A stretch of DNA of 37,235 nucleotides from a virus. This document shows positions 1 to 37,235 of the stretch, piece after piece. Numbering within the stretch: the stretch's first letter is position 1; each line of letters starts with the position of its first letter. The notes beneath the pieces are model-generated. The model was given only the letters and a program-made list of their open reading frames with translations. It was not told the origin of the DNA and searched no databases. A program made the position numbers and the translations under genes. Location of the stretch: positions 1-37,235 of the IMG/VR virus record IMGVR_UViG_3300034374_000801; one strand, 5' to 3'.

Positions 1-2
1 CC

Positions 3-1376
3 TCTTTGCAAGCTAATGCAAACCGAAGAATTGCACCGTATGGTTCTTCGGAACGTATAGCTTTGACTAATCAACGTAGAGCAGAGGAAGAGTCGCGTAA
101 TGCAAGTGAGGGAAATACTCCTTTTGATCTCACAAGGGCTTTAAGATCACTAGGTCAAACTAAATATGAAAGTGATCAGGAGCGGCAAGCCAAAGAAGCT
201 GAAAGGCGTAACCTTATGGCTAAAAATCTTTTAGCTTCTGATTTTCCTGTAAGACTACCAGATACACAAGAAAGCAGTTCTTCTTTACCACCAATAAACT
301 ATAATGATGGTAGGCCATCTGTAAGCGTGCGTCTTCCACCACCACTAGTGAATGATAAACAAGAAAGCAGTTCTTCTTTACCATCAAGAAACTATAATGA
401 TGGTAGGCAATCTGTAAGCGTGCCTCTTCCACAACCACCAGTGAATGATCCACGATCTAACGAAGACCCTACTTTTATTCCAGAAATTGCTGCACCACTA
501 ATGAATGATCCACTATCTAACGAAGACCCTACTTTAGTAGGTGACGAAGGTGTGGGTAGTTCTGCTGGAAGATCAGAAAGCCCTGCTCCTAGAAGTATAA
601 ATAACAAGGTAGCAGAAGTAGAAAACCTAAATCCTAGTGCTGTTCCTATGGCACAAGACATACGGAACACAACAGTTGATCTTTATAAACAACTTGAAAA
701 AGCTACTGCTACTGAAAGAAAAGAACTTGAAAAACAGACAGGTGGACTTAGCTCAGATCGTTGGATGGAAGTTGCTAATCTGGGCTTTTCAATTCTATCA
801 CAACCCGGCGGACAAACTTTCCTTGAAGCTATAGGTAAAGGTGCCACACAATCTGGTCTGATTAAGAATCTTGGTAAACTTAATGATAAGCAACGTGCCC
901 TGTCTACACAACTTGCTTCTCTAGATCGTCGTGATCTACAAGATAAGATCGGTCTAACTGCGGCAGAAGCTGATAGAGTTTATAGAGAAAAAACACTGGA
1001 ACTTAAACAACAAGAAATAAACGCTAGTACAGAAGCAGCAATTTTAGTTGCTCAGAGTAAAGGAGATACGGCAACAGCAAATCGATATGCTGAGGCTGTA
1101 AAGCTAGCTACGTCTGCAGAGGGGCAAAAACTGAGTAGGAAAATGCTAGAAGACCTAGCAAAAAAACACCTCAATAAAGACTCTGGCCTAACCGGACTAT
1201 TAGGAAACTTTGGGAGGGGTGAAGCTGGGGATTTATACAATAATGAAACATTACAAAATATTTTTGCAACTACATACTATCAGGATACAATGGTTCGGGG
1301 GATTTCTCCAGATAAAGCTACTAGTAACGCATATAAACAAGCCTATAACACATATACAAAAACATTTAAAAAATAG
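3..1376 (+). CDS. Probable internal virion/structural protein, 5' partial
   Basis: The reading frame is open to the left edge of the window, so the true start is probably outside; a TTG at position 6 is only the first possible start inside. About 457 residues are visible. The N-terminal third is polar and low-complexity, rich in Ser, Pro, Asn and Asp, with internal tandem repeats (DNA at 266-451 and 442-535). The rest is predicted to be helical and Lys/Glu/Ala-rich, like the middle-sized internal virion proteins of T7-like marine phages. It lies nine bases before the 1178-aa protein, the usual place for such a protein in podovirus late operons. I do not recognise an enzyme domain. The assignment rests on context and composition rather than motifs; a tail-associated protein is possible. 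Confidence 0.55.
   Translation, partial: SLQANANRRIAPYGSSERIALTNQRRAEEESRNASEGNTPFDLTRALRSLGQTKYESDQERQAKEAERRNLMAKNLLASDFPVRLPDTQESSSSLPPINYNDGRPSVSVRLPPPLVNDKQESSSSLPSRNYNDGRQSVSVPLPQPPVNDPRSNEDPTFIPEIAAPLMNDPLSNEDPTLVGDEGVGSSAGRSESPAPRSINNKVAEVENLNPSAVPMAQDIRNTTVDLYKQLEKATATERKELEKQTGGLSSDRWMEVANLGFSILSQPGGQTFLEAIGKGATQSGLIKNLGKLNDKQRALSTQLASLDRRDLQDKIGLTAAEADRVYREKTLELKQQEINASTEAAILVAQSKGDTATANRYAEAVKLATSAEGQKLSRKMLEDLAKKHLNKDSGLTGLLGNFGRGEAGDLYNNETLQNIFATTYYQDTMVRGISPDKATSNAYKQAYNTYTKTFKK
266..451 (+). repeat. Two tandem 93-bp repeats in coding DNA
   Basis: The stretch beginning acaagaaagcagttcttc at 266 begins again at 359, a period of 93 bases or 31 codons, with few substitutions. Each copy encodes a QESSSSLP...NYNDGR...SVSV...VND unit. 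The reading frame is kept, so the array changes only the length of a polar N-terminal linker. Confidence 0.9.
442..535 (+). repeat. 60-bp direct repeat in coding DNA
   Basis: The 34-base stretch starting tgaatgatccac at 442 recurs at 502 with one substitution, a spacing of 60 bases (20 codons). It encodes NDP-SNEDPT twice. It overlaps the end of the 93-bp array, so the linker appears to have grown by successive in-frame duplications. Confidence 0.85.
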
Positions 1377-1385
1377 GAAACTGCT

Positions 1386-4300
1386 TTGGCTGACACTCTA
1401 GAAAATATTCTAGGCATAGGTAGTAATACTCCTGCCCAACAGAATACTTTTTTTGAAGGAATAGAACGTACTCCTTTGAAAGAAGATGGTACTACTTTTT
1501 CTGAAGATAGCGGCTACCTTTTTAAAGACTTACCTTTACCAACAGAAATGGTTTCAGAACCATCTGATCCAGATGACTATCTAAATAGAGTAGGTGTTTC
1601 TTTTAATAATGCTCAAAAAAATATTGCTGAAAGTGTAATGTTACTAGGTGATAAATTAGATATACCTGTTTTAAAAGAATGGGGTGCATCAAATATAGAG
1701 CAACAGATAAAAGACTTACAAGAGTATGGTCAGCCAACAAGAACTTCTTCCTTAACTCAAGGTATGGATGAAATATCTCAAATTTACAAAGAGAAAGGAT
1801 TAAGTGCTGCACTCGAAAGAGGATCACTACTAGCAAAAGATATGTCAGCAGATGCTCTAGGTTCTACTGGATTACCAATAGCAGCAGGTTTAGCTGCTAT
1901 ACCTGTTGGTGCTGTAGCAGGTTCAACAGTAGGGGCTGCTGCTGGTCTTATATTACCTTTCACTACTGGTGCTGCTTTAGTATTAGCCCCTATTTATAAT
2001 GAAGCAATAAACAGTGGTGCTTCTGAAGAGGATGCTTTAAATGTAGCGATTGGTGGTAGTGTTGTATCAGGTCTTCTAGATAGACTAGGTGCTGGCGTAG
2101 TTATCAGCCAGCTTGTAAAACAGTTTGGAAAGAAAGCTGTTACTGATGAGATAGCCCTGACAACCGGAAAATCTGCTGCTAAAAAAGGAGTAGATGCTGC
2201 TCTAAGATTTACAAAGAATGTTACAGTTGGCGGTACAAAAGCAGGCTTTGCAGAAGCTATAACTGAGGCTGCTCAAGAAGTTACACAAGAAGCTGCTGTA
2301 AACATGGCTACAGGAACTGATATGTTTCCTTATCAGGACCCTCAATATAGGGCAAGGTTAATTGATAGTGCCGCGTTAGGTTTTATGGGCGGTAAAACAA
2401 TAGGATCAGTTACAACTCCTATTGCTAAAAGTATGGCGAGAGACAGAGCAATTAGAGCGGCTGAACTTGAAGAAGATTTAGTAAATCTGTCTAAGGGTGT
2501 GGATGATCTAGGAACAGATATAGCTTATACTGAAAAGTTTTCAGGAACATTTACCGATCCTACTCCTATGAGTACTAGCAGAACTATTCGTGGTATTTTT
2601 CAAAATCCATTAGCTCCTCTTAGAGACTTAGCTACAAGAGGGGATGGAGGAGGTGCGCGTGTTGTCAACTCTTTAACAGGATTTTATGAAAACCTATCTT
2701 CTGAAACCGGTAAAGATTTACAGCAATTTCAAGATGCAATCACTCCACTAAAGCGGAGTATTAAATTACCTCTTGTTCAGAAGGATATTTCTCCTGCTGT
2801 AAGCAAACGCATTATTGATGTAATGAGAACTGGTAAATCTGATCAAGATAATAATGTTAATAATGTAGCTTCTTCTCTTCGTAATTTATTAGGCACTGTG
2901 GAGATTGATAATGAAACTGGCTTACCTAAAAAATCTGTTCGTTTAAAAGAAAAAGATATTACTAATTCTATTAAAAAAAATAGTCCTATTGAGTCTGTTC
3001 TTAAAGCATATAAAGATGGTGATATATCTAAAGATACTTTATTACAGATTGAAAATACTTTAGAGCCAGCACGTTTAGAATATATTCAGCGTTTACAACA
3101 GTCTCCTTCAGAAAGAAATTCAATTTTAAATGATATAGTTTCAAAAGAAAAAGTAAAAGAATTAAAAGGCTTAGTTATTTCTAAACCACAAGCTACAGGT
3201 TTATTTGCTAAAGCGGTAGAAGCTGGTGTACCTTTGTCATTCTTAAATAACTACGTACCTGCTGTACATAAGCAGGGTTACTTTGCTAATAAAAAGAGAG
3301 CAAAGATACTAAAAGAAAAGTTTGGTTTAAACCCACAACAGACAGCGGATATTAATGACAACATTGCAGGTAATGAGGGTATCTTTATAGAAGACGATAT
3401 TACTCTTGATTTAGAAGGTGTAAAAAATAAAAAGAGTAGTGCTGCTACCATAGCTGCGGAACAAAAAAGAAAGCTATCTCCTGAAATGATTGATGAGTTG
3501 AGCAATGCTGGGCTTATGGAAGAGAATGTTGAAGGTCTTATGTACAGATATGTTACTGATCTAAACAAAAGAATTGAAAGTCAAAAGCTAGCCAATATTC
3601 TTAATGAAGAAATCCCTAAATTAAAAAATAATATTTATCCTGAAGAGAAGAGACATATAGAAAATATTTATAAAGCTACTCAGGGGGCATATAAAAGTTT
3701 AAATAATCCTTCTTTTAAAAGAATACAACGCTGGATACTAACTCATCAGTATATAGCAACGCTACCTCTTGTTGGTATCACTGCTTTAACTGAACCAATT
3801 ATTATTCTGTCACGCATCAATCCAAAGTATGCTGCTTTAGGAACAAGTAAAGCTATTGTCAATTCTTTAAATTCAGGTCTTAGAAAAATATTTCCTAAAC
3901 TTCCAAAGACGGAAGCTGAACGTGCTTTTAAAGATATTCTCCAAGGATTCGATGGTGTTTTAGCTGATAGGTTTGGTGATCTAGCTAACGTAAGTTCATC
4001 AAAGAAAGTTACAAACGCTTTCTTTAAGGCTACAATGCTGACAACCATAACTCAGATCAGTCGTGATATGGCTTTTCAAGCTGCCCGTCTTCAGATGGAA
4101 AATGATTTAAAAACAATAGCTAAGTATGATGCTGTATCTGCTACAAAGAAAGCTCCCCAAAAGAAGACACAAGAATACTTGTTGGCAAAGAAAAGATTAA
4201 AACAACAAGGTATTGTTAATCCTATGGATGATACTGTTCAAAAGTGGGCAGCAGAACCTAATGCTTTAGAACAATCTGATCCTTCTATCATTCGTAAGGC

Positions 4301-4922
4301 TATGGCTAAAACTGTCGATGAATTTATTATGTCACCTAATGCTGTAAATAGACCACTATGGATGAGCAATCCTCACCTAGCTACAGTAGCACAGTTAAAA
4401 GGTTTTCTAGCTACATTTGGCAATATTGTTGGTGGTAGGATATGGCGTGATATAGCAGTTCCTTTAGGAAAGGGGCGTATACCTGCTACTGATATAATGA
4501 AGTATTCAATTACATTCTCTTTAATTGTTGCTGCTTCTTTATTTACACAATCACTAAGAGATAGGATTAGATATGGAGATGAGAAGAGTCCTTTTGAAGA
4601 ACTAGATGGTCTTCAACAGATAATAGAAGCATTACTTCGTACTAATATTTTTGGTTTAGGAAGCGTAGCATATGATGCTATGAACGCTCAAAAATATGGA
4701 TCAAATTTTTGGTCAGCTATATTAGGCCCAACCGCTTCTACTGTTAGTGGGCTAGCAGAAGCTGGTTCAAGTTATGTTTTTAGCGATAATCCAAGACAGT
4801 TAGCAAGAGAAATAACTAATCTTATTCCTATTTTAAAAAATATTCCAGTGGTAAGAGATGTGAAACAAGAGTTTGTAGACGCACTGGAAGATAAGCTAGA
4901 AGATTTAAAGGATATGTTTTAA
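1386..4922 (+). CDS. Large internal virion protein (DNA-ejection type)
   Basis: 1178 residues. The start is a TTG at 1386, with a tagga Shine-Dalgarno-like stretch overlapping the preceding stop; no ATG lies near. A long Gly/Ala-rich hydrophobic stretch at about residues 155-205 could insert in or cross a membrane, and a second hydrophobic segment lies near residues 1040-1055. Between them is a long helical, charged body. Size, the paired hydrophobic segments and position at the end of the late operon fit the large ejection or internal core proteins of podoviruses (the role of T7 gp15/gp16), which build a channel for DNA entry. I see no lytic transglycosylase motif. Family membership is inferred from architecture, not from a recognised domain. 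Confidence 0.6.
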   Translation: MADTLENILGIGSNTPAQQNTFFEGIERTPLKEDGTTFSEDSGYLFKDLPLPTEMVSEPSDPDDYLNRVGVSFNNAQKNIAESVMLLGDKLDIPVLKEWGASNIEQQIKDLQEYGQPTRTSSLTQGMDEISQIYKEKGLSAALERGSLLAKDMSADALGSTGLPIAAGLAAIPVGAVAGSTVGAAAGLILPFTTGAALVLAPIYNEAINSGASEEDALNVAIGGSVVSGLLDRLGAGVVISQLVKQFGKKAVTDEIALTTGKSAAKKGVDAALRFTKNVTVGGTKAGFAEAITEAAQEVTQEAAVNMATGTDMFPYQDPQYRARLIDSAALGFMGGKTIGSVTTPIAKSMARDRAIRAAELEEDLVNLSKGVDDLGTDIAYTEKFSGTFTDPTPMSTSRTIRGIFQNPLAPLRDLATRGDGGGARVVNSLTGFYENLSSETGKDLQQFQDAITPLKRSIKLPLVQKDISPAVSKRIIDVMRTGKSDQDNNVNNVASSLRNLLGTVEIDNETGLPKKSVRLKEKDITNSIKKNSPIESVLKAYKDGDISKDTLLQIENTLEPARLEYIQRLQQSPSERNSILNDIVSKEKVKELKGLVISKPQATGLFAKAVEAGVPLSFLNNYVPAVHKQGYFANKKRAKILKEKFGLNPQQTADINDNIAGNEGIFIEDDITLDLEGVKNKKSSAATIAAEQKRKLSPEMIDELSNAGLMEENVEGLMYRYVTDLNKRIESQKLANILNEEIPKLKNNIYPEEKRHIENIYKATQGAYKSLNNPSFKRIQRWILTHQYIATLPLVGITALTEPIIILSRINPKYAALGTSKAIVNSLNSGLRKIFPKLPKTEAERAFKDILQGFDGVLADRFGDLANVSSSKKVTNAFFKATMLTTITQISRDMAFQAARLQMENDLKTIAKYDAVSATKKAPQKKTQEYLLAKKRLKQQGIVNPMDDTVQKWAAEPNALEQSDPSIIRKAMAKTVDEFIMSPNAVNRPLWMSNPHLATVAQLKGFLATFGNIVGGRIWRDIAVPLGKGRIPATDIMKYSITFSLIVAASLFTQSLRDRIRYGDEKSPFEELDGLQQIIEALLRTNIFGLGSVAYDAMNAQKYGSNFWSAILGPTASTVSGLAEAGSSYVFSDNPRQLAREITNLIPILKNIPVVRDVKQEFVDALEDKLEDLKDMF

Positions 4923-5168
4923 ATGCCTGAATCAGCTATGTTATGGAACTTAATACTTACTGTTGGAGGTGGTCTTATAGTTTGGTGGATCAAGTCAATT
5001 ACTTCACAAGTAGGAGAGACTAGAAAGCTAGTGTCAATTACCCGTGAGGAGCTAGCCAAGTATTATGCACTCAAAGTAGATGTTGCAAGAGACATAGATA
5101 AAATCATGGTACGCTTTGACAGATTAGAAAATAAACTAGATAGTCTTATAGAAAGGATGCATAAATAA
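4923..5168 (+). CDS. Small membrane protein with coiled-coil tail
   Basis: 81 residues. The ATG directly follows the stop of the 1178-aa gene, suggesting translational coupling. One transmembrane segment (residues about 7-24, ending in a WWIK boundary) is followed by a charged helical region with heptad-like spacing (residues about 30-80). This organisation resembles that of the 113-residue protein at 5920-6261. It could be a holin-like or virion-associated membrane protein. I cannot assign a function, and a separate holin candidate sits at 7350-7535. Confidence 0.6.
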   Translation: MPESAMLWNLILTVGGGLIVWWIKSITSQVGETRKLVSITREELAKYYALKVDVARDIDKIMVRFDRLENKLDSLIERMHK

Positions 5169-5914
5169 TGGCTATTCCATCTTCAATCACACGGTTTGGA
5201 AAACATGAGCCTTGGAATTTACAAGTTTCAAGAGAACAGATAGAAAACCATAAACGCTTATTTAAGTTTGGTTTTAATCCTGATATCAATGGCACTGAAG
5301 AGACAGTCTGGGATGCTGGCGGCATTTACGCTTATCCCGGTGCAGCGGTAGCTATGACTGCTACAACAGATGCAGGTACACCTGCAAACGATAATGGTGT
5401 AAAGATTCTTATACAAGGTCTAGATGCTAATTATAATGAAGTAAGTCAAGAGATAACTCTTGCTGGTTCAGGTACAGCAACAACTACACAGACTTTTATT
5501 AGAGTGTACAGAGCATATGTTTCTGGGTCACAAGCACCAACAGGAAATATTAACATTACTAATGGTGGAACAACATATGCAAGAGTGTCTTTAGGAGACA
5601 ACCAAACATTAATGTCTATGTGGACTGTCCCGGCAGGTTACACAGCTTATTTAACACACTTAAATATTGCAACTGGAACAACAAACGCTAACCAGTATAT
5701 TGTAGTTAAACTAGTTGCAAGAGAACCCGGCGGAGTATTCAGAACACAATTAAAACAAAGCATTGGTTCTGGTGGTGTAGCTGACTTTGTTATTGAGTAT
5801 CCGCTTCCTTTTCTAGAAAAGACAGATATTGAAGTACGTGCTTTAAGTTCCGGTTCCAATAACGTGGTATCTTCTGATTTTAGTATTATCTATATTAAGA
5901 ATACTTCAGCATAA
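5168..5914 (+). CDS. Virion structural protein, beta-rich
   Basis: 248 residues; the ATG overlaps the preceding stop (TAATG). The protein is Thr/Gly/Asn-rich with alternating hydrophobic strands, no signal peptide and no catalytic motif, typical of phage surface or fibre/decoration proteins. The N-terminal 50 residues (RFGKHEPWNLQVSREQI) look like an attachment segment, and the rest looks like a beta-sandwich. It is transcribed with the internal virion proteins and lies just before the end of the late operon. I believe it is a capsid- or tail-associated surface protein; the exact location in the particle is unknown. Confidence 0.55.
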   Translation: MAIPSSITRFGKHEPWNLQVSREQIENHKRLFKFGFNPDINGTEETVWDAGGIYAYPGAAVAMTATTDAGTPANDNGVKILIQGLDANYNEVSQEITLAGSGTATTTQTFIRVYRAYVSGSQAPTGNINITNGGTTYARVSLGDNQTLMSMWTVPAGYTAYLTHLNIATGTTNANQYIVVKLVAREPGGVFRTQLKQSIGSGGVADFVIEYPLPFLEKTDIEVRALSSGSNNVVSSDFSIIYIKNTSA

Positions 5915-5919
5915 ATACT

Positions 5920-6261
5920 GTGGAACTTACTTCTGAACTACTGTTTCAAGCAGGAGCAGTTATAGCTTCTTTATCAGGAGCTTGGGCATTAGTTCGTTCA
6001 CAGGTCAACACACTAAAAATTAATCAAGAAGATATTAAACAAAGTATTGAAGACTTGGTAAGTAAAATAGAAGACTTGGAAAACGATGTTGCTGTTGTAC
6101 GTAATCAGATTGACGTGTTTAAAAATATATTAAGCCCCGCCAATCTAGCTGAACAGCATCGACGGCGGGGCTATATAGATCGTACATTAAAACAACTGGA
6201 AGATAACATTCTTGTCTTACAGCATATGCACAATGGAAAACATCCTCCTATTAATCTATAG
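5920..6261 (+). CDS. Membrane-anchored coiled-coil phage protein
   Basis: 113 residues from a GTG start; no strong Shine-Dalgarno is visible, so coupling to the upstream gene (five bases between) is likely. A hydrophobic segment at residues about 7-24 is followed by a long heptad-patterned helix (residues 30-70) and a basic segment (AEQHRRRGYIDRT). It is the last gene of the plus-strand operon and ends 20 bases before the terminator. Its layout matches the 81-residue protein upstream. A role in lysis or in the virion is possible; neither is shown. Confidence 0.55.
   Translation: MELTSELLFQAGAVIASLSGAWALVRSQVNTLKINQEDIKQSIEDLVSKIEDLENDVAVVRNQIDVFKNILSPANLAEQHRRRGYIDRTLKQLEDNILVLQHMHNGKHPPINL
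6133..6172 (+). other. GC-rich inverted repeat inside a CDS
   Basis: agccccgcc (6133-6141) and ggcggggct (6164-6172) form a perfect 9-bp stem with a 22-base loop inside the 113-aa gene. It stands out in AT-rich surroundings. No T-run follows, so it is not a classic terminator. Confidence 0.5.
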
Positions 6262-6280
6262 AAAACATATCATAGAATAG

Positions 6281-6317
6281 GCTACAGGAGGATGTGTCCT
6301 GTGGCTTTTCTTTTTTC
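6281..6317 (+). terminator. Intrinsic terminator of the late operon
   Basis: gctacagga (6281-6289), loop ggatgtg, and tcctgtggc (6297-6305) pair over nine positions with one G-U, followed by ttttcttttttc. It ends plus-strand transcription 20 bases after the last late gene and overlaps the 3' end of the convergent terS gene. On the minus strand the downstream bases are not T-rich, so it should act mainly rightward. Confidence 0.8.
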
Positions 6318-6953
6318 TCGCCACTCTCTTTGTGGTATGGGTTTTTCTGCTTGTTTCTGTTCGATCTGTCTGTGTATTTGTTCTGATAATTTGTTCGCAG
6401 TGTCTGAGGATTGTTCTTCTTGGTAATCTTCTTCGTCTGTTTCTGTTGCACTTAGTTCCTCTTCTTCCTGCTCTTCCTGTTCATCATCCTCACCATCATC
6501 CTCATCCTCACCATCACCATCATCATCATCATCAAACCACTTACACTTTAAGAATATCTTTGATGTTCTTTCTTCACCCAGAACTTCAAGGTAGTGTACA
6601 ATCTCTGCTTCAAGTTCTGGGATTGTCTTTATACTTTCCTCATCCTTCACGCTACGTACTCGTGACAGAACCTCTAATGCTTTGATTGCACTATTGGTGT
6701 GTCCATTATTCTTAGCGTATGTGTACTGGTTTTCAATCTCAGCTACAACATCAATGTTTGTTTCAAGTTCCTTTTCAATCTCTTCAATACGCTCTTTAAT
6801 TTCAGGCAGTTGCAAAAGACGATAGCCTGTAGCGTGTGCTGATTGAGCAGAGTAACCTGCCTTCTTAGCTGATTCAGTAGCATTACGATAGACAGCGTAA
6901 GCCTGACAAAACTTTTCTTGTTTTATATTTAATTCTTTGTTAGCTTGCTGCAT
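6282..6953 (-). CDS. terS: Terminase small subunit
   Basis: 223 residues. The N-terminal 60 residues match the phage terminase small-subunit helix-turn-helix signature: LNIKQEKFCQAY, then ATESAKKAGYS and ATGYRLLQLPEIKERI. In this family that part recognises the packaging site, while the central coiled coil oligomerises into a ring. Residues about 140-185 are a run of Asp, Glu and Gln, encoded by a GAT/GAG/GAA microsatellite, followed by a polar tail; such an acidic insert is unusual for the family. The gene is on the strand opposite to the structural genes and last in the long leftward operon. No large terminase subunit lies in the window. No good Shine-Dalgarno precedes the ATG. Confidence 0.8.
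   Translation of the reverse strand: MQQANKELNIKQEKFCQAYAVYRNATESAKKAGYSAQSAHATGYRLLQLPEIKERIEEIEKELETNIDVVAEIENQYTYAKNNGHTNSAIKALEVLSRVRSVKDEESIKTIPELEAEIVHYLEVLGEERTSKIFLKCKWFDDDDDGDGEDEDDGEDDEQEEQEEEELSATETDEEDYQEEQSSDTANKLSEQIHRQIEQKQAEKPIPQREWREKRKATGHILL
6481..6533 (-). repeat. Trinucleotide microsatellite in terS
   Basis: An almost uninterrupted series of tca/cat/cct triplets on the plus strand, read as Asp/Glu/Gly codons in terS. Slippage here would change the acidic tract length without breaking the frame. Confidence 0.75.
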
Positions 6954-7015
6954 GCTGAGTTATCACTACTAATAAAATAATAAGATACAAGAAAAGTAAA
7001 CCATAAGTAATATTG

Positions 7016-7222
7016 TTATTCACAAACTTCACTCCAAGTTTCGTTATAAATTAAAATTTGTCTTGCAGTATCGTCTGTAAGTTTGTCACTTTCTGAAATA
7101 TAGATAGGCTTTAACCAACCACAATTAGCTGCTACGCTTCCAACGCTTGAGCAGCTTGTTAGAAATAGCAGAAGAAGACAGCTTGTTAGTTTCGTTTTCA
7201 ATTTTATTTCTTTCTTTAACAT
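7016..7222 (-). CDS. Outer-membrane spanin lipoprotein (Rz1-like)
   Basis: 68 residues. A basic N-terminus and hydrophobic core lead to a lipobox (LFLTSC, predicted lipidated Cys24), giving a short mature lipoprotein. The C-terminal part, with W-x2-PI-x2-S-x2-D-x-LTD-x-TARQIL, is the pattern seen in Rz1-like proteins of many phages. The gene starts inside the 71-residue gene in another frame, the classic embedded or overlapping spanin arrangement. Function: o-spanin, bridging to the inner-membrane partner to fuse inner and outer membranes at lysis. This implies a Gram-negative host. Confidence 0.8.
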   Translation of the reverse strand: MLKKEIKLKTKLTSCLLLLFLTSCSSVGSVAANCGWLKPIYISESDKLTDDTARQILIYNETWSEVCE

Positions 7223-7340
7223 TCTCTATTGCTGTCTCTAGTTCCTGCTTCTGTGCATTATCCCTTCCTGCCTTAAATGCAAGCAGCATAGGAAATACTT
7301 TTGTAATAATATTAAGTACGCTAGAAACTAGAGACAGCAT
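7125..7340 (-). CDS. Inner-membrane spanin (Rz-like)
   Basis: 71 residues from an ATG with an aggaaag Shine-Dalgarno. One N-terminal transmembrane segment (residues about 5-23) is followed by a helical, charged periplasmic domain rich in Glu, Asn and Lys. The C-terminal third overlaps the lipoprotein gene by 98 bases in a different frame. Size, topology and overlap identify the i-spanin partner. It is short for Rz proteins but has the expected parts. Confidence 0.7.
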   Translation of the reverse strand: MLSLVSSVLNIITKVFPMLLAFKAGRDNAQKQELETAIENVKERNKIENETNKLSSSAISNKLLKRWKRSS

Positions 7341-7349
7341 TTGTAGAGA

Positions 7350-7535
7350 CTACTTTCCTGTGTCTTTTGCCTTGCCAAAATTCAAGGCAGCAATCTCTAC
7401 TACCTTGTATAGCTTACCAAGAACAGTACTAGGATCGGGGGTACGAGTACCAGCTACTACAAGGCTGGCAATAGTAATGATACCAGTTACTGTAGAGATA
7501 ATAATATCAGAGTTATTCATAAAAAGTTCAAGCAT
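7350..7535 (-). CDS. Holin candidate / small phage membrane protein
   Basis: 61 residues; ATG preceded by aaagga. A short polar N-terminus and one hydrophobic segment (residues about 9-28) precede a conserved-looking tail (GKLYKVVEIAALNFGKAKD) that I recall from small proteins in phage lysis cassettes. It sits directly upstream of the two spanin genes, which supports a lysis role. A single clear membrane segment would make it a small holin or an accessory membrane protein; neither is proven. Confidence 0.5.
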   Translation of the reverse strand: MLELFMNNSDIIISTVTGIITIASLVVAGTRTPDPSTVLGKLYKVVEIAALNFGKAKDTGK

Positions 7536-7548
7536 ATCTTTATCCTTT

Positions 7549-9240
7549 CTATTTAATGTTGTCCATGTAGTACGCTTTCTGTGATCGAAGTGAATTTTTA
7601 AACACTTCTGAAACTAAAGTACCTTCTCCGTAAACATTAATATTCATTTCAATATCTTTATTGTTAAATAACTTTTCACAATCCTGTGCCATAGCTAGAA
7701 GTTCACCAGTAGTCCAAAATTCATACCCGTTAGTTTCAACACGCATGTATTTCTTTTTACCATCTTCCATTGTTCGCGACAATTCTTCAGCAGATAGTTC
7801 TCCTTCCATGCAGCAATCAAAGCCAAACAGATGAAAGTTTCTAAAACCAAAGATGTGCATCATACCTATAGCACGCATAGCAGCACATGTACCACCAGTC
7901 ACAAACGTAGCATCCTCACCTATGTTAGCCTTTAGAGCATCCCCATCCTCTTTGGTCTTGATACTATCTTTGATAGCTTGAGAGAAGGCATGCCAGCCAT
8001 AGATGTTATCAGTCTTTTCCTTTAGTAGTTTAGTAACTGAAGGATCAGTCATAGAAGCAACAAAGAATTTAGTTGAAGGATCAACCTTATCGAATAGGGT
8101 AGATCGAACTATGCCATGTGTGCTAGTACCTTCAACTGGACGAGGGTCTAGTATAACACAGGCCCAAGGCTTTATACCAGCCCTGAGAAGAGTAGGATAA
8201 CTGTGCTTTACACAAATAATTTTACCTTTTGTTTTTCTTGCTGTGTACTTTAACTTACCGATATCAAGTGAAGGACCACCGGAAACAATGATAGCGTGTT
8301 CATCATTGATATTACAAGACCTTACCATGTCCCATTTATCTAGGATTTTAAGATTCTCGTTTATGTTACTGACAATAGTTTCCTTTGGTACACTATCCTT
8401 TGGTTTGACAATGATAGGAACTTTTCTTGGTAGCGTTTTGTCTAGAGTATCCACGGCACTTGTTTGTGCTGGAATAATAGTAACTTCTTCTTCTTCCTCT
8501 ACATTATTTTTTAGATTACCTTTGTAGTGAATCATATACTGTGACAATGGAGACTGAGCAAACGCTGCTAGACCTTCTGCACCTTGTGATAGATTCTGAA
8601 CACGTAGGCCGTGTGCGACATATATCTTTAGCAGTCGTTCAAAGATAAAACCATCATGCCATTCACGATAGGCTGTTACTTCTCCAATATCATAGCAACC
8701 ACGCAGGTCTGCTAGAAGATAGTGAGGTGATTGGTAATCAAGATTAAACGCAATGAAAGATGTTTCACTGTAGTCAATATCCTTTCGACCTAAGTGAACA
8801 AGTTCAGCACCCTTCTTAAATAAACGTAGCACCCGTTCTTTAGATAAAGGTTTTGTTGTCACAGTATCTGCGTCCAGCCAGATTAACCAACCGCCACGCG
8901 CTTCCTGTTCACCAATCTCTAACGATAGATCAGTTAGAGCATAGACCTTATTACACCACTTGATAGCATCCATGCGCCAGTTGTACGGAATCTTTCCTCC
9001 TTCCGTACCGTCATGCAACTTCATAAACTGCTTATAGTTTTTCATGTCTTGAATATTATCAAGATTACGATACTCAATCTTATCTGATTTAGGAAGCTGC
9101 TCTACTAAGTCATCAGTAAAATCATGATAATAAGCTATTAGTTTAAGATCGTCCTTCCAGTTTTCAATTACAGAAAAAAGCATCTTCCTAGCATATCTTT
9201 TAAAACCATCAGCACTAAATGAAGTTACAAATCTAACCAT
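7549..9240 (-). CDS. Bifunctional-looking glycosyltransferase + MAF/DUF115 domain
   Basis: 563 residues in two parts. Residues 1-250 look like a GT-A glycosyltransferase: alternating strands and a DxD motif (WLDADTV, D123/D125) that would bind metal and nucleotide sugar. After an acidic linker (about 253-260), residues about 305-540 resemble the DUF115/MAF_flag10 or MptE-like fold: an IIVSGGPSLD loop near the domain start and GGTCAAMRAIGMMHIFG with FHLFGFDCC near its end. In bacteria MAF proteins are linked to flagellin glycosylation. The fusion suggests glycan modification of a virion protein, host surface or DNA; the substrate is not visible. It overlaps the next upstream gene by eight bases. 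Confidence 0.65.
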   Translation of the reverse strand: MVRFVTSFSADGFKRYARKMLFSVIENWKDDLKLIAYYHDFTDDLVEQLPKSDKIEYRNLDNIQDMKNYKQFMKLHDGTEGGKIPYNWRMDAIKWCNKVYALTDLSLEIGEQEARGGWLIWLDADTVTTKPLSKERVLRLFKKGAELVHLGRKDIDYSETSFIAFNLDYQSPHYLLADLRGCYDIGEVTAYREWHDGFIFERLLKIYVAHGLRVQNLSQGAEGLAAFAQSPLSQYMIHYKGNLKNNVEEEEEVTIIPAQTSAVDTLDKTLPRKVPIIVKPKDSVPKETIVSNINENLKILDKWDMVRSCNINDEHAIIVSGGPSLDIGKLKYTARKTKGKIICVKHSYPTLLRAGIKPWACVILDPRPVEGTSTHGIVRSTLFDKVDPSTKFFVASMTDPSVTKLLKEKTDNIYGWHAFSQAIKDSIKTKEDGDALKANIGEDATFVTGGTCAAMRAIGMMHIFGFRNFHLFGFDCCMEGELSAEELSRTMEDGKKKYMRVETNGYEFWTTGELLAMAQDCEKLFNNKDIEMNINVYGEGTLVSEVFKNSLRSQKAYYMDNIK

Positions 9241-10000
9241 TGTTTTCTATCATCTCCTTGTATAATTCGTACCACTCTTCTGCGTAGTGGTTATCTATAT
9301 CTCGTTTTCCATTCCAGTTTCTGAACAAAGGCCCACCAGTTGTAAAGTGGACGTTGCGGGGGATTACTTTATCAGAAGTATAACTGTCAAGCCAGTTCCA
9401 TTGTTCACTGATTGATCCAATATACTCTGAATCACACCAACTAAAAGCATGTAGCCATGATCCTGATTTAGTATTTACATCATGTACTGTCAACTCCTTT
9501 ATAGCAGGATGACTACAGTTCCACAGAGTAAAACTAGACCAGTTCTTTCTAGGATAAATTTGCTGTACCTGATTGTCCATCTTGGTATTATCGTTCGGAT
9601 AGTAGCTACTCTTGACACAAGAGATAGCTTTGTTGGATGAACCGTAACGCTCAAACACTTCTATAATATCTGAACGAACAAACATATCACAGTCCATATA
9701 TAGAGCTAGACCTGAGTGTTGATTTAGGAAAGGTACTAAAAATCTTGTGAAGCTAAATTCGGTAGAGAACGGACGCTTATCAAACATATCAACCTTCTGT
9801 CCGTTCTCTACATCGTGCGTTCTAAAGTATAAACCGGATCGACGCAAGCTCTCTTGAACAAGAGGAACAATATTTATAGGTTTGCTTGCATGTTTTTGGA
9901 TACTATAGACTAGAACATCCAAGTAATCTTTTTCTCTTGGATCGTAACCAATATAGATCGTAGGGATTTTAGTACTTATCTGAGTATTTTTTTCGTTCAT
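9233..10000 (-). CDS. Glycosyltransferase, GT8-like
   Basis: 255 residues. The N-terminal IPTIYIGYDPRE strand-loop, the PFSTEFSFTRFLVP segment and the metal-binding YMDCDMF (D103/D105) fit GT-A enzymes of the type that act on sugar chains. A C-terminal HFTTGGPLFRNW resembles the acceptor/C-terminal loop of this group. It pairs with the two-domain glycosyltransferase downstream (eight-base overlap), so the two probably work on the same glycan. Sugar and acceptor are unknown. Confidence 0.65.
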   Translation of the reverse strand: MNEKNTQISTKIPTIYIGYDPREKDYLDVLVYSIQKHASKPINIVPLVQESLRRSGLYFRTHDVENGQKVDMFDKRPFSTEFSFTRFLVPFLNQHSGLALYMDCDMFVRSDIIEVFERYGSSNKAISCVKSSYYPNDNTKMDNQVQQIYPRKNWSSFTLWNCSHPAIKELTVHDVNTKSGSWLHAFSWCDSEYIGSISEQWNWLDSYTSDKVIPRNVHFTTGGPLFRNWNGKRDIDNHYAEEWYELYKEMIENNG

Positions 10001-10184
10001 TGCTTAGTAACTCCATAAAACTATTAAAATCTTTACTGACTGAAAAGAAATCTAAAGTTTTTTCTAATGACTTTGTTAGGTCTTCTTCCAACATACCATC
10101 TTCTGCGTCTGACATTAGTACATCTTTAATAATAATTCCTACCAAAGTATCGGCAGTTTCAGGATCAATTTTAATTGTGTACAT
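9969..10184 (-). CDS. Small acidic phage protein, unknown function
   Basis: 71 residues; ATG preceded by taggagt at a good distance. The protein is acidic and mainly helical, with no cysteine and no membrane segment (IDPETADTLVGIIIKDVL at the start). Its last 32 bases overlap the glycosyltransferase gene. I do not recognise the family. The good ribosome site and tight packing support a real gene. Confidence 0.6.
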   Translation of the reverse strand: MYTIKIDPETADTLVGIIIKDVLMSDAEDGMLEEDLTKSLEKTLDFFSVSKDFNSFMELLSNERKKYSDKY

Positions 10185-10221
10185 TTATAACATACTCCTA
10201 AAGAAGTTTAATAATATTTTG

Positions 10222-10788
10222 TTATGAGAAAGGACAGCCCCTACACCACATTACAAGAGATGCTCTCTCTCCTTCTAAAACTTTTGTCACTCTATGAAAT
10301 ACAAAGCTAGGAAATACAACAATACTACCTGCCTTTCTCATTTCTTTTAAAGTAGAAAATCTATCACCAGATTGAGGGTGTACCCACTTCTGTACCTGAA
10401 AGTCACCACCTTTAAAGTTATCTTTTAAAGTCAAGCTGAGTGATAGTTTCCTATGTAAGTCTTCACTACTGTTTTCAACACCAGCATCGACATGCCAGTC
10501 ATATTTCTGACCTTTAGTGTAGAAGGATACCTGTGGGATTTCCATTTGGCTTACATCAAAGTTCCACTCAGCTTCAATATTAGCCTTCTCAATAAACATT
10601 TGTAACATGGCCATAAGTTCAGGATCACTTAGCCAAGCAATCCGGCTGTTGCGTATCTTATCCATACGAACTGAATCACCTTTCTTATGAACCTCTGCTT
10701 CAACAGCGTCAAGTTCTTTTGCAACATTATAAAGACCATTACAAAATTCTTTAGGTAGTGCTTCAGGCATGGAGTAATACATTAACAT
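10222..10788 (-). CDS. 2-oxoglutarate/Fe(II)-dependent oxygenase
   Basis: 188 residues. The iron-binding triad is visible as H99-x-D101 (YDWHVDAG) and H165 (FVFHRV), and R175 (EGERASLV) is placed to hold 2-oxoglutarate, matching prolyl-4-hydroxylase/PiuC-like oxygenases. Such enzymes are common in marine phages, with targets rarely known. It follows the glycosyltransferases' upstream neighbour in the same operon. The ATG overlaps the stop of the 54-aa gene (gttaatg). It could modify a host or virion protein, or a nucleobase; the sequence does not say which. Confidence 0.8.
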   Translation of the reverse strand: MLMYYSMPEALPKEFCNGLYNVAKELDAVEAEVHKKGDSVRMDKIRNSRIAWLSDPELMAMLQMFIEKANIEAEWNFDVSQMEIPQVSFYTKGQKYDWHVDAGVENSSEDLHRKLSLSLTLKDNFKGGDFQVQKWVHPQSGDRFSTLKEMRKAGSIVVFPSFVFHRVTKVLEGERASLVMWCRGCPFS

Positions 10789-10946
10789 ACAGATTCAATT
10801 TCCATATTAATATTGTAGTTTATGTAAGAGTCTTTCACACGCTGTGCCTGATCAAGACTCTCAAACAAGATTGGACTATCTCGTAGACTACTCTCAGGTA
10901 GATAGTAGTCTTCTCCTTCAAAAACAATCTTTACTCTATACACCAC
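10782..10946 (-). CDS. 54-residue small protein after nrdJ
   Basis: An open frame from GTG at 10946 (a second GTG at 10943) to TAA at 10782, read VYRVKIVFEGEDYYLPES and onward. It starts inside the last codons of nrdJ copy A and ends in the start codon of the oxygenase gene, filling an otherwise empty 147-base gap. The GTG start inside nrdJ is the weak point. No homologue is found after nrdJ copy B, where a MazG gene sits instead. Function unknown. Confidence 0.5.
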   Translation of the reverse strand: MVYRVKIVFEGEDYYLPESSLRDSPILFESLDQAQRVKDSYINYNINMEIESVC

Positions 10947-12621
10947 ATGAACCTCCGTGTCCAGTTATATCACAAATATCATGTGTCTCTAGACCCTCTT
11001 CAAACTCCTCACCTAACTTATCAACAGCTTCCTTATAAGGTACATTTGTTAATGGTTGTCCACCACGACATGAATCAGGGTAAACAGTAAAGCCACGCAG
11101 ACGATGGGCGTAAGATGCAAGAGTATTAGTAAAGTCTTCCACAGTATCTTCATTGTTCAGTTTGCTTCCCCATGAAGGGAGATTAATAGTAGAAGAGATT
11201 GACATGTCTACATAGTCCTGAACGTCAGCTTGGAACTTCATACGACGCTTGTAATCTTCAGCAAGGTCTAGAGCAGACTCAATGCTATCAGGACTAGCAC
11301 CGTACAGATCAATCAGTTCCTGTGCAGCACTGTCAACAACGTACTGATAGTGCCAACGTGAACCACCCTTCAGGTAACGACGCTTGTATGCAACGGCAAA
11401 GATAGGTTCAACACCTGTGCTAGTACCAGCAAGAATACCAATTGATCCTGTTGGAGCAATGGCACGGTTAGCTACGGGTTGGGTGACACACAGGTAATCA
11501 GAGAAGTTCTTGCTTGTTCTATCACTCTCTCCCTTGTAGATAGATAACCACTTATGTAATTCTTCAGTAACTACATACTTATGTCCGCGCTTGATTAGCC
11601 ATTCGTGCATGCCCATAAGCCCTAAACCTAGACGGCGATTCTTCTCACGAACTTTATAAACCTTATCATAGGGCAGCTTTGCACGAAGCGTTCCACATAT
11701 CAGGAACTTAGTAGCTAGTTGCACAATGTCCTGAAATTCTTTTATAGAATCAATACGACCTAGATTGATTGATCCTAGATTACAAACATCTGAATCATCC
11801 TCAGACGTTACTTCAGTACACGCATTACGTAGGGTTTCATTTTCTTTCTCAAAGAAGTTAAAACTAAACCCCGGTTCAGCAGTCGATAAAGCCTGACGTA
11901 CATTTGTTTTAAATACTTCACCCACATCTCCTGTCTTCCAATAGTTTGTTAGCCATTCAGTATCATAATTGACGCTGATGTTTGTCATGTCAAGTGGAGC
12001 ATGGAAATTAAAATCTTGTTCCTTGACCTGACCAATTGTAAAGCCTGTCTTGCCTACTGGCATTGTGTACCAGTTCTTAGACGCAAGAAACTTAGTAACA
12101 TCAGGATGCTTCCAGTTAAGGCTGGCATAAATAGCAGACCTACGTGAGCCACCCTGCATAACCCTACGGCCAATTTCATTGATCATCTGCATCTTTGGAA
12201 TAGGTCCGCTGGACAAGCCACCTGTACCAGCTAGAATACGACCTTCTTCACGATAACGTGAGTAGTCAATGCCAATACCACCACCTGTCATTAGACAGGA
12301 TTCACTCTTCCATGACAGGTTTGACCAGTCTTCTCGTGTATCTTCTTCTGCACGTAGCAGGTAGCAGTTATTAAAGAATTTATTTTGACGACCAGCATAG
12401 TATAGATAACGACCGCCGGGAATAAATTTAAGATCAGTAATGTAGCGAGTCAGCTGATCCTTATCTTCATTTGACATATGTTGCTGGCATACATCTTCTA
12501 CTAACACTGAAGCTAGAGCAGCCCATGTCTCACACCCATGATGTGCATACTTGTGTTTAAAAATATCTTCAGAAAATTTGGAACGAAACATCGGGTTTTC
12601 GTTTGAACGAAAGCTAGGCAT
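10936..12621 (-). CDS. nrdJ: Class II ribonucleotide reductase, copy A
   Basis: 561 residues, a short form without an N-terminal ATP-cone. It reduces ribonucleotides to deoxyribonucleotides using adenosylcobalamin. The catalytic set is present: C86 (NNCYLL) and C280 (DVCNLGSINLG) as the redox pair, N266-A-C268-T-E270 as the radical Cys/active-site motif, and C550 plus C559 near the C-terminus for re-reduction. No NrdB-type radical subunit is nearby, which supports class II; assignment to class II rather than to an orphan NrdA is from resemblance to cobavirus enzymes. The first 120 residues are identical to copy B (23353-25038) at 102 positions by my count, and both copies have the same length. 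Confidence 0.9.
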   Translation of the reverse strand: MPSFRSNENPMFRSKFSEDIFKHKYAHHGCETWAALASVLVEDVCQQHMSNEDKDQLTRYITDLKFIPGGRYLYYAGRQNKFFNNCYLLRAEEDTREDWSNLSWKSESCLMTGGGIGIDYSRYREEGRILAGTGGLSSGPIPKMQMINEIGRRVMQGGSRRSAIYASLNWKHPDVTKFLASKNWYTMPVGKTGFTIGQVKEQDFNFHAPLDMTNISVNYDTEWLTNYWKTGDVGEVFKTNVRQALSTAEPGFSFNFFEKENETLRNACTEVTSEDDSDVCNLGSINLGRIDSIKEFQDIVQLATKFLICGTLRAKLPYDKVYKVREKNRRLGLGLMGMHEWLIKRGHKYVVTEELHKWLSIYKGESDRTSKNFSDYLCVTQPVANRAIAPTGSIGILAGTSTGVEPIFAVAYKRRYLKGGSRWHYQYVVDSAAQELIDLYGASPDSIESALDLAEDYKRRMKFQADVQDYVDMSISSTINLPSWGSKLNNEDTVEDFTNTLASYAHRLRGFTVYPDSCRGGQPLTNVPYKEAVDKLGEEFEEGLETHDICDITGHGGSCGV

Positions 12622-12624
12622 GAA

Positions 12625-12975
12625 CTACTCCTTTATTACTGGCTGCTTATTGATCGACGCTTCTTTATCGTGAAGCGAAAGTTGCAGGATAGCATAATGA
12701 ATAATCTTTAGCAAGTCCTGTCTGTTTTTACCACCCTTCTTACCATATCTTTTCCAGTATTTCAAGATGTTACCCATAATAAAACCTTCACCATAACCAG
12801 CGTCCTGAACAATCTCTAACGCCTGTAATTTATCAGAGGCATAGTGTTGGTTGTAAGTACTAATAATATAATACTCAATTTCACTTAGAATGCGTTGTTC
12901 ATTATACTTACATTTAGAAAACTTATCATTGTTTAAATTGGTTGAACCTAACCAGAAACTTGTTTCTGTTGTCAA
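12625..12975 (-). CDS. DUF3310 / T7 gp1.7-like protein, copy A
   Basis: 116 residues. The conserved core, HYAS near residue 50 then GFIMGNILKYWKRYGKKGG and a DLLKIIHYA helix, matches the DUF3310 pattern also found in the T7 gp1.7 nucleotide kinase. If that activity is shared, it would phosphorylate dGMP or dTMP, fitting its place three bases upstream of nrdJ; this is inference from the family. Copy B is 91 residues and lacks the N-terminal 20 or so residues, so an internal start cannot be excluded. Confidence 0.65.
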   Translation of the reverse strand: MTTETSFWLGSTNLNNDKFSKCKYNEQRILSEIEYYIISTYNQHYASDKLQALEIVQDAGYGEGFIMGNILKYWKRYGKKGGKNRQDLLKIIHYAILQLSLHDKEASINKQPVIKE

Positions 12976-12988
12976 TTAATACAACTCC

Positions 12989-13351
12989 TTAGTCGAAGGA
13001 AAGTACTGCGTTGATACGCTTTCGTACAAACTTAATCTCTTTTGATTTTAAAACTTTAAAAGCAAAGCTACGTACATGAGAAGGATCAACACCAGCTATG
13101 TCACAAACTGTATTAAAGTCTTCAGCAGTAACACCAACTGAGGAAAAAAACCATGCTTTAGCTTTGTCTCTTTCTATTTTTGTTTCTACAGATTCTTTGT
13201 TGTTTTCTTTTTTAGTAGCGTCAAGCAATGCTTGTAGTATGACACTAAGAAAGAGAACCTGTTCAGGATCGGACTGCTTTCTTTCTACGAGATGTTCTAT
13301 GTCTTGTAGTAAGTCCATCTCTATGTCCGTCTTTCCGCTTGATTTTTCCAT
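12989..13351 (-). CDS. Conserved helical phage protein, copy A
   Basis: 120 residues from ATG 13351; a second ATG at 13318 gives 109 residues and less overlap with the endonuclease gene. The C-terminal 60 residues (WFFSSVGVTAEDFNTVC, then GVDPSHVRSFAFKVL) look like a helix-turn-helix and are closely matched in copy B at 25326-25664. In both modules it lies between the endonuclease and DUF3310 genes. I know the pattern from marine phages, but no function is established. DNA binding is a guess from the fold-like pattern. Confidence 0.65.
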   Translation of the reverse strand: MEKSSGKTDIEMDLLQDIEHLVERKQSDPEQVLFLSVILQALLDATKKENNKESVETKIERDKAKAWFFSSVGVTAEDFNTVCDIAGVDPSHVRSFAFKVLKSKEIKFVRKRINAVLSFD

Positions 13352-13712
13352 CTATCCAACCATCAGGCAAACCATCTGAAAGTTTACAAAACAGAAAACC
13401 ATTCTTGTCACACCAGTCTGCATAGGTAGACTTACCTCCTTTATTTAATTTATTATTTGGATTGTCAAACACAAACCTGATATCCAGTTCAGGATTTGAC
13501 TGGCGAAGGAATAAGTGTTTCTTTCTATCATCGAGTTTAAACCTTCCCTTAACTTCAAGTATAATACCTGAAGGAAGAATAAAGTCTGGAAGATACTTTT
13601 TACTTTCAATCCACATATACGGTACGTAATGCGGCTCATAAGAGTACGAAACTTTTAAAGTTTCTAACTGATCAGCTAGTTTCCTTTCCGATCCTGATCT
13701 ATACTTGTTCAT
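13263..13712 (-). CDS. T7 endonuclease I-like resolvase, copy A
   Basis: 149 residues. The motif set of T7 gp3-type Holliday-junction endonucleases is visible: E9 (RSGSE), D43 (YLPDFILP), then E53-V-K55 (LEVKGRF), and STYADWC with NGFLFCK after it. It would cut branched replication and recombination intermediates and help degrade host DNA. The C-terminus runs about 27 residues past the point where copy B stops (WLQ*). This basic extension overlaps the next gene by 89 bases and looks like loss of the original stop or a small frameshift. Confidence 0.8.
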   Translation of the reverse strand: MNKYRSGSERKLADQLETLKVSYSYEPHYVPYMWIESKKYLPDFILPSGIILEVKGRFKLDDRKKHLFLRQSNPELDIRFVFDNPNNKLNKGGKSTYADWCDKNGFLFCKLSDGLPDGWIDGKIKRKDGHRDGLTTRHRTSRRKKAVRS

Positions 13713-13714
13713 TG

Positions 13715-14593
13715 CTAGAATGTAAAGTCTTCAGATACGTTAGGTGTGTTATTTATTTTGACAAGGTATTTCGGACCATACGAATACTGGAATTTCCTAA
13801 GTCCAGCACCGTTGTTAGCATCAGACCAACACTGTTTTTTATAAGGACAATAAATACAGCCAGTATCCAAACGCATATTCCCAGACTTACCATCAGGAAC
13901 AGGATCATAACAGCGATCAGGGGGACTGCCATCCTTGAGAGTGTTCCGTATTGTTGATATTCTTTCGGAGGCATTCTTAAACTCCATGTCAGGTACAGGA
14001 CAATATAACAACTCACCACTCACCTTGTCAATGACAAGAAAGCCACCCTTGTAAGTATCATTTGCTTCACAGTAAGCAGAGATTTGGTAGATGTATCCAA
14101 AAGGATCATCAGTAAAGATGCTACTTTCTTTAAACTTCTTGAATGAGAAAGGTGAAGCAGACTTAAAGTCAACGATGTTACCGTCAATTTTAGCATCTTG
14201 ATGACCAGTAACACCGTTGACCTTAACCTCTTTCTGCATATCAGTAATGTTGTGCTTGGCTACCTTTGTCAGAAAGATTAGAAGTTCTTCAAGAATATTT
14301 CCATACAGGAACTTTATGTGATCACTTCCCCGTAGTTCTTCTTCTTCTTCTTTACCATCTGCTTGTTGATTAGCGTACCAAATTTTTCTGAGTGGTTGGC
14401 CAATCATAGACAGTCTAAGGTTTTCTTTTTTGTCAGGCTTAGACCTAACTTCATTGATAGACTTGACAACAGAATGAACAACACCTGCTGCCAGTTCTTT
14501 TAAAGCAGCATCAGTTATGTCTACTACCTTTTCCTTGTCAGTGAAAAGACTGTAAATGTCTTCCACTAACGTATTAATATTCTTGTCGTTCAT
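13715..14593 (-). CDS. PD-(D/E)XK exonuclease (RecB/Cas4-like), copy A
   Basis: 292 residues. The nuclease core is seen as an acidic helix (FLYGNILEELL, around E102), D133 (GHQDAKIDG) and D142-F-K144 (VDFKSAS). Near the C-terminus are cysteines in a GCIYCPYKKQC arrangement with another Cys about 30 residues earlier, the kind of cluster that holds an iron-sulfur centre in Cas4/AddB-type nucleases. It takes the place of the T7 gp6 exonuclease between endonuclease I and ssb. Copy B at 26065-26931 keeps all these residues. Role: host DNA degradation, primer removal or recombination. Confidence 0.75.
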   Translation of the reverse strand: MNDKNINTLVEDIYSLFTDKEKVVDITDAALKELAAGVVHSVVKSINEVRSKPDKKENLRLSMIGQPLRKIWYANQQADGKEEEEELRGSDHIKFLYGNILEELLIFLTKVAKHNITDMQKEVKVNGVTGHQDAKIDGNIVDFKSASPFSFKKFKESSIFTDDPFGYIYQISAYCEANDTYKGGFLVIDKVSGELLYCPVPDMEFKNASERISTIRNTLKDGSPPDRCYDPVPDGKSGNMRLDTGCIYCPYKKQCWSDANNGAGLRKFQYSYGPKYLVKINNTPNVSEDFTF

Positions 14594-14619
14594 TGCTGTT
14601 GTCCTATCTTTATTAAGAA

Positions 14620-14856
14620 CTATGCAGCTTGCATAAGTTCATCGATTTCCTGCGGCTCAAACACCAGACGATAACGTGTGTACGTAGTACCTTCAGGAGT
14701 TTTAGCTTTTACAGTTTCAATAACATAGCCATTCTTTCGTAGGTCAGAGATTGTTGCAGTAAGATTCTCTGACCAACCATTTTCGATTGCGGTCTTACGT
14801 GTTACACGCATACGCTTACGTAGTGCGCGTAGAACTTTTACTTCACAGTTATGCAT
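14620..14856 (-). CDS. Small winged-helix-like protein, module A only
   Basis: 78 residues; ATG preceded by agaaaggtata. The sequence reads as a compact winged helix: VLRALRKRMRVTRKTAIENG, then a recognition-helix-like NLTATISDLRKNGY and a two-strand wing (TTYTRYRLVF). It is basic at the N-terminus. It probably binds DNA and may regulate the operon. Module B has no equivalent; there the exonuclease follows the hairpin directly. So this gene was inserted in A or lost from B. Confidence 0.6.
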   Translation of the reverse strand: MHNCEVKVLRALRKRMRVTRKTAIENGWSENLTATISDLRKNGYVIETVKAKTPEGTTYTRYRLVFEPQEIDELMQAA

Positions 14857-14892
14857 ATTATACCTTTCTAAATTTTATTTTTTAAAGAAGGT

Positions 14893-14922
14893 GCTTACAG
14901 TCCCTTCCCTCAACCTGTAAGC
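14893..14922 (-). promoter_or_regulatory. Conserved hairpin with pyrimidine loop, copy A
   Basis: gcttacag (14893-14900) and ctgtaagc (14915-14922) pair perfectly over eight bases around the loop tcccttccctcaac (plus strand; GAGGGAAGGGA on the transcript). Copy B at 26954-26978 has a different stem but the same loop core, TCCC-n-CCCTC. It lies between ssb and the next gene, 36 bases before that gene's ATG. No T-run follows. Confidence 0.6.
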
Positions 14923-14926
14923 TATC

Positions 14927-14967
14927 GTTGTCCTTATGTAAGGCAATGTTATCCTTACTACGACAAC
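14927..14967 (-). other. Second intergenic hairpin
   Basis: gttgtc (14927-14932) pairs with gacaac (14962-14967), and gtaagg (14938-14943) with ccttac (14953-14958), leaving a nine-base loop. A nested ccttatgtaagg palindrome lies in the left arm and allows an alternative fold. It is adjacent to the conserved hairpin and has no counterpart in module B. Between this and the neighbouring genes I see no further coding potential. Confidence 0.45.
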
Positions 14968-14988
14968 CCCATCAATTGCTATATCAGG

Positions 14989-15480
14989 TTAAAAGGGAAT
15001 GTCATCACCCGCAGAGTGCGGCTTATTATTGTTAGAAGAGTTACTAACAACATAACCATCGTCAACATAATCAAAGTCCTCTCCATAGGGGATTAGGTTG
15101 ACAACCTGTACAGCAATCAGATCAGCGGATACGCCATGCTTCTTGTTGTATTCGTATTCATAAACTTTAAACTTAACATTAACATCACTGCCATTACCGA
15201 TCAGTGAGTTATCCCAAGGGTTGCGCTTTGAATCCACAACAGTAGGTGCTTCACGCTCAGTACCATCACGCTTCATAACCTTGCGCTTGATCTTAATAAA
15301 GTCACCTCTCTCATCACCCTTGTTCTGTATGTTCAGGCCAATGCTTTCTAACTCAACCTTGGTCTTCTCATCTAATGTTACATCAATGCACCATGCTGGT
15401 TCATATGTTGTGTTAGGAGCGCATACGCTTGCCCAATATGCTTTACCAGATACGAACTTTATTGAGTTTTCCATTTTCAA
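14989..15480 (-). CDS. ssDNA-binding protein, T7 gp2.5-like, copy A
   Basis: 163 residues. An OB-fold-like beta-rich body (AYWASVCAPNTTYEPAWCID onward) ends in a flexible Asn/Ser linker and an acidic tail closing with DDIPF. The terminal Phe after acidic residues is the feature by which gp2.5 contacts polymerase and primase-helicase. Copy B (27027-27497) aligns throughout and also ends in an acidic EDVPF. A sigma70-like promoter lies just upstream at 15508-15536, so ssb probably starts a transcript. Confidence 0.8.
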   Translation of the reverse strand: MKMENSIKFVSGKAYWASVCAPNTTYEPAWCIDVTLDEKTKVELESIGLNIQNKGDERGDFIKIKRKVMKRDGTEREAPTVVDSKRNPWDNSLIGNGSDVNVKFKVYEYEYNKKHGVSADLIAVQVVNLIPYGEDFDYVDDGYVVSNSSNNNKPHSAGDDIPF

Positions 15481-15507
15481 TTTTCCTTTTCAAGTTTCAG
15501 TTTTGTA

Positions 15508-15536
15508 TTTATGCCAGACTTGATTACCAAAGTCAA
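15508..15536 (-). promoter_or_regulatory. sigma70-like promoter before ssb, copy A
   Basis: On the minus strand, TTGACT, 17 bases, CATAAA. The box quality is moderate, but the position is conserved: module B has TTGACA-17-TACTAT at the same place. A cttga/tcaag inverted repeat touches the -35 box and could be an operator. Confidence 0.55.
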
Positions 15537-15547
15537 GCACTTTTTCA

Positions 15548-16117
15548 TCATAAAAGTTTTACTGCATCCTTGTAGTCAAGAAGAACTTCTTGTCCTACGT
15601 TGTAACAAGGTCTAACTAATTTACGATTACACCTGTTAAAATTTTCCTCTTGTACTAACAAGTTAGAAGGATAAAATCCTTTGAGACAAAATAAATCTTC
15701 GTCTAGTTTAACCATCAATGCAAATATGTCAACAACATTTTTACTTTCTGCACTTGTTGCAAGTAACATTCCAGTCTTGTGGTGTGTGGTCTTAACATCT
15801 ATTGTCAGACCGTCAAGAACTAAATCACCTAAATCAGTTTTAGATGACATTGATCTTGGATATATTTCCATTAACTGTGTTGGATAAAGTCCTGACAGTT
15901 TAAAGAAACTTAACTCACCTCCCGCTCCTATTATATCGAAGGCATAAGGATCATTCTTATCTCTTTTCGCGGCAGTGTCTTTTACTTTAGACTGTCTGTT
16001 ATTATCATACCTAGCTTTTCCAATAATTGTGTATAACTCTACCTCACTAGGTTCAAGTTTAATTAATGAGTCTCTGACCAGTTGTTTCCTATTTTGTACT
16101 CGCTGTCTAGTGGGCAT
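15548..16117 (-). CDS. Nuclease-like PD-(D/E)XK protein between ssb and polymerase, A
   Basis: 189 residues. A probable nuclease core is seen as GGELSFF (E68), DLGDLVLDG (around D98) and IDVKTT (D107-V-K109). The first 55 bases overlap the polymerase gene, and an aggaag ribosome site precedes the ATG. In module B the same slot holds a 164-residue protein (27782-28276) with GE, D and DVKT in the same order but otherwise little alignable sequence. The catalytic role is inferred from these residues; substrate and partners are unknown. Confidence 0.55.
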   Translation of the reverse strand: MPTRQRVQNRKQLVRDSLIKLEPSEVELYTIIGKARYDNNRQSKVKDTAAKRDKNDPYAFDIIGAGGELSFFKLSGLYPTQLMEIYPRSMSSKTDLGDLVLDGLTIDVKTTHHKTGMLLATSAESKNVVDIFALMVKLDEDLFCLKGFYPSNLLVQEENFNRCNRKLVRPCYNVGQEVLLDYKDAVKLL

Positions 16118-17724
16118 TTTATCAACAACTTCCTTTCAGTTTCTTTCATTGCTTTCTTCGTTATAGAACCAAACGATAAAGCATGTGGTTTAAAAACTTC
16201 AAACTGATACTCATCGTGTATTGATGCAACTAAATCAGCTTTTAATTTTAACTTGTTGTAAAGGAGAGTAATGTCTACTAACCATTGCTTACATATAACT
16301 GCTCCTGCTCCCTGAATGATAAGATTAACTGCTGCATGTTGATTGCGAACCTTCAATCTTCTGCCATCCAGTCCACGTATATACCCTAATCGAGATGTCT
16401 TGTCAACCTTTTGTCTGAAGGTTGCGAGTGCCGGTACGTTAGAAAGAAACGTATCAATCAGGCGCTGTCCATCAGTTGATGTACCTCCTACGATACTGCC
16501 TATCTTAGCTGCGCCAGCGCCGTAAATAAAGGCATAGATAAATGTCTTTGCTTGGTCACGAGTTTCTAGCCCTGCCGCTTTCTGATTAGCAGTATGAATG
16601 TCACCCTCGACAACTTCTTTCGTGAAGTTAGGATCGTCAAGATAGTGTGCCAATGCTCTTAGCTCAAGAGAACTAGCGTCACAACCAACAAGAACATTAT
16701 CAGGTTTTGAAACAGTCCAACACTCACGGCACTCCTTACCATAAGGAGAATATCCTGCTGGAACTTGTGCCATGTTTGGACTGTTATGTGCCATACGTCC
16801 AGAGATAGCACGAAGTGTAAGAACTTTTCCATGTACTTTTCCATCCTCTTGTACAGCATCTATCCAAGACTGAACTTGTGAAACTCTTTTTTGTAGAAGA
16901 AGATACTCTGCAATTATTTTTGCTTCAGGAATATCTACTTCCTTCAGAACGCTTTCATCCACGATTGGATGACCCTTCTCAGTCTTTTTATTAGGTTGCC
17001 AACCCTGCTCCATTAGGCGTTGGGCAATCTGTTGTCTGCTGGCAGGATTAAAGATAATAATCTTATCCTTTAATCTCTTACCTGTCTTGTCAGAGTATCT
17101 TTCTTCTATAACAGGAGGGTAACACTCTTGAAGATCAGATTCAATTTGTGTTGCCTTATCACGCAACCTGCATACTAAACTCATAGCCTTCTGTAAGTCA
17201 AGTGTAAATCCATTACTCTGCTGCTTAGATATCAAAGCTCTGATCCTGTACTCTAGATCAATGGAACGTCTGCTCATCTTTGCCTTCTGGCATTCCATCT
17301 TGAGGTGAATGTATAGCCTCCCAGTAAGATCAACATCACGTTTACAATACGTCAACATCTCTTCAGAAAAGTTGCTGAAATCGTGAAAGTCAATCTTGTT
17401 GTAATGGAAAGTGTTACCCCATGCCTCTAGAGAATGACCACCTTCTCTAACAGGGTCAAGAAGTTGTGACAGGATAAGAGTATCTTCCAACTGGTTTAGT
17501 TGGATGTTCGACCCTGTAAGTCTGTTGAGTACAGGAATATCAAACGATACAATGTTATGTCCAACAAACTTGCTAAACTGTTTACAATCAACAGGAAACT
17601 TTTTGTAACAATCTTCTTCAGTCCACACATGATATTTACCTGTCTGAGTTTCTTTGGCAACGATACAGTGAACCTTTGTAGCATCAAGACTATCTGTCTC
17701 AATGTCAATTAAAACCTCCGTCAT
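16063..17724 (-). CDS. DNA polymerase, family A (T7-like), copy A
   Basis: 553 residues from ATG 17724. A longer frame to 17763 exists, but the start at MTEVLIDIETDS aligns with copy B (MKHVVDIEADS) and cuts the overlap with the helicase gene to 20 bases. Exonuclease motifs: D7-x-E9, FVGHNIVSFDIPVLNR and YCKRDVDLTG. Polymerase motifs: A (DASSLELRAL), B (DQAKTFIYAFIYGAG) and C (ASIHDEYQF). So both proofreading and synthesis should work. It is the replicative polymerase, acting with the primase-helicase encoded just upstream. It lacks the 20-odd-residue insertion seen in copy B near residue 230. Confidence 0.92.
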   Translation of the reverse strand: MTEVLIDIETDSLDATKVHCIVAKETQTGKYHVWTEEDCYKKFPVDCKQFSKFVGHNIVSFDIPVLNRLTGSNIQLNQLEDTLILSQLLDPVREGGHSLEAWGNTFHYNKIDFHDFSNFSEEMLTYCKRDVDLTGRLYIHLKMECQKAKMSRRSIDLEYRIRALISKQQSNGFTLDLQKAMSLVCRLRDKATQIESDLQECYPPVIEERYSDKTGKRLKDKIIIFNPASRQQIAQRLMEQGWQPNKKTEKGHPIVDESVLKEVDIPEAKIIAEYLLLQKRVSQVQSWIDAVQEDGKVHGKVLTLRAISGRMAHNSPNMAQVPAGYSPYGKECRECWTVSKPDNVLVGCDASSLELRALAHYLDDPNFTKEVVEGDIHTANQKAAGLETRDQAKTFIYAFIYGAGAAKIGSIVGGTSTDGQRLIDTFLSNVPALATFRQKVDKTSRLGYIRGLDGRRLKVRNQHAAVNLIIQGAGAVICKQWLVDITLLYNKLKLKADLVASIHDEYQFEVFKPHALSFGSITKKAMKETERKLLIKCPLDSEYKIGNNWSETH

Positions 17725-19375
17725 TAAACTCGTTCCCTTCTGGATCTTCACCCAAGTTATCAACTTCGTGCAGTCTACCAGTTTCCTTATTGAAAAATAA
17801 GTGGCTTGCTACACCAGTGTCTCCTGCATAACGATTCTTTAAGACACGAATTGTTGTAGTGTTAGCAATGTTAGGATCATCTGACTGTTGATCACGTTCC
17901 ATAGCTATGACTGCATCACTAAGCTGTGCAATGGACTGTGACCCACGTAGGTGAGCAAGGCTAACTTCCTTACCATCCTCATGTCCTTTGTCCGTTCCAG
18001 TCCTACGCAGATGAGAGACAAGTAATAGAGCTACGTTTGTTTCTTCAACGATGGAACGCAGCTTGGTCATAAGATTATCAATGTTTCTACGTTCATCATC
18101 ACCTTCCAATCCTGAAACAAGGATTGATAGATGGTCAAGGAAAATCCACCGGCAGTCCAAAGCCTTAATCATATACCGTATGCGTGCAAGTATCTCGTCA
18201 GTCTGCATCGAACCAAAGTGATCGAAGGCAAAGAACCTTCTCGTTCCTACTGTTGCTTCCTGCCACTTCTTCAAGTCCTCACGGGGAAACTGTTCCCGTA
18301 TCTCACGAATGTAAATGCGTGCATTAGCCTCGACAGACATGAGATGGAAGATGGTTGATCGTACATTTTCTTCTAGAGAAATAACACCAATGTTTTCTTC
18401 AGTGTTGTTTAGTACATGATGCATCAGTTCACGCATGACACTTGACTTGCCAGTACCTGTGCCAGCGGTAAATGTAACAAGCTCACCTGTTCGTATGCCA
18501 TACAGCTTTTCGTTCAACCCTGCAAAAGGATAGAGGCATGTCTTATACTGCCCTTCCTCGTAGAGAGCATCACCCATATCAGCTAGATTTAGAATACCTG
18601 CTGGAGTGTAGACCTTAGCATTCCACCATGCCGTAGTAAATGCTTCTCGCTTACCATTAACTAGGTAATCACTAGCATCCTTGTAGTCAGGGAGGTTTAC
18701 GATCTTGCATTTGTTTGGTTCAAACAGACTAGCAACCTGCTGCGCTGCCTTACGTCCATGCTCATCGTTATCAAAGCTAAGAACAATGTTATCGAATGCG
18801 TTGAGGTATTCAAAGTTTGCTTTGCAGTTACGATGCGCTGACTGTGCACCATCTTTGATGGATAGGACAGGCCATTTAGAACCTAGCATCTCATATGCTG
18901 CGAGAGCATCAAGCTCACCTTCACAGATAGTGACGTACTTTCCACGGGCTGGAAAGATGTTCTGACCAAAGAGTGTACCACGACTAAGTGATCCTGCTGG
19001 TGCAGCAAAAAATTCTTTCTTTGCTACGTTCCTGATCTTGTCACCTATATGATTGCTGGCACTGTCATAGTACGGGTAGAGGTGACAAGAACCATGAACA
19101 GGATGGTCGTACTGTCTTACGTTATATGCTTTACATGTTGCAGCACTAATCTTTCTATCTTCGATGGCTGCTATTTTTCCTACATTACTGAGAGGCTGTA
19201 CGTTTGTAGTGACTGGTGTTTGCGTTTGAGTTGTCATACCGTGTCTTTCTGTATTGTGATATGAGCATGAAAAACAATGTCCATGACCATCAGCGTATAG
19301 AATATACGCATCACTAGATGCACATTTAGGGCAAGGACCGCGACTTACTACTCTGTCTTTATCTTCAATCATCAT
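17705..19375 (-). CDS. Primase-helicase, T7 gp4-like, copy A
   Basis: 556 residues in the order zinc finger, TOPRIM primase, linker, RecA-type helicase. Zinc ligands C15/C18 and C34/C37 (GPCPKC and HCFSC) recognise template sites. TOPRIM shows CEGELDA (E152) and FDND (202-204). The helicase has Walker A AGTGTGKS (304-311), Walker B WIFLDHLSIL and HLRGSQSIAQLSDA. It unwinds DNA and makes primers for the polymerase encoded next. The C-terminus is acidic and ends GGFN, near the acidic-aromatic tail by which gp4 binds polymerase. It overlaps the upstream small gene by 11 bases. Confidence 0.92.
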   Translation of the reverse strand: MMIEDKDRVVSRGPCPKCASSDAYILYADGHGHCFSCSYHNTERHGMTTQTQTPVTTNVQPLSNVGKIAAIEDRKISAATCKAYNVRQYDHPVHGSCHLYPYYDSASNHIGDKIRNVAKKEFFAAPAGSLSRGTLFGQNIFPARGKYVTICEGELDALAAYEMLGSKWPVLSIKDGAQSAHRNCKANFEYLNAFDNIVLSFDNDEHGRKAAQQVASLFEPNKCKIVNLPDYKDASDYLVNGKREAFTTAWWNAKVYTPAGILNLADMGDALYEEGQYKTCLYPFAGLNEKLYGIRTGELVTFTAGTGTGKSSVMRELMHHVLNNTEENIGVISLEENVRSTIFHLMSVEANARIYIREIREQFPREDLKKWQEATVGTRRFFAFDHFGSMQTDEILARIRYMIKALDCRWIFLDHLSILVSGLEGDDERRNIDNLMTKLRSIVEETNVALLLVSHLRRTGTDKGHEDGKEVSLAHLRGSQSIAQLSDAVIAMERDQQSDDPNIANTTTIRVLKNRYAGDTGVASHLFFNKETGRLHEVDNLGEDPEGNEFNDGGFN

Positions 19376-19556
19376 GATGAATCAGACGATACTCGAATTT
19401 GTTGGAAGAGTCTACCACTAATTTATTTTTTAATAGGGTAGTCTTAATACCTAGATACTTCATTAAAGCCTGTAGCGACAGAAGAACATCTTCCATTTCT
19501 TCGCTTGTTCCTTCATCTACAATATTATCTGTCTGACTGTTTATTACTCTGTACAT
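19365..19556 (-). CDS. Small protein upstream of primase-helicase, A
   Basis: 63 residues from ATG 19556 (a TTG at 19571 would add five). The reading is MYRVINSQTDN, then a helix of Glu, Leu and Met (EEMEDVLLSLQALMKYL) and a short basic-hydrophobic end. A 65-residue protein in the same slot of module B (31770-31967) has the same length, an MFYV start and a similar helix, so the two may be distant homologues. Function unknown. Confidence 0.6.
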   Translation of the reverse strand: MYRVINSQTDNIVDEGTSEEMEDVLLSLQALMKYLGIKTTLLKNKLVVDSSNKFEYRLIHHDD

Positions 19557-19606
19557 TTGAATCTCTTTCAATAGGGTTGAGAGTAATTAAGAGTTACTTA
19601 CTTATG

Positions 19607-19780
19607 TTATTTTTCCTGTTCAAAAATATTATTTACAAACCTATAGTCGTTTTGTTTAATCTCTTCTGTTTCTTCTGCGGCTAAACGCTTCGCTTCTTTG
19701 TAAGGATATCCTTCCTTTAGATATATCTGAATTAATTCTTTGAAGATAATCTTTCTATCTTTCTCCCATAACTTTTTCAC
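19607..19780 (-). CDS. 57-residue conserved micro-protein, copy A
   Basis: GTG start directly after the stop of the 47-aa gene, 57 residues. The reading VKKLWEKDRKIIFKEL, later EGYPYKEAKRLAAEE, aligns along its full length with a 57-residue frame at 32853-33026 (KNLWVKDRKIVFREL and EGYSSKEAKRLAKQE). Conservation between the two modules, despite many silent and replacement differences, is the evidence that it is a gene. A helical, charged protein of unknown function. Confidence 0.75.
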   Translation of the reverse strand: MKKLWEKDRKIIFKELIQIYLKEGYPYKEAKRLAAEETEEIKQNDYRFVNNIFEQEK

Positions 19781-19924
19781 TTAACCCTGTCCTCTATATT
19801 TTTTATAATTTCTTTTTTTACTTTTATTTTTAGGAGAAGTATTAACTGACTTGCCAATACTGGTTCTCATATGTTGGTTTCCTGTTCGCACTTTAGATAA
19901 ACCAATTTCTTTTTTACCTGCCAT
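19781..19924 (-). CDS. 47-residue basic micro-protein, copy A
   Basis: 47 residues, very basic. The second half, RTSIGKSVN then SPKNKSKKR and YKKYRGQG, is matched in module B at 33521-33661 (RTSIGRSAN, QPKNKHKRQ, WKKYRGQGS), while the first half differs. In both modules it directly follows thyX. A nucleic-acid-binding role is plausible from charge alone. The shared GQG ending and identical position show it is a gene despite its size. Confidence 0.72.
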   Translation of the reverse strand: MAGKKEIGLSKVRTGNQHMRTSIGKSVNTSPKNKSKKRNYKKYRGQG

Positions 19925-19933
19925 TTTGTCCTC

Positions 19934-20602
19934 TTAACTTTTCAAGTCGTTTGTCAAAGCATTCCATGACACAGGAAATAAAGGTTCAATAATCTTACTC
20001 CATTCTTCAGCAAGTATCTGTATCTCACGTTGTGCGTGCTTGTCAATACGTAATTGATATGCTCTTGCCCAAGCAGCTAAAGAGCCTGTAACGTAATAGC
20101 TTGTGTACAAACATTGTGGCAATACCATTCTTGCCTGTTCTGGACATACTCCTTCTTTCAGTAACTGCTTGTAGTGATACTCACAGGTATCAATTACCTT
20201 TTCCAAGAACATATCACCATAGGATGGAGTATCAATAGGTTCTTCACTGCTACCTTGCTTCACATTCTCTGCTGACTTACGCCATCTATCAGGACGAAAG
20301 TATTCCCTATCGTCAGTAACATATCGTCTACTAACTTCATTGTAAGTAAACCCTACTACATGTTTGAACCTTTGCCTAGCTACAAATATTGGAACTGTTT
20401 CTCTTATCGTTATGATTGGGTGTGTAAACGGGGTGAAGTGATTGTTGTTTGAAAGATAATTAATTAACTTTTTATCTTTGTCCGACAACTCCTGCCGTAC
20501 TGAGTGGTCTGCTTCCCATTTACTTTCTTTATTAAAAGAAACTCTAGCGGCGTTGACAACACGAAGATCATCTCCTAAATGATCAATGTATTCTGCTCTC
20601 AT
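19934..20602 (-). CDS. thyX: Flavin-dependent thymidylate synthase, copy A
   Basis: 222 residues. ThyX makes dTMP from dUMP with FAD, NADPH and methylene-tetrahydrofolate. Family landmarks: VVNAARVSFNKES near the start, HFTPFTHP, the RQRFKH...NEVSRRY signature (about 76-94), and the C-terminal WARAYQLRIDKHAQREI helix. The usual RHR-x7-S motif is degenerate (KH in place of RHR), and copy B shows the same change. It stands four bases beyond the start of the coiled-coil gene next to it, in the dTTP-supply part of the operon with dCMP deaminase. Confidence 0.88.
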   Translation of the reverse strand: MRAEYIDHLGDDLRVVNAARVSFNKESKWEADHSVRQELSDKDKKLINYLSNNNHFTPFTHPIITIRETVPIFVARQRFKHVVGFTYNEVSRRYVTDDREYFRPDRWRKSAENVKQGSSEEPIDTPSYGDMFLEKVIDTCEYHYKQLLKEGVCPEQARMVLPQCLYTSYYVTGSLAAWARAYQLRIDKHAQREIQILAEEWSKIIEPLFPVSWNALTNDLKS

Positions 20603-20799
20603 TTAGTTAATTTATCCTTGCTTAATTCTTCAAGTTCATCTTCAATTTTATTTAACTTATTTTTCAAGAAATCTTTTTCATCTGTTAACTCTTTAATCTG
20701 TTTATACTGTTCATAGATAACTTTAGTTAATTGTTTGTTATCTTCTTTAGCAGCTAATAGAAGTTCTTTGTTTTTAATATTAGAATTATTATTCACCAT
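20599..20799 (-). CDS. Small coiled-coil protein, module A
   Basis: 66 residues, almost entirely Lys/Glu/Asn/Leu with heptad-like leucines, predicted as one long coiled coil. The start overlaps the stop of the 57-aa gene at 20789-20962 and the end overlaps the thyX start by four bases. No equivalent is seen in module B. Function unknown. Confidence 0.6.
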   Translation of the reverse strand: MVNNNSNIKNKELLLAAKEDNKQLTKVIYEQYKQIKELTDEKDFLKNKLNKIEDELEELSKDKLTK

Positions 20800-20962
20800 T
20801 CTTTAATTCCATAAGTACATAGTTAATAGTAGTATATATCTTAACTGCTAAGTCTTGTAACTGAATTTCCTGCTGTAGTGTTGTATAACGTATGTCATTT
20901 GCACTATCAAGTATTTCATTTAACTTACCAATTAAGATATTTATTTCTTTATCTTTGTTCAT
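20789..20962 (-). CDS. 57-residue helical micro-protein, module A
   Basis: From ATG 20962 (ATGA overlap with the upstream stop) to TAA 20789, reading MNKDKEINILIGKLNEIL and ending MELKNGE. It is helical and Leu/Ile-rich without a membrane segment. It fills the only gap between two overlapping genes, and both of its ends overlap its neighbours as elsewhere in the operon. No homologue in module B. Function unknown. Confidence 0.6.
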   Translation of the reverse strand: MNKDKEINILIGKLNEILDSANDIRYTTLQQEIQLQDLAVKIYTTINYVLMELKNGE

Positions 20963-21219
20963 GGTGCGTTGTCACCATATCCACCAGTCGGCCACTTATC
21001 ATCGAATAAGTTCGTTTGATTAGTAACATCATCAGTGATAATGTTTACTGAGCATTGACAAAATCTTGAGGAAACTTCTTGTAACAATTCTTTTCTTCGT
21101 AGTAAATCTTCTTCAGTTGGTTTGTAAAAAGTATCACGATTAGTTTCCAATTCTTGAATAAGAATATTCATTAATTTTTGATTATCTATTTTACTAAACC
21201 ATTCTTTATCTTCCGTCAT
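20959..21219 (-). CDS. Small acidic protein, unknown function
   Basis: 86 residues, with an ATGA overlap to the dCMP deaminase gene upstream (21216) and to the micro-gene downstream. Acidic, with a CxC (RFCQCSV) in the middle and a short Gly/Trp-rich end (KWPTGGYGDN). I do not recognise it. Absent from module B. Confidence 0.6.
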   Translation of the reverse strand: MTEDKEWFSKIDNQKLMNILIQELETNRDTFYKPTEEDLLRRKELLQEVSSRFCQCSVNIITDDVTNQTNLFDDKWPTGGYGDNAP

Positions 21220-21626
21220 AGTAAAACAACCTCCTCTTTTCTACCCGTTGAATAGTAAACATTATCAATATCAAACTCTACTATACATCTATAGCATCCG
21301 TCGCATGGTTTAGCAAGTGCTAACTTAAAAATGTTTGATCTTGTGCTGTCTTTCTTGACTCTGACAACAATTAGTGTACAGTTCCTAGATAAATCCTGCT
21401 GCTGTCTTACCGCATTCTTAATTGCTGCCACCTCTGCATGTAGATGAATACAATGTTCATGTCTACCATACTTAGCCTGAAAGGGACTGGTCTTATAGCT
21501 ATTAACTCCAAGACCTATAAGGTTATTCTTATGCCATACTCCTGCTGCTAACCGGAAACATTTTACTGGGTTGTGTATATCCTCCGCGATCCTACGAAGA
21601 ATCGTTACTCTCCTGCTCAAGTCCAT
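21216..21626 (-). CDS. dCMP/cytidine deaminase-family enzyme, copy A
   Basis: 136 residues. Zinc-site residues H63-A-E65 (HLHAEVAAI) and P-C108-x2-C111 (KPCDGC) define the deaminase family. Placed with thyX, the likely reaction is dCMP to dUMP, feeding thymidylate synthesis. Compared with typical dCMP deaminases it is short, lacking an allosteric insert. Copy B (34355-34783) keeps HAE and PCxxC and a NSYKT-PFQAK segment. An activity on free cytidine cannot be excluded from sequence. The start overlaps the upstream gene by 35 bases. Confidence 0.78.
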   Translation of the reverse strand: MDLSRRVTILRRIAEDIHNPVKCFRLAAGVWHKNNLIGLGVNSYKTSPFQAKYGRHEHCIHLHAEVAAIKNAVRQQQDLSRNCTLIVVRVKKDSTRSNIFKLALAKPCDGCYRCIVEFDIDNVYYSTGRKEEVVLL

Positions 21627-21780
21627 TGTATTCTTCTATCTCTGCTGTTGTCCAAAGGTGAGCGTTGAGTTGAGCATCGGGCCAATGATCAAACACCATT
21701 GGTTCAAGGGTTCTCTCATCCACAACATATAACCAATCATCTTTATCTTTTGTCTGGTAAACCTTAACTCTCCACGGCAT
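21592..21780 (-). CDS. Small Trp-rich protein, unknown
   Basis: 62 residues, four tryptophans, begins MPWRVKVYQTKD and ends acidic (LEQESNDSS). It overlaps both neighbours by 17 and 35 bases. No motif recognised and no copy in module B. Confidence 0.55.
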   Translation of the reverse strand: MPWRVKVYQTKDKDDWLYVVDERTLEPMVFDHWPDAQLNAHLWTTAEIEEYNGLEQESNDSS

Positions 21781-22024
21781 TTATTTTAATCCCTCTAGTA
21801 GTTCCATTTTCTTTACTCATTGCATGATATTCTTTGCAGACTTCTTCAAACGCATCAAAGAGCTTTTGAAATCTCATACTATATACACCCTTTAATCCAA
21901 GAAGTACATTAGCAATGTCATCAGTAGACATATCTGTTTCTATAACATTCTCATAGAGAAGGTCAATGTCATCTACAACACGCCAAGCATTCATAATCTC
22001 TTGTTCAAGACCAAATATTTTCAT
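21764..22024 (-). CDS. Small helical protein carrying the direct repeat
   Basis: 86 residues, helical and acidic in the first two-thirds. The segment VCKEYHAMSKENG near the C-terminus is encoded by the 25-base direct repeat at 21816-21840. The same codons in the same frame recur as a relic after the MazG gene at the A/B junction, so a related gene probably once stood there. Function unknown. Confidence 0.6.
   Translation of the reverse strand: MKIFGLEQEIMNAWRVVDDIDLLYENVIETDMSTDDIANVLLGLKGVYSMRFQKLFDAFEEVCKEYHAMSKENGTTRGIKINAVES
21816..21840. repeat. 25-bp direct repeat, left copy
   Basis: ctcattgcatgatattctt plus tgcaga, identical to 22963-22987; the similarity goes on for about 13 bases on the left (minus-strand downstream) side with two mismatches. 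It lies inside the 86-aa gene. The two copies bracket 1122 bases holding three small genes, and recombination between them would remove that block. Confidence 0.9.
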
Positions 22025-22428
22025 TATTCAACCTCAACCATTTCACCATTGCGAACAATGTGATGTTTAACTTCATTTGATGAAAACCTAAAGTATGCTC
22101 GACCGCCGTCAATCATATTACCGTTCTCAAACAATTTATAATCATGACGATGGGCACTATACTGTAGATCACCATCATCATCTTCGACAAGTCTAAACTC
22201 TACAGATTCAATTCGATCTGCATTAGCAATCATAAGATTGCCGTTCTGATATAGACCAAAATACCGATTACCGAACTGAGGGTGTGGAGTTTCTCTGTAA
22301 AAGATATCCATTGCATGTGCCCCATCGTCTATCGCACTTGTACACACATAGGTAATGGGAACACCATCCTTCTTAGAGAAGATTTCACAAACCTTTTGAG
22401 TGTCAAATAGTGGTTCATGCTTGATCAT
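22024..22428 (-). CDS. Conserved small phage protein, unknown
   Basis: 134 residues, alternating beta-like segments, many aromatic and acidic residues (FGLYQNGNLMIANADRIE in the middle), no signal or membrane segment. Its stop overlaps the next ATG by one base. It lies within the 1.1-kb block between the direct repeats. No homologue in module B. Function unknown. Confidence 0.6.
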   Translation of the reverse strand: MIKHEPLFDTQKVCEIFSKKDGVPITYVCTSAIDDGAHAMDIFYRETPHPQFGNRYFGLYQNGNLMIANADRIESVEFRLVEDDDGDLQYSAHRHDYKLFENGNMIDGGRAYFRFSSNEVKHHIVRNGEMVEVE

Positions 22429-22476
22429 TCAAACTACTCCCAATCTTGATATCTCATTCGAGAATCCAATCCATTA

Positions 22477-22716
22477 TCACCATCCCGGCGCTGTATATTC
22501 TGTATGTTTCTTATAGAAAGCAGACCCATCTACTCCATATGCAGGACACACTGAAATGTACTCAGGCAAACCCACTCTATCCTTCTCACCTGCTTCTCCA
22601 CAGATAAAAAACACACCAGTCTTTTCAGACATTGCATGTTTGAGAATGGTCTCGTACTTCTCAACCTTCTTACGAAGGAGTAGTACTTCCTCATAGTAAT
22701 CCATCGTATCAGTCAT
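22477..22716 (-). CDS. Small phage protein with coiled-coil start
   Basis: 79 residues. The first half is a heptad-like helix (YEEVLLLRKKVEKYETILKH), the second half contains FFICGEAGEK and CPAYGVDG. Two cysteines might bind metal but the spacing is not a known finger. It overlaps the 81-aa gene by eight bases. A 48-base gap downstream shows nothing clear. Confidence 0.55.
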   Translation of the reverse strand: MTDTMDYYEEVLLLRKKVEKYETILKHAMSEKTGVFFICGEAGEKDRVGLPEYISVCPAYGVDGSAFYKKHTEYTAPGW

Positions 22717-22954
22717 CCTCTTTCACCATTGGATTTATTTCCATCCACTCGGACCAATCAGCATGTGGCATATAGTATTCAAGCACAGTTTGAATCGCTT
22801 TAAGCAAAACATAGTCTGGCTCAAGAACGTCATCTGAACAGTCAACCTTGTCAAACTGATTGTTCACATGATAAGCGTCCTTTAGCTCATCAACGATAAC
22901 TTCGTCAACGATAACTTGGACGCAATCTTCAACGTTAAGTGTAATCGTTTTCAT
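22709..22954 (-). CDS. First gene of module A, small acidic protein
   Basis: 81 residues, acidic, ATG preceded by the strong site gaggaaac. The last bases of the right-hand 25-bp repeat supply part of that site. Inside the gene a 15-base tandem repeat encodes the VIVDE-VIVDE pair. Similar short proteins of the MKTITLNVED type occur in marine phages, without known function. Being next to the A/B junction, it may belong to either parental phage. Confidence 0.6.
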   Translation of the reverse strand: MKTITLNVEDCVQVIVDEVIVDELKDAYHVNNQFDKVDCSDDVLEPDYVLLKAIQTVLEYYMPHADWSEWMEINPMVKEDD

Positions 22955-22962
22955 TTTGTTTC

Positions 22963-22987
22963 CTCATTGCATGATATTCTTTGCAGA
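22963..22987. repeat. 25-bp direct repeat, right copy, with gene-tail relic
   Basis: Identical to 21816-21840. On the minus strand it reads ICKEYHAMRKQNE in the frame that continues past the MazG stop codon, matching CKEYHAMSKEN of the 86-aa gene. Only about 12 codons survive, so this is a relic of a related gene or the homology at which two genomes were joined. Confidence 0.85.
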
Positions 22988-22991
22988 TCAG

Positions 22992-23348
22992 TCATCGCTC
23001 ATCCCCATCACCTTTCAGTACGTTACGTTGCTGTCTGTCTGCCAGCTTCTGTAAATTACCCTGTGCTATGTCTTCAAGTTCCAGACCAAGGACATATGCC
23101 ATCTCGCTGACGAACCAGAGTACATCACCAAGTTCTTTATTAATAGTAGGAAGGTCAATGTGATCTTTGTCACCTCGCACCCACTTGCTGACAAGAGAAG
23201 CTACCTCTCCAGCCTCACTAGCAAGACCAAGAGCAGTATAAATAATGCCGTTATCCTTCGGATAGACGGCAGTCTTATGTGCTTCCTCCTGATATTTTCT
23301 AAAAGTAACTCCAGTTAAATACTTATTATCGTAAGGCACTGTACCCAT
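22992..23348 (-). CDS. MazG-like nucleotide pyrophosphohydrolase
   Basis: 118 residues from ATG 23348, which has a taggagt ribosome site; an upstream ATG at 23399 would overlap nrdJ by 47 bases and lacks one. MazG-family metal ligands are visible as SEAGEVASLVSKW and KELGDVLWFVSE (the ExxE and ExxD pairs). Such all-alpha enzymes hydrolyse NTPs or dNTPs to monophosphates; phage versions may adjust nucleotide or ppGpp pools. It follows nrdJ copy B; in module A that slot holds the 54-aa frame instead. Confidence 0.78.
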   Translation of the reverse strand: MGTVPYDNKYLTGVTFRKYQEEAHKTAVYPKDNGIIYTALGLASEAGEVASLVSKWVRGDKDHIDLPTINKELGDVLWFVSEMAYVLGLELEDIAQGNLQKLADRQQRNVLKGDGDER

Positions 23349-23352
23349 ACTC

Positions 23353-25038
23353 CTATACTCCACAAGAACCACCATGCTGCGTAATGTCGCAGATGTCATG
23401 CGTCTCTACACTCTCCTCAAACTCTTCACCAAGCTTGTCAACTGCTTCAGCGTATGAGACAGATGTTAGTGGCTGACCACCACGGCACCCATCAGGGTAC
23501 ACAGTAAAGCCACGTAGACGATGGGCATAAGATGCAAGGGTGTTAGCAAAGTCATCAACTGTATCTTCGTTGTTAAGTTTGCTTCCCCATGTTGGGATGT
23601 TAATCGTGGAAGAGATTGACATATCCACATAGTCCTGAACGTCAGCTTGGAAAGCCATACGGCGCTTGTAGTCCTGTGCAAGATCAAGTGCGGACTCAAT
23701 GTTGTTAGGGTCTACACCATGCACATCAATGATTTCCTGTGCAGCGGAGTCAACAACGTACTGGTAGTGCCACCTGTTCTGTCCTTTTAGATACCGCCGT
23801 TTATAGGCGACAGCAAATATAGGCTCAACACCAGTGGAAGTCCCAGCCAAAATGCCAATCGAACCCGTGGGGGCAATTGCTCTGTTAGCCACAGGACGGG
23901 AAACAGACATAGCATCAGCAAAGTCACGGCTAACACTATCAGAAACGCCTTTGTAGATTCCCAACCACTGATGCAATTCGGGAGTGACCTCATAACGGTA
24001 TCCTTTCTTAATCAGCCACTCGTGCATACCCATAAGGCCAAGGCCCAAGCGACGGTTCTTTTCACGTGTCTCATATACCTTGCTATAAGGCAGCTTGGCA
24101 CGTAGGGTTCCGCAAAGAAGGAACTTGGTTCCTAGCTCTACGATCTGAGTAAATTCTTCAAGGCTATCAATGCGGCCCATGTTAATGCTACCCAAGTTAC
24201 ACACGTCTGAGTCATCTTCAGATGTTACCTCAGTACAAGCATTGCGTAGCGTTTCATTCTCTTTATCAAAGAAGTTAAAAGAGAACCCCGGTTCGGCGGT
24301 TGATAGGGCTTGACGAACATTTGTCCGAAATACGCCACCTACTTCTCCTGTCTTCCAATAGTTAGTAAGCCATGCAGTGTCATAGTTGACAGAGATGTTT
24401 GTCATGTCCAGAGGGGCAATGTAGTTAAAGTCCTGCTCCTTTACCTGCCCAACGGTAAAGCCTGTGTTGCCTACGGGCATTTCATACCAGTTCTTAGCAG
24501 CAAGAAACTGTGTTACATCAGGGTGTTGCCAATTAAGACTGGCATAGATAGCTGACCTACGTGAGCCACCCTGCATGACACGACGACCAATCTCGTTAAT
24601 CATCTGCATCTTGGGGATAGGCCCACTGGAAAGACCGCCTGTGCCGTTAAGCACACGACCTTCTTCACGATACACAGAGTAGTCAACACCAATGCCCCCG
24701 CCTGTCATCAGGCAGGACTCAGCCTTCCAAGATAGGTTGGCCCAGTCTTCACGTGTGTCTTCTTCAGCACGTAGAAGGTAGCAGTTATTGAAGAACTTGT
24801 TGGGACGACCAGCATAATATAGGTAGCGTCCACCCGGAATGAACTTCAAGTCAGTAACCATACGCTTGAGTTCGTCCTTCTCATCTTGTGTCATGTAGTC
24901 TTGACACACATCGTCCACTAGAACATTAGCTAGTGCCGACCAAGTTTCACACCCATGATGGGCATACTTATGTTTGAAAATATCCTCACTGAACTTGGAT
25001 CGGAACATAGGGTTTTCGTTAGAGCGGAAATGAGGCAT
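23353..25038 (-). CDS. nrdJ: Class II ribonucleotide reductase, copy B
   Basis: 561 residues, the same length as copy A and the most similar pair in the window. All catalytic cysteines are kept: NNCYLL, NACTE, DVCNLGSIN and the two C-terminal cysteines (HDICDI and GSCGV). Differences cluster at residues 40-60 and other surface-looking positions, and the DNA is more GC-rich. It uses adenosylcobalamin, like copy A, so a host able to make or import B12 is implied. The gene begins three bases after the DUF3310 gene and ends five bases before MazG. Confidence 0.9.
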   Translation of the reverse strand: MPHFRSNENPMFRSKFSEDIFKHKYAHHGCETWSALANVLVDDVCQDYMTQDEKDELKRMVTDLKFIPGGRYLYYAGRPNKFFNNCYLLRAEEDTREDWANLSWKAESCLMTGGGIGVDYSVYREEGRVLNGTGGLSSGPIPKMQMINEIGRRVMQGGSRRSAIYASLNWQHPDVTQFLAAKNWYEMPVGNTGFTVGQVKEQDFNYIAPLDMTNISVNYDTAWLTNYWKTGEVGGVFRTNVRQALSTAEPGFSFNFFDKENETLRNACTEVTSEDDSDVCNLGSINMGRIDSLEEFTQIVELGTKFLLCGTLRAKLPYSKVYETREKNRRLGLGLMGMHEWLIKKGYRYEVTPELHQWLGIYKGVSDSVSRDFADAMSVSRPVANRAIAPTGSIGILAGTSTGVEPIFAVAYKRRYLKGQNRWHYQYVVDSAAQEIIDVHGVDPNNIESALDLAQDYKRRMAFQADVQDYVDMSISSTINIPTWGSKLNNEDTVDDFANTLASYAHRLRGFTVYPDGCRGGQPLTSVSYAEAVDKLGEEFEESVETHDICDITQHGGSCGV

Positions 25039-25041
25039 CAG

Positions 25042-25317
25042 CTACTCCTTTTCATTAGCGGTATCGTGGACATGAAGCATGATAATAGCATAGTGGATAA
25101 TCTTGAGCAAGTCCTTACGGTTCTTTCCATCCTTTTTTCCATACCTTTTCCAGTATTTCAATATGTTGCCCATACAAAATCCTTCGCCATAATCAGCATC
25201 AAGGATTGTGTCAGTTGCCTGATACTTACTAGACGCATAGTGCTGTGTATAAGTTGCGTCTACGTAGTCCTGAATCTCATCGAGATACAGGTTCTCATCG
25301 AACTTGTACTTTGTCAT
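25042..25317 (-). CDS. DUF3310 / T7 gp1.7-like protein, copy B
   Basis: 91 residues. It keeps HYAS, GEGFCMGNILKYWKRYGKKDG and DLLKIIHYA, aligned with copy A at 12625-12975 but with a shorter N-terminus (MTKYKFDENLYLDEI) and a shorter tail. The same family-based inference of a nucleotide kinase-like role applies, with the same uncertainty. It is located between the helical protein gene and nrdJ, exactly as in A. Confidence 0.65.
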   Translation of the reverse strand: MTKYKFDENLYLDEIQDYVDATYTQHYASSKYQATDTILDADYGEGFCMGNILKYWKRYGKKDGKNRKDLLKIIHYAIIMLHVHDTANEKE

Positions 25318-25325
25318 TGTTACCT

Positions 25326-25664
25326 CTAGATGTTTGACAAGATAGAGTTTATTTTCTTTCTTGTGTATTCAACTTCTTTGCTCCGTATAACCTTGTATGC
25401 AAAGCTTCTTGTGTAACCCGCATCAATACCTGCCATGTCACACACGGCTGTAAAGTCTTCAGAGGTTACGCCCACACTGGCAAAGAACCATGCTTGTGCA
25501 TGTGTCCTGTCCAGCTTGGCGCGTTCAGATTCATTTTTCGTTGATGGCTTAGACGCATCAAGCAACGCCTGTAAGATGACAGTCATAAACAGGATTCGTT
25601 CAGGTGACGATTGCTCCTGCATGTAGTCTTCAATCTCAATAAAGATGTCTGTCACTGCAGCCAT
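25326..25664 (-). CDS. Conserved helical phage protein, copy B
   Basis: 112 residues, starting MAAVTDIFIEIEDYM. The C-terminal half (WFFASVGVTSEDFTAVC, GIDAGYTRSFAYKV) is nearly the same as copy A. Overlap with the endonuclease gene is only 13 bases, a cleaner arrangement than in module A. Function unknown; a helix-turn-helix-like pattern is the only clue. Confidence 0.65.
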   Translation of the reverse strand: MAAVTDIFIEIEDYMQEQSSPERILFMTVILQALLDASKPSTKNESERAKLDRTHAQAWFFASVGVTSEDFTAVCDMAGIDAGYTRSFAYKVIRSKEVEYTRKKINSILSNI

Positions 25665-26065
25665 TCCTCTGGAATACCATCAGATAGTTTGCAGTACAGG
25701 AAGCCGTGCCTCTCGCACCATTGAGCATATGTCTTTCCATTTGGTGCTTTAGTTAGCTTCTTGTTTGGATTGTCAAACACAAAGCGTATGTCAAGATGTG
25801 GGTGTGCCTCTTTAATCCGTAGATGTTTTGCCCTATCGTGAGCCTTGAACCATCCTTTGACTTCAAGATATACTCCATTTGGTAACAGAAAGTCAGGTGT
25901 ATATTTTCTTGTTGCAACGACAGGATACTCAATACGCTCTGTCTCGTACTTGATGGCAACCCCAAGCATAAGAAGGTACTCAGCTACAGTTACCTCTGAA
26001 CCCGATCTAAACTTCTTATTTTTTAGACCTCTTTTTGAAGACCGCTTCGCAGGTTTTCTTGGCAT
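25652..26065 (-). CDS. T7 endonuclease I-like resolvase, copy B
   Basis: 137 residues. Catalytic set E24 (RSGSE), D58 (YTPDFLLP), E68-V-K70 (LEVKGWF), then KTYAQWCERHG. It has a basic N-terminal extension of about 15 residues (MPRKPAKRSSKRG) missing in copy A, and it stops at WLQ where copy A runs on. Both are likely active junction resolvases. The start overlaps the exonuclease stop by one base. Confidence 0.82.
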   Translation of the reverse strand: MPRKPAKRSSKRGLKNKKFRSGSEVTVAEYLLMLGVAIKYETERIEYPVVATRKYTPDFLLPNGVYLEVKGWFKAHDRAKHLRIKEAHPHLDIRFVFDNPNKKLTKAPNGKTYAQWCERHGFLYCKLSDGIPEEWLQ

Positions 26066-26931
26066 TAGTCGAGACTATCCAAAGAAATTTCCTCAACGTC
26101 AGAAAGCTTTTGAGTTTGGGTAAGATAGCGGATACCGTTTGAATAGTTGAAGGCGCGAAGTCCTTGACCGTTGTTAGCATCACTCCAACAAGTTCTTTTA
26201 AAAGAACAATATACGCAGCCAGTATCAAGGCGACGATTGCCAGATTTGCCATCAGGAACATCGCTATAACACCTACTGGGAGGAGTGCTATGTCCAACAA
26301 CTCCACGAACTTTTTCAATCCGTTCTTCAGCATTAATCATCTCCAGATCATGTATGGGCAGGTAGGCAATCTCACCATTGGATTTATCAATGGCAAGAAA
26401 CCCTGCCTCTTTCGCGTTCTCTGCTTTGGCATAGGAAGAAATCTGTGCGATGTATCCGAAAGGGTCATCACCTGAAAGGTGTCCGTACTTAAACTTCCTA
26501 AACCCAAAGGGTGATGCACTCTTGAAGTCAACGAGTGTGCCGTCGATCTTACCATCAATGTGTCCTAGCACACCGTTGACCTCAACCTCCTTCTGTTCAT
26601 CCGTTACTTCATGTCCTGATGTACGAGTGAGTAGAACAAGTAGTGCTTCAAGAATATCTCCAAACAAAAATTTAATACGGGTGCTTGAAGAAAGTGTCTC
26701 CTGTGGGGCTTGGTTTATTTCATACCAAATCTTACGATCAGGTTGCCCCACAAGAGACAGTCTTAGGTTGGCCTTTCTGTCGCGCTTCTCTTCAATGGAT
26801 CGACGCACTGACATACTGACCTGCTCAATGAAGGCTTCCATGTCAGCATCTGATACCACACGCTCGTTCTCATCGGAGAACAAACTGTATATATCTTCAA
26901 CCACGGTTTCAATGGACTTATGTTCTGACAT
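26065..26931 (-). CDS. PD-(D/E)XK exonuclease (RecB/Cas4-like), copy B
   Basis: 288 residues aligned along their length with copy A. The nuclease core (FLFGDILEALL, GHIDGKIDG, VDFKSASPFG) and the cysteine cluster GCVYCSFKRTC, plus the earlier RCYSD, are all present, so a metal cluster is likely in both. The ATG has agaaaggtata before it, the same ribosome site as the 78-aa gene of module A, and the conserved hairpin lies 22 bases upstream. Role as for copy A: a T7 gp6-like function in DNA breakdown or recombination. Confidence 0.75.
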   Translation of the reverse strand: MSEHKSIETVVEDIYSLFSDENERVVSDADMEAFIEQVSMSVRRSIEEKRDRKANLRLSLVGQPDRKIWYEINQAPQETLSSSTRIKFLFGDILEALLVLLTRTSGHEVTDEQKEVEVNGVLGHIDGKIDGTLVDFKSASPFGFRKFKYGHLSGDDPFGYIAQISSYAKAENAKEAGFLAIDKSNGEIAYLPIHDLEMINAEERIEKVRGVVGHSTPPSRCYSDVPDGKSGNRRLDTGCVYCSFKRTCWSDANNGQGLRAFNYSNGIRYLTQTQKLSDVEEISLDSLD

Positions 26932-26953
26932 GGTATACCTTTCTTTTTGTTAA

Positions 26954-26978
26954 GGCTTGGTCCCGCCCTCTCCAAGCC
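26954..26978 (-). promoter_or_regulatory. Conserved hairpin with pyrimidine loop, copy B
   Basis: ggcttgg (26954-26960) and ccaagcc (26972-26978) pair perfectly around the loop tcccgccctct. Compared with copy A, the stem sequence is different but still fully paired, while TCCC and CCCTC in the loop are kept. It sits between ssb and the exonuclease gene. It lacks a T-run, so it is not an ordinary terminator. Confidence 0.6.
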
Positions 26979-27026
26979 GGTGTGCTGCTCTATATCGTGA
27001 CCGCATCCCCGTGAATGTTCTATCTC

Positions 27027-27497
27027 TTAGAAAGGAACATCTTCAGAGATAGTTGTGTCGTGCTTGTAGCCGCCATCAACGACAGGCAGAGCATCTTCAG
27101 CTTTGCTGCCGCTGTATTCTACAAGATCGACAACCTGTACAACCTGAAGGTCTGCACTCTTACCTGCACGACCTTGGTATGTGTACTCATAAGGCTTGTA
27201 CATTACATTCACCTTACTGCCGTTACCAATCAGTGTATCCTTGATTGGGTTCTTCTCACTGTCAACAACAGACGGTGGCTGGTTGTTATCGCCACGAGCG
27301 TTACGAACCTTACGCTTGATCGTGATAAAGTTACCACGATCATCTCCCTTGTTCTTGACGTTAAGACCGTCGCCCTGAACCTTGGATAGATTGTCATCGT
27401 CTAGGCATACGTCAATTTGCCACACACCATCTGCATCAAACGTGGTGTTAGGGGTTACAACTGATGCCCAGTATGCGGTTCCAGAAATTACAGTCAT
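27027..27497 (-). CDS. ssDNA-binding protein, T7 gp2.5-like, copy B
   Basis: 156 residues. The start AYWASVVTPNTTFDADGVWQ, the central NKGDDRGNFITIKRKV and the acidic C-terminal EDVPF agree with copy A and with the gp2.5 design of OB fold plus acidic-aromatic tail. An aaggaga ribosome site precedes the ATG, itself preceded by a small gccac/gtggc hairpin and a strong promoter at 27549-27577. Confidence 0.8.
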   Translation of the reverse strand: MTVISGTAYWASVVTPNTTFDADGVWQIDVCLDDDNLSKVQGDGLNVKNKGDDRGNFITIKRKVRNARGDNNQPPSVVDSEKNPIKDTLIGNGSKVNVMYKPYEYTYQGRAGKSADLQVVQVVDLVEYSGSKAEDALPVVDGGYKHDTTISEDVPF

Positions 27498-27548
27498 TTA
27501 CTTTCTCCTTTGCAGTGCCACTCAACGGTGGCTGTTGATGAGGTATAC

Positions 27549-27577
27549 ATAGTACTCGTTGTGTTTAGGGGTGTCAA
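27549..27577 (-). promoter_or_regulatory. sigma70-like promoter before ssb, copy B
   Basis: On the minus strand, TTGACA, 17 bases, TACTAT: a full -35 box, ideal spacing and a good -10 box. The expected start is about 45 bases upstream of the ssb ATG. The position is conserved with module A. No phage RNA polymerase gene is in the window, so use of the host sigma70 enzyme is plausible. Confidence 0.72.
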
Positions 27578-27587
27578 CAGTTTTTTT

Positions 27588-27785
27588 TCAACCGTCGAAT
27601 TTTGATTCATGTTCTCTCATGTTTTTTTCTCCAGTGAAGAACAGGTCGTACTGTGAGTGGTAGTCGTCGTCATCATCACGAGTACGCCTCTTGTTCTTCA
27701 TGTATGTCTTCAGGTTAAGGATCGTGTTAAACCATATGCCAATTAGCACGAGCGTCTCCACGGTTAGGATTAGGTATGACATCAC
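27588..27785 (-). CDS. Small single-span membrane protein, module B
   Basis: 65 residues. One transmembrane segment at residues about 4-24, a basic stretch (KNKRRTR) on its inner side, then a run of five Asp and a polar tail. Topology by the positive-inside rule puts the long tail in the cytoplasm. The start overlaps the upstream gene by four bases. Absent in module A. Function unknown. Confidence 0.55.
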   Translation of the reverse strand: MMSYLILTVETLVLIGIWFNTILNLKTYMKNKRRTRDDDDDYHSQYDLFFTGEKNMREHESKFDG

Positions 27786-28276
27786 TGTATCTCAGGCTTA
27801 GTCATTGGTTTCTCCAGTCGGTTGATAGCCATGTTGTAACAATCCGCACGGACGATAAACCCATTGTCACCATCCTGTTCCCCACGACGAAGGAACCGTG
27901 CGTCTTTAATATACTTCTTCTTGTCGTAATGCCCTAGTACCCATGCCTTGCTGTTGTCGTAGTGGACACGACAAAAAATGTAGATGTTACAATTCTGTCG
28001 TGTATTAAAGTTTGCCACTGAACAATCGTAGTAGTTCTTTGGGGCAGTGCTGGTTCGCTTTGTCTTGACATCAGCGGTGCGTCCATCAGGTAGAACCATG
28101 TCGTACTCGTAGGTATGGCTGATCTCGCCGCCGTAGATACGTTGTGCAGCGATCTCACCAAGGAATCCGGCAATGTTGCCACCACCATGTTCAATGGAGT
28201 TGTTAAGCTTTCCCATATCGGCAGACCTTTTAGCTGCTATGGTGCGATCTTCGTCTGTGAGTTCCACAATCTGCAT
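27782..28276 (-). CDS. PD-(D/E)XK-like protein between ssb and polymerase, B
   Basis: 164 residues. The catalytic-looking set is E41 (GFLGEIAAQR), D59 (YEYDMVLPDG) and D69-V-K71 (ADVKTKR), typical of the PD-(D/E)XK nuclease fold. The ATG overlaps the polymerase stop (TGATG). The 189-aa protein in the same slot of module A shows the same three-part motif but a different sequence elsewhere. An endonuclease helping replication or host DNA breakdown is a reasonable guess. Confidence 0.58.
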   Translation of the reverse strand: MQIVELTDEDRTIAAKRSADMGKLNNSIEHGGGNIAGFLGEIAAQRIYGGEISHTYEYDMVLPDGRTADVKTKRTSTAPKNYYDCSVANFNTRQNCNIYIFCRVHYDNSKAWVLGHYDKKKYIKDARFLRRGEQDGDNGFIVRADCYNMAINRLEKPMTKPEIQ

Positions 28277-30003
28277 CAGTGTGTCTCGCTCCAGTTGCGT
28301 CCTATTTTGTATTCACTGTCCAAGGGACAACGAACCTTGAGAATTTTTTCAGTTTCTTTCATAGCTTTCTTGGTGATCTCACCAAACTTTTCAGCATGTT
28401 CACGTTTGACATCGAACTGATACTCGTCGTGGATACTGGCAACAAGGTTGGCATCTAGCTTCTCTTGCTTTGCCGTCTTCACGATCTGTATCAGCCACTG
28501 CTTACATATAACAGCACCTGCTCCTTGGATCAAGAGGTTAAGTGCAGAGTGTGCGGACCTGACCTTGAGCCTACGCCCATCAAGTCCCGGTACGTAACCT
28601 CGCTGTGCTGCCTGTTCAACACGTTGGCGTAGTGTCTTAAGTGCAGGTACGTTGGAAAGGAACTGGTCAATCAATCGTTGCCCATCCTTTGCTGTACCTC
28701 CTACCACACTACCAATCTTGGCAGCACCTGCACCATAGATAAACGCATAGATAAACGTCTTCGCTTGGTCACGTGTCTCCAGCCCTGCGGCGTTCTGGTT
28801 GGCGGTGTGAATGTCACCGTTGACAACCTCGTTGATAAACGCTTTGTCATTCAGGTAGTGGGCAAGTCCACGTAACTCAAGCGAACTCGCGTCACAACCT
28901 ACCAGAACTCTGTCAGGCGCTGAAGCAATCCAACACTCTCGACACTCCTTACCAAACTCAGAGTAGGAGGCAGGAACCTGTGCCATGTTAGGTGCATGGT
29001 GTGCCATACGCCCACTGACTGCCTTGAGTGTAAGCACCCTACCGTGGACCCTACCATCGTCATCATAGTAGTTGATCCACTGCTTGATCTGTGACACACG
29101 CTTCTGCAGTAGCAGGTAACGTGCAATCAACTGTGCTTCAGGGATGTCCACATGCTTGAGAACTCCTTCATCTACGATAGGGTGTCCCTTCTCTGTGAAC
29201 TTGGTAGGCTTCCAGCCACGATGCTGTAGGTGGCGTACAATCTGCTGCCTACTAGCAAGGTTAAACTGTGGGAAGTCAACCACTGAATGTTCACCACCAG
29301 CAAACGGCCAGTCATCACCTAGATGTGATAGCCCAATCTTGGATAGTGATCCATCCTTCTTAATCTTGGGAGAAACCTCTTTGATAAAGGTGGGAAGAGG
29401 ATAGAAGGCTTCCTGTACCTGTAACTCAATCTCACCTGCCATGTCAGAGAGGCGTGACATAAGTGCCATTGCCTTGGGCATGTCAAGTGTAAAGCCGTTC
29501 TTCTGTTGCCTGTCAATCAGGAACCTGATCGTGTGTTCCATCCTGACACTCTCATCGCTGAAGTTTCGTAACTCATTCTGGAGTGTGGCATACACTCTTG
29601 TCGTCAACTCCACATCGTTGATGCAATACTTTACCATCTCGTCTGAGCAATGGGACCAGTCATTGAACTCCGTTTTAGGGAAGCCAAGTGTCTGGCCCCA
29701 TGCGTCAAGCGAGTGACCGTTATCACGCATTGGGTTTGTGATCTGCGACATAATCATTGTGTCTTCGATCTGGTCTACTGATATACGTGTGCCAGTCAGA
29801 CGGTTCAGGGCGGGTGCATCAAAGCTGATACCATTGTGCATCACGTAGCTTGTGATGTTTTGCTTGGCAAAGCTGGGCCAGTTGTTAATGCACTCACCCT
29901 CTCTAAAGGTGTGAACCTTTCCCGTCTCGACATTCTTTGCAACGATGCAGTGAATGGTGGACGGCTGTAATGAGTCAGCTTCAATGTCCACCACGTGTTT
30001 CAT
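28276..30003 (-). CDS. DNA polymerase, family A (T7-like), copy B
   Basis: 575 residues. Exonuclease motifs VDIEADS at the start, MHNGISFDAPALNR and YCINDVELTT; polymerase motifs DASSLELRGL, DQAKTFIYAFIYGAG and ASIHDEYQF. All acidic catalytic residues are kept. Compared with copy A it carries an extra segment near residues 205-240 (through KKDGSLSKIGLSHLGDDWP) in the region leading into the polymerase domain. The palm domains are similar; the N-terminal exonuclease parts are more different. It follows the primase-helicase gene with no gap. Both copies should be functional polymerases. Confidence 0.92.
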   Translation of the reverse strand: MKHVVDIEADSLQPSTIHCIVAKNVETGKVHTFREGECINNWPSFAKQNITSYVMHNGISFDAPALNRLTGTRISVDQIEDTMIMSQITNPMRDNGHSLDAWGQTLGFPKTEFNDWSHCSDEMVKYCINDVELTTRVYATLQNELRNFSDESVRMEHTIRFLIDRQQKNGFTLDMPKAMALMSRLSDMAGEIELQVQEAFYPLPTFIKEVSPKIKKDGSLSKIGLSHLGDDWPFAGGEHSVVDFPQFNLASRQQIVRHLQHRGWKPTKFTEKGHPIVDEGVLKHVDIPEAQLIARYLLLQKRVSQIKQWINYYDDDGRVHGRVLTLKAVSGRMAHHAPNMAQVPASYSEFGKECRECWIASAPDRVLVGCDASSLELRGLAHYLNDKAFINEVVNGDIHTANQNAAGLETRDQAKTFIYAFIYGAGAAKIGSVVGGTAKDGQRLIDQFLSNVPALKTLRQRVEQAAQRGYVPGLDGRRLKVRSAHSALNLLIQGAGAVICKQWLIQIVKTAKQEKLDANLVASIHDEYQFDVKREHAEKFGEITKKAMKETEKILKVRCPLDSEYKIGRNWSETH

Positions 30004-31692
30004 TTAGATAGTCTCCGCTGTAATGTCCATCTGCTTGGGTTGATCTGGGTTGTCACCAAGGTTCTCGACCTCGTGCAACCTGCCTGTCTCACGATTGAAG
30101 TACAGGTGACATGCAACCCCTGTTTCTCCAGCGTATCTGTTCTTGAGTACGCGAATGGTAGTTGTGTTTGCAGCATTTTCATCCTCTGCTTGTTGGTCAC
30201 GCTCCATTGCAACCACTGCATCCGATAGCTGTGCGATTGCTTGTGAGCCACGTAGATGTGACAAGCTTACAGCTTTTCCATCCTCATGTCCACGGTCTGA
30301 TCCTGATGACCGTCGAAGGTGGCTGACAAGTATCAACGCGCAGCGTGTCTCCTCAACCAGTGATCGTAGCTTAGTCATAAGCTGGTCGATGTTACGTCGC
30401 TCGTCCTCACCCTCAAGACCTGACACAAGGATAGACAGGTGATCTAGGAACACCCACTTGCAGTCAAGTATCTTGACCATATACCGTACACGGTTGAGGA
30501 TTTCAGTTGTTCCAAGAGAACCAAAGTGATCGAAGGCATAGAAGCGACGGGTTCCGATTGTCTCCTTCTCCCATGCTCGTAGCTGGTCTTCAGGAAACTG
30601 GTCACGAACCTCACGAATGTACAGCCGTTGGTTAGCCTCGACCGACATGAGGTGGAAGACTGTGCTGCGAGTGTTCTCTTCCAGAGAGATAACACCAATG
30701 TTGTCATTGGTACTCTTGAGTACATGGTGCATCAGTTCACGCATAACACTGGACTTACCTGTGCCAGTACCTGCTGTAAGTGTGACAAGCTCCCCAGTAC
30801 GGATGCCGTACAGCAGATTGTTCAGACCCTCGAACGGGTACATGCAAGTTTGAGATTGGTCCTCGTCGTACAATGTCTCTGACATATCAGCAAGGTTGAT
30901 GATCCCTGCTGGTGTATAGGGCTGTGCGTTCCACCATGCACGAGTGAACTCTTCAGTCTTGTTCTGCTGTAGATACTCGTTGGCATCCTTCAGTGTCAGC
31001 TTTGCAATCTTACACTTGTTGGGTTCAAACAACTCAGCAACTGCTGATGCTGCCTCGCGTCCGGGCTTGTCATTGTCAAAGCAAAGCACGACAGTCTCAA
31101 AGGAATTGAGGAAGTCAAAGTTTGCCTTCACGTCCTTGACTGCTCCTTGTGCACCAGTCTTGACTGACACACACGGCCACTTGCTACCCGTCATCTGGAA
31201 GACTGACATCGCATCAATCTCTCCTTCAGTCACGGTGATATACTTACCACCACCACTGAATAGCTGCTGCCCAAACAGTCGGGCTGACGTGAACTGGCCC
31301 TCAATGTAGAAGTCCTTCTTCTCACAGAGGCGTGTCTTGTAGGCGAGGAGGTTGCCGTCAGCATCGTGGTACGGATAGAAGTGTTTCTCGATACCGTTGC
31401 TACCAATGGTTGCGGTTACACCATACTTGTTGGCAGTGTTCTGCGTGACGTTACGATCTGTCAACGCCATGTTGTTGCCACGAAATGCCTGTGACAAAGG
31501 CTGTGTCTTGTTGTTTTGATATGCGGTCACTTCCATATCGGTGTCCTTATCTTTTCGCTTGTGATAGTTGCAGGAAAAGCAATGTCCATGCCCATCGTCA
31601 TACTCAATGTACGCATCACTTGACGTACATGAAGGACAGGGGCCACGCTTTACCTCTTTGGTTTCAGGAAAATCATCAGTCATCGGCAGCAT
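30004..31692 (-). CDS. Primase-helicase, T7 gp4-like, copy B
   Basis: 562 residues. Zinc finger C19/C22 and C38/C41 (GPCPSC, HCFSC), TOPRIM VTEGEIDAMS and CFDNDKPGR, Walker A AGTGTGKS, Walker B WVFLDHLSIL, and HLRGSQAIAQLSDA. The C-terminus (MDITAETI) lacks the terminal aromatic found in copy A. The ATG at 31692 overlaps the TATAAT of a consensus promoter; an in-frame ATG three codons later could serve a transcript starting there. Same partners as in module A. Confidence 0.92.
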   Translation of the reverse strand: MLPMTDDFPETKEVKRGPCPSCTSSDAYIEYDDGHGHCFSCNYHKRKDKDTDMEVTAYQNNKTQPLSQAFRGNNMALTDRNVTQNTANKYGVTATIGSNGIEKHFYPYHDADGNLLAYKTRLCEKKDFYIEGQFTSARLFGQQLFSGGGKYITVTEGEIDAMSVFQMTGSKWPCVSVKTGAQGAVKDVKANFDFLNSFETVVLCFDNDKPGREAASAVAELFEPNKCKIAKLTLKDANEYLQQNKTEEFTRAWWNAQPYTPAGIINLADMSETLYDEDQSQTCMYPFEGLNNLLYGIRTGELVTLTAGTGTGKSSVMRELMHHVLKSTNDNIGVISLEENTRSTVFHLMSVEANQRLYIREVRDQFPEDQLRAWEKETIGTRRFYAFDHFGSLGTTEILNRVRYMVKILDCKWVFLDHLSILVSGLEGEDERRNIDQLMTKLRSLVEETRCALILVSHLRRSSGSDRGHEDGKAVSLSHLRGSQAIAQLSDAVVAMERDQQAEDENAANTTTIRVLKNRYAGETGVACHLYFNRETGRLHEVENLGDNPDQPKQMDITAETI

Positions 31693-31718
31693 TATACACC
31701 TTTCATGCTGGTTGTCAA
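31691..31718 (-). promoter_or_regulatory. Consensus sigma70 promoter overlapping primase-helicase start
   Basis: On the minus strand, TTGACA, 16 bases, TATAAT, both boxes perfect. The -10 box runs into the annotated ATG, so its transcript would begin at about the fourth codon, near a second ATG, and would be almost leaderless. The stretch aaaggtg in the spacer could instead serve as ribosome site for readthrough mRNA. Confidence 0.55.
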
Positions 31719-31738
31719 TGTAAGATAAACATCCAAAT

Positions 31739-31754
31739 CTTTCATACCTGAAAG
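31739..31754 (-). promoter_or_regulatory. Palindrome, possible operator
   Basis: CTTTCA-nnnn-TGAAAG, perfect six-base arms with a four-base centre, about 20 bases upstream of the -35 box. A tgaaag half-site recurs inside the promoter spacer. A repressor site is possible; a weak hairpin is the alternative. Confidence 0.35.
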
Positions 31755-31769
31755 TATTTGGTGTTATAT

Positions 31770-31967
31770 CTAAGCAGTTTCGTAGACTGAGAACGTGTTC
31801 AGTACATGATCGTCATCTGATACAATCAAATCTGTCTCAGTCGAGTACTCCCACTTGCAACGCAAGGCATCCGCAAGTCGTTCAAGATTTCGCAGGTGTT
31901 CAGTAGCCTCTTCCTTGCTACTAAACATTTCACTTTTCTTTCCCTTTGCATCACAAACATAAAACAT
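31770..31967 (-). CDS. Small protein upstream of primase-helicase, B
   Basis: 65 residues, MFYVCDAKGKKSEMF then a helix (EEATEHLRNLERLADALR) and an acidic strand-like end. Same slot and similar size as the 63-aa protein of module A; similarity is too low to be sure of homology. It overlaps the cupin gene by one base. Function unknown. Confidence 0.58.
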   Translation of the reverse strand: MFYVCDAKGKKSEMFSSKEEATEHLRNLERLADALRCKWEYSTETDLIVSDDDHVLNTFSVYETA

Positions 31968-32386
31968 TACTTCATTTCCTTTATGTAAGCTTCTTCAAGA
32001 CTAGATTTGGCTCGTCCAAGTTTATAACTATCCTGTGTTACACGACCAACATTTTCACGAAGGATGTCTTCAGATAGTGGCTCAGGATAGTAGATTTCAA
32101 GAGCCTCTACATCTGAGACGGCCTTGAAGTAGTGCTTCTCAGTCGGGCTGACCGTTGTGTAATCACCATCCGTTAGATACGTGATGTCCTCAAGTGCATA
32201 TTTATTTTTGGTTACATGTATCTCAAGGTTGCCCTTAATTACGTAGAACATATTCCACTTATGTAGGTGTTGGTGATATGAACACTGCCCACCCTTGCTG
32301 ATTTCAATGTGATGCACCTCAACGAAAGGTGTCTGGAGTAGGGGGCGTGTTGTCCCCCATATCTTTCCGTACTTCATACGAGCCAC
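31967..32386 (-). CDS. Cupin-domain protein
   Basis: 139 residues. The cupin metal motif is visible as YHQHLHKWNMFYVIKG (two His, then the Glu position replaced by Asn/Met) with a later VSPTEKHYF supplying another His, as in mannose-6-phosphate isomerase-like single cupins. It could bind a sugar or act as a dioxygenase or epimerase-type enzyme; nothing nearby specifies which. Found only in module B. It overlaps the 160-aa gene by 13 bases. Confidence 0.7.
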   Translation of the reverse strand: MARMKYGKIWGTTRPLLQTPFVEVHHIEISKGGQCSYHQHLHKWNMFYVIKGNLEIHVTKNKYALEDITYLTDGDYTTVSPTEKHYFKAVSDVEALEIYYPEPLSEDILRENVGRVTQDSYKLGRAKSSLEEAYIKEMK

Positions 32387-32856
32387 TCCGGTGTAGGTCG
32401 CTTGGTGTAATTGAGGATAGGTGCTTTATGCACACGATAGTAATTGCGATAGCCGTCAACAGGATCAGGTCTTTTAGCATCGTCTGGCATACACTGTGGC
32501 ATCTCCGTCATGAAGCCCTGCTTGATACCGAAGGGTGCCATATCAAGTGGGCGTTTGAGTTTCTTGATGGTCAGGTGTTCCTTGCCATACCGATAGGTAT
32601 ACTCCTTGCCAAGTTCAAGGAACAGATCATACAACCAACGGTAGTTGTTGTTGGTTTCTCTTGCCCACACTGCTGAAGGATGGTTCTTGTGTGTGCATTT
32701 GTACATGCTTTGCTTGTCAGCAAAGTCGTCGCCATCAATCATGCGCCATGCTGTTGACAGTAGCTGACCTGTCTCAAGGATCATCTTCACTACGTGCTTG
32801 TCACAGTGATACTGTGCAGCTTTTACTGGGTCTATGTCTAGCATAAAGATATTCAT
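32374..32856 (-). CDS. Conserved marine-phage protein, unknown function
   Basis: 160 residues starting MNIFMLDIDPVKAAQYHCDK, a start pattern I recall from proteins of cyanophages and other marine phages without a known function. Conserved-looking residues are HCDKHVVKMILE, a NHPSAVWAR and a YRNYYRVHKA segment, rich in His, Asp and Lys and enzyme-like. No module A copy. It overlaps the micro-gene upstream with ATGA. Confidence 0.6.
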   Translation of the reverse strand: MNIFMLDIDPVKAAQYHCDKHVVKMILETGQLLSTAWRMIDGDDFADKQSMYKCTHKNHPSAVWARETNNNYRWLYDLFLELGKEYTYRYGKEHLTIKKLKRPLDMAPFGIKQGFMTEMPQCMPDDAKRPDPVDGYRNYYRVHKAPILNYTKRPTPEWLV

Positions 32857-33026
32857 TCGTCTTCATCCATTATGTCATTCACAAACATTTGGTCTTCAGT
32901 CATGATCTCGTCTGCCTCTTGCTTGGCAAGACGCTTGGCTTCCTTGCTACTGTATCCTTCCTCAATGTATGTGGAATACAGTTCTCGAAAGACAATCTTC
33001 CTGTCTTTTACCCAAAGGTTCTTCAT
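32853..33026 (-). CDS. 57-residue conserved micro-protein, copy B
   Basis: ATG 33026 to TGA 32853, with ATGA overlaps at both ends. MKNLWVKDRKIVFREL and KEAKRLAKQEADEI match the 57-aa frame of module A at 19607-19780, same length. Two divergent copies with a kept frame make this a real gene. Confidence 0.78.
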   Translation of the reverse strand: MKNLWVKDRKIVFRELYSTYIEEGYSSKEAKRLAKQEADEIMTEDQMFVNDIMDEDE

Positions 33027-33313
33027 CACTCCTCGCTGATATCTTTCTCTAGTTCTTCCAGCATCTTTTCAGATGTATTGCCCAGCGCCTTTTCTTTCCG
33101 AACCTTCTGGATTGCAGTATCAATATACTTCTCCTCGTCTTCAATGCCGGATATATCCTTGACAATATATGTACGTGCAATCTCGTAGCCTTCAGGACCA
33201 AACTCATTCTGAATAATCTTCAGAATATCTTCCATTGACCAACCACGAATGGCACTGGCTTTGCCAAGGTCCATTAGCTGATCGACACGATAGGTGATTT
33301 CACTCTCGTTCAT
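33026..33313 (-). CDS. Small helical protein, module B
   Basis: 95 residues from ATG 33313, chosen because agagga lies just before it and because the longer start at 33370 would overlap the upstream gene. The sequence (ITYRVDQLMDLGKASAIRG and later DILKIIQNEFG) is helical and acidic towards the end. No known domain and no module A copy. Confidence 0.6.
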   Translation of the reverse strand: MNESEITYRVDQLMDLGKASAIRGWSMEDILKIIQNEFGPEGYEIARTYIVKDISGIEDEEKYIDTAIQKVRKEKALGNTSEKMLEELEKDISEE

Positions 33314-33323
33314 GTTGTCCTCT

Positions 33324-33551
33324 TCACCAGTCAGGTTGTTTAGGGGTTGTGAGGTCATCGTCATCTTCAATAAACTCCTCGTAGATAAGTTTCCAGAACT
33401 CAGTCAGGTCGTCCTGATCGTTGGGGTTGTAACCCATTGCCATCATTTCGATGCGGATAAGGCGGTGGAAGTCAACCTTGCCCTGATAATACATACGTTC
33501 AACAGCCCAGTCAAATGGTATTAGCTTCCCTGACCCCGGTACTTCTTCCAT
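33324..33551 (-). CDS. Small acidic protein, module B
   Basis: 75 residues, start inside the 46-aa basic gene in another frame (31-base overlap). It contains DWAVERMYYQGKVDFHRL and an acidic end (FIEDDDDLTTPKQPDW). The overlap is long but the frame fills the space exactly to the next ribosome site. Function unknown. Confidence 0.52.
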   Translation of the reverse strand: MEEVPGSGKLIPFDWAVERMYYQGKVDFHRLIRIEMMAMGYNPNDQDDLTEFWKLIYEEFIEDDDDLTTPKQPDW

Positions 33552-33661
33552 GATTGCCTCTTGTGTTTATTCTTTGGTTGGGAGTTAGCTGACCGCCCGA
33601 TAGATGTTCGTCGATGTTGTTCAGAAGGTGGTTTCTCGTTGCCACGTAGTGTTTTAGCCAT
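33521..33661 (-). CDS. 46-residue basic micro-protein, copy B
   Basis: ATG 33659-33661 to TAA 33521-33523, starting within the last codons of thyX. The second half (RTSIGRSANSQPKNKHKR and WKKYRGQGS) matches the module A protein at 19781-19924 and the first half differs. Strongly basic; possibly nucleic-acid binding. Confidence 0.75.
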   Translation of the reverse strand: MAKTLRGNEKPPSEQHRRTSIGRSANSQPKNKHKRQSWKKYRGQGS

Positions 33662-34355
33662 TGTCCTCTCCAGTTAGTGTCTTCCATGATACGGGAAACA
33701 GGCGGTTAGCATAGTAGCCAATGCCTTTGGCAACCTCACCTGTCTCTCGTTGTGCTGTCTCCTCCATGCGTAAGTTATACACACGAGAGAAGGCATACAA
33801 ACTTCCTGACCAGTACCATTCGGTAAACATCCCTTGTGGTAGGACGGCTCGTGCTTGTTCAGCACACGCACCCAAGTTAATCAGGCCGTTGTAGGCATCA
33901 ATAGCATGTCGTGTTGCGTCTTCATATATGTGGATAGCAAGGCTTGGAGATATTATCTCCTCGTCCATTGAACCTTGCTTCAGGTTTTCGTCTTGCTTAC
34001 GCCATGTCTCAGGTATCCAGAGGTCAGGATCATAGGTGACGTAACGGCGGCTGATCTCATTCCACGACAACCCCACCTGATGCTTTGCTAGTTGCCTTGC
34101 AACAAAGATTGGTGCTGCAATACGCACTGACATGGTGGCATGAGAGAAAGGCGACCAGTGATTGTGCAGTGCCAAATACTCAATTAGTTTCTCGTCTTTC
34201 TTGCGTAACGTCTTGGTTTTGCTACGACTTTTGTCGTCCAAGTCCCAGTCAGATTGTTTGTTGAATGACACACGTGCTGCGTTCACCACTGAAAGATCAC
34301 TGCCCATGTGGTCGATTAGTTCGACTGTTACGAGATGATTGAATTTATATTCCAT
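33654..34355 (-). CDS. thyX: Flavin-dependent thymidylate synthase, copy B
   Basis: 233 residues. VVNAARVSFNKQS, HWSPFSHA, RQLAKHQVGLSWNEISRRY and RVYNLRMEETAQRE are the expected ThyX landmarks in the right order. Like copy A the RHR part of the signature is KH-type. The start overlaps the deaminase stop by one base (TAATG), so deaminase and ThyX are probably coupled: dCMP to dUMP to dTMP. Confidence 0.88.
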   Translation of the reverse strand: MEYKFNHLVTVELIDHMGSDLSVVNAARVSFNKQSDWDLDDKSRSKTKTLRKKDEKLIEYLALHNHWSPFSHATMSVRIAAPIFVARQLAKHQVGLSWNEISRRYVTYDPDLWIPETWRKQDENLKQGSMDEEIISPSLAIHIYEDATRHAIDAYNGLINLGACAEQARAVLPQGMFTEWYWSGSLYAFSRVYNLRMEETAQRETGEVAKGIGYYANRLFPVSWKTLTGEDNG

Positions 34356-34783
34356 TACAGGTAACGATGTCCTTCGTTGGTTGTGTAAACTACGTTCTTG
34401 ATTTCAAACTCTGCTATGCAGCGGCGGCAACCGATACATGGCTTTGCCATAGCTCTTTCATATCCAGTGTCGTTTATGTTGCGAACTCTGGCAATGTAAA
34501 GAGTACTTTTTCTCAGGGTATCAAGTCCACTCCGCTTGATTGCGTTCTTGATCGCATTGATTTCAGCGTGTAAGTGGATAGCGTGATCGTTCTTGCCCCA
34601 CTTCGCCTGAAAGGGATCAGTCTTGTATGAGTTGGCCCCAAATGAAATGATTTCTTTCTTATAAACAACAGCAGACGTGAGCCTGTAATTCCTGACAGGA
34701 TCAGGAATATCAACAGCAGCTTTCATAAGGATGTCCAAGAACTTTTCATTTCGTTTGAAGACCGCCGAGCCTTCTTCGTCCAT
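34355..34783 (-). CDS. dCMP/cytidine deaminase-family enzyme, copy B
   Basis: 142 residues. Zinc ligands H72-A-E74 (LHAEINAI) and P-C116-x2-C119 (KPCIGC). NSYKTDPFQAKWGK resembles copy A. It has about eight more N-terminal residues than A. In this module it lies next to thyX, whereas in A three small genes separate them. Confidence 0.8.
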   Translation of the reverse strand: MDEEGSAVFKRNEKFLDILMKAAVDIPDPVRNYRLTSAVVYKKEIISFGANSYKTDPFQAKWGKNDHAIHLHAEINAIKNAIKRSGLDTLRKSTLYIARVRNINDTGYERAMAKPCIGCRRCIAEFEIKNVVYTTNEGHRYL

Positions 34784-34784
34784 G

Positions 34785-35006
34785 TTATTTTACCGGGAGT
34801 ATCTCCGTTGCATCGGGATAGTCTAGTCGTGCATCAGCTATGCTGTCATACATTTCTTTGTACTCAACAAAGCCGTCGCCACAACACCATCTGCACTGGC
34901 TTACTAGGCCTTCACGCCAAGGTTCATATACATATGATTCAATACTTCCTTCACCGTCACAATCAGGACAGCGAACACGAATGATTGTGTTAGCGGTAGA
35001 AGACAT
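34785..35006 (-). CDS. DnaJ-type zinc-finger protein
   Basis: 73 residues with two CxxCxGxG-like units, CPDCDGEG near residue 14 and CRWCCGDG near residue 38, the four-Cys pattern of the DnaJ central zinc finger. Without a J domain it is probably a small nucleic-acid- or protein-binding protein. It overlaps the hydrolase gene by 17 bases and ends one base before the deaminase start. Confidence 0.7.
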   Translation of the reverse strand: MSSTANTIIRVRCPDCDGEGSIESYVYEPWREGLVSQCRWCCGDGFVEYKEMYDSIADARLDYPDATEILPVK

Positions 35007-35409
35007 GCTTGTTAATCCTTATTGTCTTTTCTTTGGTAATGCTCCATTTAGGAGCTACGTAATCTGCATGATAATACAACGCACCATCTGATATGTCAAC
35101 AGATTGGTTGTGCATAACACGCCATGAAAGATACTTTGCTTTGTCCCAAGACTTATGATCCTTTGGATCATCTGACTTGCCGTCGCAGTAGAAACTGAAC
35201 TGACACATATGTCTGACAGGTATATCGGGATTGCTCTTGTAGGTTGGGCCTTGAGTCACAACGTCACAGACGTTATCGGGAAAGCCATCGTCGTTGACAC
35301 GATTGAGGACAACATGTGCCACTGCTACTTGTCCAGCAGTAGGCTGGTTCCTTGCCTCCCAATAGATAGCGAGGGCAAGGCACGTTGCCGGATCGGCAAA
35401 GATATTCAT
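34990..35409 (-). CDS. Cell-wall hydrolase, SleB/Hydrolase_2 type
   Basis: 139 residues. ALAIYWEARNQPTAGQVAVA then HVVLNRV is the family signature; the Glu in YWEAR is the expected catalytic acid. CDVVTQG and QFSFYCDGK also fit. It should cut peptidoglycan and is the best endolysin candidate in the window. There is no signal peptide, so a holin would be needed. It lies in the early-gene end of module B, far from the spanins at 7 kb, and module A has no equivalent. Confidence 0.82.
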   Translation of the reverse strand: MNIFADPATCLALAIYWEARNQPTAGQVAVAHVVLNRVNDDGFPDNVCDVVTQGPTYKSNPDIPVRHMCQFSFYCDGKSDDPKDHKSWDKAKYLSWRVMHNQSVDISDGALYYHADYVAPKWSITKEKTIRINKHVFYR

Positions 35410-35413
35410 GATG

Positions 35414-35737
35414 CTAGTGTCCTAAGTAAAGTTTAGCGTTCTCTATGTTATAGGAACCTATAAATTGCCTACCGTATTCTTCTTCAAGGTAGTCAGCAAG
35501 ATAGCGGAAAGAGGTGATAACATCTTTCACCTGTTGTGCTGCTTCAGCGTCATCAGTTTTGATGCCAACCACCAACTCTCCGCTATCTGTCTGCTTCAAG
35601 GGTGACATGAGACTGTCAAGAAAATCCTCCGCTAAGTGTTGGTATGTAATTGTAATGTGATTGAAGTCATCTTCGTCAAACCTAAACGAGATGCCAATGC
35701 CTTCCTTATCAGGAAGTGCTAGTACCATGTCACCCAT
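35414..35737 (-). CDS. Small phage protein, unknown
   Basis: 107 residues from ATG 35737 (MGDMVLALPDKEG), preceded by aagga. An ATG at 35803 would overlap the upstream gene by 52 bases and adds a sequence unlike the rest. Acidic, with FRFDEDDFNHITITYQH and a C-terminal YLEEEYG helix. No domain recognised. Confidence 0.58.
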   Translation of the reverse strand: MGDMVLALPDKEGIGISFRFDEDDFNHITITYQHLAEDFLDSLMSPLKQTDSGELVVGIKTDDAEAAQQVKDVITSFRYLADYLEEEYGRQFIGSYNIENAKLYLGH

Positions 35738-35751
35738 GTAATGTTTAGTCC

Positions 35752-35940
35752 TTACCAGCCGCTTGTGGTTGCAGAGTATTGTAACGCAGGATCGTTCTCC
35801 CACTCCTCATAGCCATTCATGAAGTCATTGATGTCTCCCAAGGCAACATCATAAAGCATCTCAGCGTCAGCCACTGTGAGAATATATGCCTCTACTGAGG
35901 AAGGTATCTCGCTGTAGCTTTGGTAATTGTACTTAGTCAT
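35752..35940 (-). CDS. Small acidic protein, unknown
   Basis: 62 residues, ATG preceded by aaaggaga. Rich in Tyr, Asp and Glu (NDFMNGYEEWENDPALQY). No motif. It follows the hairpin at 35970-35995. Confidence 0.55.
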   Translation of the reverse strand: MTKYNYQSYSEIPSSVEAYILTVADAEMLYDVALGDINDFMNGYEEWENDPALQYSATTSGW

Positions 35941-35969
35941 GGATCACTCTCCTTTCGGGGTGGATAGGA

Positions 35970-35995
35970 GTTGGACGTGGAACGACACGCCCAAC
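35970..35995 (-). other. Strong intergenic hairpin
   Basis: gttggacgtg (35970-35979) and cacgcccaac (35986-35995) pair over ten positions with one mismatched pair that is a G-U on the minus-strand RNA, around a six-base loop. It lies in the leader of the 62-aa gene, about 20 bases before its ribosome site. No T-run, so RNA processing or mRNA protection is more likely than termination. Confidence 0.55.
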
Positions 35996-36008
35996 GAACC
36001 CTACTATT

Positions 36009-36299
36009 TTAAATCAACTCTACAGGCATGTCAAGTTTGTACGCCTCAAGCCATTCAGGTTCTGCATGGGTAAGGTGTGCAAAGTTTTCAAGCTCTTTGA
36101 TATACATATCACCAGCCTCAAATGAACCATAGGTCATTGGGGATTTTGCCCACACAAACCACCTTGCATATTCATTGCCCCTTTCCTTATCGGGACGCTG
36201 GTATGTCTTACAGACATGGAACACAAAGTCTCCTGCTTCATAGATGGCATACGGATTGTCTTTGTCACGGCTCTTGCCGAAAGGGTTCTTCGTGGTCAT
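36009..36299 (-). CDS. Small conserved phage protein, unknown
   Basis: 96 residues, ATG preceded by the strong site ggaggaga. Reads FGKSRDKDNPYAIYEAGDF then aromatic-rich segments (ARWFVWAKSPMTYGSFEAGD). It resembles small proteins found in cyanophages and other marine phages. No activity known. Confidence 0.6.
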   Translation of the reverse strand: MTTKNPFGKSRDKDNPYAIYEAGDFVFHVCKTYQRPDKERGNEYARWFVWAKSPMTYGSFEAGDMYIKELENFAHLTHAEPEWLEAYKLDMPVELI

Positions 36300-36330
36300 T
36301 CGTCATCTCCTCCATGAGGTTTCTAAGAGA

Positions 36331-36367
36331 ACCATCTTAGTCTCTCATATAAGAGAGGCTAAGTGGT
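36331..36367 (-). other. Long intergenic hairpin
   Basis: accatcttagtctctc and gagaggctaagtggt pair through ACCA/TGGT, CTTAG/CTAAG and CTCTC/GAGAG, with one G-T pair and one bulge, around atataa; gaga and tctc just outside can extend it. It fills much of the 125-base gap between two small genes. I see no coding potential in that gap. Confidence 0.55.
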
Positions 36368-36424
36368 ATCTCTAAGGGTTGCGAGGCTAACCGTGGCCCC
36401 GCACGTGCCTATTGAGCGGCAAAC

Positions 36425-36706
36425 CTATTCGTCACCATAGTACCCGTAGTCTTCGTCAGTTCCCCATCCCGCAGAAGCTAATGCTTCAGCGTCATCGGAA
36501 TAGTCATTAGCTGAATACGGTTCTTCCTCATCTTGATTAAGATGGTAGTCCTCGTGGTTCAACTCATAGAGGTAGTCATCCGTTACAAAGTAACGAACAT
36601 CTGCCTCAGTTGTAAACGCATCACGGTGTTTCAGCCCTTCAGCAATCAGCTTGTTAAGTTCAAGCCGTTGTTCAACGGAAAGGTCTTCGATGCTTTCATA
36701 TTTCAT
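36425..36706 (-). CDS. Small very acidic protein
   Basis: 93 residues, rich in Asp, Glu and Tyr (HEDYHLNQDEEEPYSANDYS), with an acidic, Gly/Tyr-rich end. The charge could mimic DNA, as in some early phage inhibitors such as T7 Ocr, but I have no direct support for that. No homologue in module A. Confidence 0.55.
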   Translation of the reverse strand: MKYESIEDLSVEQRLELNKLIAEGLKHRDAFTTEADVRYFVTDDYLYELNHEDYHLNQDEEEPYSANDYSDDAEALASAGWGTDEDYGYYGDE

Positions 36707-36716
36707 TGCTTACCTC

Positions 36717-37235
36717 CTATTCGACGATCTTCACATCGTACCCGAGCAGTTTGGATACTTCTGCGACGGTCAGTTCTTTGATCTGTCCTTCCCGGTCTTT
36801 GATCTGTCCTTCAAGGACATCGATGCCGCTGATCCCGTAGAAGATATCAGGGTCGAATCCGGGGATGTCCCAGACACGCTTCCGATCTTCCGGGTCGGCC
36901 TCGTCCCACGACTTCTGGAAGGCCTCCTTGTATTCGTAGGACTTCAGGTAGCCTCCCGTTGTCTTGTATTCAGGGTGGTCCTTCTTCTCCCGGTCAGTCA
37001 TGTCAGATTCCTCGACCCACTTGGTCAGGTTGAAGTTTAGGAATTTGGGGAGATGCGCCTGAGCCCATTCGGACCGGCTGATCGTCTTGTTGAATGCCCG
37101 GATGGTGTCAGCCTTGGTCGTGTTGAAATACCCGGTCTCGGAGTTGACCGAGTTCCAGTTGCCGGTGTTCCAGTGGCCTGTGTTCCAGTGGCCTGTGTTC
37201 CAGTGGCCTGTGTTGCGGCTGCCGGTGTTGCAGTG
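36717..37235 (-). CDS. NTGxW (pentapeptide-type) repeat protein, 5' partial
   Basis: 172 residues are visible; the frame is open at the right edge of the window, so the start is outside (an internal ATG at 37001 is not the real start). The first 25 or so residues are NTG-x-W/R units (NTGHW three times, then NTGNW), followed by SETGYFNTTKADTIRAFN and an acidic helical region (KTTGGYLKSYEYKEAFQKSW). NxGxx repeats with this kind of C-terminal domain occur in phage and prophage proteins of unknown function. GC content is higher than in any other gene here (36 of 60 on one counted line), suggesting separate acquisition. Confidence 0.65.
   Translation of the reverse strand, partial: HCNTGSRNTGHWNTGHWNTGHWNTGNWNSVNSETGYFNTTKADTIRAFNKTISRSEWAQAHLPKFLNFNLTKWVEESDMTDREKKDHPEYKTTGGYLKSYEYKEAFQKSWDEADPEDRKRVWDIPGFDPDIFYGISGIDVLEGQIKDREGQIKELTVAEVSKLLGYDVKIVE
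37165..37209 (-). repeat. Three perfect 15-bp tandem repeats
   Basis: gtgttccagtggcct occurs three times without change at 37165, 37180 and 37195, with diverged units on both sides (from 37150 and on to the window edge). On the minus strand each unit encodes five residues of the NTGHW series. The perfect copies suggest recent expansion. Confidence 0.9.

What the first reader, a model, noticed from the sequence alone, without database searches (positions are those of the whole stretch)
14893..26978. Covarying hairpin with conserved loop downstream of ssb in both modules
At 14893-14922 the stem is gcttacag/ctgtaagc, and at 26954-26978 it is ggcttgg/ccaagcc. The stems differ yet both pair perfectly, while the loops keep TCCC-n-CCCTC (GAGGG-n-GGGA on the transcript). 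Both lie after ssb and before the next gene, whose ribosome site agaaaggtata is also conserved. Compensatory change with a kept loop suggests a selected structure: a protein-binding RNA element, perhaps autoregulation by the ssDNA-binding protein, or a single-strand initiation site.
Basis: seen in the sequence. Interest (0 to 1): 0.72.

Follow-up and report, generated by a model that had tools for sequence, protein, structure and literature searches.

The report
Folded RNA behind phage ssb gene
A small RNA fold with two hairpins and a guanine-rich loop sits right behind the gene for the DNA-coating protein in many uncultured phages; its shape is kept while its letters change, it matches no catalogued RNA family, and it probably marks or protects the end of that gene's message.

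Summary
The hairpins are real and are half of a larger element. On the transcript: (C/A)A(C/A)GGG(G) – helix P1 – short linker – helix P2 with a G-rich loop (such as GUGnGGAGnGGGA or GAGGGnGGGA), starting 8-36 nt behind the stop codon of a gp2.5-like ssb. A covariance model not built on the window finds copy 1 (E 1.3e-4); copy 2 is too divergent to score (E 4). On 46 distinct relatives all 12 modelled pairs change on both sides; parsimony counts about 60 compensated changes. G·U far exceeds A·C (52 vs 8), so the sense strand folds, most likely as RNA. Of 103 loop-sequence hits in IMG/VR contigs, 62 lie behind an ssb and all 62 have the stem. Downstream genes are unrelated. No Rfam match; absent from 12 isolate-phage stretches and 142 alphaproteobacterial genomes (no positive control). 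Some relatives without it carry a terminator-like hairpin or a tRNA gene in its place. Best reading, inferred only: an RNA 3'-end, processing or stability device for ssb mRNA. SSB autoregulation stays possible; a single-strand initiation site is disfavoured.

The parts
14893..14973 (-). element copy 1 (whole): GAUGGGG leader, P1 with nested P1a, linker, P2 with G-rich loop
   Evidence: cmsearch R2, window not in the model: 14973-14895, 25.7 bits, E 1.3e-4; minimum-energy fold equals the model's P1/P2, z -4.5
14927..14967 (-). P1 of copy 1 (GUUGUC 14967-14962 / GACAAC 14932-14927), with nested helix P1a (GUAAGG/CCUUAC, 14958-14953 / 14943-14938)
   Evidence: fold; relatives L003/L005 have GACAGC, a G-U pair
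14893..14922 (-).
26954..27013 (-). element copy 2 (whole): CACGGGG leader, P1 with one mismatch, P2 with short loop
   Evidence: same slot and order; weak to the model (6.8 bits, E 4); close relatives L084 18.1 bits E 0.018, L086 12.6 bits E 0.36, L083 8.9 bits E 2.7
26984..27007 (-). P1 of copy 2 (GAUGC 27007-27003 / GCAGC 26988-26984; one A-G mismatch)
   Evidence: sequence against L083 GCUGC/GCAGC
26954..26978 (-).
14989..15480 (-). gp2.5-like ssDNA-binding protein gene of module 1 (first ATG at 15474)
   Evidence: PHROG phrog_112, E 5.9e-11
27027..27497 (-). gp2.5-like ssDNA-binding protein gene of module 2
   Evidence: PHROG phrog_112, E 8e-15
14620..14856 (-). gene downstream of copy 1: 78-aa winged-helix protein (HTH_39)
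   Evidence: Pfam PF14090, E 4.1e-6
13715..14593 (-). Cas4-domain exonuclease, module 1
   Evidence: phrog_1990, E 9e-39
26065..26931 (-). gene downstream of copy 2: Cas4-domain exonuclease, module 2
   Evidence: phrog_1990, E 4e-43
14859..14869 (-). AGAAAGGUAUA, ribosome site before the HTH_39 gene
   Evidence: sequence
26934..26944 (-). AGAAAGGUAUA, ribosome site before the exonuclease gene of module 2
   Evidence: sequence

Best explanation
It is a cis-acting structured RNA in the 3' untranslated stretch of the phage ssb message: a G-led helix P1 and a helix P2 whose purine loop probably packs into a fixed tertiary fold. Shown: that the structure exists, is under selection, is on the sense strand, and travels with ssb and not with the next gene. 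Inferred: that it works at the 3' boundary of the ssb message. As a compact fold starting 8-36 nt behind the stop codon it would stop 3'-to-5' exonucleases or set a processing site, so that ssb, needed in quantity, outlives the downstream part of the polycistronic transcript. It would then do without a U-tract what an intrinsic terminator or a processed tRNA does in relatives.
For: Structure: model R1 (20 sequences) gives 39 matches at E<=2 in 76 sources, 403 kb, all in different loci; R2 gives 75 matches in three searches of 264 sources (E<=5, 1, 1), 73 of them 8-33 nt behind an ssb stop codon, the other two being the weakest (E 0.41 and 0.5). 12 of 12 pairs with changes on both sides, 95.7% of cells paired against 65.4% in shuffles; about 60 double compensated changes on the ssb tree, 12 single, 16 to or from unpaired, on 51 tips. 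Loop-only scans of viral contigs: 62 of 103 hits behind ssb, all 62 with P2 of at least 6 bp. One copy per record: 18 of 28 whole records have exactly one match, 10 none. Linked to ssb: among 75 loci the next gene falls into nine unrelated clusters, among them GDP-mannose dehydratase, DUF3310 and an FkbM methyltransferase. Slot exchange: relatives without it have terminator-like hairpins there (L025-L033 group, HTVC103P, HTVC104P, L333) or a tRNA-Thr gene (L260-L263), and on the ssb tree some of these sit inside element-bearing groups.
Against: No expression, decay or end-mapping data exist here; the function is inferred from position and replacement. The automatic count of the slot found 83 of 133 groups with the element (11 of them also called terminator-like, and at least one of those, L315, a parser artefact), 9 with a terminator only, and 41 with neither; many of the 41 are remote ssb genes followed at once by the next gene, so the slot is not always filled. 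The terminator-only class includes 4 closely related groups (L277, L280, L281, L283) whose hairpin may be coding. A conserved loop is more than a plain stabiliser needs and suggests a specific partner.
Confidence: 0.4

Rival explanations
1. SSB autoregulation: the gp2.5-like protein binds the P2 loop on its own message and changes its translation or decay.
For: Always directly behind ssb, the only constant neighbour. Precedent for phage SSB binding its own message: T4 gp32 (PMC535899, passages read).
Against: The T4 operator is in the 5' leader; this is 3'. The element seems lost and replaced by terminator-like hairpins and a tRNA while ssb stays. A G-rich loop is kept with ssb proteins that share little sequence (about 27-33% between the A3 and A4 groups).
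Confidence: 0.16
2. RNA-polymerase-binding antiterminator or anti-pausing element like HK022 put.
For: Size and make-up resemble put: about 70 nt, two stem-loops, RNA alone (PMC9378689, passages read).
Against: put lies behind early promoters; this lies mid-operon behind ssb. Terminator-like hairpins in the same slot of relatives suggest the opposite task. No sequence comparison with put was made.
Confidence: 0.1
3. Self-cleaving or metabolite-binding RNA (ribozyme or riboswitch), acting on the ssb 3' end or on the next gene.
For: Conserved unpaired G-rich loop and GGG leader with free stems look like a folded active or binding site; 14-51 nt to the next start codon in nearly all loci.
Against: No Rfam match at gathering score in 11 sources, and none better than E 6.6 in two focused searches. 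Nine unrelated downstream gene clusters argue against a riboswitch for the next gene.
Confidence: 0.12
4. Trans-acting small RNA released from the ssb 3' end (for example a decoy for a G-binding host factor).
For: 3'-UTR position and a conserved exposed loop.
Against: No evidence of a separate transcript; no target found or sought.
Confidence: 0.1
5. Single-stranded DNA site (primase or origin signal) on the strand that has the sequence of the transcript.
For: Lies among replication genes.
Against: 52 G-U against 8 A-C cells at helix positions; one fixed place behind a stop codon, co-oriented with ssb.
Confidence: 0.04

Closest known systems
L17 downstream element (RF01708 in the paper's table)
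   Same: structured RNA tied to the 3' side of one gene, with many G-U pairs on the transcribed strand used as the argument for RNA
   Different: Lactobacillales and Listeria ribosomal operon; GNRA tetraloops; no Rfam match here (passages of PMC2864571; Rfam)
T4 / RB69 gene 32 translational operator
   Same: structured RNA on a phage ssb message
   Different: 5' leader pseudoknot plus UUAAA repeats (PMC535899 passages); here 3', two hairpins, G-rich loop
HK022 put RNA
   Same: about 70 nt phage RNA of two stem-loops
   Different: early-promoter position, known RNAP contacts (PMC9378689 passages); no sequence comparison made
STAXI motif
   Same: found near ssb genes
   Different: tandem pseudoknots with UUCG loops, Enterobacteriales (PMC2864571 passages)
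intrinsic terminator behind ssb
   Same: same slot in relatives
   Different: 60 of 75 element copies lack a U-rich tail; loop and leader conserved

Membership tests
any Rfam 15 family | score at or above the curated cut-off | tested here: not met
   0 matches in 11 sources, 114,764 bases; focused searches: none for copy 1 up to E 10, one chance-level match (E 6.6) for L087
intrinsic terminator | GC-rich hairpin followed by a U-tract | tested here: not met
   15 of 75 copies have at least 5 T in the 8 nt behind P2, 60 do not
intrinsic terminator | stops transcription | not testable with these tools
   needs an in vitro or in vivo termination assay
gp32-type ssb operator | lies in the 5' leader of ssb | tested here: not met
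   73 of 75 model matches lie 8-33 nt behind the ssb stop codon
gp32-type ssb operator | bound by the SSB protein | not testable with these tools
   needs a binding assay
HK022 put RNA | downstream of an early promoter | tested here: inconclusive
   element is mid-operon behind ssb; promoters were not mapped
HK022 put RNA | binds the RNAP beta' zinc-binding domain | not testable with these tools
   needs a biochemical or genetic assay
structured RNA under selection | compensatory changes in helices beyond chance | tested here: met
   12 of 12 pairs, 197 cells with both sides changed against 68 in shuffles; about 60 compensated events on the tree
structured RNA under selection | sense-strand RNA and not DNA | tested here: met
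   G-U 52, A-C 8, other mismatches 14; R-scape not available
cobavirus-type variant (A10) as the same element | found by the model of the main group | tested here: not met
   R2 without filters finds none of the six given (L242, L246, L248, L252, L257, L258); same order GGG-P1-P2 and slot, own covariation in 6 of 12 pairs

The most novel reading that the evidence does not exclude
A new class of compact folded RNA, G-led and closed by a G-rich loop, that by itself makes the 3' end of a phage message, by blocking exonucleases or by cutting itself, in place of a terminator.
Probability: 0.2. Interest if true: 0.85.

Novelty: new variant of a known kind. Interest (0 to 1): 0.62.

Why it matters
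A structured RNA with about sixty compensated changes on the tree, tied to one replication gene across diverged uncultured phages and absent from Rfam, is a clear, testable object. If it forms message ends or senses SSB, it shows how compact phage operons give one gene much more product than its neighbours without promoters or U-tract terminators. It is also a handle to find such phages in metagenomes.

Tried and rejected
Direct DNA comparison with annotated phages gave almost nothing. MAFFT alone misaligns the stems; a seed alignment was chosen by a greedy script that kept only sequences whose parsed helices fall in the same columns, then the covariance model was iterated (R1, R2; a third model was not built). 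Because the seed was chosen for consistent helices, the covariation on A7-A9 leans towards the structure; the independent supports are model matches outside the seed, the loop-only scans and window copy 1.

Rows dropped: of 228 ssb-bearing loci a loose parser found a candidate in 147 (86 distinct); I removed 11 by eye, ten as parser artefacts (L027, L031, L038, L069, L297, L304, L307, L310, L312, L315) and L196 for an ambiguous P1, leaving 75. 58 of the more remote ssb loci (in the range L253-L320) were never searched with R2 (listed, third batch).

Considered and rejected: Shine-Dalgarno or anti-SD pairing of the P2 loop (GGAG/GAGG is missing in several loop types); a four-tract G-quadruplex (the would-be fourth tract is paired in P1 and absent in several subgroups; by eye); a pseudoknot between leader and loop (no consistent covarying columns outside P1/P2); CsrA-type GGA loop (recalled only, not tested). 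In host genomes: 0 of 142 alphaproteobacterial genomes matched (stricter filters, no positive control, so weak). In isolates: 0 significant in 12 stretches. Literature: searches (listings) showed no paper on an ssb-linked 3' RNA in these phages; the library lacks most subscription papers.

In one search the gene finder skipped TTG starts, so for a few loci (L175, L181, L182) it named the exonuclease about 292-296 nt away instead of the small HTH gene in between. In one search slot labels were set by hand and about ten tips marked '?' in fact carry the element.
Full report
WHAT WAS CLAIMED AND WHAT IS THERE. The window is an IMG/VR virus record with two related replication modules on the minus strand. 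The loop motif occurs in the window only at these two places. Folding statistics on their own are strong for copy 1 and weak for copy 2. The second module's copy would not have been convincing without relatives.

THE ELEMENT IS LARGER. Fetching relatives by the neighbouring exonuclease and by ssb and printing the stretch behind ssb showed a common order: (C/A)A(C/A)GGG(G), a helix P1 (mostly 5-7 bp) with a loop of 7-38 nt, a linker of 0-9 nt, a helix P2, and a P2 loop with two G tracts (75 distinct copies kept of 86 parsed, 11 dropped by eye, see Tried and rejected). Loop types: GUGnGGAGnGGGA, GUUGAGGGAAGGGA (window copy 1), AGAGGGyGGGA (window copy 2 and relatives), UAGYGUAGGGUUGGGUAC, UGCGAGGGYGGGAAC, AGYGCGGGAGGGAG, and GAAGAGGYGGUAG in cobavirus-like contigs.

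IS IT SELECTED. Model R1, from 20 sequences (A7), was run on 76 sources (403 kb, both strands): 39 matches at E<=2, in 39 different loci; 20 of these were the seeds. Model R2 was run on 264 sources in three searches: 75 matches, of which 73 begin 8-33 nt behind an ssb stop codon; the two others are the weakest (E 0.41, 0.5). Without filters R2 finds window copy 1 at E 1.3e-4, a sequence neither in R1 nor in R2; copy 2 only at E 4, and further subgroups (L006, L237, L208, L187/L188/L180/L177, L084/L086/L083) at the expected place with E between 3e-4 and 2.7. On the R2 alignment (46 distinct rows) all 12 pairs have changes on both sides, 95.7% of cells pair (shuffles 65.4%, best slide 55.3%), covariation 0.858 against 0.304. 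Since cells are not events, I placed the pairs on an ssb protein tree: about 60 double compensated changes, 12 single, 16 to or from unpaired, 51 tips. The outer P2 pairs (columns 57-94, 58-93) are poorly aligned and give 11 of the 16.

INDEPENDENT CHECK. To avoid choosing by ssb, I scanned viral contigs for three loop sequences alone and then asked about stem and neighbour. Pattern a: 86 hits, 50 behind an ssb, all 50 with P2 of at least 6 bp; of 36 others, 5 have at least 5 bp: L379 is the true element at a contig edge, the other four share one unrelated sequence that looks to me like the end of a tRNA gene read in antisense (recalled, not tested). Pattern b: 8 of 8 behind ssb with stem. Pattern c: 4 of 9 behind ssb with stem, 5 of 9 neither. 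Together 62 of 103 behind ssb, 62 of 62 with the stem.

RNA OR DNA, AND WHOSE. At helix positions of the alignment the sense strand has 52 G-U and 8 A-C cells; a structure of the other strand would show the reverse. Whole-record search: 18 of 28 records have one match each, 10 have none (five of these are cobavirus-type, which R2 does not detect); no record has two. The upstream gene is ssb (phrog_112 in nine of ten further representatives; L037 gave no hit). The downstream gene falls into nine clusters among 75 loci: Cas4-like exonuclease, HTH_39, GDP-mannose 4,6-dehydratase, small proteins without a Pfam match, DUF3310, FkbM methyltransferase and others. So the element goes with ssb.

WHO LACKS IT. 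Twelve stretches of named phages gave nothing significant. HTVC103P and HTVC104P have an intrinsic-terminator-like hairpin with a T run there; so do L025-L033 and L070-L076, and a Sneathiella-binned contig, L333, has a similar hairpin. L260-L263 have a tRNA-Thr gene there. On the ssb tree the L025 group, L091/L093, L333 and L260 lie among element-bearing tips, which suggests replacement; this tree has no support values shown and labels were set by hand. An automatic count over 133 distinct ssb 3' stretches gave 72 element, 11 element plus terminator-like call (at least one, L315, an artefact), 9 terminator only (4 of them closely related and possibly coding), 41 neither.

HOW IT LIKELY WORKS. 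Shown: a selected sense-strand fold at a fixed place behind ssb. Inferred: because unrelated RNA devices that define message ends take its place, it most likely defines or guards the 3' end of the ssb part of the transcript. It is not an ordinary intrinsic terminator: 60 of 75 copies have no U-rich tail. The conserved loop and GGG leader speak for a specific tertiary fold or partner. SSB feedback, put-like action on RNA polymerase, self-cleavage, and a released small RNA all remain open.

COMPARISON. Not in Rfam 15 at gathering score. The nearest ideas are the L17 downstream element (3'-side element of one gene; PMC2864571, passages), the gene 32 operator of T4/RB69 (phage ssb message but 5'; PMC535899, passages), HK022 put (two stem-loops, about 70 nt; PMC9378689, passages) and STAXI (near ssb, but tandem pseudoknots; PMC2864571, passages). 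It is filed as none of these.

LIMITS. The alignments were seeded by helix-consistent sequences, so pair counts lean towards the structure. R-scape was not available. The cobavirus-type variant shares order, slot and a related loop and has its own covariation (6 of 12 pairs; three of the 13 rows are shifted in P2), but the model does not connect it; I treat it as a probable relative. The host search (0 of 142 genomes) had no positive control.

Noticed in passing
window about 22900-23400: G+C steps from about 38% to about 46%, and the replication set (ribonucleotide reductase, exonuclease, ssb, polymerase, primase-helicase, ThyX) occurs twice; a close relative of module 2 (L084's contig) matches the window only from 23351 on. 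The record may be a chimera of two related phages.
   Followed up: partly
L260-L263:2990-3065: tRNA-Thr (UGU) gene directly behind ssb, in the slot that holds the RNA element in relatives.
   Followed up: yes
window 14938-14958 (-): An extra helix P1a nested in the P1 loop of copy 1, not seen in most relatives.
   Followed up: no
L239, behind ssb: A seemingly degenerate form: GUCUAGC/GCUAGAC closing one long loop that holds the G tracts.
   Followed up: no
L123:3723-3787 and L125:626-690: The only two R2 matches not behind an ssb, at chance level (E 0.5 and 0.41).
   Followed up: no
L336, L339, L350, L353, L356 and others: A recurrent other sequence containing the loop motif (CTGGAGGTGCGGAGAGGGACTT), perhaps a tRNA 3' half read in antisense (recalled, not tested).
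   Followed up: no

Follow-up and report, generated by a model that had tools for sequence, protein, structure and literature searches.

When a stretch of viral DNA carries the same short sequence twice, near the place where one set of replication genes gives way to another, it must be asked whether the repeat is the point at which the two parts were joined or a trace of some older event. This question is raised by IMG/VR virus record IMGVR_UViG_3300034374_000801, whose entire 37,235 nucleotides were analysed and are called the window here. Its two gene sets, modules A and B, are attributed below to two phages, A and B. The original prediction held that a 25-bp direct repeat at the A/B join is microhomology of the kind used by illegitimate recombination or by a short-overlap assembly error.

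The repeat (CTCATTGCATGATATTCTTTGCAGA) occurs exactly twice in the window, as had been predicted, and a chance origin was rejected because none of 100 dinucleotide-shuffled sequences produced such a repeat, even when three mismatches were allowed. In a wider register (21802-21840 versus 22949-22987), 36 of 39 bases are identical. Translation of both copies bears out that each encodes CKEYHAM in frame, and the copies do bracket three small genes, of 81, 79 and 134 amino acids (Table 1). Copy 1 resides in an intact gene, here named CK after this peptide, whereas copy 2 lies in a run between two stop codons that forms no ORF (L-I-CKEYHAMRKQNENDYT-stop). This run is indeed a remnant, as proposed, but it spans 18 codons rather than 12, about 16 of which are homologous to CK. 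Copy 2 had also been placed just before mazG; on the coding (minus) strand it is instead downstream of mazG, between that gene and the 81-aa gene, whose start at 22954 it overlaps. Within the remnant lie a Shine-Dalgarno-like AGGA and the ATG at which the 81-aa gene begins (CAATGAGGAAACAAAATGAAAAC). A longer mazG ORF, extending to 23399, would overlap nrdA of module B.

Table 1. Coordinates of the features discussed, in window numbering
Feature	Position	Strand	Description
Phage A part	1..21600	.	structural genes at 1-6.2 kb (+); beyond them, on (-), the terminase small subunit gene and the replication and early genes
62-aa gene	21592..21780	-	in the window directly joined to the intact CK tail
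Shared block	21601..23354	-	mazG to 62-aa gene, 1.75 kb; near-identical in A (L010) and B (L015, L091)
Intact CK gene, 86 aa	21764..22024	-	no function assigned; weak phrog_31803 match, E 0.0075
Repeat copy 1	21816..21840	-	within intact CK gene; encodes CKEYHAM
134-aa gene	22024..22428	-	phrog_12504; relatives in 54 viral contigs
79-aa gene	22477..22716	-	also present in relatives
81-aa gene	22709..22954	-	in relatives, the gene naturally found downstream of CK
CK tail remnant	22938..22991	-	LICKEYHAMRKQNENDYT-stop, in mazG frame after mazG stop
Repeat copy 2	22963..22987	-	within CK tail remnant; also reads CKEYHAM
mazG	22992..23348	-	start set at MGTV (23348), following L010
Phage B part	23355..37235	-	nrdA, Cas4-type exonuclease, polymerase, primase-helicase, thyX, deaminase, early genes

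The origin of the remnant becomes apparent from the gene order of a relative. The window reads mazG, CK tail only, 81, 79, 134, full CK, 62, deaminase, and the 40,954-bp contig L071 reads mazG, full CK, 81, 79, 62, deaminase, thyX, helicase. A full CK gene behind mazG in a relative is what the original prediction had proposed to look for, and the intact gene of L071 occupies the very place of the remnant, as anticipated for a gene-tail relic at a recombination joint. From this comparison of gene orders, we conclude that the remnant sits at the place of an ancestral CK gene, with L071 displaying the unrearranged arrangement. Counted from the start of the repeat, the first 41 bases of the remnant match the CK/81-aa joints of L018 and L071 without a single difference, and the exact breakpoints occur in no close parent. 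The 4,749-bp contig L018 carries both forms together (mazG-remnant-81-79-134-198-CK-81'-79'-62'), its full CK gene being followed by a second 81/79 pair and accompanied by an added 198-aa gene. The window form can be derived from that of L018 by two losses, although the order of these events is a reconstruction from gene orders. The added gene (L018:3200-3796), inserted between the 134-aa gene and CK, encodes a repetitive protein with VYGNAxVFENA-like units.

The repeat, then, derives by inheritance from the end of a small phage gene, and this end also supplies the start signal for the adjacent gene. The ancestral early cluster would have been mazG-CK-81-79-62-deaminase, in which the last ~40 bases of CK also carried the ribosome binding site and start codon for the 81-aa gene. 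A rearrangement would have removed the head of this CK copy, and the tail was presumably kept because it holds the AGGA and ATG that the 81-aa gene needs to be started. A second CK gene, which is complete, now resides beyond the three small genes, where its tail is joined to the 62-aa gene. The agent would be general or phage-encoded recombination within the shared tail. If so, the locus illustrates clearly how the tail of a gene can outlast the rest: the tail starts the next gene.

By analogy, such a repeat can be regarded as an ordinary scar of phage mosaicism, in which two nearby genes or gene remnants end in the same DNA. In mycobacteriophage Island3, the adjacent small genes gp67 and gp68 have their last 18 residues and ~50 bp of DNA in common; this was attributed to recombination at gene tails that form short repeats and likened to conserved boundary sequences (PMC3029335). 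A duplicated gene tail is found here as it is there. Unlike in Island3, the second copy in the window is an ORF-less remnant that retains only the start signal of its neighbour, the copies are three genes apart, and several different genes are found downstream of the recurring joint. The boundary (linker) sequences at phage mosaic joints (PMC3029335) are likewise short conserved stretches beyond which the neighbouring gene changes, but the CK tail is also conserved as coding sequence, and its use as a recombination site is only putative.

The presence of the exact 25-mer in 13 viral contigs and in several gene contexts might suggest that it is conserved as a DNA element, such as a recombination site or promoter, beyond its coding and translation-start roles. 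We consider this improbable, as the synonymous conservation of the tail codons (0.88-0.95) is close to the 0.90-0.91 found for codons 17-32 of CK; special conservation of the 25-mer was rejected on these values. Since the tail does not stand out in codon conservation, no dedicated DNA element is claimed. A mobile cassette, excised by site-specific or repeat-mediated recombination between the copies, is a slightly poorer prospect still. The content between the copies does vary, from 1147 bp in three contigs to 1743 bp, including the 198-aa gene, in L018. However, the variable gene adjoins CK rather than the repeat, no recombinase domain was recognised in the bracketed genes, and contigs with an exact 25-mer match revealed neither an excision product nor an excision junction, which leaves the suggestion of an excisable cassette without its expected trace in this set.

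What changes among relatives is the gene behind the CK tail. It is the 81-aa gene in L007, L018, L071, L073 and L076; a predicted lipoprotein starting from the same ATG in L004, L005, L013 and L074; the 62-aa gene in the window, L009, L010, L015 and L091; and other sequence in L006, L022, L026 and L035. The CK joint thus points to exchange of small genes between marine phages. It is conceivable, if on balance doubtful, that the CK tail serves as a docking joint whose ribosome binding site and start codon let genes swap behind CK at the same base in marine phages, in which case recombination in this short tail would be a general hot spot for small-gene exchange. The exact 27-mer of the joint was absent from the bacterial genomes searched. 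CK homologues adjoin thyX in most matching phages of RCA-lineage Roseobacter (CRP-3, -5, -13, -207, -235). Besides contigs of the 53-kb type, CK relatives are present in very large phage contigs (L038/L076, 202,913 bp; L083, 381,443 bp), and three CK-bearing contigs of ~30-46 kb that lack the polymerase described below (L022, L035, L039) fall outside our phage-type classification. T4-type phages were rejected as CK hosts, as Gp23 was found only in L031, a contig fetched for the 134-aa gene.

The two modules are real, as had been predicted: nrd, the Cas4-type exonuclease, DNA polymerase, primase-helicase, thyX and dCMP deaminase are each present twice. The duplicated genes are collinear within the core, where the replication gene pairs are 68-81% identical in DNA and lie ~12.3 kb apart; the thyX and deaminase pairs were found in addition. 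The A genes have a GC3 of 0.33 and the B genes one of 0.49, a difference that holds pair by pair (A/B values of 0.35/0.53 for the polymerase, 0.36/0.54 for the helicase and 0.32/0.49 for thyX). Within a chosen set of 26 records, this polymerase occurs in 22, and two copies are carried only by the window and by two contigs of 100-107 kb. The latter, L101 (106,894 bp) and L218 (100,092 bp), each have two diverged polymerase genes ~50 kb apart and could each comprise a pair of phage genomes. Imperfect tandem repeats (93 and 60 bp) are located within the first ORF of the window, at 261-535.

The 25-mer is nevertheless not where the modules meet. Both copies, with the remnant, are found 1147 bp apart in L010 (metagenome 3300034418), L091 (3300007346) and L015 (3300025671), and 1743 bp apart in L018 (3300007640). 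As L010 has the phage A context and L091, L015 and L018 have that of phage B, the repeat structure predates the A/B join. Recurrence of the arrangement with its remnant in other genomes had been set in advance as evidence against an assembly error at the 25-mer, and it was found in both the A-type and the B-type contigs. We therefore regard the 25-mer-as-join reading as already largely refuted by these four contigs. One observation fits a graph branch at this sequence: among the 13 contigs that carry the 25-mer, 3 start no more than 41 bp upstream of it, where 0.06 to 0.12 would be expected (P ~3e-5 to 3e-4), the 41-bp threshold having been picked after seeing the data. However, both copies are inside a block common to A and B, their spacing is the same in L010, L091 and L015 and different in L018, and there is no change between A and B at either copy. 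That the assembler joined A to B at the 25-mer itself is accordingly a proposal to which we give almost no weight. Of the microhomology prediction, the recombination joint and a probable mis-join nearby have held up; the repeat as the site of that mis-join has not.

As judged from the contigs compared, the switch between A and B appears to occur at the edge of the shared 1.75-kb block. Independent contigs diverge from the window at both block edges, 21601 and 23354. L010 (A) matches 14499-23354 at 99.7% and departs at 23354, beyond which, upstream of mazG, a reading of its sequence gives a terminator-like hairpin, a 62-aa gene and a DUF932-like gene (phrog_1221). L015 (B) matches 21601-32603 at 99.9% and departs at 21601, past which are Zn-finger-like, Hsp20 and glycosyltransferase-like genes, of which only Hsp20 is a database assignment; the Hsp20/glycosyltransferase-like continuation is also present in B-type L178 and L179. 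The possibility that L010 is the chimera was rejected, since A-type L071, L093 and L096 show the same DUF932-62aa-mazG order and the same change in GC3, 0.5 to 0.35, so that L010 looks natural. An assembly error at the junction of module B nrdA with mazG was likewise rejected, as the same join is seen in L091, L015 and L018, the last with a different downstream version.

Two contigs with different metagenome identifiers reproduce the window between them. L258, an A contig (3300007344_000331), equals 945-21709, and L091, a B contig (3300007346_000554), equals 21610-37226; both end at the left edge of the block, where they overlap by 100 bases. Another A contig, L009, ends at 21881. At the right end of the window, 37150-37235 consists of short tandem repeats (CACTGGAACACAGGC), where L091 also starts (37226). 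The parts of the window therefore match different genomes, A in L010 and L258 and B in L091 and L015, by way of a shared stretch. Each block edge alone is backed by another contig, and just their combination, which links module B nrdA to module A deaminase, is confined to the window among the contigs found in IMG/VR. This contig pattern is how two phages sharing a 1.75-kb block appear in an assembly graph.

These matches could also be produced by a real recombinant that acquired two complete replication modules through homologous recombination in the shared block. The block offers 1.75 kb of homology for a crossover, a true recombinant within it would yield an identical sequence, the window is a single contig, and all of its duplicated genes are open. 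Even so, we judge such a phage unlikely. Every other contig reaching the block stops there or departs from the window, and the two gene sets differ in GC3. Genomes of HMO-2011-type phages are ~53-55 kb (PMC9038755), as are the related complete phages CRP-3 and HTVC104P, and the two replication halves inspected have one gene set each; ~12 kb of extra DNA would presumably strain packaging.

Therefore, the window is probably a chimeric assembly of two related marine phages, formed via a block that both carry. In A this block is part of the early region, and in B it follows nrdA; the assembler would have crossed from B to A by way of it. Chimeric assembly of similar viruses is well documented (PMC5610896), and as in chimeric virome contigs of co-occurring viruses, a shared block here links parts of two genomes; we found no difference from those cases, ours being judged from contig sequences alone. 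Taken jointly, a mosaic scar and a chimeric window form an explanation that we hold to be very likely correct. The public virus record, and any claim for a phage with two replication modules drawn from it, should not be trusted without the reads.

The block itself is evidently moving in nature, to judge by its variants. The single-base differences that separate the window, L010, L091, L015 and L018 do not follow the A or B context, from which we infer that the block is recombining in the population; at four differences within 22809-22946, for example, L010 and L015 stand against the window, L091 and L018. The point directly behind nrdA (23351-23355 in the window; also L177, L178, L179 and L180) is a slot whose small genes differ from one B-type relative to the next: the 79-aa gene alone in L178, an 87-aa gene and the 79-aa gene in L179, and two others in L177. 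Where the A-derived block meets phage B in L015 (10824-11522), there are two in-frame fusions, one of the 62-aa gene to the end of the 86-aa gene of A and one of the 66-aa gene of A to a B gene.
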